This document shows, piece after piece, positions 1 through 64,000 of a DNA stretch of 64,000 bases (positions are counted from its first letter, which is position 1; the number at the start of each line of letters is the position of its first letter). Source of the DNA: Isoetes taiwanensis (lineage: Eukaryota; Streptophyta; Lycopodiopsida; Isoetales; Isoetaceae). The notes beneath the pieces were generated by a model. It had not been told where the DNA came from. It searched no databases and saw only the letters and a program-made list of their open reading frames with translations. Where the stretch lies: the NCBI GenBank assembly GCA_021234155.1, contig JAJEKV010000004.1:24405662-24469661 (forward strand), written 5' to 3'. Position numbers and translations under genes: made by a program.

Positions 1-167
1 CGACAAATAAGTAAGGATAGTGAGATAGATAAGAATTGACTTTTGAATTTAATATTTATTGTCTACAAAAAACAATCATGGGATCACATGTCCTTCCGCA
101 TTTTTCAAATAACACGTGCCTCATTTGATCACCTTGTTTTTAATGACCTTGTGCTCATGGCTTCGTT

Positions 168-1340
168 TCATATAGTAGTAAACCGGGGTGGAGGATCATC
201 CTCAATTGGCAGCATGTCCCAGCCCTTGTGTTCCATTATACAGAAGTTCCAAAGAACACAACATGCGTGTATGATCTTGGAAGCTTTGGCAACATGCACG
301 GGCAAGTGTTTCAGAATTCTGAATTTTTCCTTAACAATCCCAAATCCATTCTCCACACACACTCTGCCCCTACAAATCCTTTTGTTGAACTTACCATAAG
401 CACCCTGGTTTTGAGGAAAAACTTTAAGGAGAAAGGGCCTGCTAGAATAGGCTGAGTCACCTAATAGAAGAGGTGGGATATTTACCTGAACATCTTGATC
501 AGTAGGCTGCCCCTTCTTCAATTTTCTGCCACTAAGACTCACCACTGGTTCTTGCAAAATTTGTTTTGAAGCAATTTTGTTATAGATGGAGCTCTTCTTG
601 AACTGGTTTGAATCATGGACAGAACCTGTTCTTGTTACACAAACATTTATAAAAAGTCTGCTATGTGTCACAATTCCTTGCATGAGACATGAATGCCTCT
701 TATATATCCGCTTTAATAGTCTTCCCCATTGTCTTTTTTTTTGGGTTTCCTCCATAAAAAAATATGGGATCCGTCAACTGCACCATATATATTGGGCAAC
801 CCTGTTGCATCATGGAATTCCTTAATGCACTGAATTAATCTTGCACCTGTAGGCATTGCAACAAAACGTTTGTAAAGCATTGTCTTCGAAGCCAAAACAA
901 GCGTGATTTTCTTGGTATATTTCTGCACTGTTGCTTTCCCAACATAAAATCTCTGACCGACATGTAAGGGCATATCCCCGTGTGCAAGAAAATACGTAAC
1001 CATAGCAACTTTTCCCGATCAACAGGGGCCTTACTTTAATACCAGGGCCGACAAGATAGGGCACAATTAAACCTACCAATCTCTCAAATGTGGCTCTCTT
1101 CATCCTTTAAAATTGGTGCCACATATCATCTTCAAAGGAAGCTATACAATTCCATGCGTGGTTATCAATATTATCCCATTGTGTTCTCTGCCTTGGAGCA
1201 ATCCAAAATCTTCTTGGTGGTCTTCTAACCCTGCTAGAACCCTCTGAACCATTAACGCTGGCAGAGATGCAAAAAACATACCCATTGTTGTCTTCTAAAA
1301 CATCGCCATCGAACAGGTCATTGGATCTTCGAGCTCATTG
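168..1340 (-). pseudogene. PIF/Harbinger-type transposase, frame-disrupted
   Basis: This is a cut-and-paste transposase of the PIF/Harbinger DDE class, which acts in the nucleus on terminal inverted repeats. Reading the minus strand, an upstream charged segment (WDNIDNHAWN, about 1180-1150) leads into RATFERLVGLIVPYLVG (about 1095-1045), typical of the helix-turn-helix part. The first catalytic Asp lies in GAVDGSHIFL (near 780), a second conserved Asp in GSVHDSN (near 615), LLGDSAY follows (near 460), and the Glu lies in VENGFGIVKEKF (near 350). The reading frame is broken at least three times: a stop just before MKRATFER (near 1105), a shift near 1010, and a shift at the long T-run near 731-740. 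No terminal inverted repeats were identified. The family call is firm; the copy is dead. Confidence 0.9.
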
Positions 1341-1756
1341 AGTTCCAATAGCTGCAAACAAGATATCTCAGAATGCAAATCCGAAAGTGTCAAAGCACGA
1401 AAAAGCATGGCAATCATGCCAAGAATGACCGGATCCATGGTTTAGTGGCCGAATCGAAAAGAAAGGGGAGGGAAACTAGAAATGAATTATCCCACATAGC
1501 CCGCCGAACCAAGAAATACAGTTTGAATATCCCACAATTTACCCGAATTGAACGTTACGATCGAATTATCCCACATTTTCTCTCGTCGGCCGGAATTGAT
1601 GCGTGATCGATAATCCGCAAACAGCACAAAATACGCCAATAACAGAGGGCCTAAGCCTCGAGAGACAATCGTCTCTCCTCCCTCCCAAAAATAACGCATT
1701 ACATTTGGGAGGAACCGTATGTGACGAGAGATGGATTTTTTACGAGCATGTGGCCT
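1341..1756. other. No gene recognised
   Basis: This stretch lies between the Harbinger remnant and the GA array. I see only short open frames without family features. Two small perfect inverted repeats occur: GAGAGAC/GTCTCTC near 1660-1677 and CCTCCCAAA/TTTGGGAGG near 1684-1716. Confidence 0.5.
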
Positions 1757-1759
1757 AAT

Positions 1760-2311
1760 AAAGAGAGAGAGAGAGAGGGGAAAGAAGAGAGAAGAGAGAG
1801 AAGAGAAAGAGGAGAGCTGAGAGAGAGGGGAAAGGAGAGAGAGGAGAGAGAGAAGAGAGATAGAGAGAGAGAAACAAAGAGATAGGAGAGAGATAGGAGA
1901 TAGAAGAGAGATAGGAGAGAGAGAGAAAAGAGAGGAGAGAGAGGAGAGAGAAGAGAGAGGAGACAATGAGAGAGAGAGGGAGAGGGAGAGGAGAGGGAGG
2001 GAGGGAGAGAGAGAGGCAGGAGAGAGATAGGAGAGAGGGAGAGAGATGGGAGAGAGAGAAGAGATAGGAGAGAGAAAAGAGAGGAGAGAGAGAGAGATAG
2101 AGAAGAGATAGAAGAGAGAGATAGGAGAGAGAGGAGAGAGATAGGGAGAGAGAGAGAGAGAGAGAGGAGAGAGAGGAGAGAGAGAGAGAGAGGTAGGAGA
2201 GAGATAGGAGAGAGGAGAGAGATGGGAAGAGAGAAGAGATAGGAGAGAGAAAAGAGAGGAGAGAGAGAGAGAAGAGATAGGAGAGTGAGGAGAGAGATAG
2301 GAGGGAGAGAG

Positions 2312-2359
<48 letters not shown>
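1760..2359. repeat. Polypurine (GA)n-type array, block 1
   Basis: The plus strand is almost pure purine (GAGA, GGAGA, GATAGGAGA variants) for about 600 bases, ending in a clean (GA)n run at 2323-2359. Long Ser/Leu-rich open frames on the minus strand are by-products of CT-rich composition and are not genes. Larger blocks recur in block 2: the GGAGAGCTGAGAGAG segment with its flanks near 1810 reappears near 2674, and a GAAACAAAGAGATAGG segment near 1870 reappears near 2746. The array therefore grew partly by segmental duplication. Confidence 0.95.
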
Positions 2360-2361
<2 letters not shown>

Positions 2362-2499
2362 TATTTTTACACAGAAAGCCAGCCATCCCTTGGGATATAC
2401 GCCCTCTTCATGGAGCACCACTACAAGGATACCAGGGCCAAAGGTCCTAGGATGCCAAGATCCCAGTGAGGTTCTGAACACCAGACCTCAAATGTGCCA
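2360..2499. other. Mixed-sequence spacer between GA blocks
   Basis: A 140-bp stretch of normal composition interrupts the polypurine array. It has no recognisable coding content or terminal repeats. It may be the original unique sequence between two expanding arrays, or an insertion. Confidence 0.7.
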
Positions 2500-2589
2500 G
2501 GAGAGAGAGAGGAGAGATAGTGGGGAGAGAGAGAGAGAGAGAGGGGAAAGAGGAGAGGAGAGATGAGAGAGAGGGGGGAGATAAGAGGG

Positions 2590-2644
<55 letters not shown>

Positions 2645-3048
2645 AAAGAAGAGAGGAGAGAGAAGAGAGAGAGGAGAGCTGAGAGAGAGAGGGGAAAGGA
2701 GAGAGAGGAGAGAGAGAAGAGGGAGAAGAGAGATAGGAGAGAGAGAAACAAAGAGATAGGAGAGAGATAGGAGAGAGAGAGATAGGAGAGAGAGGAGATA
2801 GAAGAGAGATAGAGAGAGAGAGAAGAGATAGGGAGAGAGAGAAAAGAGAGGAGAGAGATATAGAGATATAGAGAGAGAGAGAGATGAGGATAGAGAGAGG
2901 GACAGAGAGAGAGAGGGAGAGATAGATAGGGAGAGAGGAGAGAGATGGAGAGAGAGAGAAGAGATAGGAGAGAGAAAAGAGAGGAGAGAGAGAGAGAGAG
3001 AGAAGAGATAGAATATATATATATATAGATATATATATAGAGATATAT

Positions 3049-3104
<56 letters not shown>

Positions 3105-4028
3105 GTAGAGAGATAGGAGAGAGGAGAGAGATGGGAGAGAAGAGATAGGAGGGAGTGAGGAGGAGAGATAGGATATATATATAGAGAGAAGAGATATTGA
3201 GTATATATATATATAGATATATATAGAGATATATATATATGAGAGAGAGAGAGAGATAGGAGAGATATATGGGGGAGAGAGATATAGGAGATATATATAG
3301 ATAGAGAGAGAGATATATAAGAGGAGAGAGGAGAGATGAGAGAGAGAGAGGGAGAGAAGAGAAAGAGAGAGAGAGAGAGAGGGAGAGAGAGAGAGAGAGA
3401 GAGAGAGGAGGGAGAAGAGAGAGAAGAGAGAGAGAAGACAGGAGGAGAGAGAGAGGGGGAGAGAAGAGAGAGGAGAGAGAGGAGAGAGAAAGGAGAGAAG
3501 AGAGAGAAGAGAGAAGGAAGAAGAGGAGAGAGAGAGAAAAGATGAGAGAGAAAGGGGAGAGAAGAGAGAGGGGAGAACAGAGAGAAGAGAGAAAAAAAAG
3601 AGATAGGAGAGAGAGAAGGAAAAGGAGAGAGAAGAGAGAGAGAGAGAAGGGGAAGAGAGAGAGAGAGAAGGGGAGAGATAGAGAAAGAGGAGAGAGATAA
3701 GAGAGAGAGAAAGGGTGGGGAGAGAGAGAGAGGGGGGGAAGAAAGGAGAGAGAGAAGAGAGAAGAGAGAGGAGGAAGAAGAGAGAGGGGGGGGGGAAGAA
3801 AGGAGAGAGAGAGAGAGGAGAGAGAGAAGAGAGAAAGAAGAGAGAGGAGAGAGAAGAGAGGAGATAGAGAGAGGGGAGAAATAGAGAGAGAGGAGAGAGA
3901 TAGGAGAAAGAAGAGAGAAGAGAGAAGAGAGAAGGAGAGGAGGGAAGAGAGAGAAGAAAGGAGAAAGGAGAGAGGGAAGAGATAGGAGAGAGAAGAGAGA
4001 GAAGAGAGAGAGAGGAGAGGAGATAGAT
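2500..4028. repeat. Polypurine (GA)n-type array, block 2, with (AT)n islands
   Basis: About 1.5 kb of purine-only plus strand with variants GAGA, GGGA, GATAGG and GAAAGG. Alternating AT islands (TATATATAGATATATATA types) lie at about 3012-3048 and 3172-3320. Minus-strand open frames of more than 500 codons here are Ser/Leu/Ile low-complexity artefacts. It shares higher-order segments with block 1. Such mirror-symmetric polypurine tracts can form triplex DNA (general knowledge). Confidence 0.95.
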
Positions 4029-4379
4029 GGGGCCCAAAATTGAAGGCCAGACCGGCCATAGCATGGCCGAAAGGAAAGGAGCAAAAGAAAAGGGCCCGTT
4101 ATGTAATTATAATATAAAGCTATATTTATAAGTTATACAAAATTATATAGATGTAACAAGTATTATTATAAAAGTATGCACACATAATATTATATTACAA
4201 TAAATTTAGGAGTTCATAGTTAACTCTAAAATCTATGACTCCTGTCTTCTCGTAACTTGCTCCCTTCTCCATGCGTCCCTTCACTGACCTGCACAAGTAG
4301 CACATTACGTTATTTAAGTTAATAAGTTTGTGATTTTAGGGGACCATCCCCCTAATTACCTCCTTGAGCCAAACTACTA
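4029..4379. other. AT-rich intergenic sequence, no gene
   Basis: AT-rich sequence from about 4100 to 4210, then ordinary sequence. No open frame or family signature was seen. Confidence 0.5.
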
Positions 4380-4910
4380 GCTCAAGGTTACCCCTACTAC
4401 CTTGCACTCGATCATGGCCCAAAGGATTTGAGTTAAGGACCATTTAAGACGATCCTATCATCGCCCATGATCGGGTGCTACCTTGTACAAGATCCCCTTG
4501 ATCGTGTACACCCGCAGTGCATCATGCCCCTGGGGGTTTAAGCTAGGGAACATTCCAGACGATCCCATTGCATGATCACGCTCACCTCATCATGACCCCC
4601 CCTATGATCATGTGCACATGCCGTGCATCGTGGCATAGAGAACATCTTAACGATGATCCCATCATCACGCACAATCACGTGCCTACTCATGCATGACTCC
4701 TTCAGTCATGCACACCCTGCAGTGCATCATAGCTCTAAAGGTTCAAGCTAGGGAACATTCCACCGATCCCATCATTGCCCATGATGCTACGCTCCTTTCA
4801 CATGAACCTCCTGGTCATGCGCATTCTTGGTGCGTACTGGCCTAGAGAATGCCCCTGGGGGGAATCTCATCATCGCCCATACTCCAAGATCTTCGCGTAT
4901 GCATCCCAAC
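4380..4910. repeat. Degenerate ~90-114-bp tandem repeat, about five copies
   Basis: A block of the form GAACATTCC...GATCCCATCATCGCCCATGATC recurs with starts near 4438, 4548, 4640, 4753 and 4846, giving spacings of 110, 92, 113 and 93. Copies share GAACATTCCA, GATCCCATCA and CATGATC cores but are diverged. The array lies directly downstream (minus strand) of the gypsy chromodomain remnant. It could therefore be part of that element's 3' untranslated region or LTR; this is an inference. Confidence 0.7.
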
Positions 4911-4984
4911 TACCCTAGAATGCATATGCTTTCCTGCACTAACACTAAGGCATACACAAGCTTAGCTAAGAGCACCTGACGGGT

Positions 4985-5195
4985 TGGCGTCGACCAACTC
5001 AGAGATGACTTGGCCGTCGAATTCCTCCAAGAATTTTGGGTATTGCTTCTCTAGATCTTGCTTTAATACCCATGTTGCATCTTTCACGGGCAAATGCTTC
5101 CATTAGACCAACTATTGGGGGAACTGAGACCTTATTGTCTCCTTAAATGCTTTGTCGAGAATTAGCTCGGGGACTATCTAGATTTGCTCCTCCAT
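4985..5195 (-). pseudogene. Ty3/gypsy Pol C-terminus (chromodomain region) remnant
   Basis: On the minus strand, the segment VPELILDKAF is followed by WKHLPVKDATW and then DLEKQYPKFLEEF. This order matches the end of plant Ty3/gypsy integrases: the PEAILD-type linker, the chromodomain-like VKWKGLP..ATW motif, then the FPxF helix. Stops interrupt it (one before IVPELI, two in the stretch before WKHLP). Nothing of the integrase core, RT or RNase H is recognisable upstream. The remnant belongs to a minus-oriented element. Confidence 0.75.
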
Positions 5196-5700
5196 CATCT
5201 CCAACAAAGTATACAAAAACGAGGAGCTTTTCCTTTATATACTCATGTTACCTATTACATAACTTCAATCTTTGTTCAAGATTGGTGGCAGCACAGACTC
5301 GAAGGATATGATATCCATATCCAGGATTCCACCACAGATGCCCAGGGGATGCACTTAGTCATAAGGGGCTATAGACGTCTGCGTTCAAAGGGTGGCCAAA
5401 AACATCCTAGTATACTGATCTTTGAAAGCTAATTTAATCCCTAAAATATGTATTTTGTCCCATACAATGATGAAAAAATCCTCTAATGGTAAGTATACAA
5501 ATAGGAAATGGTTAAAAACAAACCCCCTTTATTTCACGCACATGTCCCATACTACAAATAATACTGAATCCCCTGGGCGCAGATGTATCACCACATCCAG
5601 ATGATCAGAATCTGGATTGGGGTTCTCTGCCAACCCTTCCAGCTAACTGTCCAAGGGAATCCTGCGGTTTTTCAGCTTCGAGATGTTCAAGTTATTCATC
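5196..5700. other. No assignable gene
   Basis: A plus-strand frame of 82 codons (5184-5432) contains basic residues near its end (GYRRLRSKGGQ) but matches no family I can name. I see no further structure before the pyrimidine tract. Confidence 0.4.
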
Positions 5701-5703
5701 TGG

Positions 5704-5875
5704 CATCGCTTCCCTTTCCCCTTCCCCTTTCATTTTCTCATGGCCTTTTTCCCCTTCCCCTCTCCTTCTTTCCCAGCCCTTTCTCTCCGTACCATTTTTC
5801 CCTTCCATTTCCCCCTCTTCCTCTCCCTTTTCCTTTTCTCTTTCCCTTTTTTCATATCCCTTTTCTCCACCTTTC
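5704..5875. repeat. Polypyrimidine tract 1 (CCCTTTTCC-type)
   Basis: Irregular C/T tract of CCTTTCCC and CCCCTTT variants on the plus strand, nearly free of purines over about 170 bases. A second tract of the same type lies 950 bases downstream (6660-6840). Confidence 0.9.
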
Positions 5876-5989
5876 CAAGCACTGGCTCGGCATAGTATTG
5901 ATCATCTCCATGGCACTCGAAGGGTGGTCCTTTCACTCCACCCCTTCCCCCCTCCCACTCTTATATAGACCACCGATTTAACACTCTGC

Positions 5990-6655
5990 CAGGCTGGCAC
6001 AATCGCCATCATTCCACACGTCCCATCCTCATCCTTTCAAGGATTTTTGCATTAAAGTAGATACTCTTGGAGATTACCATACCATGCAGCAAATCTCGCC
6101 CCCTTTCATTCTTTCATCGACCAGACGAGCGATATTAAGCCCTATGCTCCTCTAAGTTGCCACTCCTAATTTATGGTCGGACTTGCAAGACTATGACATT
6201 ACACCATCGTCCATTAAGACAATTAGAACCATAGTGAAGCCAAATTGAAATGCCAAGTACATTGTTTATCCAAGTTCTCTTCACAGTCAATTCAATTTGA
6301 AAAACCAAGTATATTGCTTATCCAAGTTCTGTACAAAGTCAAGTCTAAGTCAGTTTGAATACCAAATAAGTAAATTTGCACCCCTCTATCATTAAAGTTT
6401 AAAAGTTTCAAGATCAGAAGAGCATGAGGAGCACAAAGCATAAGGAGCACAAAAGCACAGTAGCCTCACATGGTCTTGGTGCCATCACCTCACCAATACC
6501 GTTAACTACATACTAGTAATGGTGCCCAGTGTTTGCTGGGTATAAGTTGGAAACCTGTGTGGACGGAAACATGTTTAGCTCAACTCCTTTTCATAAATCT
6601 TATATAATAGAAACCAAGCCCAACATTGATGGGCTATAAGAGGTTTTTGTGCACT
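5990..6655. other. No gene recognised
   Basis: AT-rich sequence with short direct repeats (TATCCAAGTTCT at about 6268 and 6318, each preceded by AAGTA.ATTG) but no family signature. Confidence 0.4.
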
Positions 6656-6659
6656 TTCA

Positions 6660-6840
6660 GTATCGTTTCCCTTTCCTTTTGCCTTTTGCTCTATCCTACA
6701 TTTCCCTTTCTTTCCCTTTTTCCCATTTTTCTACACACTTTCCTTTTTCCTTTTCCCTGCACATCCCCCAATCTGCTTTTCCCTCCACTTCCCGTTCTCC
6801 TTTTTTCCTTTCCCCTTTTTTAAGGCAGATTTTTTTCCTT
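6660..6840. repeat. Polypyrimidine tract 2
   Basis: C/T-rich tract (TTTCCCTTTCC, CTTTTTCC variants) of the same style as 5704-5875. The open frames rich in F, P, S and L through it are compositional. Confidence 0.9.
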
Positions 6841-6849
6841 CCATTTCAT

Positions 6850-7550
6850 AGCTTGCTCCAAGGCATGTTCTGTTGATGCACAACAAGAGGTTCACAATGC
6901 AGTCACGATATTCTTGTAACAAATGCAACATGATGGTATTAAGCCACATGAAGTAAGTTTTTTATACATGAAATACGTATGGCATGTATAGCCAAATTCA
7001 GTATGCTATTATGCAAGAAATCATTTACATTCTCACCCACACTTTATTACTTCTGGCTAGAGTCGAGCCAGTGGTGTATGCGCATTTAGACGGGACTATT
7101 ACTCTAGACTAGATGAACTAGTAATTACTGTGGTAAAATTAGTTGTACTATGTAAGCAGGAAGGAACTGATGAAGTTATTATGAATCAATTAAAACAAGT
7201 TGACAACTTTCTTTTGCATTACCAGCTACCTCTTGAATGCACGCAATGATGAGAAGTCTTTGTATCATGGCAGGAGGATCCATGTTCAAATATCCAAGAA
7301 TGGACCTGAATGCAACAAGGTTTCTAGGTAGGTCAATATATATGGAAAAAGTGTTAAATAGCAAGAGAGGGGCTGGAGTAGTTTTCCAAAGATTTAATCC
7401 ACAATGTGTTGTCTTGGATAACACTGATTCCTGTATATATAATACATGGGCTTTCAAGAAAGTTTTTCAACTTTTTAAGCTTATGCAAGTGGAATTTGTC
7501 CATCTAGATAAATTCAAATTTTACTATTTTATTTAATACATGGGCCAAGT
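6850..7550. other. No assignable gene
   Basis: A plus frame at 7237-7536 (about 99 codons) and an antisense frame at 7179-7457 overlap. Neither has a recognisable motif, and the segment ends where repeat copy R1 begins. Confidence 0.4.
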
Positions 7551-7960
7551 GATCTAGCCGAGGGTAAACATGTGGACTGCCCTTATCACAATGTACGGCA
7601 AATGTGGACAATTAGAGAATGCGAACCTTTGATGGTCAAGAATCTTTTCTGTGATTGTGGCAATATTCCTGATTAATTGTTGTATGAGATATACACATGT
7701 GATCTGGAATGTTTTTTCTAACTAGTTATGAAGTCACTACCACCTGTAAGATCCTTTACTTATTGTTTCTTGTAATAGTCTTGCTAATATCATAGGCACC
7801 ACAGCTAGCTATACCAAGTATGTGGCTCAGATTGGCAAAGCTAAAGCTCCTTTAAGGTGCAGAATCTAGAGATGTTATTAGTTGCTCAGATAAGCCCCAC
7901 TCTAAGTAAGGCTTCAACTATACTATGAATTGGGAGTAATGTTTCTGGTAGAACTTAACA
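7551..7960. repeat. Complex repeat R1, 5' segment (left of the LINE)
   Basis: From GATCTAGCCGAGGGTAAAC onward this segment aligns base for base with 17612-18033 in copy R3. It is cut at 7960 by the LINE and resumes at 10665. It carries the PPR scrap described separately. Confidence 0.9.
7565..7680 (+). pseudogene. PPR repeat fragment carried in R1
   Basis: One frame reads TALITMYGKCGQLENANL, the signature of a plant PLS-class pentatricopeptide repeat (ALI.MY.KCG.L..A). PPR proteins bind organellar RNA. Only about one repeat remains, with no start or flanking repeats. A paralogous copy with the same boundaries lies at 17625-17740, so the fragment moved as part of the larger repeat unit. Confidence 0.7.
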
Positions 7961-9990
7961 GTAACAAAGGACGAAGTTTATTCCACCCTCAAGGGAATGG
8001 CATATGGCAAATCGCCTGGCCCTGACGGCTTCCCCCTTGAATTTTTCCTAGAATTCTAGGATGAGCTTGGTGATGATCTAACAACAGCCTTACATGGTGC
8101 TTGGATGTTTGAGAGCCTGCACCCTTCACTATCCACTGGCTTTCTTGCCTTAATCCCAAAGGTGGAAAAGCCATCTACTATTGAAGAATGGCGTCCAATT
8201 GCTCTCACAAATATGACCTACAAGCTTATGGCTAAGCTCTTTGCAAATCGACTTAAGCCAATATTGTGCAAGCTAATAAGAAGACGGGGCATCATTAAAT
8301 ACCCGGTAGAAAACATTCTATCAAATTACTTGGCGGCCTGCGAAGGCCTGCATTGGGATGAACAAAGTAAGAAGAAATGCATCATGCTCAAATTGGATTT
8401 TAAATGCTCTTTCGATACAGTGAGATGGGATTCCATTAGGGAAGTCATGGGCAAACTAGGCTTTGGGAAAAAATTTATAAACATGGTCATGGGGCTTAAC
8501 AAGTCAAACTTACGCATCAATCCTCATCAATGGCGGTCCAACCCAACTTTTTCCTCTCGGGGAGGGGTGTGCAGCAGGGGCTGCCCACTTGTCCCTTATA
8601 TATTTATTCTACTAGCAAATGTTACGACTCTCTTGGGGCGTCCCGAAATCTCAAAAGCAGTGAGATCAATGGGATCAAACTTCTTTTTACATCTCGATCC
8701 CAGCTAACCATACAACGGTTTGTCGATGACACATTTATATTCTCAAGGTATGGCGATTCCGGCTTCAACAACTACCTTGAGACAATTAAGGCTTTCGGCA
8801 CCTTCACTGGAGTATGTTTGAATAACAGCAAATGCTCAATTATATGGCCTCCAAACTATTAGGATTACCCTTGACAATAGGAGCTCTTCCTCTAGGTACT
8901 TGGAACTCCTTTCTTGATAAATTGAAAAAAAGAATAAACCTATAGTCAAGCAAGGGTCTTTCAATAGCGAATTGGGATCACTATAGCTAATTGTGTACTC
9001 AACAGCTCACTTATGTGTCTTTGGTCTTTGTTGGCTCCCAAATATGTATATCAACACATGGAAGCGATTCATAAGAGGATTCATCGGCGGGGGTTTACCT
9101 AAAATAGCATGGACAGAAGTGTGCAAACCTAGGATGCTTGGAGGATTAGGCAGCAAAAACTTGTTAACACACTTCCAAGCCCTTATCTTCAAGCTCGTAT
9201 GGGATGCTCTCAACCAAAAGGTAGATTTTGGATCTCAATTTATTAGGCACTGGCTTGGCAAAACAAGCCCAGCAACCTCTAAGCCATCCCTGTCGCTGCT
9301 TTGTAAATTTGCATGCTTTAGTGATTTCAAAATAGCACCTGGTATTTTCCCCAGTTATGTGAAAGATCCTAGAAGCTTGGATGGGAGTTAAAGATGTTTT
9401 TAGACTGGAGCACAAGCCACATGGCATTCAGGAAATCTCTCAATCTTTTGGAGCCCAATGATCAATACCGAAGAGGACTACCCATTAGCTCTGTGACACC
9501 CAAGAATCTGTAGAAAATGGGAATGTGCCAGAATATCTCTCCTAAAGGACCTATAGAGCACGGGAAAACAATTGCTGGTAGTCATGGACTAAGGTCAAGT
9601 TAATGATTGGAGGAACCTGCTCAGACAGAATGAGCCAGGTTAGTATGTTATCAGGAATAGAAGGACAGGAGGATATTTGGTTGTTAAACAACAAAAACTC
9701 ACTCTCTGTGAGCACAATATACAAAGCTCTATCTGGTGATGATCTCCTGGCGGCGTCTTCCAGAATCAATCTAACTAGATCTAGCTATGTAAATTAGCTA
9801 AAGAAATGTTGGCAATCACATTGTGCAAAGAAAATATAGATGTTCATGTGGCTCACCTGATGAAGTGGTCTAGCCACCAAAACCTGGCTGCTCCAAAGGA
9901 AAATTGTGGAAGAAACTAGTTGCCCACTGAAATGTGGCAATGAGGAAGAAATTGGACACATGTATCTTGGCTTTCTGGGAATGGGTTGCC
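7961..9990 (+). pseudogene. LINE ORF2 remnant: reverse transcriptase and zf-RVT
   Basis: In order: KSPGPDGFPLEFF (8008-8046); ALIPKVEKPSTIEEWRPIAL (about 8147-8206), the RT fingers; LKLDFKCSFDTV (about 8389-8424), motif A with its Asp; a GVQQGLPTCP segment (about 8566); and RFVDDTFIFS (about 8718-8747), the FxDD active site, so both metal-binding Asp positions survive. The thumb/connection region reads KIAWTEVCKPRMLGGLG (about 9100-9152). A zf-RVT-like end follows: DIWLLNNKNSLSVS (about 9673), then TKTWLLQRKIVEETSCP and NEEEIGHM (about 9880-9965). Stops and frameshifts (for example the TAG after LEF near 8057, and shifts near 8290 and 8530) show it is inactive. No endonuclease domain is present. 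Confidence 0.9.
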
Positions 9991-10339
9991 CCTATCCTCC
10001 AAATCGACCACAACCAGTTTAATGGCTAGCAATTATGATGTTGGATAAAAATAAGGTGGGCCATTCCATCGTCAGCACTACTCTGGCCGCTTTTGGAAGC
10101 CTGGATGATGATGTCGGTTGCCATGGGTGGAGAGGAGATCTCGGTGCAAAAAATAAAAAACGTGTTTAACCATGATGTTGCCCTTATGGCTATATCTCAC
10201 TTCAGAAAATGGGGCTGCGACTATGACATAGCTTTCGATTGGCTTGGCACTGTTCAGGGCTTTTACTCACACTTCAAATGTTCTTGGATGTGTGATGGTG
10301 GTAGGTTTGCAGCCGTTCCAGTTGAGGAGTAAATGATGG

Positions 10340-10664
10340 GAACTCCCACACTTTAAATATTCTTGGATGTGTGATGGTGGTAGATTTGCACTGACGTGGT
10401 GTGAACGAGGGCTAGTGCCCCAATCGAGAGCTTTTAGCTCAAGCCCCTTGGGGCATTTCCTTTTTCTTTTTCTATATGTAATTATAACAATCTAAATAAA
10501 TGAACTTTCTAGCGCTCAAAAAAAACAAAAACAAAAACAAAAACAAAAACAAAAACAAAAACAAAAACAAAAACAAAAACAAAAACAAAAACAAAAACAA
10601 AAACAAAAACAAAAACAAAAACAAAAACAAAAACAAAAACAAAAACAAAAACAAAAACAAAAAC
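10340..10664 (+). repeat. LINE 3' UTR and (AAAAAC)n tail
   Basis: The 3' UTR contains a GC-rich pair of complementary blocks (GCTAGTGCCCCAA near 10411 and CCTTGGGGCATTTC near 10443), as common near plant L1 ends. It is followed by about 24 tandem AAAAAC units from 10518 to 10664. A hexamer tail is less usual than plain poly(A). Long minus-strand frames of FLFLFL and VFVFVF are artefacts of this array. Confidence 0.9.
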
Positions 10665-11836
10665 AATTGAATAAAAACTATTTGAGACAGCAAGATACGT
10701 GCCTTCCAATATGCATGGTTTTATGACAGTTTATGAGTTTCAAAGATATCATGTACATAGTATTCGGCTTTAAGCTCATTTGTAGACGTTATGCATGTCA
10801 AGGAGTGTATTACAGTTGTCCAAGTGGAAATCAAAATATCTAGCATGGCCATCTTAGGTCTGTGGTAGCAAAAGCAAATGCAAATGTTATTCAAATTATG
10901 CAGATGTTATTCAGGTTATCTTCTGATGTTTCACTTGATATTCAACTTTTTTATTGTGGAATGCAAAAAGTCATAACCTCCTATATGTCTTGTACTTTCT
11001 CTGTTGTTGGTTTCAGATCTTTAGATATGACGATGGAACAAGTGCAAGTCCAATAAGTTCAATAAAATATGCTGGTGGTCCTCGAAATTAGGTTTGTCAA
11101 AAAGTCATCAGGTTAGAGGCTTTAATCATTTCCTGCGATAATTTACCTTGGTTAATTATAGGAGATATTAATTAGCAATTCATTTATGCCAAGGAATATA
11201 ATAGAATAGAATAGTTTTTTTAACGTCCACGGAGACCAATAGGTCAAGGATTTAGTTAAATTTTATTGTCTTCTCAGGTACTTCTTTGTAGGACTAGGAG
11301 AAATAATTGTTTTGCGAGTAGATGGAGGATTCAAAACTGGTATTGATGCTATCATGGCAGCCGCAATAAAGGTCGTATCATTGCCCATATATGTTATACG
11401 AACAATTGTTATGCTGAAGTTGCAAACTAGGTAGTGTAAGGTTCTTACAATGCTAGCTCTACAATTTTTGTATAAGTATAATGGACTGTATAGAGAGGAG
11501 CTGCATGCTCATTTCCCTAGAGGTGCAAATGATCTAATTAATTTGTTTATCTACAGTTGCCAAAGATGCAATTCCCTTTAGCTTATATGCAAAGGAACAT
11601 CCTAGACTTTGAAATGCTAGCTACTCATTGTGCTCTTATTGGGAATTTAAGGTTCACGATCCTCTTTTGAGGCTGCGATACGAGGAAGGATTTCTTGAAA
11701 CAAATAAATATTCCATTTGTGATTGATTTAAGTTTTATGCTAGCAGTACGTATGCCCTGCATATGTTCCATCTTTTAATTTTAAGGTCCAAAAATATGAA
11801 ACATTATGGGGTTGAGAAACTGTTTGCATTTGAAGG
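10665..11836. repeat. Complex repeat R1, middle segment
   Basis: Resumes homology with R3 (18034-19049) after the LINE, and from 11066 also with R2 (15054-15780). Homology stops at GCATTTGAA near 11836, where R2 and R3 continue with ACTTGTGGACC. The segment carries a private short insertion at 11195-11249. Confidence 0.9.
11195..11249 (-). mobile_element. 55-bp retro-insertion with (TAGAA)n tail
   Basis: Present in R1 but absent from the equivalent positions in R2 (near 15178) and R3 (near 18530), where GCCAAGGATTCAGTT is continuous. Flanks CAAGG/CAAGG look like a 5-bp target duplication. Read on the minus strand it contains ATTGG.CTCCGTGGAC then an A-run and CTATTCTATTCTAT. The same core occurs in the insertion at 16877-16935, which marks a small LINE/SINE 3'-end family. 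Confidence 0.75.
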
Positions 11837-14192
11837 AACAAGAAGGAAGGCAAGAATGGAATTTGGAGTCACAAGAAGGAATACATGCAACATGTGCTTC
11901 GTTAACAAATAAAATTTTCACGGAACTCCTTAAACGAGAAAGGAACCTACAATTGTGCATACCATGCTTGAAGAAATGAGGATTTCAAAAATCAAACTAG
12001 AAGGTTTTAGAATCATTACCTCATTGCAACAAGAGTTGTTCATAATGTCAAGTAAGGTATCTTGCATTTATATTAGTATGTTTCTATTACCCTTATGAGT
12101 TGCAAAATCTCCCTTGTAGGGAATTCTCTATGGAATGCATAGAGGGTGGTCATAGGAAGGGGCATGATAGAGGCACACTTTCGTTTATATTTTTGCCATG
12201 CTTGGATATTGAGGTTAGAGGTTGGTTAGTTGACATGCATAACCTGGTATCTAAGGTCCCCATACTAATGAGAAAGTGGGTTGGAATTGATAATAGATAC
12301 TACACTAGCTATAACTCTAGTTTTATAGGGAGATAAGACGTTTTGTATGTTATTGTACTCAATCATGCCTTGCATAGGTATTCGTGCCTTCAATGTGGTT
12401 TTTGTGCTATTGTTTTGGAAGACGCATGCGATTACACTATGGCTTATTGCAGGTTTCCAGGAGCATATCATCAGCAAAGGATTAAGTTCATGCTTGAATT
12501 GAATGGATAATATGATTATCGTGCTTTGGGCAATATCAATCATTTATACTATTGTGGTATGTTAGCATTTATCATGAACTAAGTGTTTTAGTGTGCTCTG
12601 TCTGTAATGCACTATGGCAGGTTCCTAGGAACATGTTTGAAGAGTAGATGAGCAGGATAGTAGGATCGTTATACTTTAGCACTTCCAATCAATTTTTTTT
12701 GTTGTGATGTCATAGAAATGAATTATTTGTTTTAGTGTGCAGGATTGTATGCTCTATACTACAAGTTGAAACTCTACTATTTTAGTACTGACCAGATAAG
12801 AATGTTGAATGTGCATATGAAACAAGTTGAAATTCTATTACTTTAATGGTAAATAATTAAGAACCTTAACCTTGAATGCACATTACAACTTGATAATCTT
12901 TCCATTTGTGGCATCAGGTTTGTGTCATTTTTGAGAAGTATATTCTGATGCCTGGAAGCAATCACTTTGATTGCTCCTATATTGTTTTTGCTCTTTATAA
13001 ACATGTGTTGGTCTATAGCCCAAAACTTATGTTGACAAGCACATATGCCCCCAAGCACTTTGTATTTGGCATCATCGCTAACTTCTTCAGCAGATTTAAG
13101 AACGTTATAAGACAAGGGAATTCCCGTAATAAATTCGAGCGCATGAAGAAAACCAATGATACTTAGATCCTTTGAGAAATTATCCAATGGCAACTAGATC
13201 AGAAGAAGGACCCATGGATGCTTTGGTGAGGCAAAAATTAAAGATTTTTCCAAATGAGTTATCCTTGATCAAGAATTCCAAGATGTCTAGAACCTACGTC
13301 CAACTGCCTACACGCACCTGGGCTGAGGTCTCCGTAAAAGTTGTGGAGCTTGTAGCTTGGAGCTGAATGTGAGTGGGTCAGGCTGTGGCTTACGTAATGG
13401 TAGCGGTTGCGATGGTGAAGCGACATCTGGGCGAGAAGAGGTTTGCTAACCTAAGGGCTTCAAATGAAATTAAAAAGTGCTAATGGGGTGGCGAACAAGG
13501 CTTAATCTTGGCTACCTTTCTACCGCCAACTCCTTGGCTTTTATGAGTCATAACAAAAGGCCAATAGTATTGCGCTAGTAAGGGGTTGGCTTGGGGGTAA
13601 GCTAAACGTGAGAAGACCAAAGCTAACCGGATGTATAGGCGTCTGCATCTAGAGGATTAAACCGTGCACGGGGATGCCAAAGTAGCCCGGGGAACAGTTG
13701 CAATATGCGGCCTATGCCAGAGCTTATGAAAAAGGATTGAAGCCAATCAGATATGGGCTATAGAAGCCAAGATGATATGGGCTGTATGTATGGGCCTCTG
13801 TAACAGGTGATGTGGGTCTGGGCCTGCCAAACGCGAAAAATATAACCAAGAACTATTGCAAAAGCATGACCAAAACTAGAGCTGTGCGCTGCGGATGGAA
13901 ACCCTTAAGAGCCTGGGCAATTCAGAAAGCTTTATTACCAGGCATGAAAGCGAAAAGCACAACCAAGAACTATTGCGAAAACATGACCAAAACTAGAGCC
14001 ATTGTATTGGGATGGAAAGCCTCAAGAACTTGGGCAATTTAGAAGGGTTTGTTCTGAGCATGATGAGACGAAAACAAAAGCATGTGCAATTGAGGATGAT
14101 CCCGTATATGGCAATACATGCTTGATTGTGAAAAGCGGTGCTAGCCAGTCCGGGCTGGGGTAAATCCAGGGTGAGAATCAAGTGATGGTGCT
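11837..14192. other. Region private to R1, no firm gene
   Basis: This 2.36-kb segment replaces the sequence found at the same place in R2 and R3. It holds an antisense open frame at 12843-13193 (116 codons, containing FLHALEFITGIPLSYNVLK) that I cannot assign, and the 117-bp tandem repeat at 13812-14042. Otherwise I see only short frames and AT-rich sequence. Confidence 0.4.
13812..14042 (+). repeat. 117-bp tandem duplication, in-frame (39 codons)
   Basis: Two copies begin at GCGAAAA near 13833 and 13950, a period of 117, and share AACCAAGAACTATTGC and ATGACCAAAACTAGAGC. Because 117 is divisible by three, one plus frame reads through both as repeats of the type TKNYCKSMTKTRA..GWK. There is no family match, and the open frame may be chance. 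Confidence 0.6.
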
Positions 14193-15053
14193 CAAAATTA
14201 CCTTGTCTCATCAAGGTTACCTATAGAACTATCTTGAATATGTGGGGTAATTCTGCAAGTTTACAACGGGGTGAAAGATAATTGGTATCAAATACCGGCT
14301 AATTGCATTATCCACATCATCATGATTTATCTATATGATATTATTTTATGTCTCTCAAGTTGGACTTAATAATTTGGGGTGGTTCTCGTGAAGTTTAAGT
14401 TAATAATAATGCAATATTTAAATGGTAAATTTTGAATTATATTACATCCGAGCTATATATTGTAGAGGGGTCTAGATTGGATTTACCTAGTTATGTCTAG
14501 ATTGGATTTACATTGTTATGATGTTGAGGTTAAATGTTAAGAAGGGCCTACATTGGATTTACATGGTTATGCCTAGATTGGATATACATGGTTATAATCA
14601 AAAGTCTAAGCAAAGGCTAAAAGTGAAAGAAGTTTTTAATTACCTAAGAAAATGCAAGATAGGGAAAGAAGAAAACACACTCTTCTGCTTGATATGTATG
14701 ATTGCCTATCAGGGATTTTTAGCATCAAGAAATGCCTTAAAATGCAATTCTCGTGCCATGGAGCCTAATTATGCATGTCTCCATTGGTGTTTGGGCATGA
14801 TGGGCAAAATAGTTCGATGTTCAGGCAATGCCGAATTGAATAAATAAAACGTGCAAATGAGTTGCATAAATTTCTAATATGAAACCCCTCTTTCACAAAA
14901 AGGCACAAATTTGATAAATTTCTATATATGAAGGCCTCTTTCACGAAAAACGCACAAATTTGAACGAGACAGAGATGGGCCTAGCAGATGATATCGTAAG
15001 TTTTGCATCAAGAGAGTCCAAAATGGCAGAGCCAAATTCCATTGTGGGATTGA
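14193..15053. repeat. Complex repeat R1, 3' segment
   Basis: Matches 20933-22028 of R3 (start GATGGTGCTCAAAATTACC), but lacks about 220 bases present there (21065-21290). It includes a run of four related CTAGATTGGATTTAC-type ~25-bp repeats at 14470-14600. It ends at GATTGAGG, immediately joined to R2. Confidence 0.85.
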
Positions 15054-16697
15054 GGCTGGTGGTCCTCGGAATTAGGCTTCTCAGAAACTCATTCAATTAG
15101 AAGCTTTGATCATTGCCTGTGATAATTTATCTTGGTAAATTATAGGAGATGTTAATTAGCAATTCATTTATGCCAAGGATTCAGTTAAATTCTATTGTCT
15201 TCTAAGGTACTTGTAGGACTAGGAGAAATAGTTGTTTTGCGAGTAGATGGAGGACTCAAAATTGGTATTGACGCTATCATGGCAGTCGCCATAGAGGTTG
15301 TATCATTGCCCGTATCTGTTATACGAACAATTGTTATGCTGAAGTTGCAAGCCAGGTAGTGTAAGGTTCTTACAATGTTAGCCCTACAATTTTTGCATAA
15401 GTATAGGGGACTATATAGAGAGGAGCTACATGCTCATTTTCCTAGAGTTCCAAATGATCTAGTTAGTTTTGTTTATCGACAGTACAGTTGCCAAAGATGT
15501 GATTTCCTTTAGCTTATATGCAAGGGAACATCCTAGACTTTGAAATGCTAACTACTCATTGTGTTCTTATTGGGAATTTAAGGTTCACGACCCTCTTTTG
15601 AAGCTGCGATATGAGAAATTAGACGACATTATTGGAAGGATCTCTTGAAACAAAAAAAATATTCCATTTGTGATTGATTTAAGTTTTATGCTAGCGGTAC
15701 ATATGCCTTGCATATGTTCCTTTAATTTTAAGGTCCAAAATTTTGAAACACTATGGGGTTGAGAAACTGTTTGCATTTGAAACTTGTGGACCTGCTAGTA
15801 CCCATGGTTTACAACTTGCTAGGTTTCTATAACAATATTATACATCACTTTCTCCATGCATTAGTAAAGCCAATGAAATGCTGCAACTGGACAGAATACG
15901 GATTACCTAAATGAACCAGCACCATGATCAGATAGCAAGAAGTGCATAGCAATGGTGGGCAGTCTTGGAAGAGTCATTGCTTCCAAACGCAGATGTTCTT
16001 GTTACCATTGAACTATTGAGCTGATTGCTTGTTTGTATGTTTGGCATTCATTGATTCACATGCTTATCCTCATAAATGATGATTTATATCTTGGAAGCAA
16101 TAGCCAAAGAAAGATCTAATTAAAAGATAATGTTTATTGGGAAGTGTGTGGCCGCATAATAGGATATATAACAAAGAAATATGGTGAGAAGGTTTTGCAG
16201 ATCAGCTTGAGTTGACGTGAGTACTTGTCATATGAACTGTTGCTTTTGCGTGTTACGAAAGTATGTTATGTTTAATGGGTCACTTTAATAGTTGCTTCTC
16301 TTGTACAGATTTGTTGGCAGCGTGGGTCACTCATTTGGCTGCTTTCTTACTCATGGGATGCACATACTTCTAATTGGGGAAGCCAATGTTCTCGGAAATT
16401 TTCGCAGTGTAGTTTTGTCACATAATGCCAGAAGATTTTTACTTTGACATTTGGAGATTGAATAAATGAAATGTGCAAATGAGTTGTATAAATTTCTAAA
16501 TATGAAACCCCTCTTTCATGAAAAAGGCACAAATTTGATAAATTTCTATATGTGAAAGCCCATCTTTCGCGAAACAGATAGGCCTAGTAGATGATATCGT
16601 AAATTTTGCTTTGACTTATGTGCATCAAGAGTCTGAAATGGCTGAGCCAAATTCCACTATAGGATTGAGGCGGATGCCACGTGCCATGCGATCCTAT

Positions 16698-17059
16698 TTC
16701 TATTTTGGTGGTCACAACTAGTTTTTGAAAGAAAAAGCATCATAGTGAAGGCTTTTTTATATTCTACACTTGTAGTGGTACCTACTTATTGGAGGTTAAG
16801 ACATTATTATCAAGTCTTAAACTTGATAATATCCTTGATTAATAATATTGATAATAAACTTGATCAAGTTTGCTATCCTCGACCAATTGGACTCCGTGGA
16901 CAATAAAAACTCTATTCTATTCTATTCTATTCTATCAAGATTAAGACTTGATAATAATGTCTTAATCTCAAATAAGTAGGTACCACTACAAGAATATAAA
17001 AAAGCTTTCACTATACTGCTTTTTCTTTGAAAAACTAGTTTGTGACCACCAAATTAGAA
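16698..17059. mobile_element. Foldback MITE, copy in R2
   Basis: Long terminal inverted repeats: TTCTATTTTGGTGGTCAC at the left and GTGACCACCAAATTAGAA at the right. They continue inward for more than 120 bases (AACTAGTTTTT.AAAGAAAAAGCAT, GTAGTGGTACCTACTTATT, AAGTCTTAAACTTGATA). There is no coding capacity. The central region is interrupted by the 59-bp insertion at 16877-16935. Related copies lie at 20202-20508 and 27643-27946, with half copies at about 22046 and 29445. Confidence 0.85.
16877..16935 (+). mobile_element. 59-bp retro-insertion with (TTCTA)n tail inside the MITE
   Basis: The sister MITEs read TTTGCTATCAAGTTTAAG without interruption (near 20376 and 27816). Here CCTCGACCAATTGGACTCCG begins an insert that ends in five ATTCT-type repeats before CAAGATTAAG. 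It shares the ATTGG.CTCCGTGGAC core and pentamer tail with 11195-11249. A short CTAT target duplication is possible but merges with the tail. Confidence 0.75.
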
Positions 17060-17327
17060 GTTTGCATGCACAATCCAGATCTGGCAACTTCATTCATGTA
17101 TACAGGAATACTCCCCTGCCTTGAATTCCAGGGGGAAGGCTGGCCGACGCGCGACAATGTGGAGGCCTCCCTAACTCGGGCCGAATTCAAAGGCGGGGGC
17201 ATTGGTAATAACGGAATACAAGTTAATCACAATTCTCACGCAATGAAAACCGCCGAATAGAGGGTAAAATGTTTGGAATGAAGGGTAGAATGGTCGGAAT
17301 GAACGTAAAAACCCTAAAGAATTGAAA

Positions 17328-17611
17328 GCATTTCTTGTATTGTTGTATTTGATGACATGGATGGATGGATTATCACTACCTTTCGAGGTAGTTTGTTGTT
17401 ATTATTGCTAGTGCTTATGTTGTATATTTTCTTCCGCTAACATAGGGACCCCTAGAGGACGGGACAAAATGACACCTCTGTGTCCTCTACTCAATAGTCT
17501 GGTCCCCAGATGCGAGTTAGACAGAGGGCCCATGCGATGGGTGGCCGTTGGATGGGAAAGGTCCTTCGATGTATACGGGAGGCTACCATATATAGTGCAA
17601 GGAGCATCACA
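17328..17611 (+). mobile_element. Gypsy LTR fragment (3' end of an LTR)
   Basis: Plus-strand sequence parallels the minus-strand 3' third of the LTR at 51732-53257. Shared landmarks in order are TTTCGAGGTAGT, TTATTGCTAGT, CTTCCGCT, GACACCTCTGTGTCC, AGACAGAGGGCCC and the terminal GGAGCATCACA. The CA end falls exactly at 17611, where the R3 unit begins. No primer binding site follows, so this is a 3' LTR end or truncated solo LTR. Confidence 0.75.
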
Positions 17612-17624
17612 GATCTAGCCGAGG

Positions 17625-17740
17625 GTAAACATGTGGACTGCCCTTATCACAATGTACAATAAATGTGGACAATTAGAGGATGCGAACCTTTGATGATCAA
17701 GAATCTTTTTTGTGATTGTGGCAATATTCCTGATTAATTG
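17625..17740 (+). pseudogene. PPR repeat fragment carried in R3
   Basis: Same PPR scrap as in R1 (TALITMYNKCGQLEDANL in one frame), followed by the same diverged sequence. It is useful as a divergence gauge between R1 and R3. Confidence 0.65.
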
Positions 17741-19048
17741 TTGTATGAGATATATACATATTAGTTATGGCATGTGATATGGAATGTTCCTTCTAACTAG
17801 TTATGAAGTCACTGTCATCTGTAAGATCCTTTACTTATTGTTTCTTATAATAATCTTGCTATTATCACAGGCACCATCAGAGCTATATTAAATATGTGGC
17901 TCAGATTGGCAAAGCTAAAGCTCTTTTAAAGGTGCAGAATTTAGATGTTATTAGGTGTCCAGATAAGTCTCACTCCAAGTAAGGCTTCAACTATACTATG
18001 GATTGTGAGTCATGTTTGTGACAGGACTTAACAATTGAGTAAAAAACTATTTGAGACAGCAAGATATGTGCCTTAAATGTGCATAGTAGTCAGAGTATTC
18101 AGAAGCTTTAAGCTCGTTTGTAGAAGTTATGCATATCAAGAAGTGTATTACCGTTGTCTAGGTGAATATCAAAATAGCTAGCATGGACATCTTCGGACTG
18201 TGGTAGAAAAAGCAAATGCAAATGTTATACAGAGTATGCAGATGTTATTCAGGATAATCTTCTGATGTTTCACTTTATATTTAACTTTTTTATTGTGGAA
18301 TGCGAAAAGTCATAACCTCCTATATGTTCTGTACTTTTTCGGTTGTTGGTTTCAGATCTTTAGACATGATGATGGAACAGGTGCAAGTCCAATAAGTTCA
18401 ATAAAATATGTTGGTGGTCCTCGGAATTAGGCTTCTCAAAAACTCATGAGGTTAGAAGCTTTGATCATTGCCTGTGATAATTTACCTTGGTAAATTACAC
18501 GAGATGTTAACAATTCATTTATGCCAAGAATTCAATTGAATTCTATTGTCTCCTCAAGTACTTCTTTGTAGGACTAGGAGAAATAGTTGTTTTGCGAGTA
18601 GATGGAGGATTCAAAACTGGTATTGACGCTATCATGGCAGCCGCCATAGAGGTTGTATCATTGCCCATATCTGTTATACGAACAATTGTTATGCTGAAGT
18701 TGCAAGCCAAGTAGTGCAAGGTTCTTACAATGTTAGCTCTACAATTTTTGTATAAGCATAATTGACTGTATAGAGAGGAGTTGCATGCTCATTTTCCTAG
18801 AGTTCCAAATGATCTAGTTAGTTTTGTTTATCGACAGTTGCCAAAGATGTGATTCCCTTTAGCTTATATGCAAGGGAACATCCTAGACTTTGAAATGCTA
18901 ACTACTCATTGTGTTCTTATTGGGAATTTAAGGTTCACGGTCCTCTTTTGAAGCTGCGATATGAGAAATTAAACGACGTTATTGGAAGGATCTCTTGAAA
19001 CAAGAAAAATATTCCATTTGTGATTGATTTAAGTTTTATGCTAGTGGT

Positions 19049-19490
19049 GCATTTGAAACTTGTGGACCTTCTAGTACCCATGGTTTACAACTTGCTAGGT
19101 TTTTGTAACAATATTGTACATCACTTATTCCATGCATCAGTAAAGCCAATGAAATGCTGCAACTTGACATAATACAGATTACCTAAATGAACCAGCACCA
19201 TGATCAGATAGCAAGAAGTGCATAGCAATGGACAGTCTTGGAAGATTCATTGCTTCCAGACGCAGAAATTATTTGCATTTGAAACTTGTGGACCTTCTAG
19301 TACCCATGGTTTACAACTTGTTAGGTTTTTGTAACAATATTGTACATCACTTATTCCATGCATCAGTAAAGCCAATGAAATGCTGCAACTGGACATAATA
19401 CAGATTACCTAAATGAACCAGCACCATGATCAGATAGCAAGAAATGCATAGCAATGGACAGTCTTGGAAGATTCATTGCTTCCGCATATG
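19049..19490. repeat. 226-bp tandem duplication inside R3
   Basis: The block starting GCATTTGAAACTTGTGGACC at 19049 starts again at 19275 and is nearly identical through GGAAGATTCATTGCTTCC. R2 has one copy (from about 15771), and R4 keeps only the later part. Confidence 0.9.
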
Positions 19491-20201
19491 AGATGTTCTT
19501 GTTACCATTGAACTATTGAGCTGCTTGCTTGTTTGCATGTTTGGCATTCATTGATTCACATTCTTATCCTCTTAGATGATGATTTATATCTTGGAAGCAA
19601 TAGCCAAGGAAAGATCTAATTAAAAAATAATGTTTATATTGGGCAGTGTGTGGCCGCATAATAGGATATACAACAAAGAAATATGGTGAAAAGGTTTTGC
19701 AGATCAGCTTGAGTTGACGTGAGTACTTGTCATATGAAGTGTCGCTTTTGCGTGTTACTAAAGTTTAATGTTTAATGGGTTACTTTAATAGTTTTCTTTT
19801 CTTGTAGAGATTTGTTGACAGTGTGGATCACTCATTTGGCTGCTTTCTTACTCATGGGATGCACATACATTTGATTGGGGAAACCAATGTGGGTTCTCGA
19901 AAATTTTAGCATTGTAGTTTTGTCATATAATGCCAGAAGATTTTCACTTTGACATTTGGAGGTTGAATAAATGAAACGTGCAAATGAGTTGTATAAATTT
20001 CTTAATATGAAACCTCTCTTTCATGAAAAAGGCTCAAGTTTGATAAATTTCTATATATGAAAGCCCTCTTTCACGATACAGATAGGCCTAGCAGATGATA
20101 TCGTAAGTTTTGCTTTGACTTATATGCATCAAGAGTCCGAAATGACAGAGCCAGATTCCATTGTGGAATTGAGGCGGATGCCACGTGCCACGCGATCCTA
20201 T

Positions 20202-20508
20202 TTCTATTTTGGTGGTCACGAACTAGTTTTTCAAAGAAAAAGCATTATAGTGAAGGCTTTTTTATATTCTACACTTGTAGTGGTACCTACTTATTCGAGG
20301 TTAAGACGACTATCAAGTCTTAAATTTGATAATATTCTTGATTAATAATGTTGATAATAAACTTGATCAAGTTTGCTATCAAGTTTAAGACTTGATAATA
20401 ATGTCTTAATCTCAAATAAGTAGGTACCACTACAAGTGTAGAATATAAATAAGCCTTCACTATAATGCTTTTTCTTTGAAAAACTAGTTCGTGATCACCA
20501 AAATAGAA
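20202..20508. mobile_element. Foldback MITE, copy in R3
   Basis: Uninterrupted 307-bp copy with terminal TTCTATTTTGGTGGTCAC and GTGATCACCAAAATAGAA and near-palindromic interior. It serves as the empty-site reference for the insertion at 16877. Confidence 0.85.
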
Positions 20509-22045
20509 GTTTGCATGCACAATCCAGATCTAGCAATTTCATGTATACAGGAATGATTCTGGTGGGGAAGGCTGGCCGACGCGCGATGACATGGAGACCT
20601 CCCTGACTCGCCGGAATTCAAGGCATGGGGCATTGATGTAACGTGAATACAAGTTAATCACAATTTTGTGCAGTAAAACCGTTGGAATGGAGGGTAAAAT
20701 GTTCGAAATGAAGGATAGAATGGTCGGAATGAAGGTAAAAATCCTAAAGAATCGAAAGACGCGGCAAAAACTCTCGAAATCGTGCCGCAGACAAGCATCA
20801 AACTTTTGGATCGACATCCTTGAAAAGCAAAAAAAAAATATGCTATGTGGCGCGATGCGATAGGCAGCAGAATTGTGATTAGCCTGTATTTACATGACCA
20901 TATTTATCATGGAAGACATCTAGTGTCGATAGAACGATGGTGCTCAAAATTACCTTGTCTCGTCAAGGTTACCTGTAGAAATGTCTTGAATATATGTGGG
21001 GGAATTCTACAAGTTTACAACAGGATGAAAGATAACTGGTATCGTATATCGGCTAATTGCATTTCGCGGGATTCACCTTTATCACATGAGCAAATGCCAC
21101 GTGCGTGCTTAAGGTGAGAAGAAACACCCAAATACATACGTGAAAGTGTTGGAAATACACCCCTTCCACGGAGAAAATACACTAGAATATTAGTAAGAGG
21201 CAGATTTAAACCCCTAGTATACAAACGGAAAAAACCCCCTTCCAACCACTCACTTGGTTTATACGGGTCTTCTATGTGCCTGGGAATTGCATACATCATG
21301 ATTTATCTATATGATATTATTTTATGTCTCTCAAGATGGACTTAATAATTTGGGGTGGTTCTCGTGAAGTTTAAGTTAATAATGATGCAATATTTAAATG
21401 GTGAAGTTTGAATTATTACATCCGAGGTGTATGTTGTAGAGGGGTCTAGATTGGATTTACCTAGTTATGCCTAGATTGGATTTACATTGTTATGATGTAG
21501 AGGCTATAAATATTAAGAAGGGCCTACATTGGATTTACATGGTTATGCCTAGATTGGATTTACATGGTTATAATCAAAAGTCTAAGTAGAGGCTAAAAGT
21601 TAAAGAAGTCTCCAATTACCTAAAAAAATGCAAGATAGGGAAAGAAGAAAACACACTCTTCTGCCTGACATGTATGATTGCATATCAGGGAGTTTCAACA
21701 TCAAGAAATGCATTAAAGAAAATGCAATTCTCGTGCCATGGAGCCTAATTATGTATGTCTCCATTGGTGTTTAGGCACGATGGGCAAAATAGTTCGATGT
21801 TCAGGCAATGTCGGATTGAATAAATAAAACGTGCAAATGAGTTGTATAAATTTCTAAATATGAAACCCCTCTTTCACGAAAAAGGCACAAATATGAAAGC
21901 CTCTTTCACGAAAAAAGCACAAATTTGAACGGGACAGAGATAGGCATAGCAGATAATATCGTAAGTTTTGCATCAAGAGAGTCCAAAATGGCAGAGCCAA
22001 ATTCCATTGTGGGATTGAGGCGGATGCCAAGTGCCACGCGACCCT

Positions 22046-22112
22046 GGTCACGAACTAGTTTTTAAAAAAAAAAAATATTATACTCTGTTTTTTTATATTC
22101 TACATTTCTCAA
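22046..22112. mobile_element. Half copy of the same MITE
   Basis: GGTCACGAACTAGTTTTT followed by an A-run, ATTATACTCTG and TTTTTATATTCTACATTTCTC matches only the left arm of the MITE. The matching half copy in R4 is at about 29445-29516. Confidence 0.6.
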
Positions 22113-22141
22113 GCAATAAAATGTGAAGCTTTATGGGGGTA

Positions 22142-22247
22142 GACTGCATTATACAGACCCCTCCTTGTGTCGCTGATATCTGGCCCTCCAGGCTTGGATT
22201 GGAGGGCTGGGATTGTGCCACGTTGGAGGGGGCTGTATAATGCAGTC
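22142..22247. mobile_element. 106-bp inverted-repeat mini element
   Basis: GACTGCATTATACAG at the left and CTGTATAATGCAGTC at the right, extended by CCCCTCC/GGAGGGGG, form 22 of 23 paired bases. An inner CCCTCCAGG/GGAGGG pair strengthens the fold. The R4 copy (from 29546) has lost the outer part of the right arm. Confidence 0.75.
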
Positions 22248-22380
22248 GTCCCGCTTTATGTCTTGCGGGGGCTTCTGATTGAATCGAGATAATTTTGGAT
22301 AACGCGGGGGCAAACGTTAATCTGCTGAACTTGCAAACGTTAATGCAATATATGAAACTGAATTTCACTTTGAACCTTTG

Positions 22381-22550
22381 AATTTGCTTAAGTGTAGTGC
22401 AAATATCTTAAGTGTAGTGCTAATGTGCAAATTTGCTTAAGTGTAGTGCAAATTTGCTTAAGTGTAGTGCTAATGTGCAAATTTGCTTAAGATAGTGCAA
22501 ATTGCTTAAGTGTGAAAATTTGCTTTAGTGTGCTCAAATTGCCTAAGTCC
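22381..22550. repeat. Short tandem repeat (TTGCTTAAGTGTAGTGCAAA-type)
   Basis: Units of about 20-42 bp built from TTGCTTAAGTGTAGTGC and TAATGTGCAAA recur about seven times and decay rightward into CTTTAGTGTGC and CCTAAGTCCC. The array lies just past the right edge of R3 homology. Confidence 0.8.
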
Positions 22551-23499
22551 CAACAATGCCAAGTGCCAATTTCCTAAGTCCCAACAAAGCTAGGTAGACT
22601 CTTGGCTTGGTCTCTTTACCAAGTTGGAGTCATTTAATGTTCTTTCAATGTCAGATCTGTTTGTCAAGTTTACAAAGTAAACATTCTTCAGTCTAAATCA
22701 AGGGTAGTCTAGCAACACACACAAAGAGGGTTAACTGATTACATACCTTGCACAATTAGCTAAGTTTTACACATTTTCCAAGAGGATAAGATTAAATCGA
22801 TATGTTCTTCACTTGGAGCTTGTCTTTTCAGCATGTAGCCAAATGCACATCTAAAAATCCACAATAATGTGGATGCAAGTAAAATCGAGTACAAGCGCAC
22901 CTCAAAGAAATTCCATTACAAGCAAATCCACTACTAGAAAGGCGAGAAATATGTTAAAACAAAGGGTTCAATCATGTCATTAAGAGATAAAAATTTATAA
23001 TCCGAGCACATAGTACCAAAATTTTTATAGAAATGGACAAGAGTTGAAGAAATTGCTTCCACCGCAATGTATATCGATTTCGATTACATTGTTTGAGCCT
23101 TTGCTCAAAGAACCCTAAAGTAAGTACAGTTTTGTACTTAAGATCCATGTACAAATGGTTTAATCTAAGTCCAAGGCAAAAACCTTTATTGTGGCATCAA
23201 ACCTCTTACGTGCTTGGGGCCGCGGCAAAGTACCTCGGATGTTGGAGGAGGCAAATACTCAACAATTTGTTCATGTGCCTCATTTGAAAGGAAGTATACA
23301 TGTTCCTCATCAGCTCTTTTGTAATTCAACTTTTGCACACACTACAAGGTGGGAATAGCGAGGTTACCTCGGGCATGTTGTGTAATGCATTTCGTATTTA
23401 CCATCTCCAATGCTCTTGTAATACTTACGACAATACAATTTCACACTTTGTTGAATTTAGAGCCCCATTAGTCCTTAAATGCACGTTCCACGGTGTGTT
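22551..23499. other. No assignable gene
   Basis: Sequence between the short tandem array and the decayed transposase. Frames are short and I see no signature. Confidence 0.4.
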
Positions 23500-26000
23500 T
23501 AGGTTCATTGCATAATGATCCGGAAATCAACATTATCTTCATTGCCCTCCTCGGCGTTGACAACAAAGTTGTCACCTACATCAACCATTTACGCCTTCCA
23601 GCATTGTCCCCTTCATCTTGTACATGAGTTCTGGATGCCTCTTCTACCACCTCCATAGGAAGTAAAGTTTCATGTGCATACTCTCAAGCCGAGATGCATG
23701 TCTACACTTGGACCCGCGGTTACGCCCGCGAGAATCTGCAAAAAACATGACGATGCATGTATTGCCCACTTCAAGAGGCCTGTCTTTGCATTATGGCCTT
23801 GATTGTATGTATCTTTGTTGTGCCTTTGAGAGTCTCACAATCATATTGCATGTCCTATTAACATCACCTAGCTTCACAAGCCAAAAAACTAATGTTGGAG
23901 TTCCAAACAGGTTAGTAGCGATTGAGAAGTAATAGCGACCAAAAAAGGAAAAGAAAAAGTATTGACTTTGTTTATGTTAGTCTCTTTCAAAGACAGGTTT
24001 GGAGCTAAAATACCAAATCGGGAAGTTCACAACATCTTGTGCATTCCTCAAGGGAGTCTTGTCTCGTTTGAGCATTTCACTTGTCAAAATTCTCTTTATG
24101 ACAGCTCCAAGACTGCGTCATGTTCCCCTTTCCCATGTGATGAAGCGAAAAAGTTCCACCCATCTTAATCCCTGTCAACTTATAGAATGCGCCTAAGAAG
24201 AAAAAAAGCCTAGAAGATTTGAACTGGGAAGCACATCCATCGGACGAAACACATGTTTAGACAAGTGTACTCCCTTGCTCAATAAAAAGTCATGATGACT
24301 TTGCAAAATCGTCTTTGGACAAACAAACTATCATGTTTCTTGTCATCGGATATGTAGAAATGTGTCTCTTTGACAATCTTTCTATCCCCAACCTTGATAT
24401 TTGGGATCTCTCCATCTAAAGCATGCCTGTATGTAATATGAACTAATATAGAACATTGGTCGTTATGCCTATGCATGCTCGGATTTCTGCCGAACTTTGA
24501 AAGAGAAATTCTCCGAAAGTCTATAACGAAACCATAGTACCTTTTGGAAAGATTGAAGGCAGTTCTTGAATCTGACCGCTTGCCATCCGGCGTGTAATTA
24601 TATGGGATAAACTATTTGATAACACCATCGGCATGTGTCATGAACTCCTTCAAGGTAGTTGTCTTGTACACAAGCCTCATAATGTCTTTGTCTTCTCTAT
24701 GATTTTTCCCTCGCCCTCTGGGACTTCTTTATTGTCTCCTTAACTGTGTTGACAAAAACAAGATGAATACCACCAAACAGAGCCAAAAATCTGTTTTGAG
24801 CACTACCATTCAATTGGCAAGTAAACAATTGGAAAACAATTGGTACAGGCGTAAATACCTTCTCAAAGTTCTTCCAATCGATAGTTCTCAATGCACTCTT
24901 CTCCCTTGGACATCTTCTTAGTTTCTTGATACCACAAAAAAGTGCGAAATAAGTTTAAGGCATTTTGCCTTGTGCCAAATCTCCTCCTCGTCTTACAACC
25001 GGACCCGGTGACCTCCATAGTTCACTTACAACGTTAAATGTTTTGTCTTTTGCTTCACAAAGGTCTCCTTACCACAAAGCGTACACTTGCAAGCACAATT
25101 TGGCCCATGTGTGTTTGGATCTCTTCTAATTCTATTCAAAGTCTCGCCTTACAAATTCCATCTTCATGGTAAATGCACATGCAAGTTTCTCGATCTTTCA
25201 ATCTCCTAACAAACAAAGGTTTCAAAGATTCAAACCTCCTCAATCCAATCTTCATGTCGTGGTGCTCTTTCTGAAATTTTTTTTGTAAAATACAACCTAA
25301 ATGAAAAAAAAAATGAACTCGTTAGAACTTTGTTTTACTTGAACTTTAAATGCATGTGCTTAGAATTTGCATGTAGGAAATGCATGTAATATGCAACATA
25401 GTGAAGAAGAAAATAAAGAAGACAAAGCATTGGAATTGAATAAAAATGAGAGTTAGAGATCTCAAAACACGAGATTCTTCCAAAAATGAATCGGATGCAA
25501 TCCGTAGGGTTTTCGAGTCTTCAAGCCTTTCGTTGCATCTTCTAAGCTTCACAACTTGCTTCTTGTTAGGGGAAACCCCGGTGTTGGAAATCCGGTAGTT
25601 GTATACCTTCTCTCGATCCTGTGAAAAGTTTGTCACTCCTATTCTTCCTTTTAAACATGGACCAAGGTCCACCAATTGCAAACTGCTCTCTTCTTGTCCA
25701 AAGCGGCATAAAACAGACCCTTCTCTTTATGTTCAATGTCTTTGCAATCTGAGACTTATTGTTGGAATTGTTGGCCCGACCATTAAAAGTGTAGATGATC
25801 TTGCATGAGTAATGTCATGATTCCTTCTTAGCTTGTTGCTTTGAAGACTGCTCTTAACATTATATCCCCGGCCCCAAAAATTCTTTGTGGCCCATGATGC
25901 CAATTTGAGGTAATCCTTGACTGTTCTTGCTAATATCTCATCCCTATCATCTTGAAACAAATTTTTGCACACATTCTAAATATTATCCAAAATATCTTTT
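23500..26000 (-). pseudogene. Decayed transposase-like gene (SDG..QFK / HGKGEHD type)
   Basis: Minus-strand pieces appear in family order. They are an upstream WATKNFWGRGYNVKS piece (about 25890), TIDWKNFEKVFTPVPIVFQLF (about 24888-24826), YISDDKKHDSLFVQ (about 24360-24318), SDGCASQFKSSRLFFFLG (about 24245-24192), YKLTGIKM, then after a frameshift WNFFASSHGKGEHD (about 24160-24119), and finally CETLKGTTKIHTIKAI (about 23843-23796). The SDG.a.QFK and HGKG.hD motifs are those of a widespread multicopy family of transposon-derived proteins in plants and animals. I cannot name the superfamily with certainty. Many stops and shifts; inactive. It lies between the two recent duplicates R3 and R4. Confidence 0.65.
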
Positions 26001-26643
26001 GCCAATTTACTTTTTGGTTCTAGTGGCCAATCTATGAGGGTTGCGGTGATTCTTGTGCCAATCTTTCGGCTCTTCTTTTCCTTTGCATTCTTCTTTTTGG
26101 CGGACATAATCTTCACCGCAAAGGCGTATTTGGTGATAAACATTTGCATTTAACACGAATCTGCAGTCACAACAAGTGTGTCCAATGAGACCTTTTCAAA
26201 CCAAAATGGGAGATGAAACTCTTTTAACAGGCAAAATTGAAGGGGAAGGCAATCCTTCTCCTAAATCTGTAATTCAGCGGCAACGACAGCAGCGGGATGG
26301 CACAAACTCGGCACCCTTATATCCGGTATTTTCCGGACTCCAAATCGAAGCCAGGGTCCTTTGCCACCGGTTACGGATCAAGCATTTCAATTTTGCTTCA
26401 AATTGGCAAAGAAAACGTTCAACCAAATCCATCTCTTCTTGAAAAAAATAGGAAGAAGTGCATCTTGAATGGGGAAGACGGATTTGGCGGGTATGATCAT
26501 TTTGAGAGGATGCTCTTGGCGGGCCAACGATCTCTCCTCAAATTGCTCGGCGGTTTAAGCTCATAAAACCCTAATTCGATAATGGAGTCTAAAATTAGGA
26601 AAAAGGCCAAAAGCACCCCCAAAGACCCAATGTATGCGTCCGT
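26001..26643. other. No assignable gene
   Basis: Two overlapping plus frames (26176-26442, 26297-26566) lack family motifs. The segment ends in a CACCCCCAAAGACCC stretch near 26617 that might be a transposon end; this is unproven. Confidence 0.35.
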
Positions 26644-26740
26644 AAAATTGCCCCCAATATTTTTTTTTTTTTTGAAGAACTGTGGTCGACAATATATTAA
26701 AAGAATGGTAATGTTACAAAGAAAATTGCCCCCCAATATT
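26644..26740 (-). mobile_element. Mini LINE/SINE insertion with ~18-bp target duplication
   Basis: AAAATTGCCCCCAATATT occurs at 26644-26661 and, with one extra C, at 26722-26740. Between them lies about 60 bp starting with a T-run (minus-strand poly-A). Minus-strand reading gives CTTTGTAACATTACC...GTTCTTC then the A-tail. The tail-proximal part resembles the end of the LINE at 62958 (CTTTGTAA..., GTTCTTATAAAAA), so it is probably an extremely 5'-truncated L1 copy. Confidence 0.8.
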
Positions 26741-26754
26741 GTGCTTTGACCCTT

Positions 26755-29690
26755 AGGTTTTTGTAACAATATTGTACATCACTTATTCCATGCATCAGTA
26801 AAGCCAATGAAATGCTGCAACTGGACATAATACAGATTACCTAAATGAACCAGCACCATGATCAGATAGCAAGAAATGCATAGCAATGGGCAGTCTTGGA
26901 AGATTCATTGCTTCCGGACGCTTGAATGTTCTTGTTACCATTGAACTATTGAGCTGCTTGCTTGTTTGCATGTTTGGCATTCATTGATTCACATTCTTAT
27001 CCTCTTAGATGATGATTTATATCTTGGAAGCAATAGCCAAGGAAAGATCTAATTAAAAAATAATGTTTATATTGGGCAGTGTGTGGCCGCATAATAGGAT
27101 ATACAACAAAGAAATATGGTGAGAAGGTTTTGCAGATCAACTTGAGTTGACGTGAGTACTTGTCATAATATGAAGTGTCGCTTTTGCGTGTTACTAAAGT
27201 TTAATGTTTAATGGGTTACTTTAATAGTTTTCTTTTCTTGTAGAGATTTTGTTGACAGTGTGGATCACTCATTTGGCTGCTTTCTTACTCATGGGATGCA
27301 CATACATTTGATTGGGGAAACCAATGTGGGTTCTCAAAAATTTTAGCATTGTAGTTTTGTCATATAATGCCAGAAGATTTTCACTTTGACATTTGGAGGT
27401 TGAATAAATGAAACGTGCAAATGAGTTGTATAAATTTCTTAATATGAAACCTCTCTTTCATGAAAAAGGCTCAAGTTTGATAAATTTCTATATATGAAAG
27501 CCCTCTTTCCGCGATCTGAGATAGGCCTAGCGCATCTATATAAGTAAGTTTTGCTTTGACTTATATGCATCAAGAGTCCGAAATGACAGAGCCAGATTCC
27601 ATTGTGGAATTGAGGCGGATGCCACGTGCCACGCGATCCTATTTCTATTTTGGTGGTCACGAACTAGTTTTCAAAAGAAAAAGCATTATAGTGAAGGCTT
27701 TTTTATATTCTACACTTGTAGTGGTACCTACTTATTCGAGGTTAAGACGACTATCAAGTCTTAAATTTGATAATATTCTTGATTAATAATGTTGATAATA
27801 AACTTGATCAAGTTTGCTATCAAGTTTAAGACTTGATAATAATGTCTTAATCTCAAATAAGTAGGTACCACTACAAGTGTAGAATATAAATAAGCCTTCA
27901 CTATAATGCTTTTTCTTTGAAAACTAGTTCGTGATCACCAAAATAAAGTTTGCATGCACAATCGGATCTAGCAATTTCATGTATCACGAGGAATGAAAGG
28001 CTGGCCCGTAGTGATGACATGGAGGCCTCCACACTTCGTAGGAATCCAAGGCATGGGGCATTGATGTAACGTGAATACAAGTTAATCACAAATTTGTGCG
28101 ATAAAACCGTTGGAATGGAGGGTAAAATGTTAGAAATGAAGGATAGAATGGTCTAATGAAGGTAAAAATCCTAAAGAATCGAAAAGACGTGGCAAAAACT
28201 CTCAAAATCGTCTGCATGAGACAAGCATCAAACTTTTGGATCGACATCCTTGAAAAGCAAAAAAAAATATGCTATGTGGCGCGATGCGATAGGCAGCAGA
28301 ATTGTGATTAACCTGTATTTACATGACCATATTTATCATGGAAGACATCTAGTGTCGATAGAACGATGGTGCTCAAAATTACCTTGTCTCGTCAAGGTTA
28401 CCTGTAGAAATGTCTTGAATATATGTGGGGGAATTCTACAAGTTTACAACAGGATGAAAGATAACTGGTATCGTATATCATCTAATAATTGCATTTCATG
28501 ATTCACCTTTATCACATGAGCAAATGCCACGTCGTGCTTAAGGTGAGAAGAAACACCCAAATACATAATGCGTGAAAGTGTTGGAAATACACCCATTCCA
28601 CGGAGAAAATACACTAGAATATTAGTAAGAGGCAGATTTAAACCCCTAGTATACAAACGGAAAAAACCCCCTTCCAACCACTCACTTGGTTTATACGGGT
28701 CTTCTATGTGAATCCCCTGGGAATTGCATACATCATGATTTATTTTATGTCTCTCAAGATGGACTTAATAATTTGGGGTGGTTCTCGTGAAGTTTAAGTT
28801 AATAATGATGCAATGTTTAAATGGTGAAGTTTGAATTATTACATCCGAGGTGTATGTTGTAGAGGGGTCTAGATTGGATTTACCTAGTTATGCCTAGATT
28901 GGATTTACATTGTTATGATGTAGAGGCTATAAATATTAAGAAGGGCCTACATTGGATTTACATGGTTATGCCTAGATTGGATTTACATGGTTATAATCAA
29001 AAGTCTAAGTAGAGGCTAGAAGTTAAAGAAGTCTCCAATTACCTAAAAAAATGCAAGATAGGGAAAGAAGAAAACACACTCTTCTGTCTGACATGTATGA
29101 TTGCATATCGGGAGTTTCAAAGATCAAGAAATGCATTAAAGAAAATGCAATTCTGTGCCATGGAGCCTAATTCATTGGTGTTTAGGCACCGATGGGCAAA
29201 ATAGTTCGATGTTCAGGCAATGTCGGATTGAATAAATAAAACATGCAAATGAGTTGTATAAATTTCTAAATATGAAACCCCTCTTTCACGAAAAAGGCAC
29301 AAATATGAAAGCCCTCTTTCACGAAAAAAGCACAAATTTAGATAGGCGTAGCAGATAATATCGTAAGTTTTGCATCAAGAGAGGCCAAAATGGCAGAGCC
29401 AAATTCCATTGTGGGATTGAGGCGGATGCCACGTGCCACGCGACCCTGGTCACGAACTAGTTTTTAAAAAAAAAAATATTATACTCTAAGGTTTTTTTAT
29501 ATTCTACATTTCTCAGGCAATAAAATGTGAAGCTTTATGGGGGTAGACTGCATTATACAGACCCCTCCTTGTGTCGCTGATATCTGGCCCTCCAGGCTTG
29601 GATTGGAGGGCTGGGATTGTGCCACGTTGGAGGGGGCTGTATCTTTATGTCTTGCGAATTGGATTTTTTCTGCCTGCTAATTTTTGCATA
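26755..29690. repeat. Complex repeat copy R4 (recent duplicate of R3)
   Basis: From AGGTTTTTGTAACAATATTG at 26755 this matches 19324 onward almost continuously to about 29690, with a constant offset of about 7.42-7.44 kb. It contains a MITE, the ~25-bp repeats (28866-28990), the half MITE and a truncated mini inverted repeat. Most differences from R3 are small clusters of indels and substitutions at or beside CG dinucleotides. Confidence 0.93.
27643..27946. mobile_element. Foldback MITE, copy in R4
   Basis: Copy of the 307-bp MITE with the same arms as 20202-20508; one base is lost in the right-arm A-run (AAACTAGTTC versus AAAACTAGTTC). Confidence 0.85.
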
Positions 29691-29905
29691 ACGCGGGCTT
29701 CTGATTGAATGGTGTTTATTTTTGGATAACGCGGTGGGGTCTGTTTGAATCGAGATAATTTTTGGATAACGCGGGGCTTCTGATTGAATCGAGATAATTT
29801 TGGATAACGCGGGGCTTCTGATTGAATCGAGAAACTGTGCAGATTTAGTAGAAGTAGATTTTGGCCCAAATTATTGGATAACGCGGGCTTCTGGCTGAAC
29901 GGTGC
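29690..29905. repeat. ~45-bp tandem repeat containing GATAACGCGGG
   Basis: Units of CTTCTGATTGAATCGAGATA plus ATTTTTGGATAACGCGGG occur about five times (near 29697, 29745, 29775, 29813 and, more diverged, 29887). R3 has a single unit at about 22270. The array was thus expanded in R4 or contracted in R3. A minus-strand frame repeating SRFNQKPRVIQK-like residues reflects the array. Confidence 0.85.
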
Positions 29906-30008
29906 AGATCTAACCCCAGGGAAATATCGAATTCCCTAGAACCGTTAGATTTAATTCCTCGTGAATAAGTAGATGGCTTACGTGAGTTGTTCCTGCATTT
30001 GCTGAGAG

Positions 30009-30655
30009 ATGGCGATAGCGAGGGGGCGATCTATGAAGGATTGGAAGCAGTTTTCTGAGAGCTCCGGCGTTGATTCATGCACTTTACTTCACTATGTGAT
30101 TGCATTAGCAGACGTTGAAGAGCTGAGGCGGAATAAAGAGTCTCTGATCGCGCGCTTGATAGCCTCCACTTCAACAACTGAGGATCCATGCCCTGCTCTA
30201 GGCATCCAACAACAATCAAAAGGTTTGTCAGATTTAGATTTGCATAAACAAGAAGTTGTAAAAACTAAAGAAGACGAAAAGATGATATCTATAGAACGAA
30301 AAGTGGAAGAGGGGTACAAGAAAGAGCAGGACAGAAAGAAAATCCAGAGGCCAGACATGCCAAAGATCCAAGATCCAGTTATCAAGCCTAAGATCCAAGT
30401 CCAAAAAGCAGAATTCGAAGTTAGCATTCGAAGACGAAAAGATTATATCCATCAAACGAAAATTGGAGGGAGTACAAGAAAGCGCAAGACATAAAGAGAC
30501 AACACACAATCCGGGTAATCCAGGATCCACTTAGCAAGAAGCAGCCTCCATCTAGCAAGATCCAAGTCAAGAAGAAGCGAAAGTTGGAGATTATAAGAAA
30601 ACAGTCGCAAAGGGATATGCAGGGATGCCTTCTCTTTCTGCGGTGGACCTAGGAA
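30009..30655 (+). CDS. Lys-rich protein with TFIIS N-terminal/MED26-like start (tentative)
   Basis: Open from the ATG at 30009 to a stop at 30494. Residues about 8-52 (MKDWKQFSESSG, LLHYVIALADVEELRRNKES, LIARLIAS) resemble the N-terminus of plant MED26/TFIIS-N proteins: an aromatic/DWKKFF..AG start, then an I..AI.VA..D.P.E....R..IAE.L helix pair that binds transcription factors in the nucleus. The rest is Lys/Glu/Gln-rich. A ~155-bp segment is duplicated in tandem (EDEKMISIERK... then EDEKIISIKRK...). A single extra base in the second copy shifts the frame; in the shifted frame the homologous sequence stays open to about 30652. AATAAAA follows at 30799. It may be a real gene with a late frameshift or a decayed copy. 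No introns are apparent. Confidence 0.45.
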
Positions 30656-31590
30656 GCTAGGTTCTACACTTAAGTCCTTTTAGCTCACATTGGATATGTT
30701 TTTTCTTTTGTATATACATTATTTTCATTCTTTCTATATTGAGAAGAATTCTCCACATGTACATACGCCATTGGCTGGGGCTTTTCCAACCACAACAATA
30801 AAATGATGTTATTCTCTCATAATATATGTTGTTTGTAGTTCTTGTCGATCACGTATCTCTTTGCACCTAAGCAACATTTTCTACAAAATTGACATTTTAA
30901 TCATCTCAACTTGTAGTGGGCCTAATCACTCATTCCGCTTCCTTCGACTCTCAAAATTAATCTTGATCTTTCTATGGAATATAAAACAAATCCTCTTATT
31001 ATTTGAATTAGTAAAACATTGAGATTTAAATCAAGCCCTCAAGCTTCCAGATAGCATCGCTTTGCAAGTAATAACCATCGATGGTTTTGACATTCAAAAG
31101 TATCATGACTGTGTGTGCCTTGATGCATTTTCTTAAAAAAACCTTATCCCAACATACAATCGATATATGCACATACCCTTGAACATCTTCCTATTTGAAC
31201 ATATCATGTTACCATACTTGGAAAATGTTGCACCTTGTAATATGTTTAGTATCTTCATTTAACATTTTCATCTATAACCTATATAAAGTGCCCATAACTT
31301 TAGCCATGGAGAGTTGCATCCTTTTCTGCCTTCAAATCTTGTTATACGAGATTATCATTAGACCCATGCAGAGCTGAGCTTTGTTCTCAGAAGTTACTAG
31401 TGTTTTTGTTTAAAAAGGTGTCTAAAAACATAATAGCAGAAACCTCATGGAATGGTTTTCAAAGGCTACGTCGTATCATATTTACAAATTTACAAGCGAA
31501 CACGAAATTAGCCAGAAGAAGGTATGCAAAAGTTCTTCCACATTCCTGTTATTTGTATTATCAGCATCCATTCTCCGTTGTCTGCTGCCA
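30656..31590. other. 3' flank and intergenic sequence, no gene
   Basis: AT-rich sequence with a possible poly-A signal near 30799. A frame at 31400-31714 overlaps the presumed start of the PPR pseudogene but shows no clear transit peptide or repeat. Confidence 0.4.
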
Positions 31591-31599
31591 GGACATGAC

Positions 31600-33435
31600 A
31601 GAAAGTCCCAGGTTTTATAAGGATCTAGTTAGGTTTCATAGGTTCGGGCTGAAAATGATAAGGGTGCCCTGGATAAGTTTTGGCAAACAAGAGGAACGAA
31701 GCCTGATAAAATAGTCTTTCTTACAATTTTAAATTTCTGCTGTAACCCAGAAGCTCTACCAAATGGTAAACTTATACATGCTTGCATTATTCAGGGTGAT
31801 CTTGCAACAACTGCTCTCATTAAAATGTATGATAATTGTGGATACTTAGAGTGCGCACTTAAAATTTTTGAATGAAATACTTGAGCCAGATGCAATCTCA
31901 TGGGCAAAATGATAACAGCATATTCCCAAGATGGCAATTGTGAGAACGCTATGCGACTGTGCAGTGCAAGGTAGTAGACCTAGCGTGGCTATGTTTAGCC
32001 CTGTTCTCAGTCTCCTTTCAAAAGAAATGGCATTAGCAGATGGTAAGATGGTACAGGCCAATACCATCAGTCATAAAACAGAATCGAGATTTAGGCATTG
32101 CATTTGTTGATATGTATGGGAATTGTGGAGAGTCTAGGCGATGCTAACAAAATGTTCACAAAAGATTAATTAATGAAATCTCATTTCGTGGAATACTCCA
32201 ATTTATTAGCAGATGTTAGCAGATGAAGTCTCTTATATCAGCATTTTACCATGTGGTGATCTGTTGGCATGTCAGTGGGAAACTCATGTTGCTAGTGATA
32301 CCTTGAGTTCAGCGTTAGAATCAAGAAATGCTCTTATTGGCATGTATGGGAAATGTGGGAGCTTAGGCGCTGCAGTCACATTCTTCAACATAGAACCGCA
32401 ACCAAATGTGCTTGCCTCACATATACAAAATGGGCACAACAAGCATGCCGTCCAAGTATTGAAAGGATAATATCTGAGGGCATTAAACCAAGTGAAGTCA
32501 CCTTCTTGACTCTCATCAGGGACATGCATTAATGTGAAAGCCCTTGCAGATGGTAAAATGTTCTACTCTCATATAATTATTAGTAGATTTGATACTCTAG
32601 ACAAGGCTGTGAATGGTTCTCTAATTATTATGTACATCAAATGTGTATTTACAGGCTGCTCATGAGGTCTTGGAAAGAATGCAAGAAGATTCTAATTGTC
32701 TGGAATACTATGATTTTTTGCAAAACATGGGCAAAATACTACTGCAATACAGTTGTTTCAGAATATGTCACGGAATCTGTTATTCCAAATGAGATTACGT
32801 GACTTTCAGTGCTTCATTCTTGTGCTGGCTTTTCTGCCCCTAATTGTGTACATGCTATAATCAGCAGCAGAGCTGATTTTGGTTCTATAGTAGGAAATGA
32901 TGCATGGAAAATGTGGAAGGTTGATAGATGCGCACAGAATATTCGATAAAAATCAAGAGGTGATCTCATAGACAGCAACACTTCCATCGCATGCCCAATA
33001 TGGTCATGGCAATGGAGGAGCCATTAAAATTCTGCCAGAAATGAAAGAGTTAGGCTTGAAGCCAGACAATAGCACACTCGTCACTCTCCCAACAGGATGC
33101 AATCATGCTGGATTGTTTATGGAAGGCTATCAATGTTTTGTTTTAGCAACTTTGATGCTATACCCATGATAGAACATTACCATTGTTTGAATTACCTACA
33201 CAGACTTGGGGGCTGGTTAGACAAGATGTGCGATCTGTTGGATGGAGCGCCCTATGTGTCTCAAAGTTTGCTTTTACCCTGCAATTTCACTTCCAGAAAT
33301 TGCATCCGCCCTCTCTGACATATATTGCAACAGCAGTGCCAGTTCCGCATTCATAACAAGTCTGGAATGTTTGCCACTTCTAATTTTTCTAACCTGTTTG
33401 GAAATATTGATTCGAAGCAACATACTTGAACAATA
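31600..33435 (+). pseudogene. PLS-class PPR protein pseudogene
   Basis: PPR proteins bind organelle transcripts for processing or editing. Repeat signatures appear in order: FLTILNFCCNPEALPNGKLI then TTALIKMYDNCGYLECALKI (about 31700-31868); DGNCENAMRL (about 31935); VDMYGNCGE in a shifted frame (about 32107); SRNALIGMYGKCGSLGAAVT (about 32320-32380); GIKPSEVTFLTLI (about 32474-32515); HGKCGRLIDAHRIFDKN (about 32900-32955); MKELGLKPDNSTLVTLPTGC (about 33042-33101). An E-motif-like end follows (IPMIEHYHCL, LDKMCDLLDGAP, about 33160-33255). Frame changes and stops occur in almost every repeat. No DYW domain is visible. It is independent of the PPR scraps in R1 and R3. Confidence 0.85.
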
Positions 33436-33439
33436 TTAA

Positions 33440-36400
33440 TAGTTATAAAAATGCTTAGTACAGGCAGAAGATTTCATGAGGGGAGGAAGCCTGCTTGGGA
33501 AACAGGTTGTGCCATATAAACTGGGAAGGTTGAATTATCTCAGATAGCTTGTAAGTCCAGCCCGTTCAGGTTATTCACTTTCACGACCAATAAGCTCTTG
33601 AATTTACACAGGAATTGACTGATCATACAGGTTTCTTTGGCATCTGGTAACTTGATTATACAATCTTCTGACAGGAGTTTGGCTTGATCATTACAAATGA
33701 TAGATCACACTGACTAGACTGAAAAGAAAAATATGTGATGCAAGTAACATGATTGGAAGAGGATACTGTGCTGCAATATAATTGGAAGGAAGGACACGTG
33801 TCCAACTTTTTGCGATAATTAATTATGAATCTAATTGGGACCCACATTTAGGAAGGCAGAGTATGATTTATCCGCTAGTTTCTTAGGATCTCATGCATCT
33901 ATGTAACATTTCTGCCCTTAATAAGGATGCTTTACAACTAGATTTTAGAGGCTGCAGGCATTCAGTGACATTTCATGCTCTAGTTTCATTTCTTTTTGCC
34001 GTTGAGCTCAAAGTAGGAAAGCACATCCATCCATCGATCCAAGCTCTTCAATTGATGAATCAAAATTGTTAGTCCAATGGCATCCTGTGCATAAACTTCC
34101 ACAGTGCAAATCACGAGTTACATTTGAAACCTTGGTGGTGTTGTTGCTTTGATGAAAAATGTTTGTGATGTCAAGGTCATGTGTGCAACAACAGATGGTC
34201 ACTGTGCAGCTGTACATCTCTCAGCGGTGTGGCGAAAATAAAGTCCGCTTTCTTGAGGAAGTGGATTGTGAAAAGATAGAATGCATGCTACAAAAGCAGC
34301 GACTCGAGACTCGAAATTGAGAATATATATAAGGGCCTACCATATCGACATATTATTTTCATGGACAAATTGCAGAAGATACCGAAGAGAAAGAGTCAAG
34401 TAAAACTGGTACGAAGCCTAAGGTTTGAATCTCTTGACTATGTCGATTTTGCATTTAATGCTCTCATTCTTATGTTGACAATCAATTTTGCTCGCGGGAT
34501 ATCATACAAATACTCAAAATCATGATGGAATAATTGCTGAAGTATGACATAGGATGAAGGTAAGTATTATGAGTTCCTAGAAACAGAAATGTCAAAATAC
34601 TATCTGCAAGAATGTTTGTTATGAAAACCTCAGGAAGATCAAAAGAAAAGTTGTAGCCCCTTACTATAGGCAGCACAGTGTTAAGTGTTAAATTGATTGC
34701 ATCATTGTCCTCAAGGAGTTGACCAAGAGGGCACTGTGAAGGAGTTACTAATCGATCTTAAGCCTTTAACATCTGGTTTTCCAAATTTCTGTATGGTTTA
34801 TAGAATGCAAATAGAACATGAAATGTTGATGATGTTCTTTGCAATTTTAACAATGAGATTTCTGGTACTCAATATACAAGACTTCTAGTAAACACTTCAT
34901 ATTTTTCTTATTGTTTATTCTGTATGGTACAGCTGGGATCAGCACTCCAGGTTACCGCGTGGGAAGAATCTAAAAGGTCAATGCTGAGCAAGCTGATCAA
35001 AACGCCTGTTGCTAGGAGCTTCAAAGCACCTCCTACAGCACTGGGCAAAATGCTGATGGAAGTACAAATTGGATCACAAACAGGGTTTTGGAGGTATACT
35101 TTGGGAAACCGTTTAATAGTAACAAGATTTGTGCTTCTTAAACAAACAACTAGATTTTCTGAAACTTAATGGTTTGAAGCTTTACAAAAATTGGGTCATG
35201 GATTAGAAGAAGCAATTTCATTCTTTTGTTGACCTAGCAATCTAGCTGACAGGATATCATAAACCATTACGTTATGTTATTCAGCTTCCATAAGTATATA
35301 AGTGATACAGGTTGCATGTTAAGGGAGACGGAATTCAGTTATATTTTATGATGATCTCCTGGAAAAGTTTAAAAGGCCTAGTTAAACATCTAACTTTGGC
35401 CATAGTCTTTCATAAGATGAGCACCCAAACCACAAAGGCAGCTAACAGATGTAGTTATGGTCATATCATTACCTGCAGCCTAGAGTATTGTTTGCCAACA
35501 TACTATGCGCAATAGAGATGGCCTCTTGAGATAATTCTCTAGATCTAGACAAGAACTCTTCTCCAAGTTTGGTCATAAGTTACCAAATCACAGTAGCGTG
35601 GATCACAGGCCTGCAAGTAGCTGGTATAATTGGCACTCATGTTGAAGGCTACATTTTTTGTGTTCAAAAGAGTAGTAGCATTGCTTTTGGAAGGAGCATC
35701 CCAGTAATATTCATCACTTGTATTGTATGGATTTTCCCTAAAGGCTTGTAGAACTGAAAAGAGACCTCATTAATGGCCCATACTTGCATTCATCATTGCA
35801 TCCTCCCACACATGGCCCTGCTGTTTTGTTCATCAATGCCTCTGTTCTTAGAAGAAGTTGAAGTAGTATAGCCTGTATGAACAGGAAGCTGCAATATTTT
35901 TCAAGCAAACAACTTGACTTAGTAAAACATGAGCTTGGTCTTTGGTCATTGGTACTCATATTTGAGACCTAGGATTCTATTAAATTTTGTCTAGTAGCCA
36001 TCTAGATATAAAATAAGGAGATGAATCAATCGTTTATAACTAGAAAATCAAAGGTAATGTAGGAGACTGGAAGAGAGGTGCAAAACAAGGTACAAAAAGG
36101 GGATTTAAGAAGATTCATACCTTGAACGCCGTAAATAAGCATCTCATAAAACACATCAGGAATAAAATATAACAGTTAAATAAATTTAACATATGACATA
36201 TCTGACAAATAACATTAGACAGGAATTACTCATATAGCAGTTCTTCATGTGCAGGTTCTGGCTGGATCAGGAGAGAGATCTCACTTCACGGAGGATCAAT
36301 TGTGAGAATAACTTTTTGCATTTTTTCATTTTGCAAGTTGCATGGGTAAATCTTGGTGTAGATATATTGGTATCCACCTTATTTTACTCTTGTGTTATCT

Positions 36401-39400
36401 TATTTGGCTTGTACAAGATCTAATTTTGCATTTATAAGTTACATGTTTTGTGTCATTAGGTTGCTTTCTTTTTCCACTGAGTTTCATGTTGAACTAAGTT
36501 TCAGATACAAGAAACCTAGGCATAAAAGCTACAGATAATTCCTCATATGAAACAGATCTAATGCACATCAATATTAGCTTTAATGCAGGGAAGGAGCATG
36601 TAGGCACATGCAAGTTCCCAGAATCGAAATGTAGTCGTCAGGATTGTTGTTGACGATTAGATGTCGAATCACACAAGTAGAACTGTGACATTTAAGTGTT
36701 TGGCCAACATTTGGATGGAGTTCATTTGTGTTGGTCAACTATTAACAAGGGATACTGACCCTAGTCCATTGTCACAGACAGGGAATGGATTATCCAAGCA
36801 TTTGGAAATACATAATCTAGAAATATCAATAGACAGATTTTGGCAAGATCTTAAATAATATCCACAATTTCAAGGGCAGTTTCTGTTTCTATCCCACAGC
36901 AATAATAACATTATAGAAATAACGAAAGTTAATGTTTAGTCCTGGTCTTAAGATATTTCATGCAACAAGATAGGTTGGCAATATCTAGCCGATGCTCTTT
37001 AACGCATTTGTTGCAGCCTACCACATCGTGCAAGAGCTGGGTTTTCATATTAATCTATGCAGCCATACAAGCATGAAAGCAAAGGTGGAAGAACTGAATC
37101 TAATCTAAGTGGAAGAATGTTACCTGTAAAACCCAATTTGGCCCTTGCATATCAAAGTTCTAGAATGCAAACACATCTTTGGTGTGGCTATTGATATAAT
37201 GTATATGCCGATAGATAATCATTTTGCATTTTTTCAATCATTGGTGTGGCTATCGATATCATGTATATGCAGATTTCATAATGCTCTAAATAGGGAGATC
37301 AAAGTGATGAAAAGCGAAGAGATCAAATCAAAGGACAACCAAAGTGATTGATTGTGCACAAATCAATATGGATAATTGGCAAATCACGAGTCCTATTAAT
37401 AAGAGGCTAGAAATATGCAGCACCATCAATGGTAGGCTAGTGCATCATTAATAGAACACGGGGTCAACAAGTAGTTCTTATAACCTCCATTCAAGGTACA
37501 CAAATGCACCAATGATGGAACATTATGTCAATAATTGGATGCAATGGAATTGCCAGAGCTAGGCTCATCAGGTGGGCTAGGAGAGGATACGCTTAGAAAG
37601 CCTAGAATCTAAGGTTTCTAATGATATACAATATGGCTATAGTTAGGATGTATTCCAATGTTTTTATAATGGTTTAACCTTAAGTAGGCCAAATATGGCT
37701 CCTCCCTATGCCAAAAATGTAGAAGGTCCTCATTCAGCAATGTTCGATACGAATACAAATTCTTTTATAACTAAGCATTGCATTATTAAATCTTGGATGT
37801 TAGTAGTGGATTCGACCCCACTGTGTCATTAAACAAAATTGTTCTTGGCAGCCTTAGCTCAAAACCCATTGAATGTTTAGGGGTTAGGCTATCGATCTGA
37901 TGTCCCCAATTGAGACTCAAAACCATTGATTGTTGCTGTGTGCAATGAATAAGGAAGGTGATGGGGGAAATGATCTAAGCATTGTGGTGTTGGCCTAGAC
38001 TTTTAAATTAAGGCATCCCTTATCGATGTTGTGATTTCCCAGTTAAAGTCCACATATTGTGTCTTTCTCATTAGTCATAATTGAGTTTTCTATATATCGA
38101 TCATCGTCGAGGACTCGGCATCTCCCTCGTCTTCTAAGCCTCATCTGTTTTTGAAGTATATGAATGTCGTTGGGGGGGCTAGCCTTATAATCTTCTTGCA
38201 ATCAATAGTGTGTATATTTCTTTAATAGTAGCTTATTCAATATCTATATCTATGAAATAGAATGATCAAATGAATTTAGATAGGAAACAATGGTTTGGGG
38301 AAATTCTACTTTTCCCCTAGATCTCATAATTGTCCTAGATTTTGGTTGTTTGAGAGAGAATCCATTGTTGATTGCTATAAAAGACTAAAATTCTGACAAT
38401 CAACAATCTTTCCAAGTGGAAAAACCCCACGCCAGTATGGTTATCACCAACGTATAATGAGGATAAGAAGGTGATTCTTAGCATCTTGGAAGTTGGAATT
38501 GAATAAACATCACATGTGATTAGATACAAAGATGAAAATATCCTTGGTACCGATGCCAAAGCTACAAGATTAGAATAACGAATCTAAGCTTATAGAAATT
38601 GACCAATGAAATGGCCAACTTTAAAAAATGTCAATCAATATGAATTACATTTCTTGCAACACATAAAAATCCAATATAACTTCTATTCTTTTGTGATGAT
38701 TTGCTCAAAAAGCTCATATAAGAATAATTTGTTTGTAAGTGGATGCTACAAAGCTTGCATCTAAAATTTTTTCTGCATAGCGTTTTGCAATTCTTTTAGC
38801 TAATCAAAGAGATAAATCAAAATTTGTCGTAAAAAGCTTGAAATCAAAGCAAATCCCATTGTTTGAAGCATAGACACAATAAGGGAATGAAAAAAACGGA
38901 ACAATTCAAGCTGGGTGGGCCCGAAGAAGAATTTGGCGGGATGAATTTTTTTTAGTTCTTGAGTTTTTCGGTGGGGTCTCAAAACATTTTGGCATCAAAA
39001 GCGTCAAAAACCTTAGGTGCCTGAAGAATACAAAAAGTTTTTCATCGTTCGGACAAAGAACGAGAAAAATAGGCATTAGATTTTCGGATATACCCAAAAT
39101 ATGCCCCAAGATGCCAAAATAATGCTTGTCCCACGAGGAATTGCCCATTAACAAGAGGCAACCCAAAATATATATACAAAAATGTGTGCGAAGGATATGT
39201 CTTCAAAATTGGGTCTTCAAAGTTGGATTTTCTTTATCTTTGCCTTACTATGGTATTATTCTGTGGAATACACATTTGGAAAACACATGGTAAGTCTTTA
39301 TTTTAGGTTTGTTAGCAAACATTTTTTTAGTCTTCCCCTTTTTACTCAAGATTACCCTAGAATGGATAGTGCGGTTGTATACTACAAGTTTCACTTACCT

Positions 39401-39480
39401 TAGGTAAGCGGCAACCAACATTATTTCTAAACTTATTAGAATGAAGAATTCGTTATTAGACCAACATCTATTGCTTTTGC
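33440..39480. other. 6 kb without a recognisable gene
   Basis: AT-rich sequence with frames under about 85 codons. One plus frame (34924-35169, with SMLSKLIKTPVARSFKAPP) has a gene-like composition but no family match. A 62-bp tandem duplication (GGTGTGGCTAT..GATAT) lies at 37179-37300. I see no transposon termini or RNA genes. Confidence 0.45.
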
Positions 39481-39486
39481 TCTTCC

Positions 39487-39836
39487 CCACTATCATGTAC
39501 ATAAAACATCACTCGTATATAATGATTTCTTTGTTAAGGGTCTCGTCGTGCGGGGGAAGGATAAATTCTTCATACCAAGCAACTTTGACATTGGCATCCC
39601 TTCTTGACTTTTAGGTTTGTCTTATTTGTCCGTCAAATGCTCTTGGCAGTCTCATAACATACCACTATCATATACATAAAACATCACTCTGTGTATAATG
39701 ATTTCTTTGTTAAGGGTCTCGTATGGGGAAGGATAAATTCTTCATACCAAGCAACTTTGACATTGGCATCCCATCTTGACTTTTAGGTTTGTCTTATTTG
39801 TCCATCAAATGCTCTTGGCAGTCTCATATATTCCTG
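39487..39836. repeat. 175-bp tandem duplication
   Basis: CCACTATCAT...ACATAAAACATCACTC starts at 39487 and 39662. The two copies are over 90% alike by eye, to GCTCTTGGCAGTCTCATA. Copy 1 has CGTCGTGCGGGGGAAGG where copy 2 has CGTATGGGGAAGG, again a CG-linked difference. Confidence 0.9.
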
Positions 39837-39957
39837 CAATTTTAAGTGGGAAACAAAATACATAGTATATATCAAGATTTTTCCTTTATCAGCCAGCTTC
39901 TTCTGATGCATTAGAGGGACTGAATTCCAAGTCTATTTTGGTTGATTTTTGAAGTTT

Positions 39958-40900
39958 AATATGATCCAAGCACCAACATATTCAATCTCGGCACCAACAT
40001 ATTCAATCTCTTAGTCTTTATCAGGGAGAGGGAGCCAAGATTGTTGGGCACTCCTAGAATGCTTTTGCCGCAGAAGCAGCCTAACAATTCCCAGGCAAAT
40101 GGGCTATGAGACATATGATGAAAATCAATCCCAGATGCAGAAAGGAGTTTAAAATGGTACCCGGAATGTCCTAAATCTACTGGCAATGTGCCCTTTAAGA
40201 GACAATATTCAGTGGTCTTTGCGACATTAATAGTTTAGGTGCAAAATAGATGTCAACTGTAGCCAAAACTTATATTTAAGCACGGAAAAGGACGTCATCC
40301 AATTTGAGAGTAGATGTTTATCTTGTGGCACATCAAAGCCAGGGTTCACTTTTCCTTCTGAAAACAGAATGCAGACTCATATACCACATTAATGGCCTCT
40401 TTTAGCTATTCAAAGAACCTTCTCTCTTTTTCCTCTTACGTTTTTGATATGCACTGAGATATGGAAAGAAACACTAAGCGCTTAATAGGATGGTGCCATT
40501 GCAAAATTAATAGCTGGAAAAGAAAGATGCAATTATCTAAATCGGCTTGCAAATCTTTGCTTGATAAAACCGCTAAAAGAGGTCTCGCAAATCCTATTAT
40601 CTATGCAATGTTGTGTGAGGATTACATAGCAAAGGGATTCAGTTCCTAAGAAGCTTGTATGTTATATGTTATGTCAACACCAATGATGTGGTGGCCTCCC
40701 CTCTCACAAACGAGTCTATTTCCCTGATGAATCTTCTACATATTTTTTGAATGTCTCAAAGGTGACTTGGGCTCTAACCGAAAATGCACATAAGGTTACT
40801 TCTACGCCGCCAAGCTCTTAGGTTGCTGCAAACCGCTCTTTGACAACCATAGCTGAAGCACATAATTAGATGTCAATGTAGCTACGAAAGAAAAACAAAC
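39958..40900. repeat. Segmental duplication, copy A (~0.9 kb)
   Basis: Starts ATATGATCCAAGCACCAAC and aligns with 41475-42350 at an offset of about 1.5 kb (shared AACAATTCCCAGGCAAATGG, GGAGTTTAAAATGGTA, TGTCCTAAATCTACTGGC, CATCAAAGCCAGGGTTCA/CATCAAGGCCAAGGTTCA). Copies are clearly diverged. No gene assigned. Confidence 0.85.
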
Positions 40901-41470
40901 TCATACCTTAGAAAAATAATCTTGACCATACAATACACATGCTTCAAAGTTACGGCGACACCCTCTTGAACATTTGTGCATAAAAAAAAAGCGGGGATCC
41001 GGTTTATTAGTACATTTTTGCCTTGTGCCACATCAACAAGGCCAGACATGATGCCATCTGCTACATCTACATTTCGGCAAATGAAAAAAAAGGTAGAAAA
41101 GACAGGCTATAATAATTTCATCATCATAAATTTTGAAGGTCGTAAATGCCATGGACCAGACTTACATCTCTATTTCTAATACCACATGCATACTTCCTAT
41201 ACATTGATTTGAGCAACATGCTGCGTATATGGACAGAGATGCCATTTCTTGCGATGAGAGTAGAATGTTAAGCGGTACTTAAAAGAAACCACAAGGATCT
41301 TTTGGTAAATCAAAGCATGTGAACCACAACATCAGATATGGCTTGGCTTACGGCTACGGGCACTGGCACACTACCTCTTCATGATATATAAAGGCCTCAT
41401 CCCTTACAAACTAAATAACTGCATGTAGAATAAGTTAAGAGAGGCATACCATAACATCTTGAATATACTT
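40901..41470. other. Between segmental copies, no gene
   Basis: Short frames only, including 67 codons at 40976-41179; no motif recognised. Confidence 0.4.
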
Positions 41471-42350
41471 GGAATATGATCCAAGCACCAACATATTCAA
41501 TCTCAGCACACTTTCCCACAATTCCTCAGAAGTTTGCCTCAGAAGCAGCATAACAATTCCCAGGCAAATGGGCACATGAGATCTGATAAAAATCAATCCC
41601 AGGGCCTTGAAAGGAGTTTAAAATGGTATGGGAATGTCCTAAATCTACTGGCCATGCTGCCCTTTAACAGACAATATTCATTGGTCATTGCGACATCAAG
41701 CTGCAAACTTAGATGTCAATTGTAGCCAGAACTTGTACCTAAGCATGGAAAAGGACATCATCAATTTGAGAGAAGCGGATGTTTGTCTTGTGGCACATCA
41801 AGGCCAAGGTTCATTTTTCCTTCTGATAACAGAATGCAGACTCATCTACCACATTGATGGCCTCCTTCAGCTATTCAAAGAACCTTCTCTCTTTTTCCTC
41901 TTACTTTTTGATATACCTGCAGAGATATGGAAAAAACACACGAGCACTTAGTAGGATGATGCCATTGCAAAATTGATAGTTGGAAAAGGAGGATGCAAAC
42001 ATCTAAATCGACTTGCAAATCTTGTATTTAGAAACCTCAAAAGAGGTCTTGCAACTCCTATTATCTATGCAATGTGGTGTGAGGGATTGTGTAGCAAAGG
42101 GATTCAGCTCCTAGAAGCTTGTATGTTATATGTTATGTCGATGTCAATGATGACATGGTGGCCTTCCCTCTATAAATGATTCCTTTTCCACGATGACTCT
42201 TCTATAGACTTTCTTAATATTTCAAAGATCTCGACTTGGGCTCTAGCAGAAAATGCACATAAGGTTACTTCAAGAACTGATGCTCCTCCCTCTCTTAGGT
42301 CGCTTTGCAACCGGCTTTGACAACCATACCTAAAGCACAAAATTAGATCT
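41471..42350. repeat. Segmental duplication, copy B
   Basis: Direct, diverged copy of 39958-40900, ending near GACAACCATACCTAAAGCACA. Copy A has a 23-bp local duplication (GGCACCAACATATTCAATCTC twice, near 39988) absent here. Confidence 0.85.
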
Positions 42351-42869
42351 TTGGACCACAATGCAATCTCAAATTTTGAAAAACACCATTCTAAGAACTC
42401 CTGTAATCCGGGCACGGAAAATCTTTGCCTTTTGAAGGTTCAATTTACGGAGGGTCACTTAAGGCTCGGCCGATCTGGGGGATCCTCTCTTTCAAGTCAT
42501 AAACTTGCCTAAACTCCATTAAACTCGAACAAGGAGAATTTGAGTTAACCTCTTGGTTTTCTTGGTTGAGGTTATATTGGACTTGATGAAGCGGTTGCAT
42601 CTTGTCGGGATCAGGGGTTTCTTTGTCAATTTCATCACACGCATCCGCATGTGGCTCATGTTCAGCGACAAAACTTTTGTTTGGTGAAGGATCCGTCTGA
42701 GAATGAATCTCAAGGGAATTAATTTTCCCCTAAAGCGGATGCATTAGAAATCTCTTATTGATGGCTTCCGATTCGCGGTAGCATTTATCTACGTAACATA
42801 ATTGAAATGAGGAAGACCAAAGAAAAATACAAAAAAATAAATCATATATGTGGCATCGGTACTTACTTG

Positions 42870-43900
42870 TTACGACTGCATTCAGTTCACTATCCAAATT
42901 TCATTTTGGATTCTCCACTCTGTCAGCAGCTGGGATTGACTTTGAAGTATCAAATGGGATGAATTCTAGGTGCACGGGAGTTATCTTGCGGTCTAAATGG
43001 CCCGATCGAGGCTTGGATAGCTGTTGGATATCCTTGGTCTCAAATTTACGCAATTCTGCAAACACTAAGTCGATAGATGCGTGACAACATCAGTAAACAT
43101 TAGTTAAGGCACTTACTTGTGTCTATTGGTTCTTGTGGTACCACTCGAATACCAAAAGCCAAAAGCCATGTCTCAGACATAATGTGGGCACAATTGGGGC
43201 TGCAGCAGGTTCTAGAGTGTCTAAAATCAATAGTGTCTGGGGCGAGGGTTAGAGATGATAATATTTACCTCAAATGGTGTGATAGACATGAAATGTGATC
43301 TTGGTGGCGCATTACGCTATCTGGCTGGTAACATTTTACCCTCCCATTTGGACCACCGTCCACAAAATGGACAACCTTCATCACCCTCTTCTTACGCCTC
43401 GGGGAAGCATTGGAAGTGCGATCTAAAAGAGTGTCATGACCACTACGCTCGAGAAAAAAATCCCAAATCTTTGCATTCGAGGTTGCAACTCCAGTGATGG
43501 GCTTCACATGCCTTTAGCTCAATTTCGGTTTACGCTAGTTTCTTATTTAATTGATTCACCCGGGGAACAACTGTACCATTTAGCTCTTCATCCTTTAATT
43601 CGGTTTACAACCGAACACCCTCCATTTGCTTTTGGTTCTTTGTCATGATTGATTGCCATCTGTGCAAATCAGCTCTAATTTTTGATGCTTTATGCTCATC
43701 AACTCAATCTTTCTTTTGATATCATTTTTCCTATCATCGTTTGCTTGCAATCGTTGCTTGCATCTATCAAACCTAGCTGATGTTGCAGCCAACCATTCCT
43801 TCACAAGTCTACCATAGTGCGCAAAACAAAACATTACATATATGTCACCTCCTAACATAGTAAGCCCGCGTCTTGATGGAAGACCACAATCACACACCAC
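42870..43900 (-). CDS. Possible multi-exon gene of unknown function
   Basis: Three minus-strand open stretches look exon-like. First, 43643-43870 is a charged helical segment, WLAATSARFDRCKQRLQAND and KNDIKRKIELMSIKHQKLEL, probably coiled coil. Second, 43265-43507 (NAKIWDFFLERSGHD, SPRRKKRVMKVVHFVDGG) ends at a GAG|GTAAAT-like donor. Third, 42880-43085 (VFAELRKFETKDIQQLSKP) is followed by a GTAAGT donor. I do not recognise the family. Spacing and composition suggest short introns, but no acceptor is certain and one stop (after VENPK) interrupts the third stretch. Confidence 0.25.
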
Positions 43901-44700
43901 ACAAACACAAGGTACTCTCTACCACGACACACCATATACTACACACCACACAACATACGTTGCACACACCACACAATGTTCACCACTATTGGCGGCACAA
44001 AACTTACACCACACCACACACCACTTGAACATAGTACACACCACACAACACACTTCACACACCACACAACGTTCACCACTATTGGCGGCACAAAACTTAC
44101 ACCACACCACACACCACTCGAACATAGTACACACCACACAACACACTTCACACACCACACAACATTCACCACTATTGGCGGCACAATACCTACCACACAC
44201 CACACCACCCGCGGTACATACCACACAACCACGATACATACACCACACAACATGCACCACTATTGGCGGCACAATAACACGCACCACACCCACACAATAC
44301 ATACCACACAACCACGGTGCATACATTCGCCACTATTGGTGGCATAATAACCTACACCACATCACACACCACATCACACACCACACCACACAGTACATAC
44401 CACACAACACGGTGCATACACCACACAATATAGGCTGCACTATCACCACTATTGGCGGCACAATACCCTACACGACCCCACACTGGTACACCACACCTCA
44501 CTTGCTACTACTATCACTCCACATATGCCACACGCGCCACAATATAGCAACACAATTGGCACCATTGGTAGCACAACGCCCCTCCACCACACGGAGACAC
44601 ACCACACCACAAATGCTAGCATTATTCTCATCACTACACCACAAACAACATGCCAACAACTCACCACTCACCCGGACCACACATACCTCATCTATCATTA
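43870..44700. repeat. CACCACA-type minisatellite with ACCACTATTGGCGGCACAA core
   Basis: A C/A-rich plus strand (CACACCACA variants) is punctuated by the core ACCACTATTGGCGGCACAA near 43981, 44074, 44168, 44256, 44329 (changed to GCCACTATTGGTGGCAT) and 44443, spacings about 93, 94, 88, 73 and 114. Units 1 and 2 are nearly identical. A 300-codon plus frame rich in His and Thr and several Val/Cys-rich minus frames run through it because the motif lacks stops; I do not regard them as genes. Confidence 0.9.
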
Positions 44701-44764
44701 AATCCATTGCGAAATGCCCCACGGATGGCATCATAGAGACATAACATGACAATACAACCAACAT

Positions 44765-45829
44765 GATGCAAAATGGTAGTAGACATACCTGATTCTTGAA
44801 GTGGATTTGAGGTTACCTTTTCTGTGTTGATAGAAACAATCTAGGTCAAGCTTGAGATTTCTTTCTGTTGTAACACAACTAATAATTGAACATACACCAA
44901 TGGCATGTTTTGGTCTCGAACAACATTGCTCTGCTTTTTTTTTTTGATTGTGAGTTCAAATTGAATGTGTGGTCTAAAGGAACTGATTTGGTTTTTCCCT
45001 ATCATCTTCATCATCCCTGTCACTTTTACTATTTTCTTCCTGGTCAGGTTGGTTTTGCCTATGCTTTCTCTCGGTCTAGAAGAACTGGCCTCTGCTTTCT
45101 CATCGGGAGTTCTATAATAATCCGAGAAGCTCTTTCAATTAACAGCCTCCCCATTTATATGCAGATAATAAGCCACTGCCCAGGTTCCAGGAGCCATTCC
45201 ACCCCATGTATGTGGCTTGCTTGTAATTCTTTTGTAAATTTGCATGGACTCGTTGTATTGTTCTTCAATCTGTACAAGAAAACATATGCCTTAATTTTTC
45301 AGTTTGAACAAACATTTGGAGGAAAATACCTGTAGCCAGATTTATTTGGAACTCTGTCACCCCAAAGCTTCTTTAGATCTTCATGGGGCACAATCTCTTG
45401 TTTGAGGAGAGATTTCATCGTGTAACCAGTGGCATTCAATTATGACTCCATTAGGGTTCAATCAGCAAGAAGCGGCAAAAAAACAGAAGAAGAGGTGATT
45501 ATTTCTTAATTCGAAATGAGGGACAATGACGTGGCATACAATTCAAAATAACCGACGCTCATTAATTCGCACTCCCGCAATCTCCGTTTCGGTATGCACC
45601 ACCCGATTCTACCACAAAGAAGGTGCAAAAATGTGGCGTCAAAATGCGCATTTTTGATACACCACAGCGTGCTTTTACCCAGGGTTCTTGATCTAACAGA
45701 CCTTTGTTCTAAGGCTATGGATCTCCAATTGAGGTACCATAAGTGCAAATCTAAGCAAAACAAGGCAAGAAACACTACATGGCAGTTTATTGGGTCAAAT
45801 TTGGCCAATCCATGTCAAAATGGGTCAAC
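44765..45829. other. No gene recognised
   Basis: A plus frame of 149 codons (44886-45335) and an antisense frame (45506-45808) have no family features and start within AT-rich sequence. Confidence 0.35.
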
Positions 45830-46345
45830 TTCGGGTAGGTTCACGAAAGGGATCTGCGTTGCTGACGTGGGCGTTTAACCTGAACTCACTTTCGGTTTTG
45901 CCAATTTCTAAAAAAACTAAACTTCTCTGAGGGTTGTAAGATGCTAATCTGCCTATTTGGATCAATGTTAAGCTAACTAGGAACTTATCTCATGCTAATT
46001 GGACATCTAGAAGTGCAATTTGAGGGTACTTTCAGTGGAGTGCGTCTTGAAAGCAGACTGCGTCGCGACAGGGCGTTTGGCGGACTCACCCGGTCGATGG
46101 ATTTTTGCTATTTTTGGATGTTTTGGCCACGATTAAGTACTAAACTAGATTTCTAAACAAATTCTAAGCATTTTACTATCTTTTTGCACAAAATTTAGAT
46201 CAATTTTGCCCCAAATCGAGGTACTCGGGTGGGTTCGCGTGAAAGCGGGCCTGCATTCTTGAATCTGGCGTTTGGCCTTGGACTCACCCGGGTCGGTCAA
46301 TTTTGAGCCAAATTTTGATTTTAGTGCTAAAATTCTATGCTAATT
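45830..46345. repeat. ~200-bp diverged tandem repeat, three units
   Basis: A block of the type GGGTTCGCGTGAAAGCGGGCC ... GGCGTTTGGC ... GGACTCACCCGGGTCGG recurs near 45832, 46037 and 46228, separated by AT-rich filler containing AATTCTAAGCATTTTA in the second and third units. No coding content. Confidence 0.7.
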
Positions 46346-46521
46346 AAACAATTCTAAGCATTTTAATTATGATACAAAGGATTATACTCACATTTAATTC
46401 ATACAAGAATACTATCATATCAAGAAAGAGGTTTATTTTGAGAGAAAAAAGGACTTTTTAGATAATGAAAATATCTGAGGGGAAAAACTTATATTTATAT
46501 AGTTTACAAAATTGGAGGTCT
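46346..46521. other. 3' flank of the H3-like locus
   Basis: AT-rich, without recognised features. The sharp change from GC-rich to AT-rich at about 46520 marks the 3' end of the H3-like coding region. Confidence 0.5.
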
Positions 46522-47612
46522 TCAGGGCTTTTCCTTGCGGATCCTCCTCGCCAGGTGCAGGTCCTTTGGCATCACCGTCACCCGCTTGGAGTGGATCGCG
46601 CAGAGGTTACCTTCTTCAAAAAGTTGGGTCACCTCTGCCTCTGCTGCCTCCTGCAGGGCTCGGATGGTCAGGGGTGTCACTCTGTAGTCCGTCCGGAACT
46701 CCTGCATAACCTCCCGAAGGAGCCGCTCGAACGGCGCCTTCCTGATGAGGAGATTAGTGCACTGCTCTCTCGGAACACACGGCATGCCTAGAGTTGGGCC
46801 CGTGGTGCACCTTCTTTGGTGGCTCCGGTCTTGGTGGTGGCAGCTTGGGCTGATTCTTCGACCACCCACCCTTAACGTACTTTTGTACGTTCTGCTTACA
46901 GTACCAATCATTGTACCTCTTCCATCTATGGAGGTACTCTTCTTGCGATCTTTGGAATTCCGGGTCTTGTTTGGCGTGAATTCCCTTCATCCACCTTCTC
47001 CTTCTTCACCACCTTGATTGGTGGCCACCAGGGTATGGTGGGCAGCCGTTTGGGTCTGATGGCTCCCCCGCGTCATGCTCGGGCTCCTCCTGCTCCTGCC
47101 CGCTTTCCTCCTCCTCCTCCTCCTCCTCGTCGGTGGGGTCCCGACGAGGTTCTTCGATGTGGACCGTCCCCCTTGGGCGGTCCTGGTCCCTCTTGGACCT
47201 TTTCTCCTTCCTTCTTGCCTCCTTCTCTCGCTCCCTCTTCTTCCTTTGGGCCCTCTCCTCGGGCCATTCTGCCACCTTCTCCTTGCCCTTCTTCTTGCTC
47301 GAGGTGCCAACCCCAAGCTCTTCTTTGCTCTTCTTTGCTTCTTTGCTGCTTCTTCTTTATCCCTCCTCCTCCTCGTCGGACGGCCAGGCTAAAGTGGGCG
47401 GTCTCGTCATCCCGCTTTGCATCTCCCGCGGAGGAGCTGCTCTGGGCTTCCTCCTGGGAGGCATGGAAGGTGTCGTCTATGGAGCTAGACGACTCCTCCT
47501 CCCTCCCCGGCCAAAGGTGCTCGGGCACTTGCTTTCCTCCTCCCGCCGCCTTTGCTATCGAAGGTGTGCGCCTTGTGCTATACTTTCTGGGTGTGCATTT
47601 GGTGCACGCCAT
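46522..47612 (-). pseudogene. Histone H3 homologue with a ~270-residue charged insertion
   Basis: On the minus strand the ATG at 47612 begins MACTKCTPRKYST, then TPSIAKAAGGGK. This aligns with the H3 tail ARTKQTARKST...ATKAARK, keeping Lys4 and Lys9 equivalents; R2 is Cys (CGC to TGC). The H3 core resumes near 46815: KKVHHGP (as KKPHRYRP), [38 protein letters not shown], then [20 protein letters not shown], ending ARRIRKEKP. Between them lies a linker with Ser-rich acidic (EEESSSSIDD), Lys/Arg-rich (RKKREREKEARRKEKRSKR), poly-Glu (DPTDEEEEEEEE), aromatic-basic ([20 protein letters not shown]) and Pro-rich parts. The tail, linker and core lie in three different frames, and the linker frame has TAA at 47357-47359 and TGA at 47006-47008. 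This copy is therefore probably inactive, or has unrecognised introns. TNLLI recalls CENH3, but loop 1 has canonical H3 length. Confidence 0.8.
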
Positions 47613-47624
47613 ACAGTTAGGCAA

Positions 47625-48030
47625 ACTGATTACGTTAAGCTGACTATCAAGGAAGGAGGTTTAGGCAAGGTTAGGGAAAAAATGGGGTGGCAAGAAGATA
47701 TTTAAAAGGGAAGATGCTCTAGGGAATATTCTCCTACCATTAATAGCCCTATTAATTAGCCCCCCTTATTAATTATCTCAGTATACCTATTTATTAGTAT
47801 ATGGTTAATGTTGTATCCTATTGTTTAAATTTGGTTTTTCCGGGGTTCCGAAAACTTTTTGGATTTTTTTTTGGGTTAGTTTTTCTAAGGTTTTTAATAT
47901 TTTGGCCGCCGGAAAGGATTTCCGAATTCCAAAAATCAGACATATCAAAATCTTTTCATTTTGGGGCCGATTTCCATGGTGTCTTATCTTCGGCATGCCT
48001 GCCACGCTTGCTCGGATACAACTCTATCTT
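47625..48030. other. AT-rich 5' flank of the H3-like locus
   Basis: Composition switches sharply at about 47620 from GC-rich coding to AT-rich. A TTTTAAATAT stretch (minus strand, about 47707-47698) could serve as a TATA-like element about 90 bases upstream of the ATG; this is weak evidence. No other gene seen. Confidence 0.35.
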
Positions 48031-48032
48031 CT

Positions 48033-48335
48033 AAGCCATCCGGATAGCAGAATCTGGACTCCACAGAAGCCATAGAAGCGGCATACTCCACAGGGGCCAT
48101 AGAAGCGGCGGCACCACAGGCGTCACAGATTTTGAGCATCACATATTTCTTCACGGATTTTTAAAGAAGAGCATCAATAGGCTTGAGAGATCCGTTTTTG
48201 AGATTTGTTTTCAAAAAGCCACCCGGATAACAAAATCTGGATTCCACAGAAGCTATAGAAGCTGCATCAAAGGCTTGCGATTTTGAGCATCACAGTTTCT
48301 TCCGCAGATTTTGAAGAATCTCCAAGCTCTTAGGC
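48033..48335. repeat. ~185-bp diverged tandem duplication
   Basis: AAGCCATCCGGATAGCAGAA-type sequence starts at 48034 and again at 48221 (AAGCCACCCGGATAACAAAA). Both continue with TCTGGA.TCCACAGAAGC.ATAGAAGC and ATTTTGAGCATCACA. The first copy contains an extra internal partial repeat (CCACAGG..CCATAGAAGCGGC). Confidence 0.8.
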
Positions 48336-50748
48336 GATCCGCGGTTCTGAGTCCGCGGATGTATGTAGGTCCGCGGATGTATGTCGATCACATGTTTTTC
48401 TGCAAATCGATTTTTGTTCTGCAAAAGGGGATTTTAGAAGGCATGAGCGCATGATAAGGTTTGTTTCATGGATGGGTCCATTTATTCTACATCCGTTTGC
48501 TTGGTGACCTCTGCAAATGGATTCCACTGTTGGGCATTTTATCTCGTTTTATCTGGATTGCCTTTGCCCTAATTTGCACTCTTCGTTTCGGGGAATAAGA
48601 ATGGCGGTAGTGTCGGCATGCATGCCATGGTTGTTCAACGGGGATATCGGCTTTGATCGGTTGAATAAGCGGTGTTGGTTCTTGCGGATGGCGGGGAGAT
48701 ATGCACATTAGTTGTTGGCATGGATCATTATATATAAAGAGAAGCATAATCTCGGACAATGCGGTTGTATGGTTCTTCATTGAAGTTGTTCTCTTAGATG
48801 GCGGTAGCATCAACTCCAGCGATGTCTTTGGTAAGTTTATTTTTCCAAAGCGAATCTCTCTCTCTCCCATCTTGGTTGCATATATATGAAGCCATAGTCT
48901 TTGTCTTGAGCTTTTAGTTTCTTCCCTATCCGATTTCATTATTACAAGTTTCTCTATTGCTTATAGAATCTTGCTTTGGAGTCCGAAATGCTGAAAGTCT
49001 TGCTCATGGGCGACAGTGGCATTTATGATCCGATCCTCTCCATAAAGGGTAAACAGCTCCATGTTGATTCTTTCATAACTTAGGTAACGAGGTTTCACAT
49101 TATTCTAATCTACATTTGTTTGCATTTCAATTGCAATGCAGTGTTTAGCATTGAGTTTGCAAATGGTTTCTTATTTTTGTAGGTTTCTTCCGTTTGTCAG
49201 CTTCTAACCATATCTGCTCTCATTCACACAATAAAAGAGCACTTCCCCGTGAACCCAGCATAGAGAATAAGTCTTTAGCTCGCCAACTAAAACAACCTAG
49301 GTATTTTTCCCACCTTCACTTCATGGTATTGCCGATGTTTTGCTTGTAGATTTGCTTCCAGCACTACTTTAAAATTATATGCATGAAGGCGATTTCACAA
49401 TGTGCAGATGCATGAGCATGGAGCAATAAGATACTAGATCAAACAATTGCACGCTTTTATCCAGCAAACACCCATAATATAGCACGCCTTCCCAACCTCA
49501 TCTTGACATTCAAGGTATGACGCTATTCTTTGTTAATCAATAGACTAATACTATCATACAATGGCTAATATTCCAATAGGACATCCATTTATTCTACAAC
49601 TTTTTTTCCTTCATATATGTATGAGCTATTGCAAGCATATATTGTTACGATGCATATATATATCACGTTGTGCCAACAAGAATGTAGAGATACTATAAAT
49701 TATTTATTGACTGGCTACTCTGCGCATGCATGTATCTTAGTCCCTTCGATGTCCTTTTTTTAAAAAAGATGCAATAGCTGCAAGTACCAATGTGTTCTAC
49801 ACTTGAATTGAGGTATGTCTGATGCTATATTAAATGAAACTAAAGTCTAACATCTTATGCTTTTGTTCTAATATTAAAGCCTTTTCACCAGTGGTGTTTA
49901 TAGCTTAGAGTGTGGTCTAAGCACCCACAACCCACGCTGAAAAGCACGAAGTCAATGAGCTATGTGTGCACAAACACAAGTAAGCTCTCTGCTTTACATT
50001 TGAAAGTTCAAAGTACACCTCTGACTTGGACTTCGGTTTCAGTTAGTTGTAAGCAATGATTGCCTTTTAGACATGAGCATATTATAAACCATATAGTGGT
50101 TGCTTTGCATGCTTAGGTCGAACTATCGAGTGCCATGTTTATTCCAGCATCAGGTTTTAGTAATGCCTATAACTGCATTAGTGCATTGACATGCTCAATT
50201 TTCTTATCTTCTTTGCCATATATAATATTTTGCAATGGTCGTTTCTTGAGTAAGATCTTTACACCTGACATCATTTTATTCGAGGATTCTGTTTTGGATA
50301 GCAGATGTTGTATTGGCACCATAAACAGCACCATTCAAATCTACTTCTATTCTTGCATCACCGAAATCGAGGAAATGAATTGTTCAACCTAGCAGCTACA
50401 CTTCAACAATCTTGACACCATACTTCCGGAAGTTTGTCCACAGCCAGAAAAGGGTTGAGGTCGTCATATGGTAGTAGAAGCTATGGCGTTGATTTCCAAG
50501 GTTTACTATCTCTAGCATTTTTGATGTACGATATAATATGCTATCTGCAAAATCACTTCTCCTTTGTTAAAAATCGACAATGAAGTCACACTTTGTGCAT
50601 TCAAATATAATGCAAGATGGACAACATTAACAATGTCGTATTGGAGATAAGCTCATTTTCTATGTTCACATTCCTTTACAACTATGCATATGCATTTCTT
50701 ACAAACATGCATAACAGTCGCATATTCAGGTTCCATGTTACGTATGGT
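48336..50748. other. 2.4 kb without a firm gene
   Basis: Short exon-like pieces occur. One starting near 48989 (MLKVLLMGDSG) recalls the first strand and P-loop of small GTPases but lacks the GK[ST] step. Another near 49440-49513 reads NTHNIARLPNLILTF. Evidence is too weak for a gene call. Confidence 0.35.
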
Positions 50749-50932
50749 CAATGAATCTTGCAATGTTCCTCTATATTACCCTTGAAGGAATTGACATTCT
50801 CTTTGGGGTTCATTCCACATAGGAAAACAACAACCAAGCAATGAATCTTGCAATGTTCCTCTATATTACCCTTGAAGGAATTGACATTCTCTTTGGGGTT
50901 CATTCATTCCACATAGGAAAACAACAACCAAG
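50749..50932. repeat. 90-bp near-identical tandem duplication
   Basis: CAATGAATCTTGCAATG begins at 50749 and 50839. The copies match through AACAACAACCAAG except for a CATT insertion in copy 2. The near identity implies a recent event or an assembly artefact. Confidence 0.95.
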
Positions 50933-51717
50933 CAACTCTGAAATTATTTTCGTTATGTGGCACATTCGAATCCATATTCTTTCCAACTACATTGTCGCAT
51001 TGCACTTTAAAGATTTCAATTGTCACATTTCCCACAAACAACTATGTCACTTCAAAACTACGTCATAGAATGTGCTCAATATTCCTATCCCAACGGCATG
51101 AACTTCATTAGCTAAGATTATTAAATCATATCGTCACAAACTTGAATTCTAATTCATCTCCACTACTTCCAAACACAAATCATATAAACTACTTCCATAT
51201 CAAGACACAACAAAATGAGACTATTTGTATGTAGTCCAACAAAATACCACATACACAAAATTAATGAATTACACTTGCCTCCTCCAACCGACATCGATTC
51301 TTCTACCCAACCATCACACAACGACCTCTTCAACTGTTGAAAAGCCCGGCAACGCAACAAAATACCATAACTAGTTATACCATGAATTTCAAATTTTTCC
51401 TAATGGTTTGAAGTGTCAATTATGAATTTCGCCATTTTCACCGGGTTCTCGGATTGGGATGATTCTTCAACCCATTTTGGGTGAAATCTGATGGTGATGC
51501 ATAATTTCCACTCCAACTTTACTAGAATGTTAATTTGACTTATTCTTTTTCCCCCATTAACAACTTAGCCTATTCTTACGGACCCACTACCTAGGAGAAA
51601 ATGTTTCCTTATTTTCAAGGTTCCATGGTGGAAATTTTTATTCCACACCCTATAAGGCCTGTTAGACTACTTACTAGGGACATGGTCAGTGCTAGTTCTT
51701 GGTCAACCACGAACATC
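50933..51717. other. Presumed internal start of the gypsy element, no clear gag
   Basis: On the minus strand this lies just 3' of the primer binding site, where a leader and gag would be expected. I see no zinc knuckle or protease, so the element is probably truncated or diverged. Confidence 0.4.
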
Positions 51718-51731
51718 GCTCTGATACCATT
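51718..51731 (-). promoter_or_regulatory. Retrotransposon primer binding site (initiator Met tRNA)
   Basis: The minus strand reads TGGTATCAGAGC, the complement of the 3' end of plant initiator Met tRNA, separated from the LTR terminus (GGGAGCGTCACA) by one or two bases. This is the standard site where plant Ty1/copia and Ty3/gypsy elements prime minus-strand DNA synthesis, and it fixes the element's orientation. Confidence 0.9.
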
Positions 51732-53257
51732 GTGACGCTCCCTACAAAATACACGGCACCCGGCCGTACACTCTGTAGGAAATCCCACATCACGGTCCTT
51801 GACGACCGCGGGCCCCTCCGTCTATCCTGCACTCCAGGGTATCCCTAGTACAGGAAGGGGACACGAAGGTGTCTTGCGGGCCCTTCCCCTATGGGCTCCT
51901 ATCACAGCGGAAACATAAACAACGTCAGAACTAGCAATAACAATACGTCATACTACCTCGAAGGGTAGCACATCCACATATCCATAGCTACAACAGAGAT
52001 AACATATGCCGTAAAACATGGGAGCTCCTACCCAGGTAGACTGACGGCTAGGCCTCAAGATAGAGCAGACCGAGTCATAACAATGGCGGGGCTGGCTATA
52101 GACAATGGCTAGGGTTGACCACTCCATCCGCCCCTCCTGTGCATACTTTGCAGATGGGGTAGATCGGGCTCTGGCATGACTCTAGCCTTCCGGATACGCA
52201 ATCTCACGGTATCACCCGTCGGACTACTCCGGGTTGCATCTCCTCAGCCCGTTGAGGCAGGAAGGGTTGCATCTCCCCTTCCCGGGGTCTAGAGGTTCCA
52301 CGGGCGGCTAGAGAATCGTGGCGACACCGCGATCCATCCCGACTTAACCCCCAAAACAAGAGCCGGGCCAACTCACAGTAGCTCTTGAGAGGCGAGGCAA
52401 CACCATTGCCCGGGAGGTGTGTCGGACCCATGCCCGCCCACAGTGACCGACCATAAGCCTAGCTTGCTCGGGGTCCCCGGTAGCCACGCGGCGAGGGGCC
52501 CTCCCTCCGTATCTCCTCTAACCCCATATGTAGTCTTTGAGTCACATCATAGCCCCCATAGCCTGGTGGGTTCCTATGCACATGCCGCAATATAATAGGA
52601 ACTAAAGGGTCTAACCTAGGAGCATTACTAAGTAAGGCTACTAGGTCTCTACCCCCCTTCCCAATACAAGAGGAGCAAACATGATCAACCATCATCATAC
52701 AACTTCATATCATGATAATCATCAGAATAACATCTAACCTAATCATACATATCTAACTTACAGTTAGGGTTCCTTGATTAGGGTTCAAGATGTTGAATAA
52801 GGGTTCTAGGATGGCTCTACTCTAGATACGAACTACTACCTCATCTGGAGTGCTAACTTCCAGATGAACTACTAAGAACACTACTCCAAATATCTGCTCT
52901 CGAAGTGCTCCCTCCCATTCTTGGCGTCTCCATGATCCTCAAAGTGATCGATGCCGCGCTCACTCCAAGATCGTGCACGCCCTCTGGGGGCTGCTGCACT
53001 AGGCTATGCCACAACAAACGACGCTTGAAACGGAGTTTCGAGTGCAAAGAATGTTCCCAAGATGTTAGGGCCAGGAAAAGAGGTCTATGGTTAGGGTTTA
53101 GGTTAATATAGGTTAGGGTCCACATGGGATGACATGTGGCTCCAATGGGATATGGCCATGTGGCGGTTGCCCAATAGGATAAGGCCATGTGGAACATGGG
53201 CCTTATCCTAAGGTTATCTAAGTTATATACTTAACTTAGAGATATGCACCCATGCCA
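51732..53257 (-). mobile_element. 5' LTR of a Ty3/gypsy-type element, ~1.5 kb
   Basis: The LTR 3' end is set by CGTCACA next to the primer site. Minus-strand promoter-like sequence lies near the other end: GTATATAACTTAG (about 53230-53218), followed by CCTAACC repeats. The likely 5' terminus is TGGCATGGGTGCA at 53257, though TGCATATC at 53248 is also possible. The body is GC-rich and contains several CCCGGG-type sites. A related but diverged LTR end occurs at 17328-17611. No second LTR is visible within the window for this copy. Confidence 0.75.
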
Positions 53258-53960
53258 CTTCCTAAGTATAGTGATGGACCCGAGAAATATACGTATTTAT
53301 AAGCGTATATTTTCCTGGAACGTCCGCAGGGCTTACCCTTGCTTAAAGGTTCTGGACAAGATTTTTTGTTGGCGGAGATAGTGCATAAGGTACCCCATCA
53401 ATTAGGTGTAATAGTGAAGCAAAGATGGCATGGTCTCCTTCGACCTTTAACAAAGAAGGGGTTTTGAGTCCGAAACTTTGCGAAAAAAGCAATAGAGGTT
53501 GATCTGATAAAGTACCAAAGAGCAAATACCGTTCTAATAAGCCATAAATAATTATTCTTCTAAGGTACTGAACGCTGACCTGATAGACAGCAGTCAAGAT
53601 CAAAGCGCTCGGCAATGTTAAATTACAAGCATAAAATAATGCAATCTACCACGCCAAAATTAGCCAATAAAACCGTTCTCGCCACCGCCTTATATTATCG
53701 ATCGAAAATCTAGAGGCATTAATCTGCTGCGACTGATGGAAAGGCTGGAGAAGCCTAGATTCTCATAAGTCTGTCCTCTTTGAGGCGGCGTTCAACAAGG
53801 CAATTCTCACGTCTAACTGGTATCGAAAGGCTGCTTTCGAGAATCATAGATATCTGGAGGATCCAGTAGCATTCGGGAGGGAAAAAGGAGGGGAGAAAAC
53901 AACCCTAAAACAGAAACTCACAATGTGTCGCCCAATATAACACTGGAACAAATGATAAGT
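53258..53960. other. No assignable gene
   Basis: An antisense frame of 90 codons (53343-53615) has no motif. The sequence up to the U6 copy shows no transposon ends. Confidence 0.4.
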
Positions 53961-53970
53961 AAGAAGGGCT

Positions 53971-53980
53971 TATAAAAAAC
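53971..53980 (+). promoter_or_regulatory. TATA-like element of the U6 copy
   Basis: TATAAAAAAC lies 30 to 21 bases before the U6 start, the spacing used in plant U6 genes. A clear upstream sequence element (TCCCACATCG type) is not present at the expected distance; only GTGTCGCCCA is seen near 53925-53934. Confidence 0.5.
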
Positions 53981-54000
53981 ACAGCTTTGTTTGTTTTATT

Positions 54001-54102
54001 GTCCTTCGGGACATCCGATAAAATTGGAACAATATAGAGAAGATTAGCATGGCCCTGCACAAGGATGACATGTATAAATCGAGAAATGGTCCAAATTTTT
54101 TT
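54001..54102 (+). pseudogene. U6 spliceosomal snRNA, probably inactive copy
   Basis: The sequence starts GTCCTTCGGGAC, continues GATAAAATTGGAACAATA, AGAGAAGATTAGCATGGCCC, AAGGATGACAT, and ends AAATCGAGAAATGGTCC before a T-run terminator. U6 is the catalytic snRNA that pairs with the 5' splice site. Against the conserved plant U6, the ACAGAGA box is ATAGAGA, one C is lost from GGCCCCTGCGC (giving GGCCCTGCAC), and GACACGCA is GACATGTA. The 5' stem lost one base pair symmetrically. The AGC triad is intact. The substitutions are mainly C-to-T or G-to-A, as from cytosine deamination. The changed ACAGAGA box argues against function. Confidence 0.9.
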
Positions 54103-54106
54103 TCTC
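54095..54106 (+). terminator. Pol III T-run terminator of the U6 copy
   Basis: AATTTTTTTTTC directly follows the U6 3' end, as needed for RNA polymerase III termination. Confidence 0.7.
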
Positions 54107-54109
54107 ACA

Positions 54110-55235
54110 CTCAAGATTACTTTTTAATTAAATTATTCTCAACATTACTTTTTAATTTTTTTTTAATTATTTTCTTTTTTTCCCCCCTTTTAGCCCATGC
54201 AACAGTTATACTTTCCTTAATTATATGCTCTCTTTTTTGTCATAACCAGTTCTCTCCACAAAGAAAATGCTCAACGCTACCACATTTTAAGGCATTGGTT
54301 GCTTCAATGGCATATATTTCGGATATATATTCAAAGAGCATTGGTCGTTATAGCCAAACAATCCCATTCTATATATGTTGTTTGACCAATGTAAAACCAT
54401 GTAATACCATCTTGATTGCTTGTGAAACCCTCCAACTCTTAAAACATGATATTGTCATACACTTGTGAGGTGCTCGAGAGCATCGATGTTTTGAGCAAGC
54501 TCGTGAGATGAACAAATTGTTATTGCAATAAGGTTTAAAAGTTGTGAAAATAGTTTTTTATACCATATGATTTAGAAGATTAAGTGAGGGTATTCAGAGC
54601 AAAAAGTCAGACAAAGTCGACTTGGCGGGGGCCAATTCGAGCATATACGAGTTTGGCATTTTTCTTTTAGAAATGCGAAGAAGGTGGAACCATGGCCACA
54701 TATGGCATTCGGGCCCTGGGGTTCACATATGTATTCCGTAGAATACTGAGGGGTTTTTTTTCAAAAAAAGTATGCGTTATACATGCGCGCTCATAACGCT
54801 TTGGCGCCTGATAATGTATGCATTTTCCACGGTCCGGGGATGGATTTCTTGGAGCTGCTAAGGCGTAAGAGTACATTTTAGGGGTTTGAATCCGAAGCGC
54901 ACATGCCAGAAAAACGTTTTAGGATTTGGTGTTTCGGAGGTAATGTTTTGAAGTTTTTTCGTCCCTGCCACATAAATATGTAGCATTATAACAGGGGGTT
55001 TTTTTTGTGATTTTATACGCTTTTTGACATGGTTTTCATATGATTTCATGGGCGTATTCACGTGGAGGTACTAAATGGTATTTCTAGAGTGCACCCATTT
55101 GTTAGCCATTGATTTTAAAGAAGAGGGAAAATCGTGTGGTTGTGGGCTTTTATTGTTTACATGTTTTTTTAGCTTAGGTTTCAAATATTAAGATAATATT
55201 AGGTTTGTGGTTTTCAAAAGAAACGTTTTTGAAGC
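54110..55235. other. No gene recognised
   Basis: T-rich sequence followed by mixed sequence with antisense frames under 70 codons. No repeats or RNA genes seen. Confidence 0.4.
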
Positions 55236-55236
55236 G

Positions 55237-55412
55237 ATCCGGATTTGGGATGATGCAGAGGTAGGGCAGGCATCGAAAGCGCCTGAAACCATGTTGCGTT
55301 TGCCTCGAACTGAAAGGGCATCCGGATTTGGCATGATGCAGAGGTAGGGCAGGCATCGAAAGCGCTTATGTCTGGCCGCTGGTGTTAGAACTATGTCTGG
55401 CCGCTGGCATGA
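55237..55412. repeat. 83-bp tandem duplication
   Basis: ATCCGGATTTGG.ATGATGCAG begins at 55237 and 55320 and continues identically through GGCAGGCATCGAAAGCGC. It is followed by two copies of TATGTCTGGCCGCTGG (near 55366 and 55391). Confidence 0.9.
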
Positions 55413-55419
55413 GAGCTGA

Positions 55420-56955
55420 GACAAGGCTCCATCTCCATCTCTTATGGCATCGATGGGTCTGATACAGGTAAAACGGCAAAGGAAACATCGTTATAATCTG
55501 CATCTACAGAATCATAGCACATGCATCATACAGAATTTGAGGTAGAAAACCAAGTGAAGCTCATGTTCAGCTTTCCAGCTTTCAAAATGGAAGCAGTACA
55601 TGCATTTGCATTACTTTATCTTCTGATAGCATGCTTGTGCAAGAGGCAAGGCCATATACACAACAACATTTGAATTTTTTTTTGTGTGTTTTAAAAATGT
55701 ACAGACAATCTTAGACTAATTTCTTTTTGAATGTGAAGGTAATTTCTTTAGGAGTAGGATTGCTCATCTTCAGGAAAATAAACTTCATATCTTCCTGATT
55801 CGCAACAGCCAGTTGGTCCTACTGAGAAACCTGCAAAGAACAAGCGGCAAAGCTTCAGCCCTAATCTAAATCTTCTGACCATACCAGGTATGAGCTACTC
55901 ACCGTATTTGGAAGGATTTTGTGAAGCATCCAAAGTTGTGTTGTATAAGTCTAAAACTGTCAGTTTCATTCCAGATACGCTCCGCCATTTCATGTCTTCT
56001 GTGCTGCGTTTTAATCTTGTGTTTAATCTTTGGGCATCTTTGTTCAATGTACTCACGCATGCCAAGTTTCCTTTACCATATAGCGTAATCTGTGATTGAA
56101 CCATATAGCGTAATCTGTGATGGAAAACATCCTATTGCTGGTAATGAACATACTGCTAACTCTCTTGCACCACTATCATACAGCACCTAGCAGGCAAAGA
56201 AGTTCGAGATATTTAAACATATTTAAACAGACAAATGCTATTCGGGTCCGATGGGGGATATGATTCTAGTTCCTATGTTTCCAAGTTTGATACACTAGAA
56301 AAAAAGTCATGTTAAAGGTTTCGAGCTTGATGTGTAAAATACCTGAACTGCATGCTTGTAGGATTGAATCACGAGATCTCGAAATTGGTCCTACATATAC
56401 TACATATACATCTTATTCTGTTTAAAATGTTTCAGTCTTTGTTCCCTGCTATTATGCTAATATGTGTGTGTGCCAATTGAAAAAACAAAGGTGGGAGATA
56501 CACTCTAAACTTGTATATTGTGGGTTGAACATGATTTTTTTGTACGACTCTTTAATTCATATGTCTATCAAATATGGCTCTTTAGAAGAAGTTGTGCATG
56601 TTTCTATGGAAGTTGTGGATGCGAATGCTAAGAATACACCACGATCTTTCTAAAGTGCGAGCAGTAACAAATCTTTCTCCTCTTGCTGGCATCATGTTAA
56701 GTTGATAAGCATATACTCTAATTATGCGATTCTTTTATCAGTAATCTTGCAGTTTCTTAGATACTTTTATTTTTACCTTCTATTAGTTCCAATATTTCAC
56801 GTGCAACTTACTCATAATATCCTATGCTAGATATTCTTGCTTTCGTACTCCTATTTAGCATTTGTTTATTCATCCTGAGTTTTTTATTCATTCGTATGAT
56901 CCTATGATGACTTTTACATTTTTTTCTCCCTTTTGTTAGGGCCCGAAGGGCCCAA
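55420..56955. other. No assignable gene
   Basis: AT-rich with short frames. A 28-bp direct repeat (ACCATATAGCGTAATCTGTG twice) lies near 56078-56124. Two overlapping opposite-strand frames at 55890-56104 are shadows of each other. Confidence 0.4.
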
Positions 56956-56959
56956 AAAA

Positions 56960-57420
56960 TTTTTTCATATAACAACCAACATATCAACATTAATTAACAC
57001 AAACCATTACATTTAACAATTTTAAATTAAAACCCCCTTGAAACCCCCTTTGGTTTGGGTGCATATTCACACGGGGGGTGACGTAGGGCAGCGAGAGCAC
57101 TCGTAAAATCATGTTATACATGTACAAAATCAACACTATATAGTACATTGCCTCAAATCTTATAGTATTTTGCAAATTGTGTTATACAGTATACCAAAAT
57201 TTGTACAGGCATACCCCACAAACGAGGATCTCTACGTACGGTCTAGATCGAGGAATAAAGGGCATTTATGCTCATCCAACAGCTCTCGATGCCCGGAGTC
57301 ACCCCCCGTGTGAATATGCACCCAAACCAAAGGGGGTTTCAAGGGGGTTTTAATTTAAAATTGTTAAATGTAATGGTTTGTGTTAATTAATGTTGATATG
57401 TTGGTTGTTATATGAAAAAA
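56960..57420. mobile_element. Foldback element with ~122-bp inverted arms
   Basis: Left arm 56960-57082 and right arm 57299-57420 are reverse complements without visible mismatch: TTTTTTCATATAACAACC to ACACGGGGGGTGAC, against GTCACCCCCCGTGT to GGTTGTTATATGAAAAAA. The 216-bp centre has no ORF. No target duplication is clear because A and T runs flank it. It sits directly upstream of exon-like sequence, possibly inside an intron or exon of the broken gene at 57421-58500. Confidence 0.9.
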
Positions 57421-58500
57421 TCTTGATGAGAAAGCTCGAAAGGACCTGGTTGTTCTAGCCCGGTAAGTATTGGCCCCTCCCATTTTCTACTATGGTGAAT
57501 TTCTCTGAGTCCTACAGTTCATGGTATTTCAGTCAGCTATCAATGATGGATATACGTGCTCGTCAAGATGTGGCTATTATTGGGTCCGAATTCCTTAAAC
57601 TTGATGGTATGTTATGTACACATAAATATGCTGCTTTAAGGTACCATTTGAATATGTAGATGTGAATCTAACGTTCCATAGATTTCTATAACTAGCTCGG
57701 GCACGCCGGGATCTTTGAAAAGCTTGATATGAAGGCTAGAGCAAAGGTTCAAATGGATAAGAAGGATAGCTATGGTAAGGCATTGGTTTTCCTTTTGTAC
57801 AGACGGTTGTCAGGCAGTTGCACAAGTTTATTCTATCCCTCTATCTAAGGCATTGCTAAGTTTATTGTGTGGTATCATATGTAGGGAATTGGAGAAATTT
57901 CAACTACGAAATAAGAATGGCGACTAATGAACACCGGAATGATGGAGGACTTGAAGTGCGAATCTCCAATCCCTGACTTAATGATAAAATAGAGTTTATG
58001 GAATCCCAACTTAAATGAACTATAATTTGCAGTGCAGATCTGCGCATGGCAGATTTAAAAGCACGCAGCGAGCCCTGGAAGATTCATATGCAACAGTTCA
58101 GTGCACCCTATATATCTCTATTCTTCAAGTTCAAGAGGGCCTTAGTGACATTGATAGTCATTAAGAACGTTTACATATGCTTCTTACACTTATCCCTTCT
58201 ATTCATGCAAAAGTAAATAAAAGAATTCACATTGCCTTACTCAACGCCATGCAAGCAAGGTACTTTCGCCTTCATTAATCTGATAGTTTTCTCGTGCAAC
58301 TAAGTGTCATTTTTGCATATTCAGGGGAAAAGCTGGTTTCAACAGATTTAAATTGCAAGACTATCTCCATCGTGAGGCTAGTGTCCTTCGCTTGGCAAAC
58401 TTTGAGGTTTGTAGAACTTGCAAAGTTTAATGATGTTCTCAAGAATGTCAAGAATTCAGGGAGGTTACGGGATGACTACGAGAACCTGCTTTAAACTTTT
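57421..58500 (+). pseudogene. Broken multi-exon gene of unknown function
   Basis: Plus-strand exon-like pieces lie beside GT donors: LDEKARKDLVVLAR (57423-57463, then GTAAGT), LSMMDIRARQDVAIIGSEFL (about 57540-57600), KLDMKARAKVQMDKKDSY (about 57720-57773, then GTAAGG), ALEDSYATVQCTLYISILQV (about 58073-58132) with LSDIDSH, and FNRFKLQDYLHREASVLRLA (about 58338-58400). The helical, ARA/ARQ-rich repeats look like a coiled-coil or helical-bundle protein. I do not recognise the family. Frames shift and stops occur, so it is likely a pseudogene. The 5' part is cut off by the foldback element or lies further upstream unrecognised. Confidence 0.45.
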
Positions 58501-58504
58501 AGTT

Positions 58505-59280
58505 GAAACCGATGTGATTGATTACTGAATTCTGATGATGAGGTATTTTCTCTCAACCAACCACCATTATGTTGTGTGACCATATGATTGCATCCACAAA
58601 TTGTAAAATGGTTGCATGCATGAAGGCCTATCCGTCTATCGTAATTTATTTTTAATCGCTACTTAGGACAGTCCTCCGGGCATCCATGTAGGCATATAGT
58701 TGTCACAGGAATCCAAAGGCCCATGTAACTACCAATATTTTGGTTGTTAAGTGTAACAAGTCTTTGTAGAGTAACATGTCTTCCCCAAATATTATCTCTT
58801 TTGCATTGTTAGAAATAAGATTGTCTCGAATTTCCTCGCCTTCGCGTCTCACTTCGGATGTCTTCTGAAATCACTTCTCACTTATCCGGACTATTACATC
58901 AAAAAGAATATAGAAAATTTGAAGAAGGTGCAATCCTGTTGACAATAAAAACATATGCCATGCTTAGTAGCTCATGTTTGATCCGCTTGGACTTTTCAAA
59001 GGGAAAAATAGAATAATGTTGAGGCTTGCTAAATCCATGGTCAAGCTTGCGGTTTGACCAAAAAATGAATGCCACATTGTTGCAAAGATTTGCTCTCTTC
59101 ATTTAGACCTAAATGGAATTCAAACCATGCTCTTTGAGTGATCGGTCGAGTGCAAGATGGTTGTCTCTCAATATGGAGATATTAATGTTGAGCTGCTGCT
59201 TCCACAAAGTTGCCGCTTAGTTTCTCAAGCTAATATATGTTTTGATTGTTTTGAAGATGCCTAAGCATAGATTGACATGT
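58505..59280. other. No gene recognised
   Basis: Intergenic or intronic AT-rich sequence between the broken gene and the protease pseudogene. The N-terminal catalytic half of the protease (DTG motifs) was not found here. Confidence 0.5.
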
Positions 59281-59285
59281 TATAT

Positions 59286-60112
59286 TGCAGCGGCACCCCG
59301 GATAAAGTATGCGCCGGCTTGGTATCCGAAAGGTAGTCAATAATGGTACAAGATTGCATTTAATGGAACTTTCTAGAGCAAATGCTTTGATCATTTCTTT
59401 TTAACAGCCCCGCAGATTGCAAGCATTTTGGAAAAGGAATATTCAAATGCTCCAAATGATGATGTTGTGTGTAATATCTGTGAGATGGCTGTTATTTGGG
59501 TTCAAAATCAGCTTAGACAAAATCGGACTAAAGACCGGATCCTCACTTACTTGAAGCAAGTAGGCTTTTAAAACCCGCTACCACTTGGTATTTATATTGC
59601 TCATGATTAGCATGTGTACTATAGTGTTTTGATCTTGTCCAAAAATTTGTCTTATCTTTATTCAAGCTTTATGAAAAATACCAAGCCCAAATGGGGAGTC
59701 CACAAGAGATTGGTGTGTGTCACGATTCTTTGACCGTCGCAGTTCACCATTGGAAATAACACATTTGAGCTTACACCCGAGCAGGTAGTGGTTGGTTTAT
59801 TGTTTCTTGGCATTTTGCATTTGGTGTAGGTATATAATATTCTGTTGTGCTCCAACATTCTCGCAAGTTGGTGAAGGAAAACAGGCTCAATGTGTGAGTG
59901 GATTGATTGGCTGGATGTAGCACCCCCTTTGGACCACTCACGGTATGTACTTAATACCTTTGCTCTATTTGATATTTGTTTGCCATCATCTTTTATGGGT
60001 AGTGAGCCATTGATTTGTGGCAGGATTCTTGGTGATGTCTTCATGGGTGTGTATCACAATCGTATTTGATTTTGGAAACAAGCGTGTTGGTTTTTGTCTT
60101 GGTCCACTTTGA
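59286..60112 (+). pseudogene. Phytepsin-type aspartic protease, 3' half, decayed
   Basis: Plant vacuolar aspartic proteases carry a saposin-like plant-specific insert (PSI). Pieces in order: TPDKVCAGLVSE (59295-59330); the PSI first half DDVVCNICEMAVIWVQNQLR and QNRTKDRILTYLKQ (about 59458-59559); the PSI second half, PQEIGV...CHDSL then QFTIGNNTFELTPEQ (about 59666-59783, followed by a GT donor); QVGEGKQAQCVSGLIGWM (59864-59919); and ILGDVFMGVYH then, after a frameshift, VFDFGNKRVGF (60024-60095) with a stop after CLGPL. The order and intron-like gaps match the gene's exon structure, so it is not a processed copy. Stops, frameshifts and loss of a PSI cysteine (LC to LY) show decay. Catalytic motifs of the first half are absent. 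Confidence 0.85.
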
Positions 60113-61150
60113 CAATGTAAATAGAACCACATTCTGTTTTATATGTGGCACTATGGGGTACAACTGATTATGTGAATAAGCAGGGCTGCCCACAAAGTGA
60201 CTCCAATGTCTTAGTTTGCACACTTTTTAAGATGCACGTAGAATGAGGGAAAATGGAAGGTGAACTTCTAAGCTTTTGAAATGTAACATTTTCCCTCCCT
60301 TTGCATTTTGGGTAATTACACTATTATGTTCATTCGTGTTTTGGTATAATAGTTACACAATGAAGTTGGGAGTTTCAAATTTTCCATTTTATTTGTTATT
60401 AAAAATTGCATGTTATTTCATTGTTTTTATGTTTTATCAGTCTGGAATTAGGCCTAAAGCTTCCATGATTGTAGTTCTTGATCTTGGTACGATGGCCCAT
60501 GGCATATGGCATTTCCAAACAATGATTTAGCAAGATATGTCCTTTGAACAAATCATCACTCTCAGTTTCAAAAACCTCATTGCAAACAACAAATCACCCC
60601 TCAACATTGATTACATAAACACTTTCGTACTGTAAGATACGTGAATGAAGATGTTAGAATAAAAGAACTTTTGAACCTAGGCTAATAATACAAGAAAGTC
60701 CAGAGTAATTGCGCATGCATCAATGGCTCCTCTAAAGGGCAATGCGTTAGCATCTTGTTTGGAGTGACCATTGAACTCAAATGGCGCCAGGAAGAACCCT
60801 AAATATTGACTGGATGTAACTTTTGCGGACTGGATGTAAAAATACGGTAGAGGGTAGGATACATGAATGAAAAATGGACGTAAAAATAAGGTTGAGGGTA
60901 GGGCAAGAAGTGCTTACACTGGGTGTAAAAGTATAGAATCGGGTATGATTCTTCGACAGTATGGGACCGTATACATAGGGGTTTCTATGGAGGGTCAGCT
61001 ATATACAGAGGGGTTTCTCCTGACTTGATGCACGCACATGCCATATGCCCCTTATATAGAGGTGAACCCCCCGGGCATTCGGGGCTGCAGAGGAAGGGGC
61101 ACGTCTTTTAGGGCTTCTTGCAGGGTGAGCCCATGGAGAAGAATAAAATA
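60113..61150. other. No gene; small GGATGTAAAAATA repeats
   Basis: Near 60820-60935 a motif GGA[TC]GTAAAAATA..GGT.GAGGGTAGG appears twice, with a third weaker GGGTGTAAAAGTATA copy. No coding signal. Confidence 0.45.
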
Positions 61151-61152
61151 AA

Positions 61153-61672
61153 CTATAAAGGGCAGAGCTTGAATGGTTTTTTATTGATGCATGTTTTTTG
61201 TTTGTGTGTTGCTAATAGAGGCAAATTTGTGTTGCTTGTTTTTTTTGTTCGGTGGACTTGCAAATAAGCAGATGGCACATGGAGGGCTTGTAAATCTTGA
61301 GCATGCTCAAAGCAAAGGTAGCACTCACGAAAAAGGTGTCTGAGAGTTATGCTGGGGTTTGATTTCGTCCCTTCCTGTACCCATTCATCCATGCATGTTA
61401 TTCGGTATTCTGTGTTTTGCCCATTTCGGTTTGCCCATATGCCATAAACACAAACATTATGTGCTTCGAGTGCCCAATCAATTACTGGCCCCAGCTCTGC
61501 AAAAACTTTGTCTGCAATAATGCAAACCACTTTTTTTTCTTCTGCTAATGTTCTCAATTCTTTTCGAAAAATTTGCGACTCGATTTTTAGATGATTACCT
61601 TGTGAAGATGCGGATCCATATAAATGATCAAATTTGAAAAGCTTTTCTTCTGCATAAATTTGTGTTGCTTGT
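61153..61672 (-). CDS. Unassigned ORF, conserved-looking
   Basis: The minus strand is open from just after a TAA near 61672 to the stop at 61153 (about 170 codons; the first ATG, at 61557, gives 134). Composition is protein-like rather than repetitive: FRKELRTLAEEKKVVCIIAD, ELGPVIDWALEAHNVCVYG, YRITCMDEWVQEGTKSNPSI. A possible alpha/beta pattern (VVCIIAD strand then helix) is visible, but I recognise no family or catalytic motif. The 15-base GTTGCTTGTTTTTTT-type sequence recurs at both ends (near 61234 and 61668), so the ORF may lie inside a small duplicated or mobile segment. Confidence 0.35.
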
Positions 61673-62955
61673 TTTTTATTTGTGGGTTTCAGGAAGACAT
61701 GGGTTGGGGTTTTAGATAAGCTGCCGTGGGTAGCAAGTTAGTTGATTTCAAGATGGGGAGCAAGTTATTTGATGTCAAGCTGGAATCATCTTGCAGAAGA
61801 GGTTACAATTTGGTAGGTTCTAGAATTCTTGTGAGAGGTTACGATTTGTCTAGTAGGTCTGCATGTCAAGATGTCCCCAACATTGACGCACGACCTAGTT
61901 TTAACGCATTTTTTTACTCATTTTAACGCGAAACATGGCCATTTTCGACGTCTAACTGTGCCACATTTAACGCAGACGTGCTTTGTGTGTGCGCAGCTCC
62001 AGCGAGAAACGTCGTCAGAATGTAGAGATTTGAGAGGAGTGGGTGTCGGAATGGTGGTTCCACGTGTTGCCAGAGGTAAGATGGCCCTTTCTTGCATGCT
62101 AGATCTGTAGACTTACTTTTTCTATGAAATTTGATGCAATCTGTATGCTTGCCAAATGGCAGATCCGGACAATCCATTTTCCACATTATTTCTCAGATAT
62201 TCCTTAATACTTTCAAGCTTTTGAAAGCTCAATCAAGCATATTTCACTCACGATTCACGTTTGGTTGTAATTCTCCCTTTCTCATTATACAAATACTATT
62301 ATTAATGCCCAAGGCTACACAACCACGATGAATTCACTTTATTCAAAGAAAAATTAAGAAGGGAAGATTAAGTTGCCTATCCAAAAGAATACCAACAATA
62401 GAAAAAATGGCCTAACCCTACCTTTCCCATACATCATAGTTTTAAGATTTAGGAAAACCAAAATAGCAATTCCCATAACCATACAGTTTCCATGCCATTG
62501 CAAACCAGCTCTTTTGATCCTTGTGGGCCACATTATACCATCTGCGTGCATGGGGTTACCAACTGAAAAAACCCATATGGCCTTGTATCTTTGCAATAAT
62601 TGCAACCCCCACCGTATTTATATATGCATTTTGCGCATAGTGTGAGCACCTCCATTGTATTTATATATTCCTTATGCCCGTAAACTAAACATCTCCTGCC
62701 CGATGTTTTTATGTCTCTTATGCTCATAACATATTGAGTGTGTTGACCTTTCTCTCTTTATCAATTGACTTGTATAATTAGCAATAATGCTTTCAATACA
62801 TTTCTTATTAGCTTACTCTCCTAATGGAAGGATGTTAGGGGCAAATTTATTATGGTTAAAAACTTATTATTGCTACCTAGCGCATATTTCCTCCATGCTC
62901 GTTCAAGGCAAAAAGAAATCCACTACCAATCATTATGCAGGCTCACCTGTTCCAA
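61673..62955. other. No assignable gene
   Basis: An exon-like stretch ends at CCAGAG|GTAAGATGG (near 62076), and several antisense frames cover 62354-62645. None has a family signature. Confidence 0.4.
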
Positions 62956-62957
62956 AG

Positions 62958-64000
62958 TTTTTTTTTTTTTTATAAGAACGTGTTTTACTTCATATTATAC
63001 ACTCAAAATATTACAAAGTACTTCCAAAAGTAAGAAATGTCCCTGAAGCATCAATCACTTTTAGATGATCACTCCATATTGGAATTTTAATACGATCAGG
63101 CCAATTGGAGATCTGAAAGCAATTATACAACTTCTTACGAATTTCTTGAAGCATCACCTGATTAGACCTTTCTTCGCCTTCGCTTCTATACGCTCCAGAT
63201 TAGCCAAGACTTTGCCATGTGAAATGCAATCCTTTTAGAAGCGATCCCAGCGATTTGGATAAATACCCAAAAGAAAGTCTGCGAGACTATCCAAAGATAC
63301 TCCAAAAGAGAATGCAGCCGGGACCTAAGACTACTCATTTCGCGCACACAAATATAAACGGTGCTCCAATGTTTCAATGCACCGCTCACACATTCGGCAA
63401 AGTGGGCTTACTCCCAGCTTAAAGCGATGAACCATCTGATTAACTCTCAAAGAGCGATGAATCACCTGCCAAAGTAGAACATTTACCTTTGGAGGATTAT
63501 ATTTAGACCAAACAAGGTTCCAGATGGATTGCCATTGAGAAGGCAAAGTCTGTAAGTGCCATTTTTGAGAAGGTGATAAAATATTTGAGGAGGTAAGCAA
63601 TCTGTAGCATGAACTTACTAGCTTCTTCTCCTTTAATACCTTGAACAAAGTTCCAGCATCTCTTGTTACCCACCTTCTTAATTAGAGGAAGAGCACTTGC
63701 TACATAAGCCCATATAGTGATATCTTTATCCAACAACCCATATGTCTCCTGAAACCATTGCCAAGGAGCAATGTCAATACCAAAATACCACTGTTCAATA
63801 GAAATAATACCTGCTCTCCTCCACCTCGCTTGGGAATGCACATGCATAAATTCTGGCCCGGGTGTAGTTGTCCATGAGTATACAAAGGCAACCACAGAAA
63901 GGGGGACGATGCCTGGAGACAAGCTTCCCAATCAAATGTAATCACCTGCTGGACTACCTTCCAGGCCTGAAGCAAGCCTTTCAGTACTGGAGAGGCATGT
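62958..64000 (-). mobile_element. L1-type LINE, 3' part, truncated by the window edge
   Basis: The T-run at 62958-62971 is the minus-strand poly-A tail. Upstream on that strand the zf-RVT region reads IWNLVWSKYNPPKVNVLLWQ then HRSLRVNQM and LCRMCERCIETLEHRLYLC (about 63540-63345), the C..C...ET..H....C pattern of plant LINE ORF2 C-termini. Further upstream pieces (LLQAWKVVQQVITFDWEACL and FLWLPLYTHGQ, about 63975-63865) continue the pre-zf-RVT segment in another frame. At least two frameshifts break it. The RT domain, if present, lies beyond base 64000. Confidence 0.85.

Follow-up and report, generated by a model that had tools for sequence, protein, structure and literature searches.

How does a histone H3 fold come to be separated from an H3-like N-terminus by a long charged linker, and what kind of genetic unit carries such a gene? 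The question is raised by a locus at 46522-47612, minus strand, of a stretch of 64,000 nucleotides from Isoetes taiwanensis that we call the window. The gene runs from an ATG at 47612, where the frame opens MACTKCTPRKYSTRRTPS, to a stop codon at 46522-46524, in the order H3-like N-terminus, long charged linker, H3 fold.

A frame-broken gene and its relatives

The last ~80 residues of the window gene are an H3-type histone fold, matching the Pfam Histone family (E = 3.8e-26) and H3 chains in the PDB (E = 7.5e-28). The initial annotation had read the start as an H3 tail and the end as the H3 fold. The fold is borne out by these matches, whereas the likeness of the tail stops at residue ~10 (ARTKQTxRK), short of residue 27. 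The linker, proposed as ~270 residues between H3 positions ~27 and ~36, is likewise real, but its bounds have moved; it reaches from residue ~10 to the alpha-N helix, and has ~280 residues in the intact relative L040. In genes of this kind, termed type A, the tail is therefore not joined directly to the core as it is in H3, the linker lying between them.

Each of the three pieces of the window gene lies in its own frame on the minus strand. The N-terminus MACTKCTPRK and the start of the linker occupy 47391-47612 (frame -3), the charged, Pro-rich linker 46718-47377 (frame -1) and the core 46525-46767, extending to 46522 with the stop codon (frame -2). They are assigned by alignment to L040, with which they are collinear, and the core by Pfam and PDB in addition; together they cover nearly the whole gene. 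Because the three are in different frames, and the linker frame holds stops, the window copy is dead, as the frame changes had already suggested. The GC contrast of the coding island is also present, although it had been called sharp and is only moderate: 46-51% at 46-48 kb, compared with 41-45% in the kilobases next to it and, for the most part, 34-43% in the rest of the window. At 1761-4027 there is a long AG-rich tract of low complexity with extreme GC and AT skew, whose frames mimic charged proteins and give spurious matches to the linker.

Are there intact relatives? The assembly of 1,658,258,908 bases in 1110 contigs was searched with the window core, and the 150 scored matches were 85-100% identical, with open frames of at least 350 amino acids in 35 of them (counted by hand). 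The tail/linker half gave 154 matches, few of those listed being stop-free; many type-A copies are thus decayed, though the query itself crosses a frameshift, which is part of the reason for the stops. At least 28 places, the window included, were matched by both searches on the same strand within ~1.2 kb (judged by eye), and the H3-like N-terminus was included in the match at 25 of the 28. It follows that a single gene holds tail, linker and core, which do not belong to separate genes. Nor is the linker an insertion private to the window copy, since the same linker is present in relatives and found by the tail/linker matches. Open relatives with all three parts exist, a possibility that the initial annotation had raised: L040 is open from ATG to stop over 384 amino acids, starting MARTKQTYRKTS, and L043 is open likewise and ends six residues later than the others. 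The suggestion that an intact member would be a novel variant of H3 or a histone captured by a transposon has also held up, such members lying in LTR retrotransposons (below).

Twenty type-A loci were fetched, again including the window. The motif M-A-x-x-K-x-T occurs near the expected place in 17 of the 20, which rules out a chance likeness of the tail. Sixteen of these are stop-free over the first 23 codons and give a readable N-terminus; the seventeenth, L031, starts MACTKCT and then meets a stop, and no tail was found at L037, L044 and L046. Among the 16 readable copies K4 is kept in all and R8-K9 in 13, with residue 5 being Q in seven and C in nine. The linker bears basic and acidic blocks. 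The cores are 56-61% identical to host H3. Type-A proteins retain the fold and have a free N-terminus with the K4/K9 context, but the HRYRPGT stretch that contacts DNA is absent, and the chaperone site at 87-90 reads LTTR or LTVR in place of TAVL or SAVL.

A Ty3/gypsy element with an extra open frame

A search of the genome with the Pfam Histone family brought out a second kind of gene. All 150 candidates scored were above the cut-off, the lowest at 144.5 bits, from 8705 first-look candidates, a loose number that is not a copy count; a control family with the histone fold, PF00808, gave 15 matches in 150 scored of 1214. The eight best Histone matches (L001-L008) are canonical H3. Stop-free open frames of at least 440 amino acids were counted by hand in 28 of the 150, and 20 loci, chosen for their long open frames, make up our type-B set. 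All 20 encode 445-494 amino acids (stop to stop), laid out as an N-terminal domain, a linker, a tail-like stretch and the H3 core. The typical motif of the N-terminal domain is RIPYPIFHFNERF...YTLVEQ, which varies between subfamilies. Two type-B proteins scanned with Pfam matched histone-fold families solely, their N-terminal domain having no Pfam match, and against PDB sequences the domain of L010 found only two chance-level matches (E = 0.57 and 0.7). The idea that the type-A linker is a remnant of this domain was dropped when a profile comparison gave no homology. There is no free ARTKQT N-terminus in type B. The HRYRPGT stretch is retained (with F for Y in 9 of 20, and K for R42 in 7 of 20), as are alpha-N and the fold, and the 87-90 site is F/H-A-I/V-L where the host has TAVL or SAVL.

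The left edge of the type-B loci is sharp, with flanks that differ before it. Upstream of ORF1, the H3-bearing frame, 16 of the 20 have the exact LTR start TGTGACGTTCC. At its end the LTR reads GAGCGTCACA, and next comes TGGTATCAGAGC, which we take to be a primer binding site of the initiator-tRNA-Met type; in 13 of the 20 its exact core lies within the 1.5 kb upstream of ORF1, at a distance of 0.5-0.7 kb from the open frame. An exact search of the genome for the junction of LTR end and PBS gave 1,891 occurrences (969 + 922), a count of elements of this LTR type and not of H3 genes; the reversed pattern, as control, occurs 0 times. For contigs within the junction listing, which does not extend to a match on C479, the junction was located by eye at 8 of 12 element-type H3 matches, in each case 1.0-2.9 kb upstream and on the strand of the match. 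It is absent within 3 kb at the other four (C201, C236, C418 and the plus-strand match of C50), and none of four canonical-score H3 matches has it upstream.

One type-B element could be read at both ends (L019 with L050 and L051). It is ~11.3 kb long, with LTRs of 1585 and 1579 bp (K2P 0.043), a purine-rich tract before the 3′ LTR and GTGACC on both sides. Thus TG...CA LTRs with a target-site repeat are present in this copy; the repeat has 6 bases, against the 4 or 5 given as usual in a survey of plant LTR retrotransposons (PMC6317226). The same element contains gag and protease, but its RT is deleted and its pol broken. The integrase matches rve at 29.8 bits (below the cut-off of 32.6) and SH3_Tf2-1 at 75 bits (E = 5e-21), and is followed by a chromodomain (Chromo, 33.4 bits, E = 4.3e-8, cut-off 25.1); this C-terminal chromodomain was found in the L019/L050 element only, where the domains are in separate frames of a decayed copy. 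In L023 Pfam finds Ty3_capsid (1.2e-16), RVP_2 (5.8e-13) and a partial RVT_1 (3e-14). As to the order of RT and integrase, L019 lacks RT and L023 ends within it. The gag has a zinc knuckle CX2CX4HX4C by eye, with Pfam E values of 0.002-0.02 that are under the curated cut-offs. Between ORF1 and gag lies ORF2, of up to 502 amino acids (e.g. L023:3279-4784, minus strand), with shorter open pieces in L009, L015, L016 and L019; that of L023 had no Pfam match, and a PDB sequence search with it was empty. In a flank of L023, at 279-1031 of the reverse complement and on the minus strand of that orientation, an open frame resembles a SET-domain fragment by eye.

The window copy can be placed in the same framework, on the minus strand throughout. 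A 5′ LTR of ~1.6 kb occupies 51731-53328, starting TGCGGACGTTCC (a start placed by likeness to type-B LTRs) and ending GAGCGTCACA; pieces of 54-298 bp align to type-B LTR regions at 73-83%. One base past its end is the primer binding site TGGTATCAGAGC at 51718-51729, so that the chromovirus feature of a PBS right after the 5′ LTR is present. Comparison with the 19 other type-A loci divides what follows into a first part of the leader (51375-51717), an extra segment of ~3.56 kb (47817-51374), the second part of the leader up to the ATG (47613-47816) and, beyond ORF1, a 3′ stretch common to relatives (45681-46521). The extra segment is absent from 14 of the 19, in which the two leader parts adjoin with match ends within ~45 bases of each other. 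L030 (95%) and L031 (91%) match the window's version as far as those loci extend and share its inner end, and these two alone keep matching below 45681; L037, L044 and L046 are uninformative on the segment. It may be a nested insertion or a part of a subfamily. The window copy has a 5′ LTR only, no second LTR being found in a self-comparison of 36-60 kb, and no gag-pol was found in the window with that of L019 and L023 as queries. On its contig (C1045) five tail/linker-like places lie on one strand at ~24.093, 24.173, 24.306, 24.382 and 24.453 Mb, a sign that a large unit may have been duplicated locally.

Types A and B seem to be of one lineage, judging by the related LTR pieces, by gag and protease that are 31-52% identical in one decayed type-A copy (L045 with L052), and by a weak similarity of ORF2 (24% over 142 amino acids, E = 7e-6 with composition statistics off). 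We are confident, to the point of near certainty, that the window gene is ORF1 of a Ty3/gypsy retrotransposon, and equally so of the anatomy, pieced together from several copies: LTR, PBS, ORF1 (the H3 fusion), ORF2, gag, protease, RT followed probably by integrase with chromodomain, LTR.

Constraint and origin of the H3 core

Has the histone part been kept by selection? Pairwise dN/dS was estimated by the method of Nei and Gojobori and is given as medians, for type-B pairs with dS of 0.15-1.5 and unsaturated type-A pairs with dS of at least 0.1. In type B the core gives 0.035 (20 sequences, 80 of 190 pairs), the N-terminal domain 0.10 (16 of the 20 sequences and 36 pairs, L012, L018, L026 and L028 being dropped for a motif mismatch) and the tail-like stretch 0.15 (20 sequences, 68 pairs, maximum 0.58). 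In type A the core gives 0.04 (20 sequences, 170 of 190 pairs), tail codons 1-35 0.17 (16 sequences, 105 pairs), codons 1-12 0.23 (28 pairs, median dS 1.3) and the pre-core 0.09 (nine open sequences, 26 pairs); the type-A core read out of frame, as control, gives 1.70 (83 pairs). Pooled, uncorrected pN/pS for type A is 0.07 in the core, 0.29 in the tail, 0.34 in codons 1-12, 0.31 in the pre-core and 2.14 out of frame, thus exceeding the medians outside the core. Copies were picked by their likeness to H3, and those of type B by their open frame too, so the core values are biased downward, the N-terminal domain and tail less so. Intact copies look to have been preserved by selection, as read from a sample that was itself chosen for H3 likeness.

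The cores of type B are 82-89% identical to host H3 in protein and 69-75% in DNA, taking the best host match of each copy. The closer agreement in protein than in DNA is more in keeping with long retention under constraint on the protein than with a recent capture. In a tree of the cores, drawn without an outgroup, type A is one clade and type B one side of a branch at 79/73, with host H3 beside B. Compared by majority residue, the two types have one substitution relative to host H3 in common, I124L (18 of 20 in B). They may descend from one capture of H3 or from two.

Possible roles and known parallels

The account that we consider the most probable, with some confidence, is that a chromovirus-like Ty3/gypsy lineage took up a histone H3 gene, kept it through amplification, and uses the H3-bearing ORF1 by way of chromatin. 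The mechanism itself is more tentative. The ORF1 protein would pair with host H4 through the histone fold and be placed in, or docked on, chromatin, where the element-specific part might bring the pre-integration complex or, alternatively, weaken silencing marks on the element's own copies. In type A a long arm would carry an H3 N-terminus with K4/K9 at its tip, and in type B an element-specific domain would be attached to an H3 that is nearly canonical. It is possible that the lineage encodes H3 variants of its own and installs them in host chromatin, the element supplying a part of the nucleosome; the protein would then mark or open chromatin for integration, or else protect the element against silencing. 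For type A deposition is doubtful, because both HRYRPGT and the 87-90 chaperone site are lost. A link between the H3 of ORF1 and the chromodomain of the integrase would be weak. The aromatic cage of HP1 is formed by Y24, W45 and Y48 (PMC3350952), and the one chromodomain that could be read has Leu at the last cage position by our own alignment, the first being unreadable; since Leu replaces a cage aromatic, a role in reading methylated K9 is unsupported. The plant survey states that in type II chromodomains of plants the first cage residue is missing, as the last usually is too, and that no partner is known for them (PMC6317226).

The main rival, unlikely on balance and strongest for type A, is that the protein is a decoy, competing for modifiers, readers or chaperones and so weakening silencing outside nucleosomes. 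The fully conserved K4 and largely conserved R8-K9 at a free N-terminus, with the DNA-contact stretch lost, are what such a decoy might look like, and single histones of viruses, as described in a review (PMC9145170), offer an earlier example of stolen histones that act on the host. Yet type B is without the ARTKQT N-terminus, and the type-A core is itself strongly constrained. Rather less probable is a packaging protein, with the fold and the basic linker binding the RNA or cDNA of the element in the virus-like particle and not chromatin. The basic and acidic blocks of the linker, and the position of ORF1 upstream of ORF2 and gag, are consistent with this; against it, gag has a zinc knuckle of its own, and neither the near-canonical H3 of type B nor the H3 N-terminus of type A would be needed for general binding of nucleic acids. 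There is little to be said for a passenger, a host H3 captured by chance and hitchhiking without a role: extra ORFs in plant LTR elements are very diverse and their function has been questioned (PMC6317226), but dN/dS is low in both families, including regions that were not used for finding the copies, and in both, with gag ~40% identical between them, ORF1 occupies the same position. A dispersed family of host H3-variant genes outside any mobile element might account for intact ORFs with an H3 core and for the four matches in 12 that have no exact junction, but it is scarcely credible given the shared LTR, PBS, gag-pol and target-site repeat and a Histone match in every candidate scored, against one in ten for the other histone-fold family.

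How far does a retrotransposon-encoded H3 that would act through chromatin have parallels? An additional ORF in an LTR retrotransposon of plants is reportedly found in Retrosat2 too, as ORF0. Centromeric H3 (CENH3) likewise has an H3 core with an unusual N-terminal part, but is a single host gene where the H3 described here is repeated in an element. CENH3 also has a longer loop 1, and no insertion within the fold relative to host H3 was found in the alignment rows shown. The features of Helitrons and Helentrons (Rep/helicase and no LTR) do not apply, there being LTRs, gag and pol instead.

An element with an extra ORF is already known; what seems new is that the extra ORF is a histone. In the plant survey, Ogre, Retand and Athila carry a long ORF (eORF-5′F) in a Ty3/gypsy element as here, where it lies between the 5′ LTR and gag; the domains named for such ORFs are the plant mobile domain, Transposase_28 and Athila ORF-1, and here H3 (PMC6317226). 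They are described as common and mostly without a known role, and the main text uses the word histone once, for chromodomain binding. Single H3s of Manila clam xenomavirus and Dishui Lake phycodnavirus and the H4 of bracoviruses are also one host-like histone each, mostly 73-89% identical in the fold and sometimes with a longer N-terminus, in the review of viral histones (PMC9145170). Their H3 chaperone site, SAIL or TAIL, resembles the F/H-A-I/V-L of type B, and the same text considers viral single H3s likely to enter host chromatin. They differ in being carried by DNA viruses or virus-derived particles and not by a many-copy LTR retrotransposon, and in having neither the ~280-residue linker of type A nor the new N-terminal domain of type B. 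Helentron-Cq-32A of Culex is likewise a transposable element with histone sequence (H4 and H15), but these are fragments with a stop, a frameshift and indels in eight copies of a rolling-circle element (PMC4067079), where the present ORFs are intact and the element has LTRs. These broken fragments and the single histones of DNA viruses are the nearest cases in the literature searched. No LTR retrotransposon with an intact histone ORF was found in the literature searched, from which subscription papers and preprints were mostly beyond reach, and the word histone is absent from the main texts of the genome papers of I. taiwanensis (PMC8566536) and I. sinensis.

The presence of a histone as extra ORF in two families with low dN/dS offers a role that is directly testable. 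If our reading is correct, viral histones would be extended to retrotransposons, a large set of natural H3 variants would be provided, changed in tail, DNA contacts and chaperone site, and these elements may produce a chromatin protein in a version of their own. There may be a consequence for annotation as well: for I. taiwanensis, repeats with BLASTx matches to plant proteins were removed before masking, as stated in the genome paper (PMC8566536), a step that might remove elements with an H3 gene from the repeat library, so that they would be counted as genes.

Other repeated and element-like sequence occurs in the window. Tandem or dispersed duplications overlap at 10756-29642 (for example 19321-22238 and 26753-29642, at 95%), a direct repeat lies at 40064-42348 (40064-40871 and 41533-42348, at 83%), and an open frame at 8060-8704 resembles a LINE-type reverse transcriptase by eye (ALIPKVEKPSTIEEWRPIALTN).
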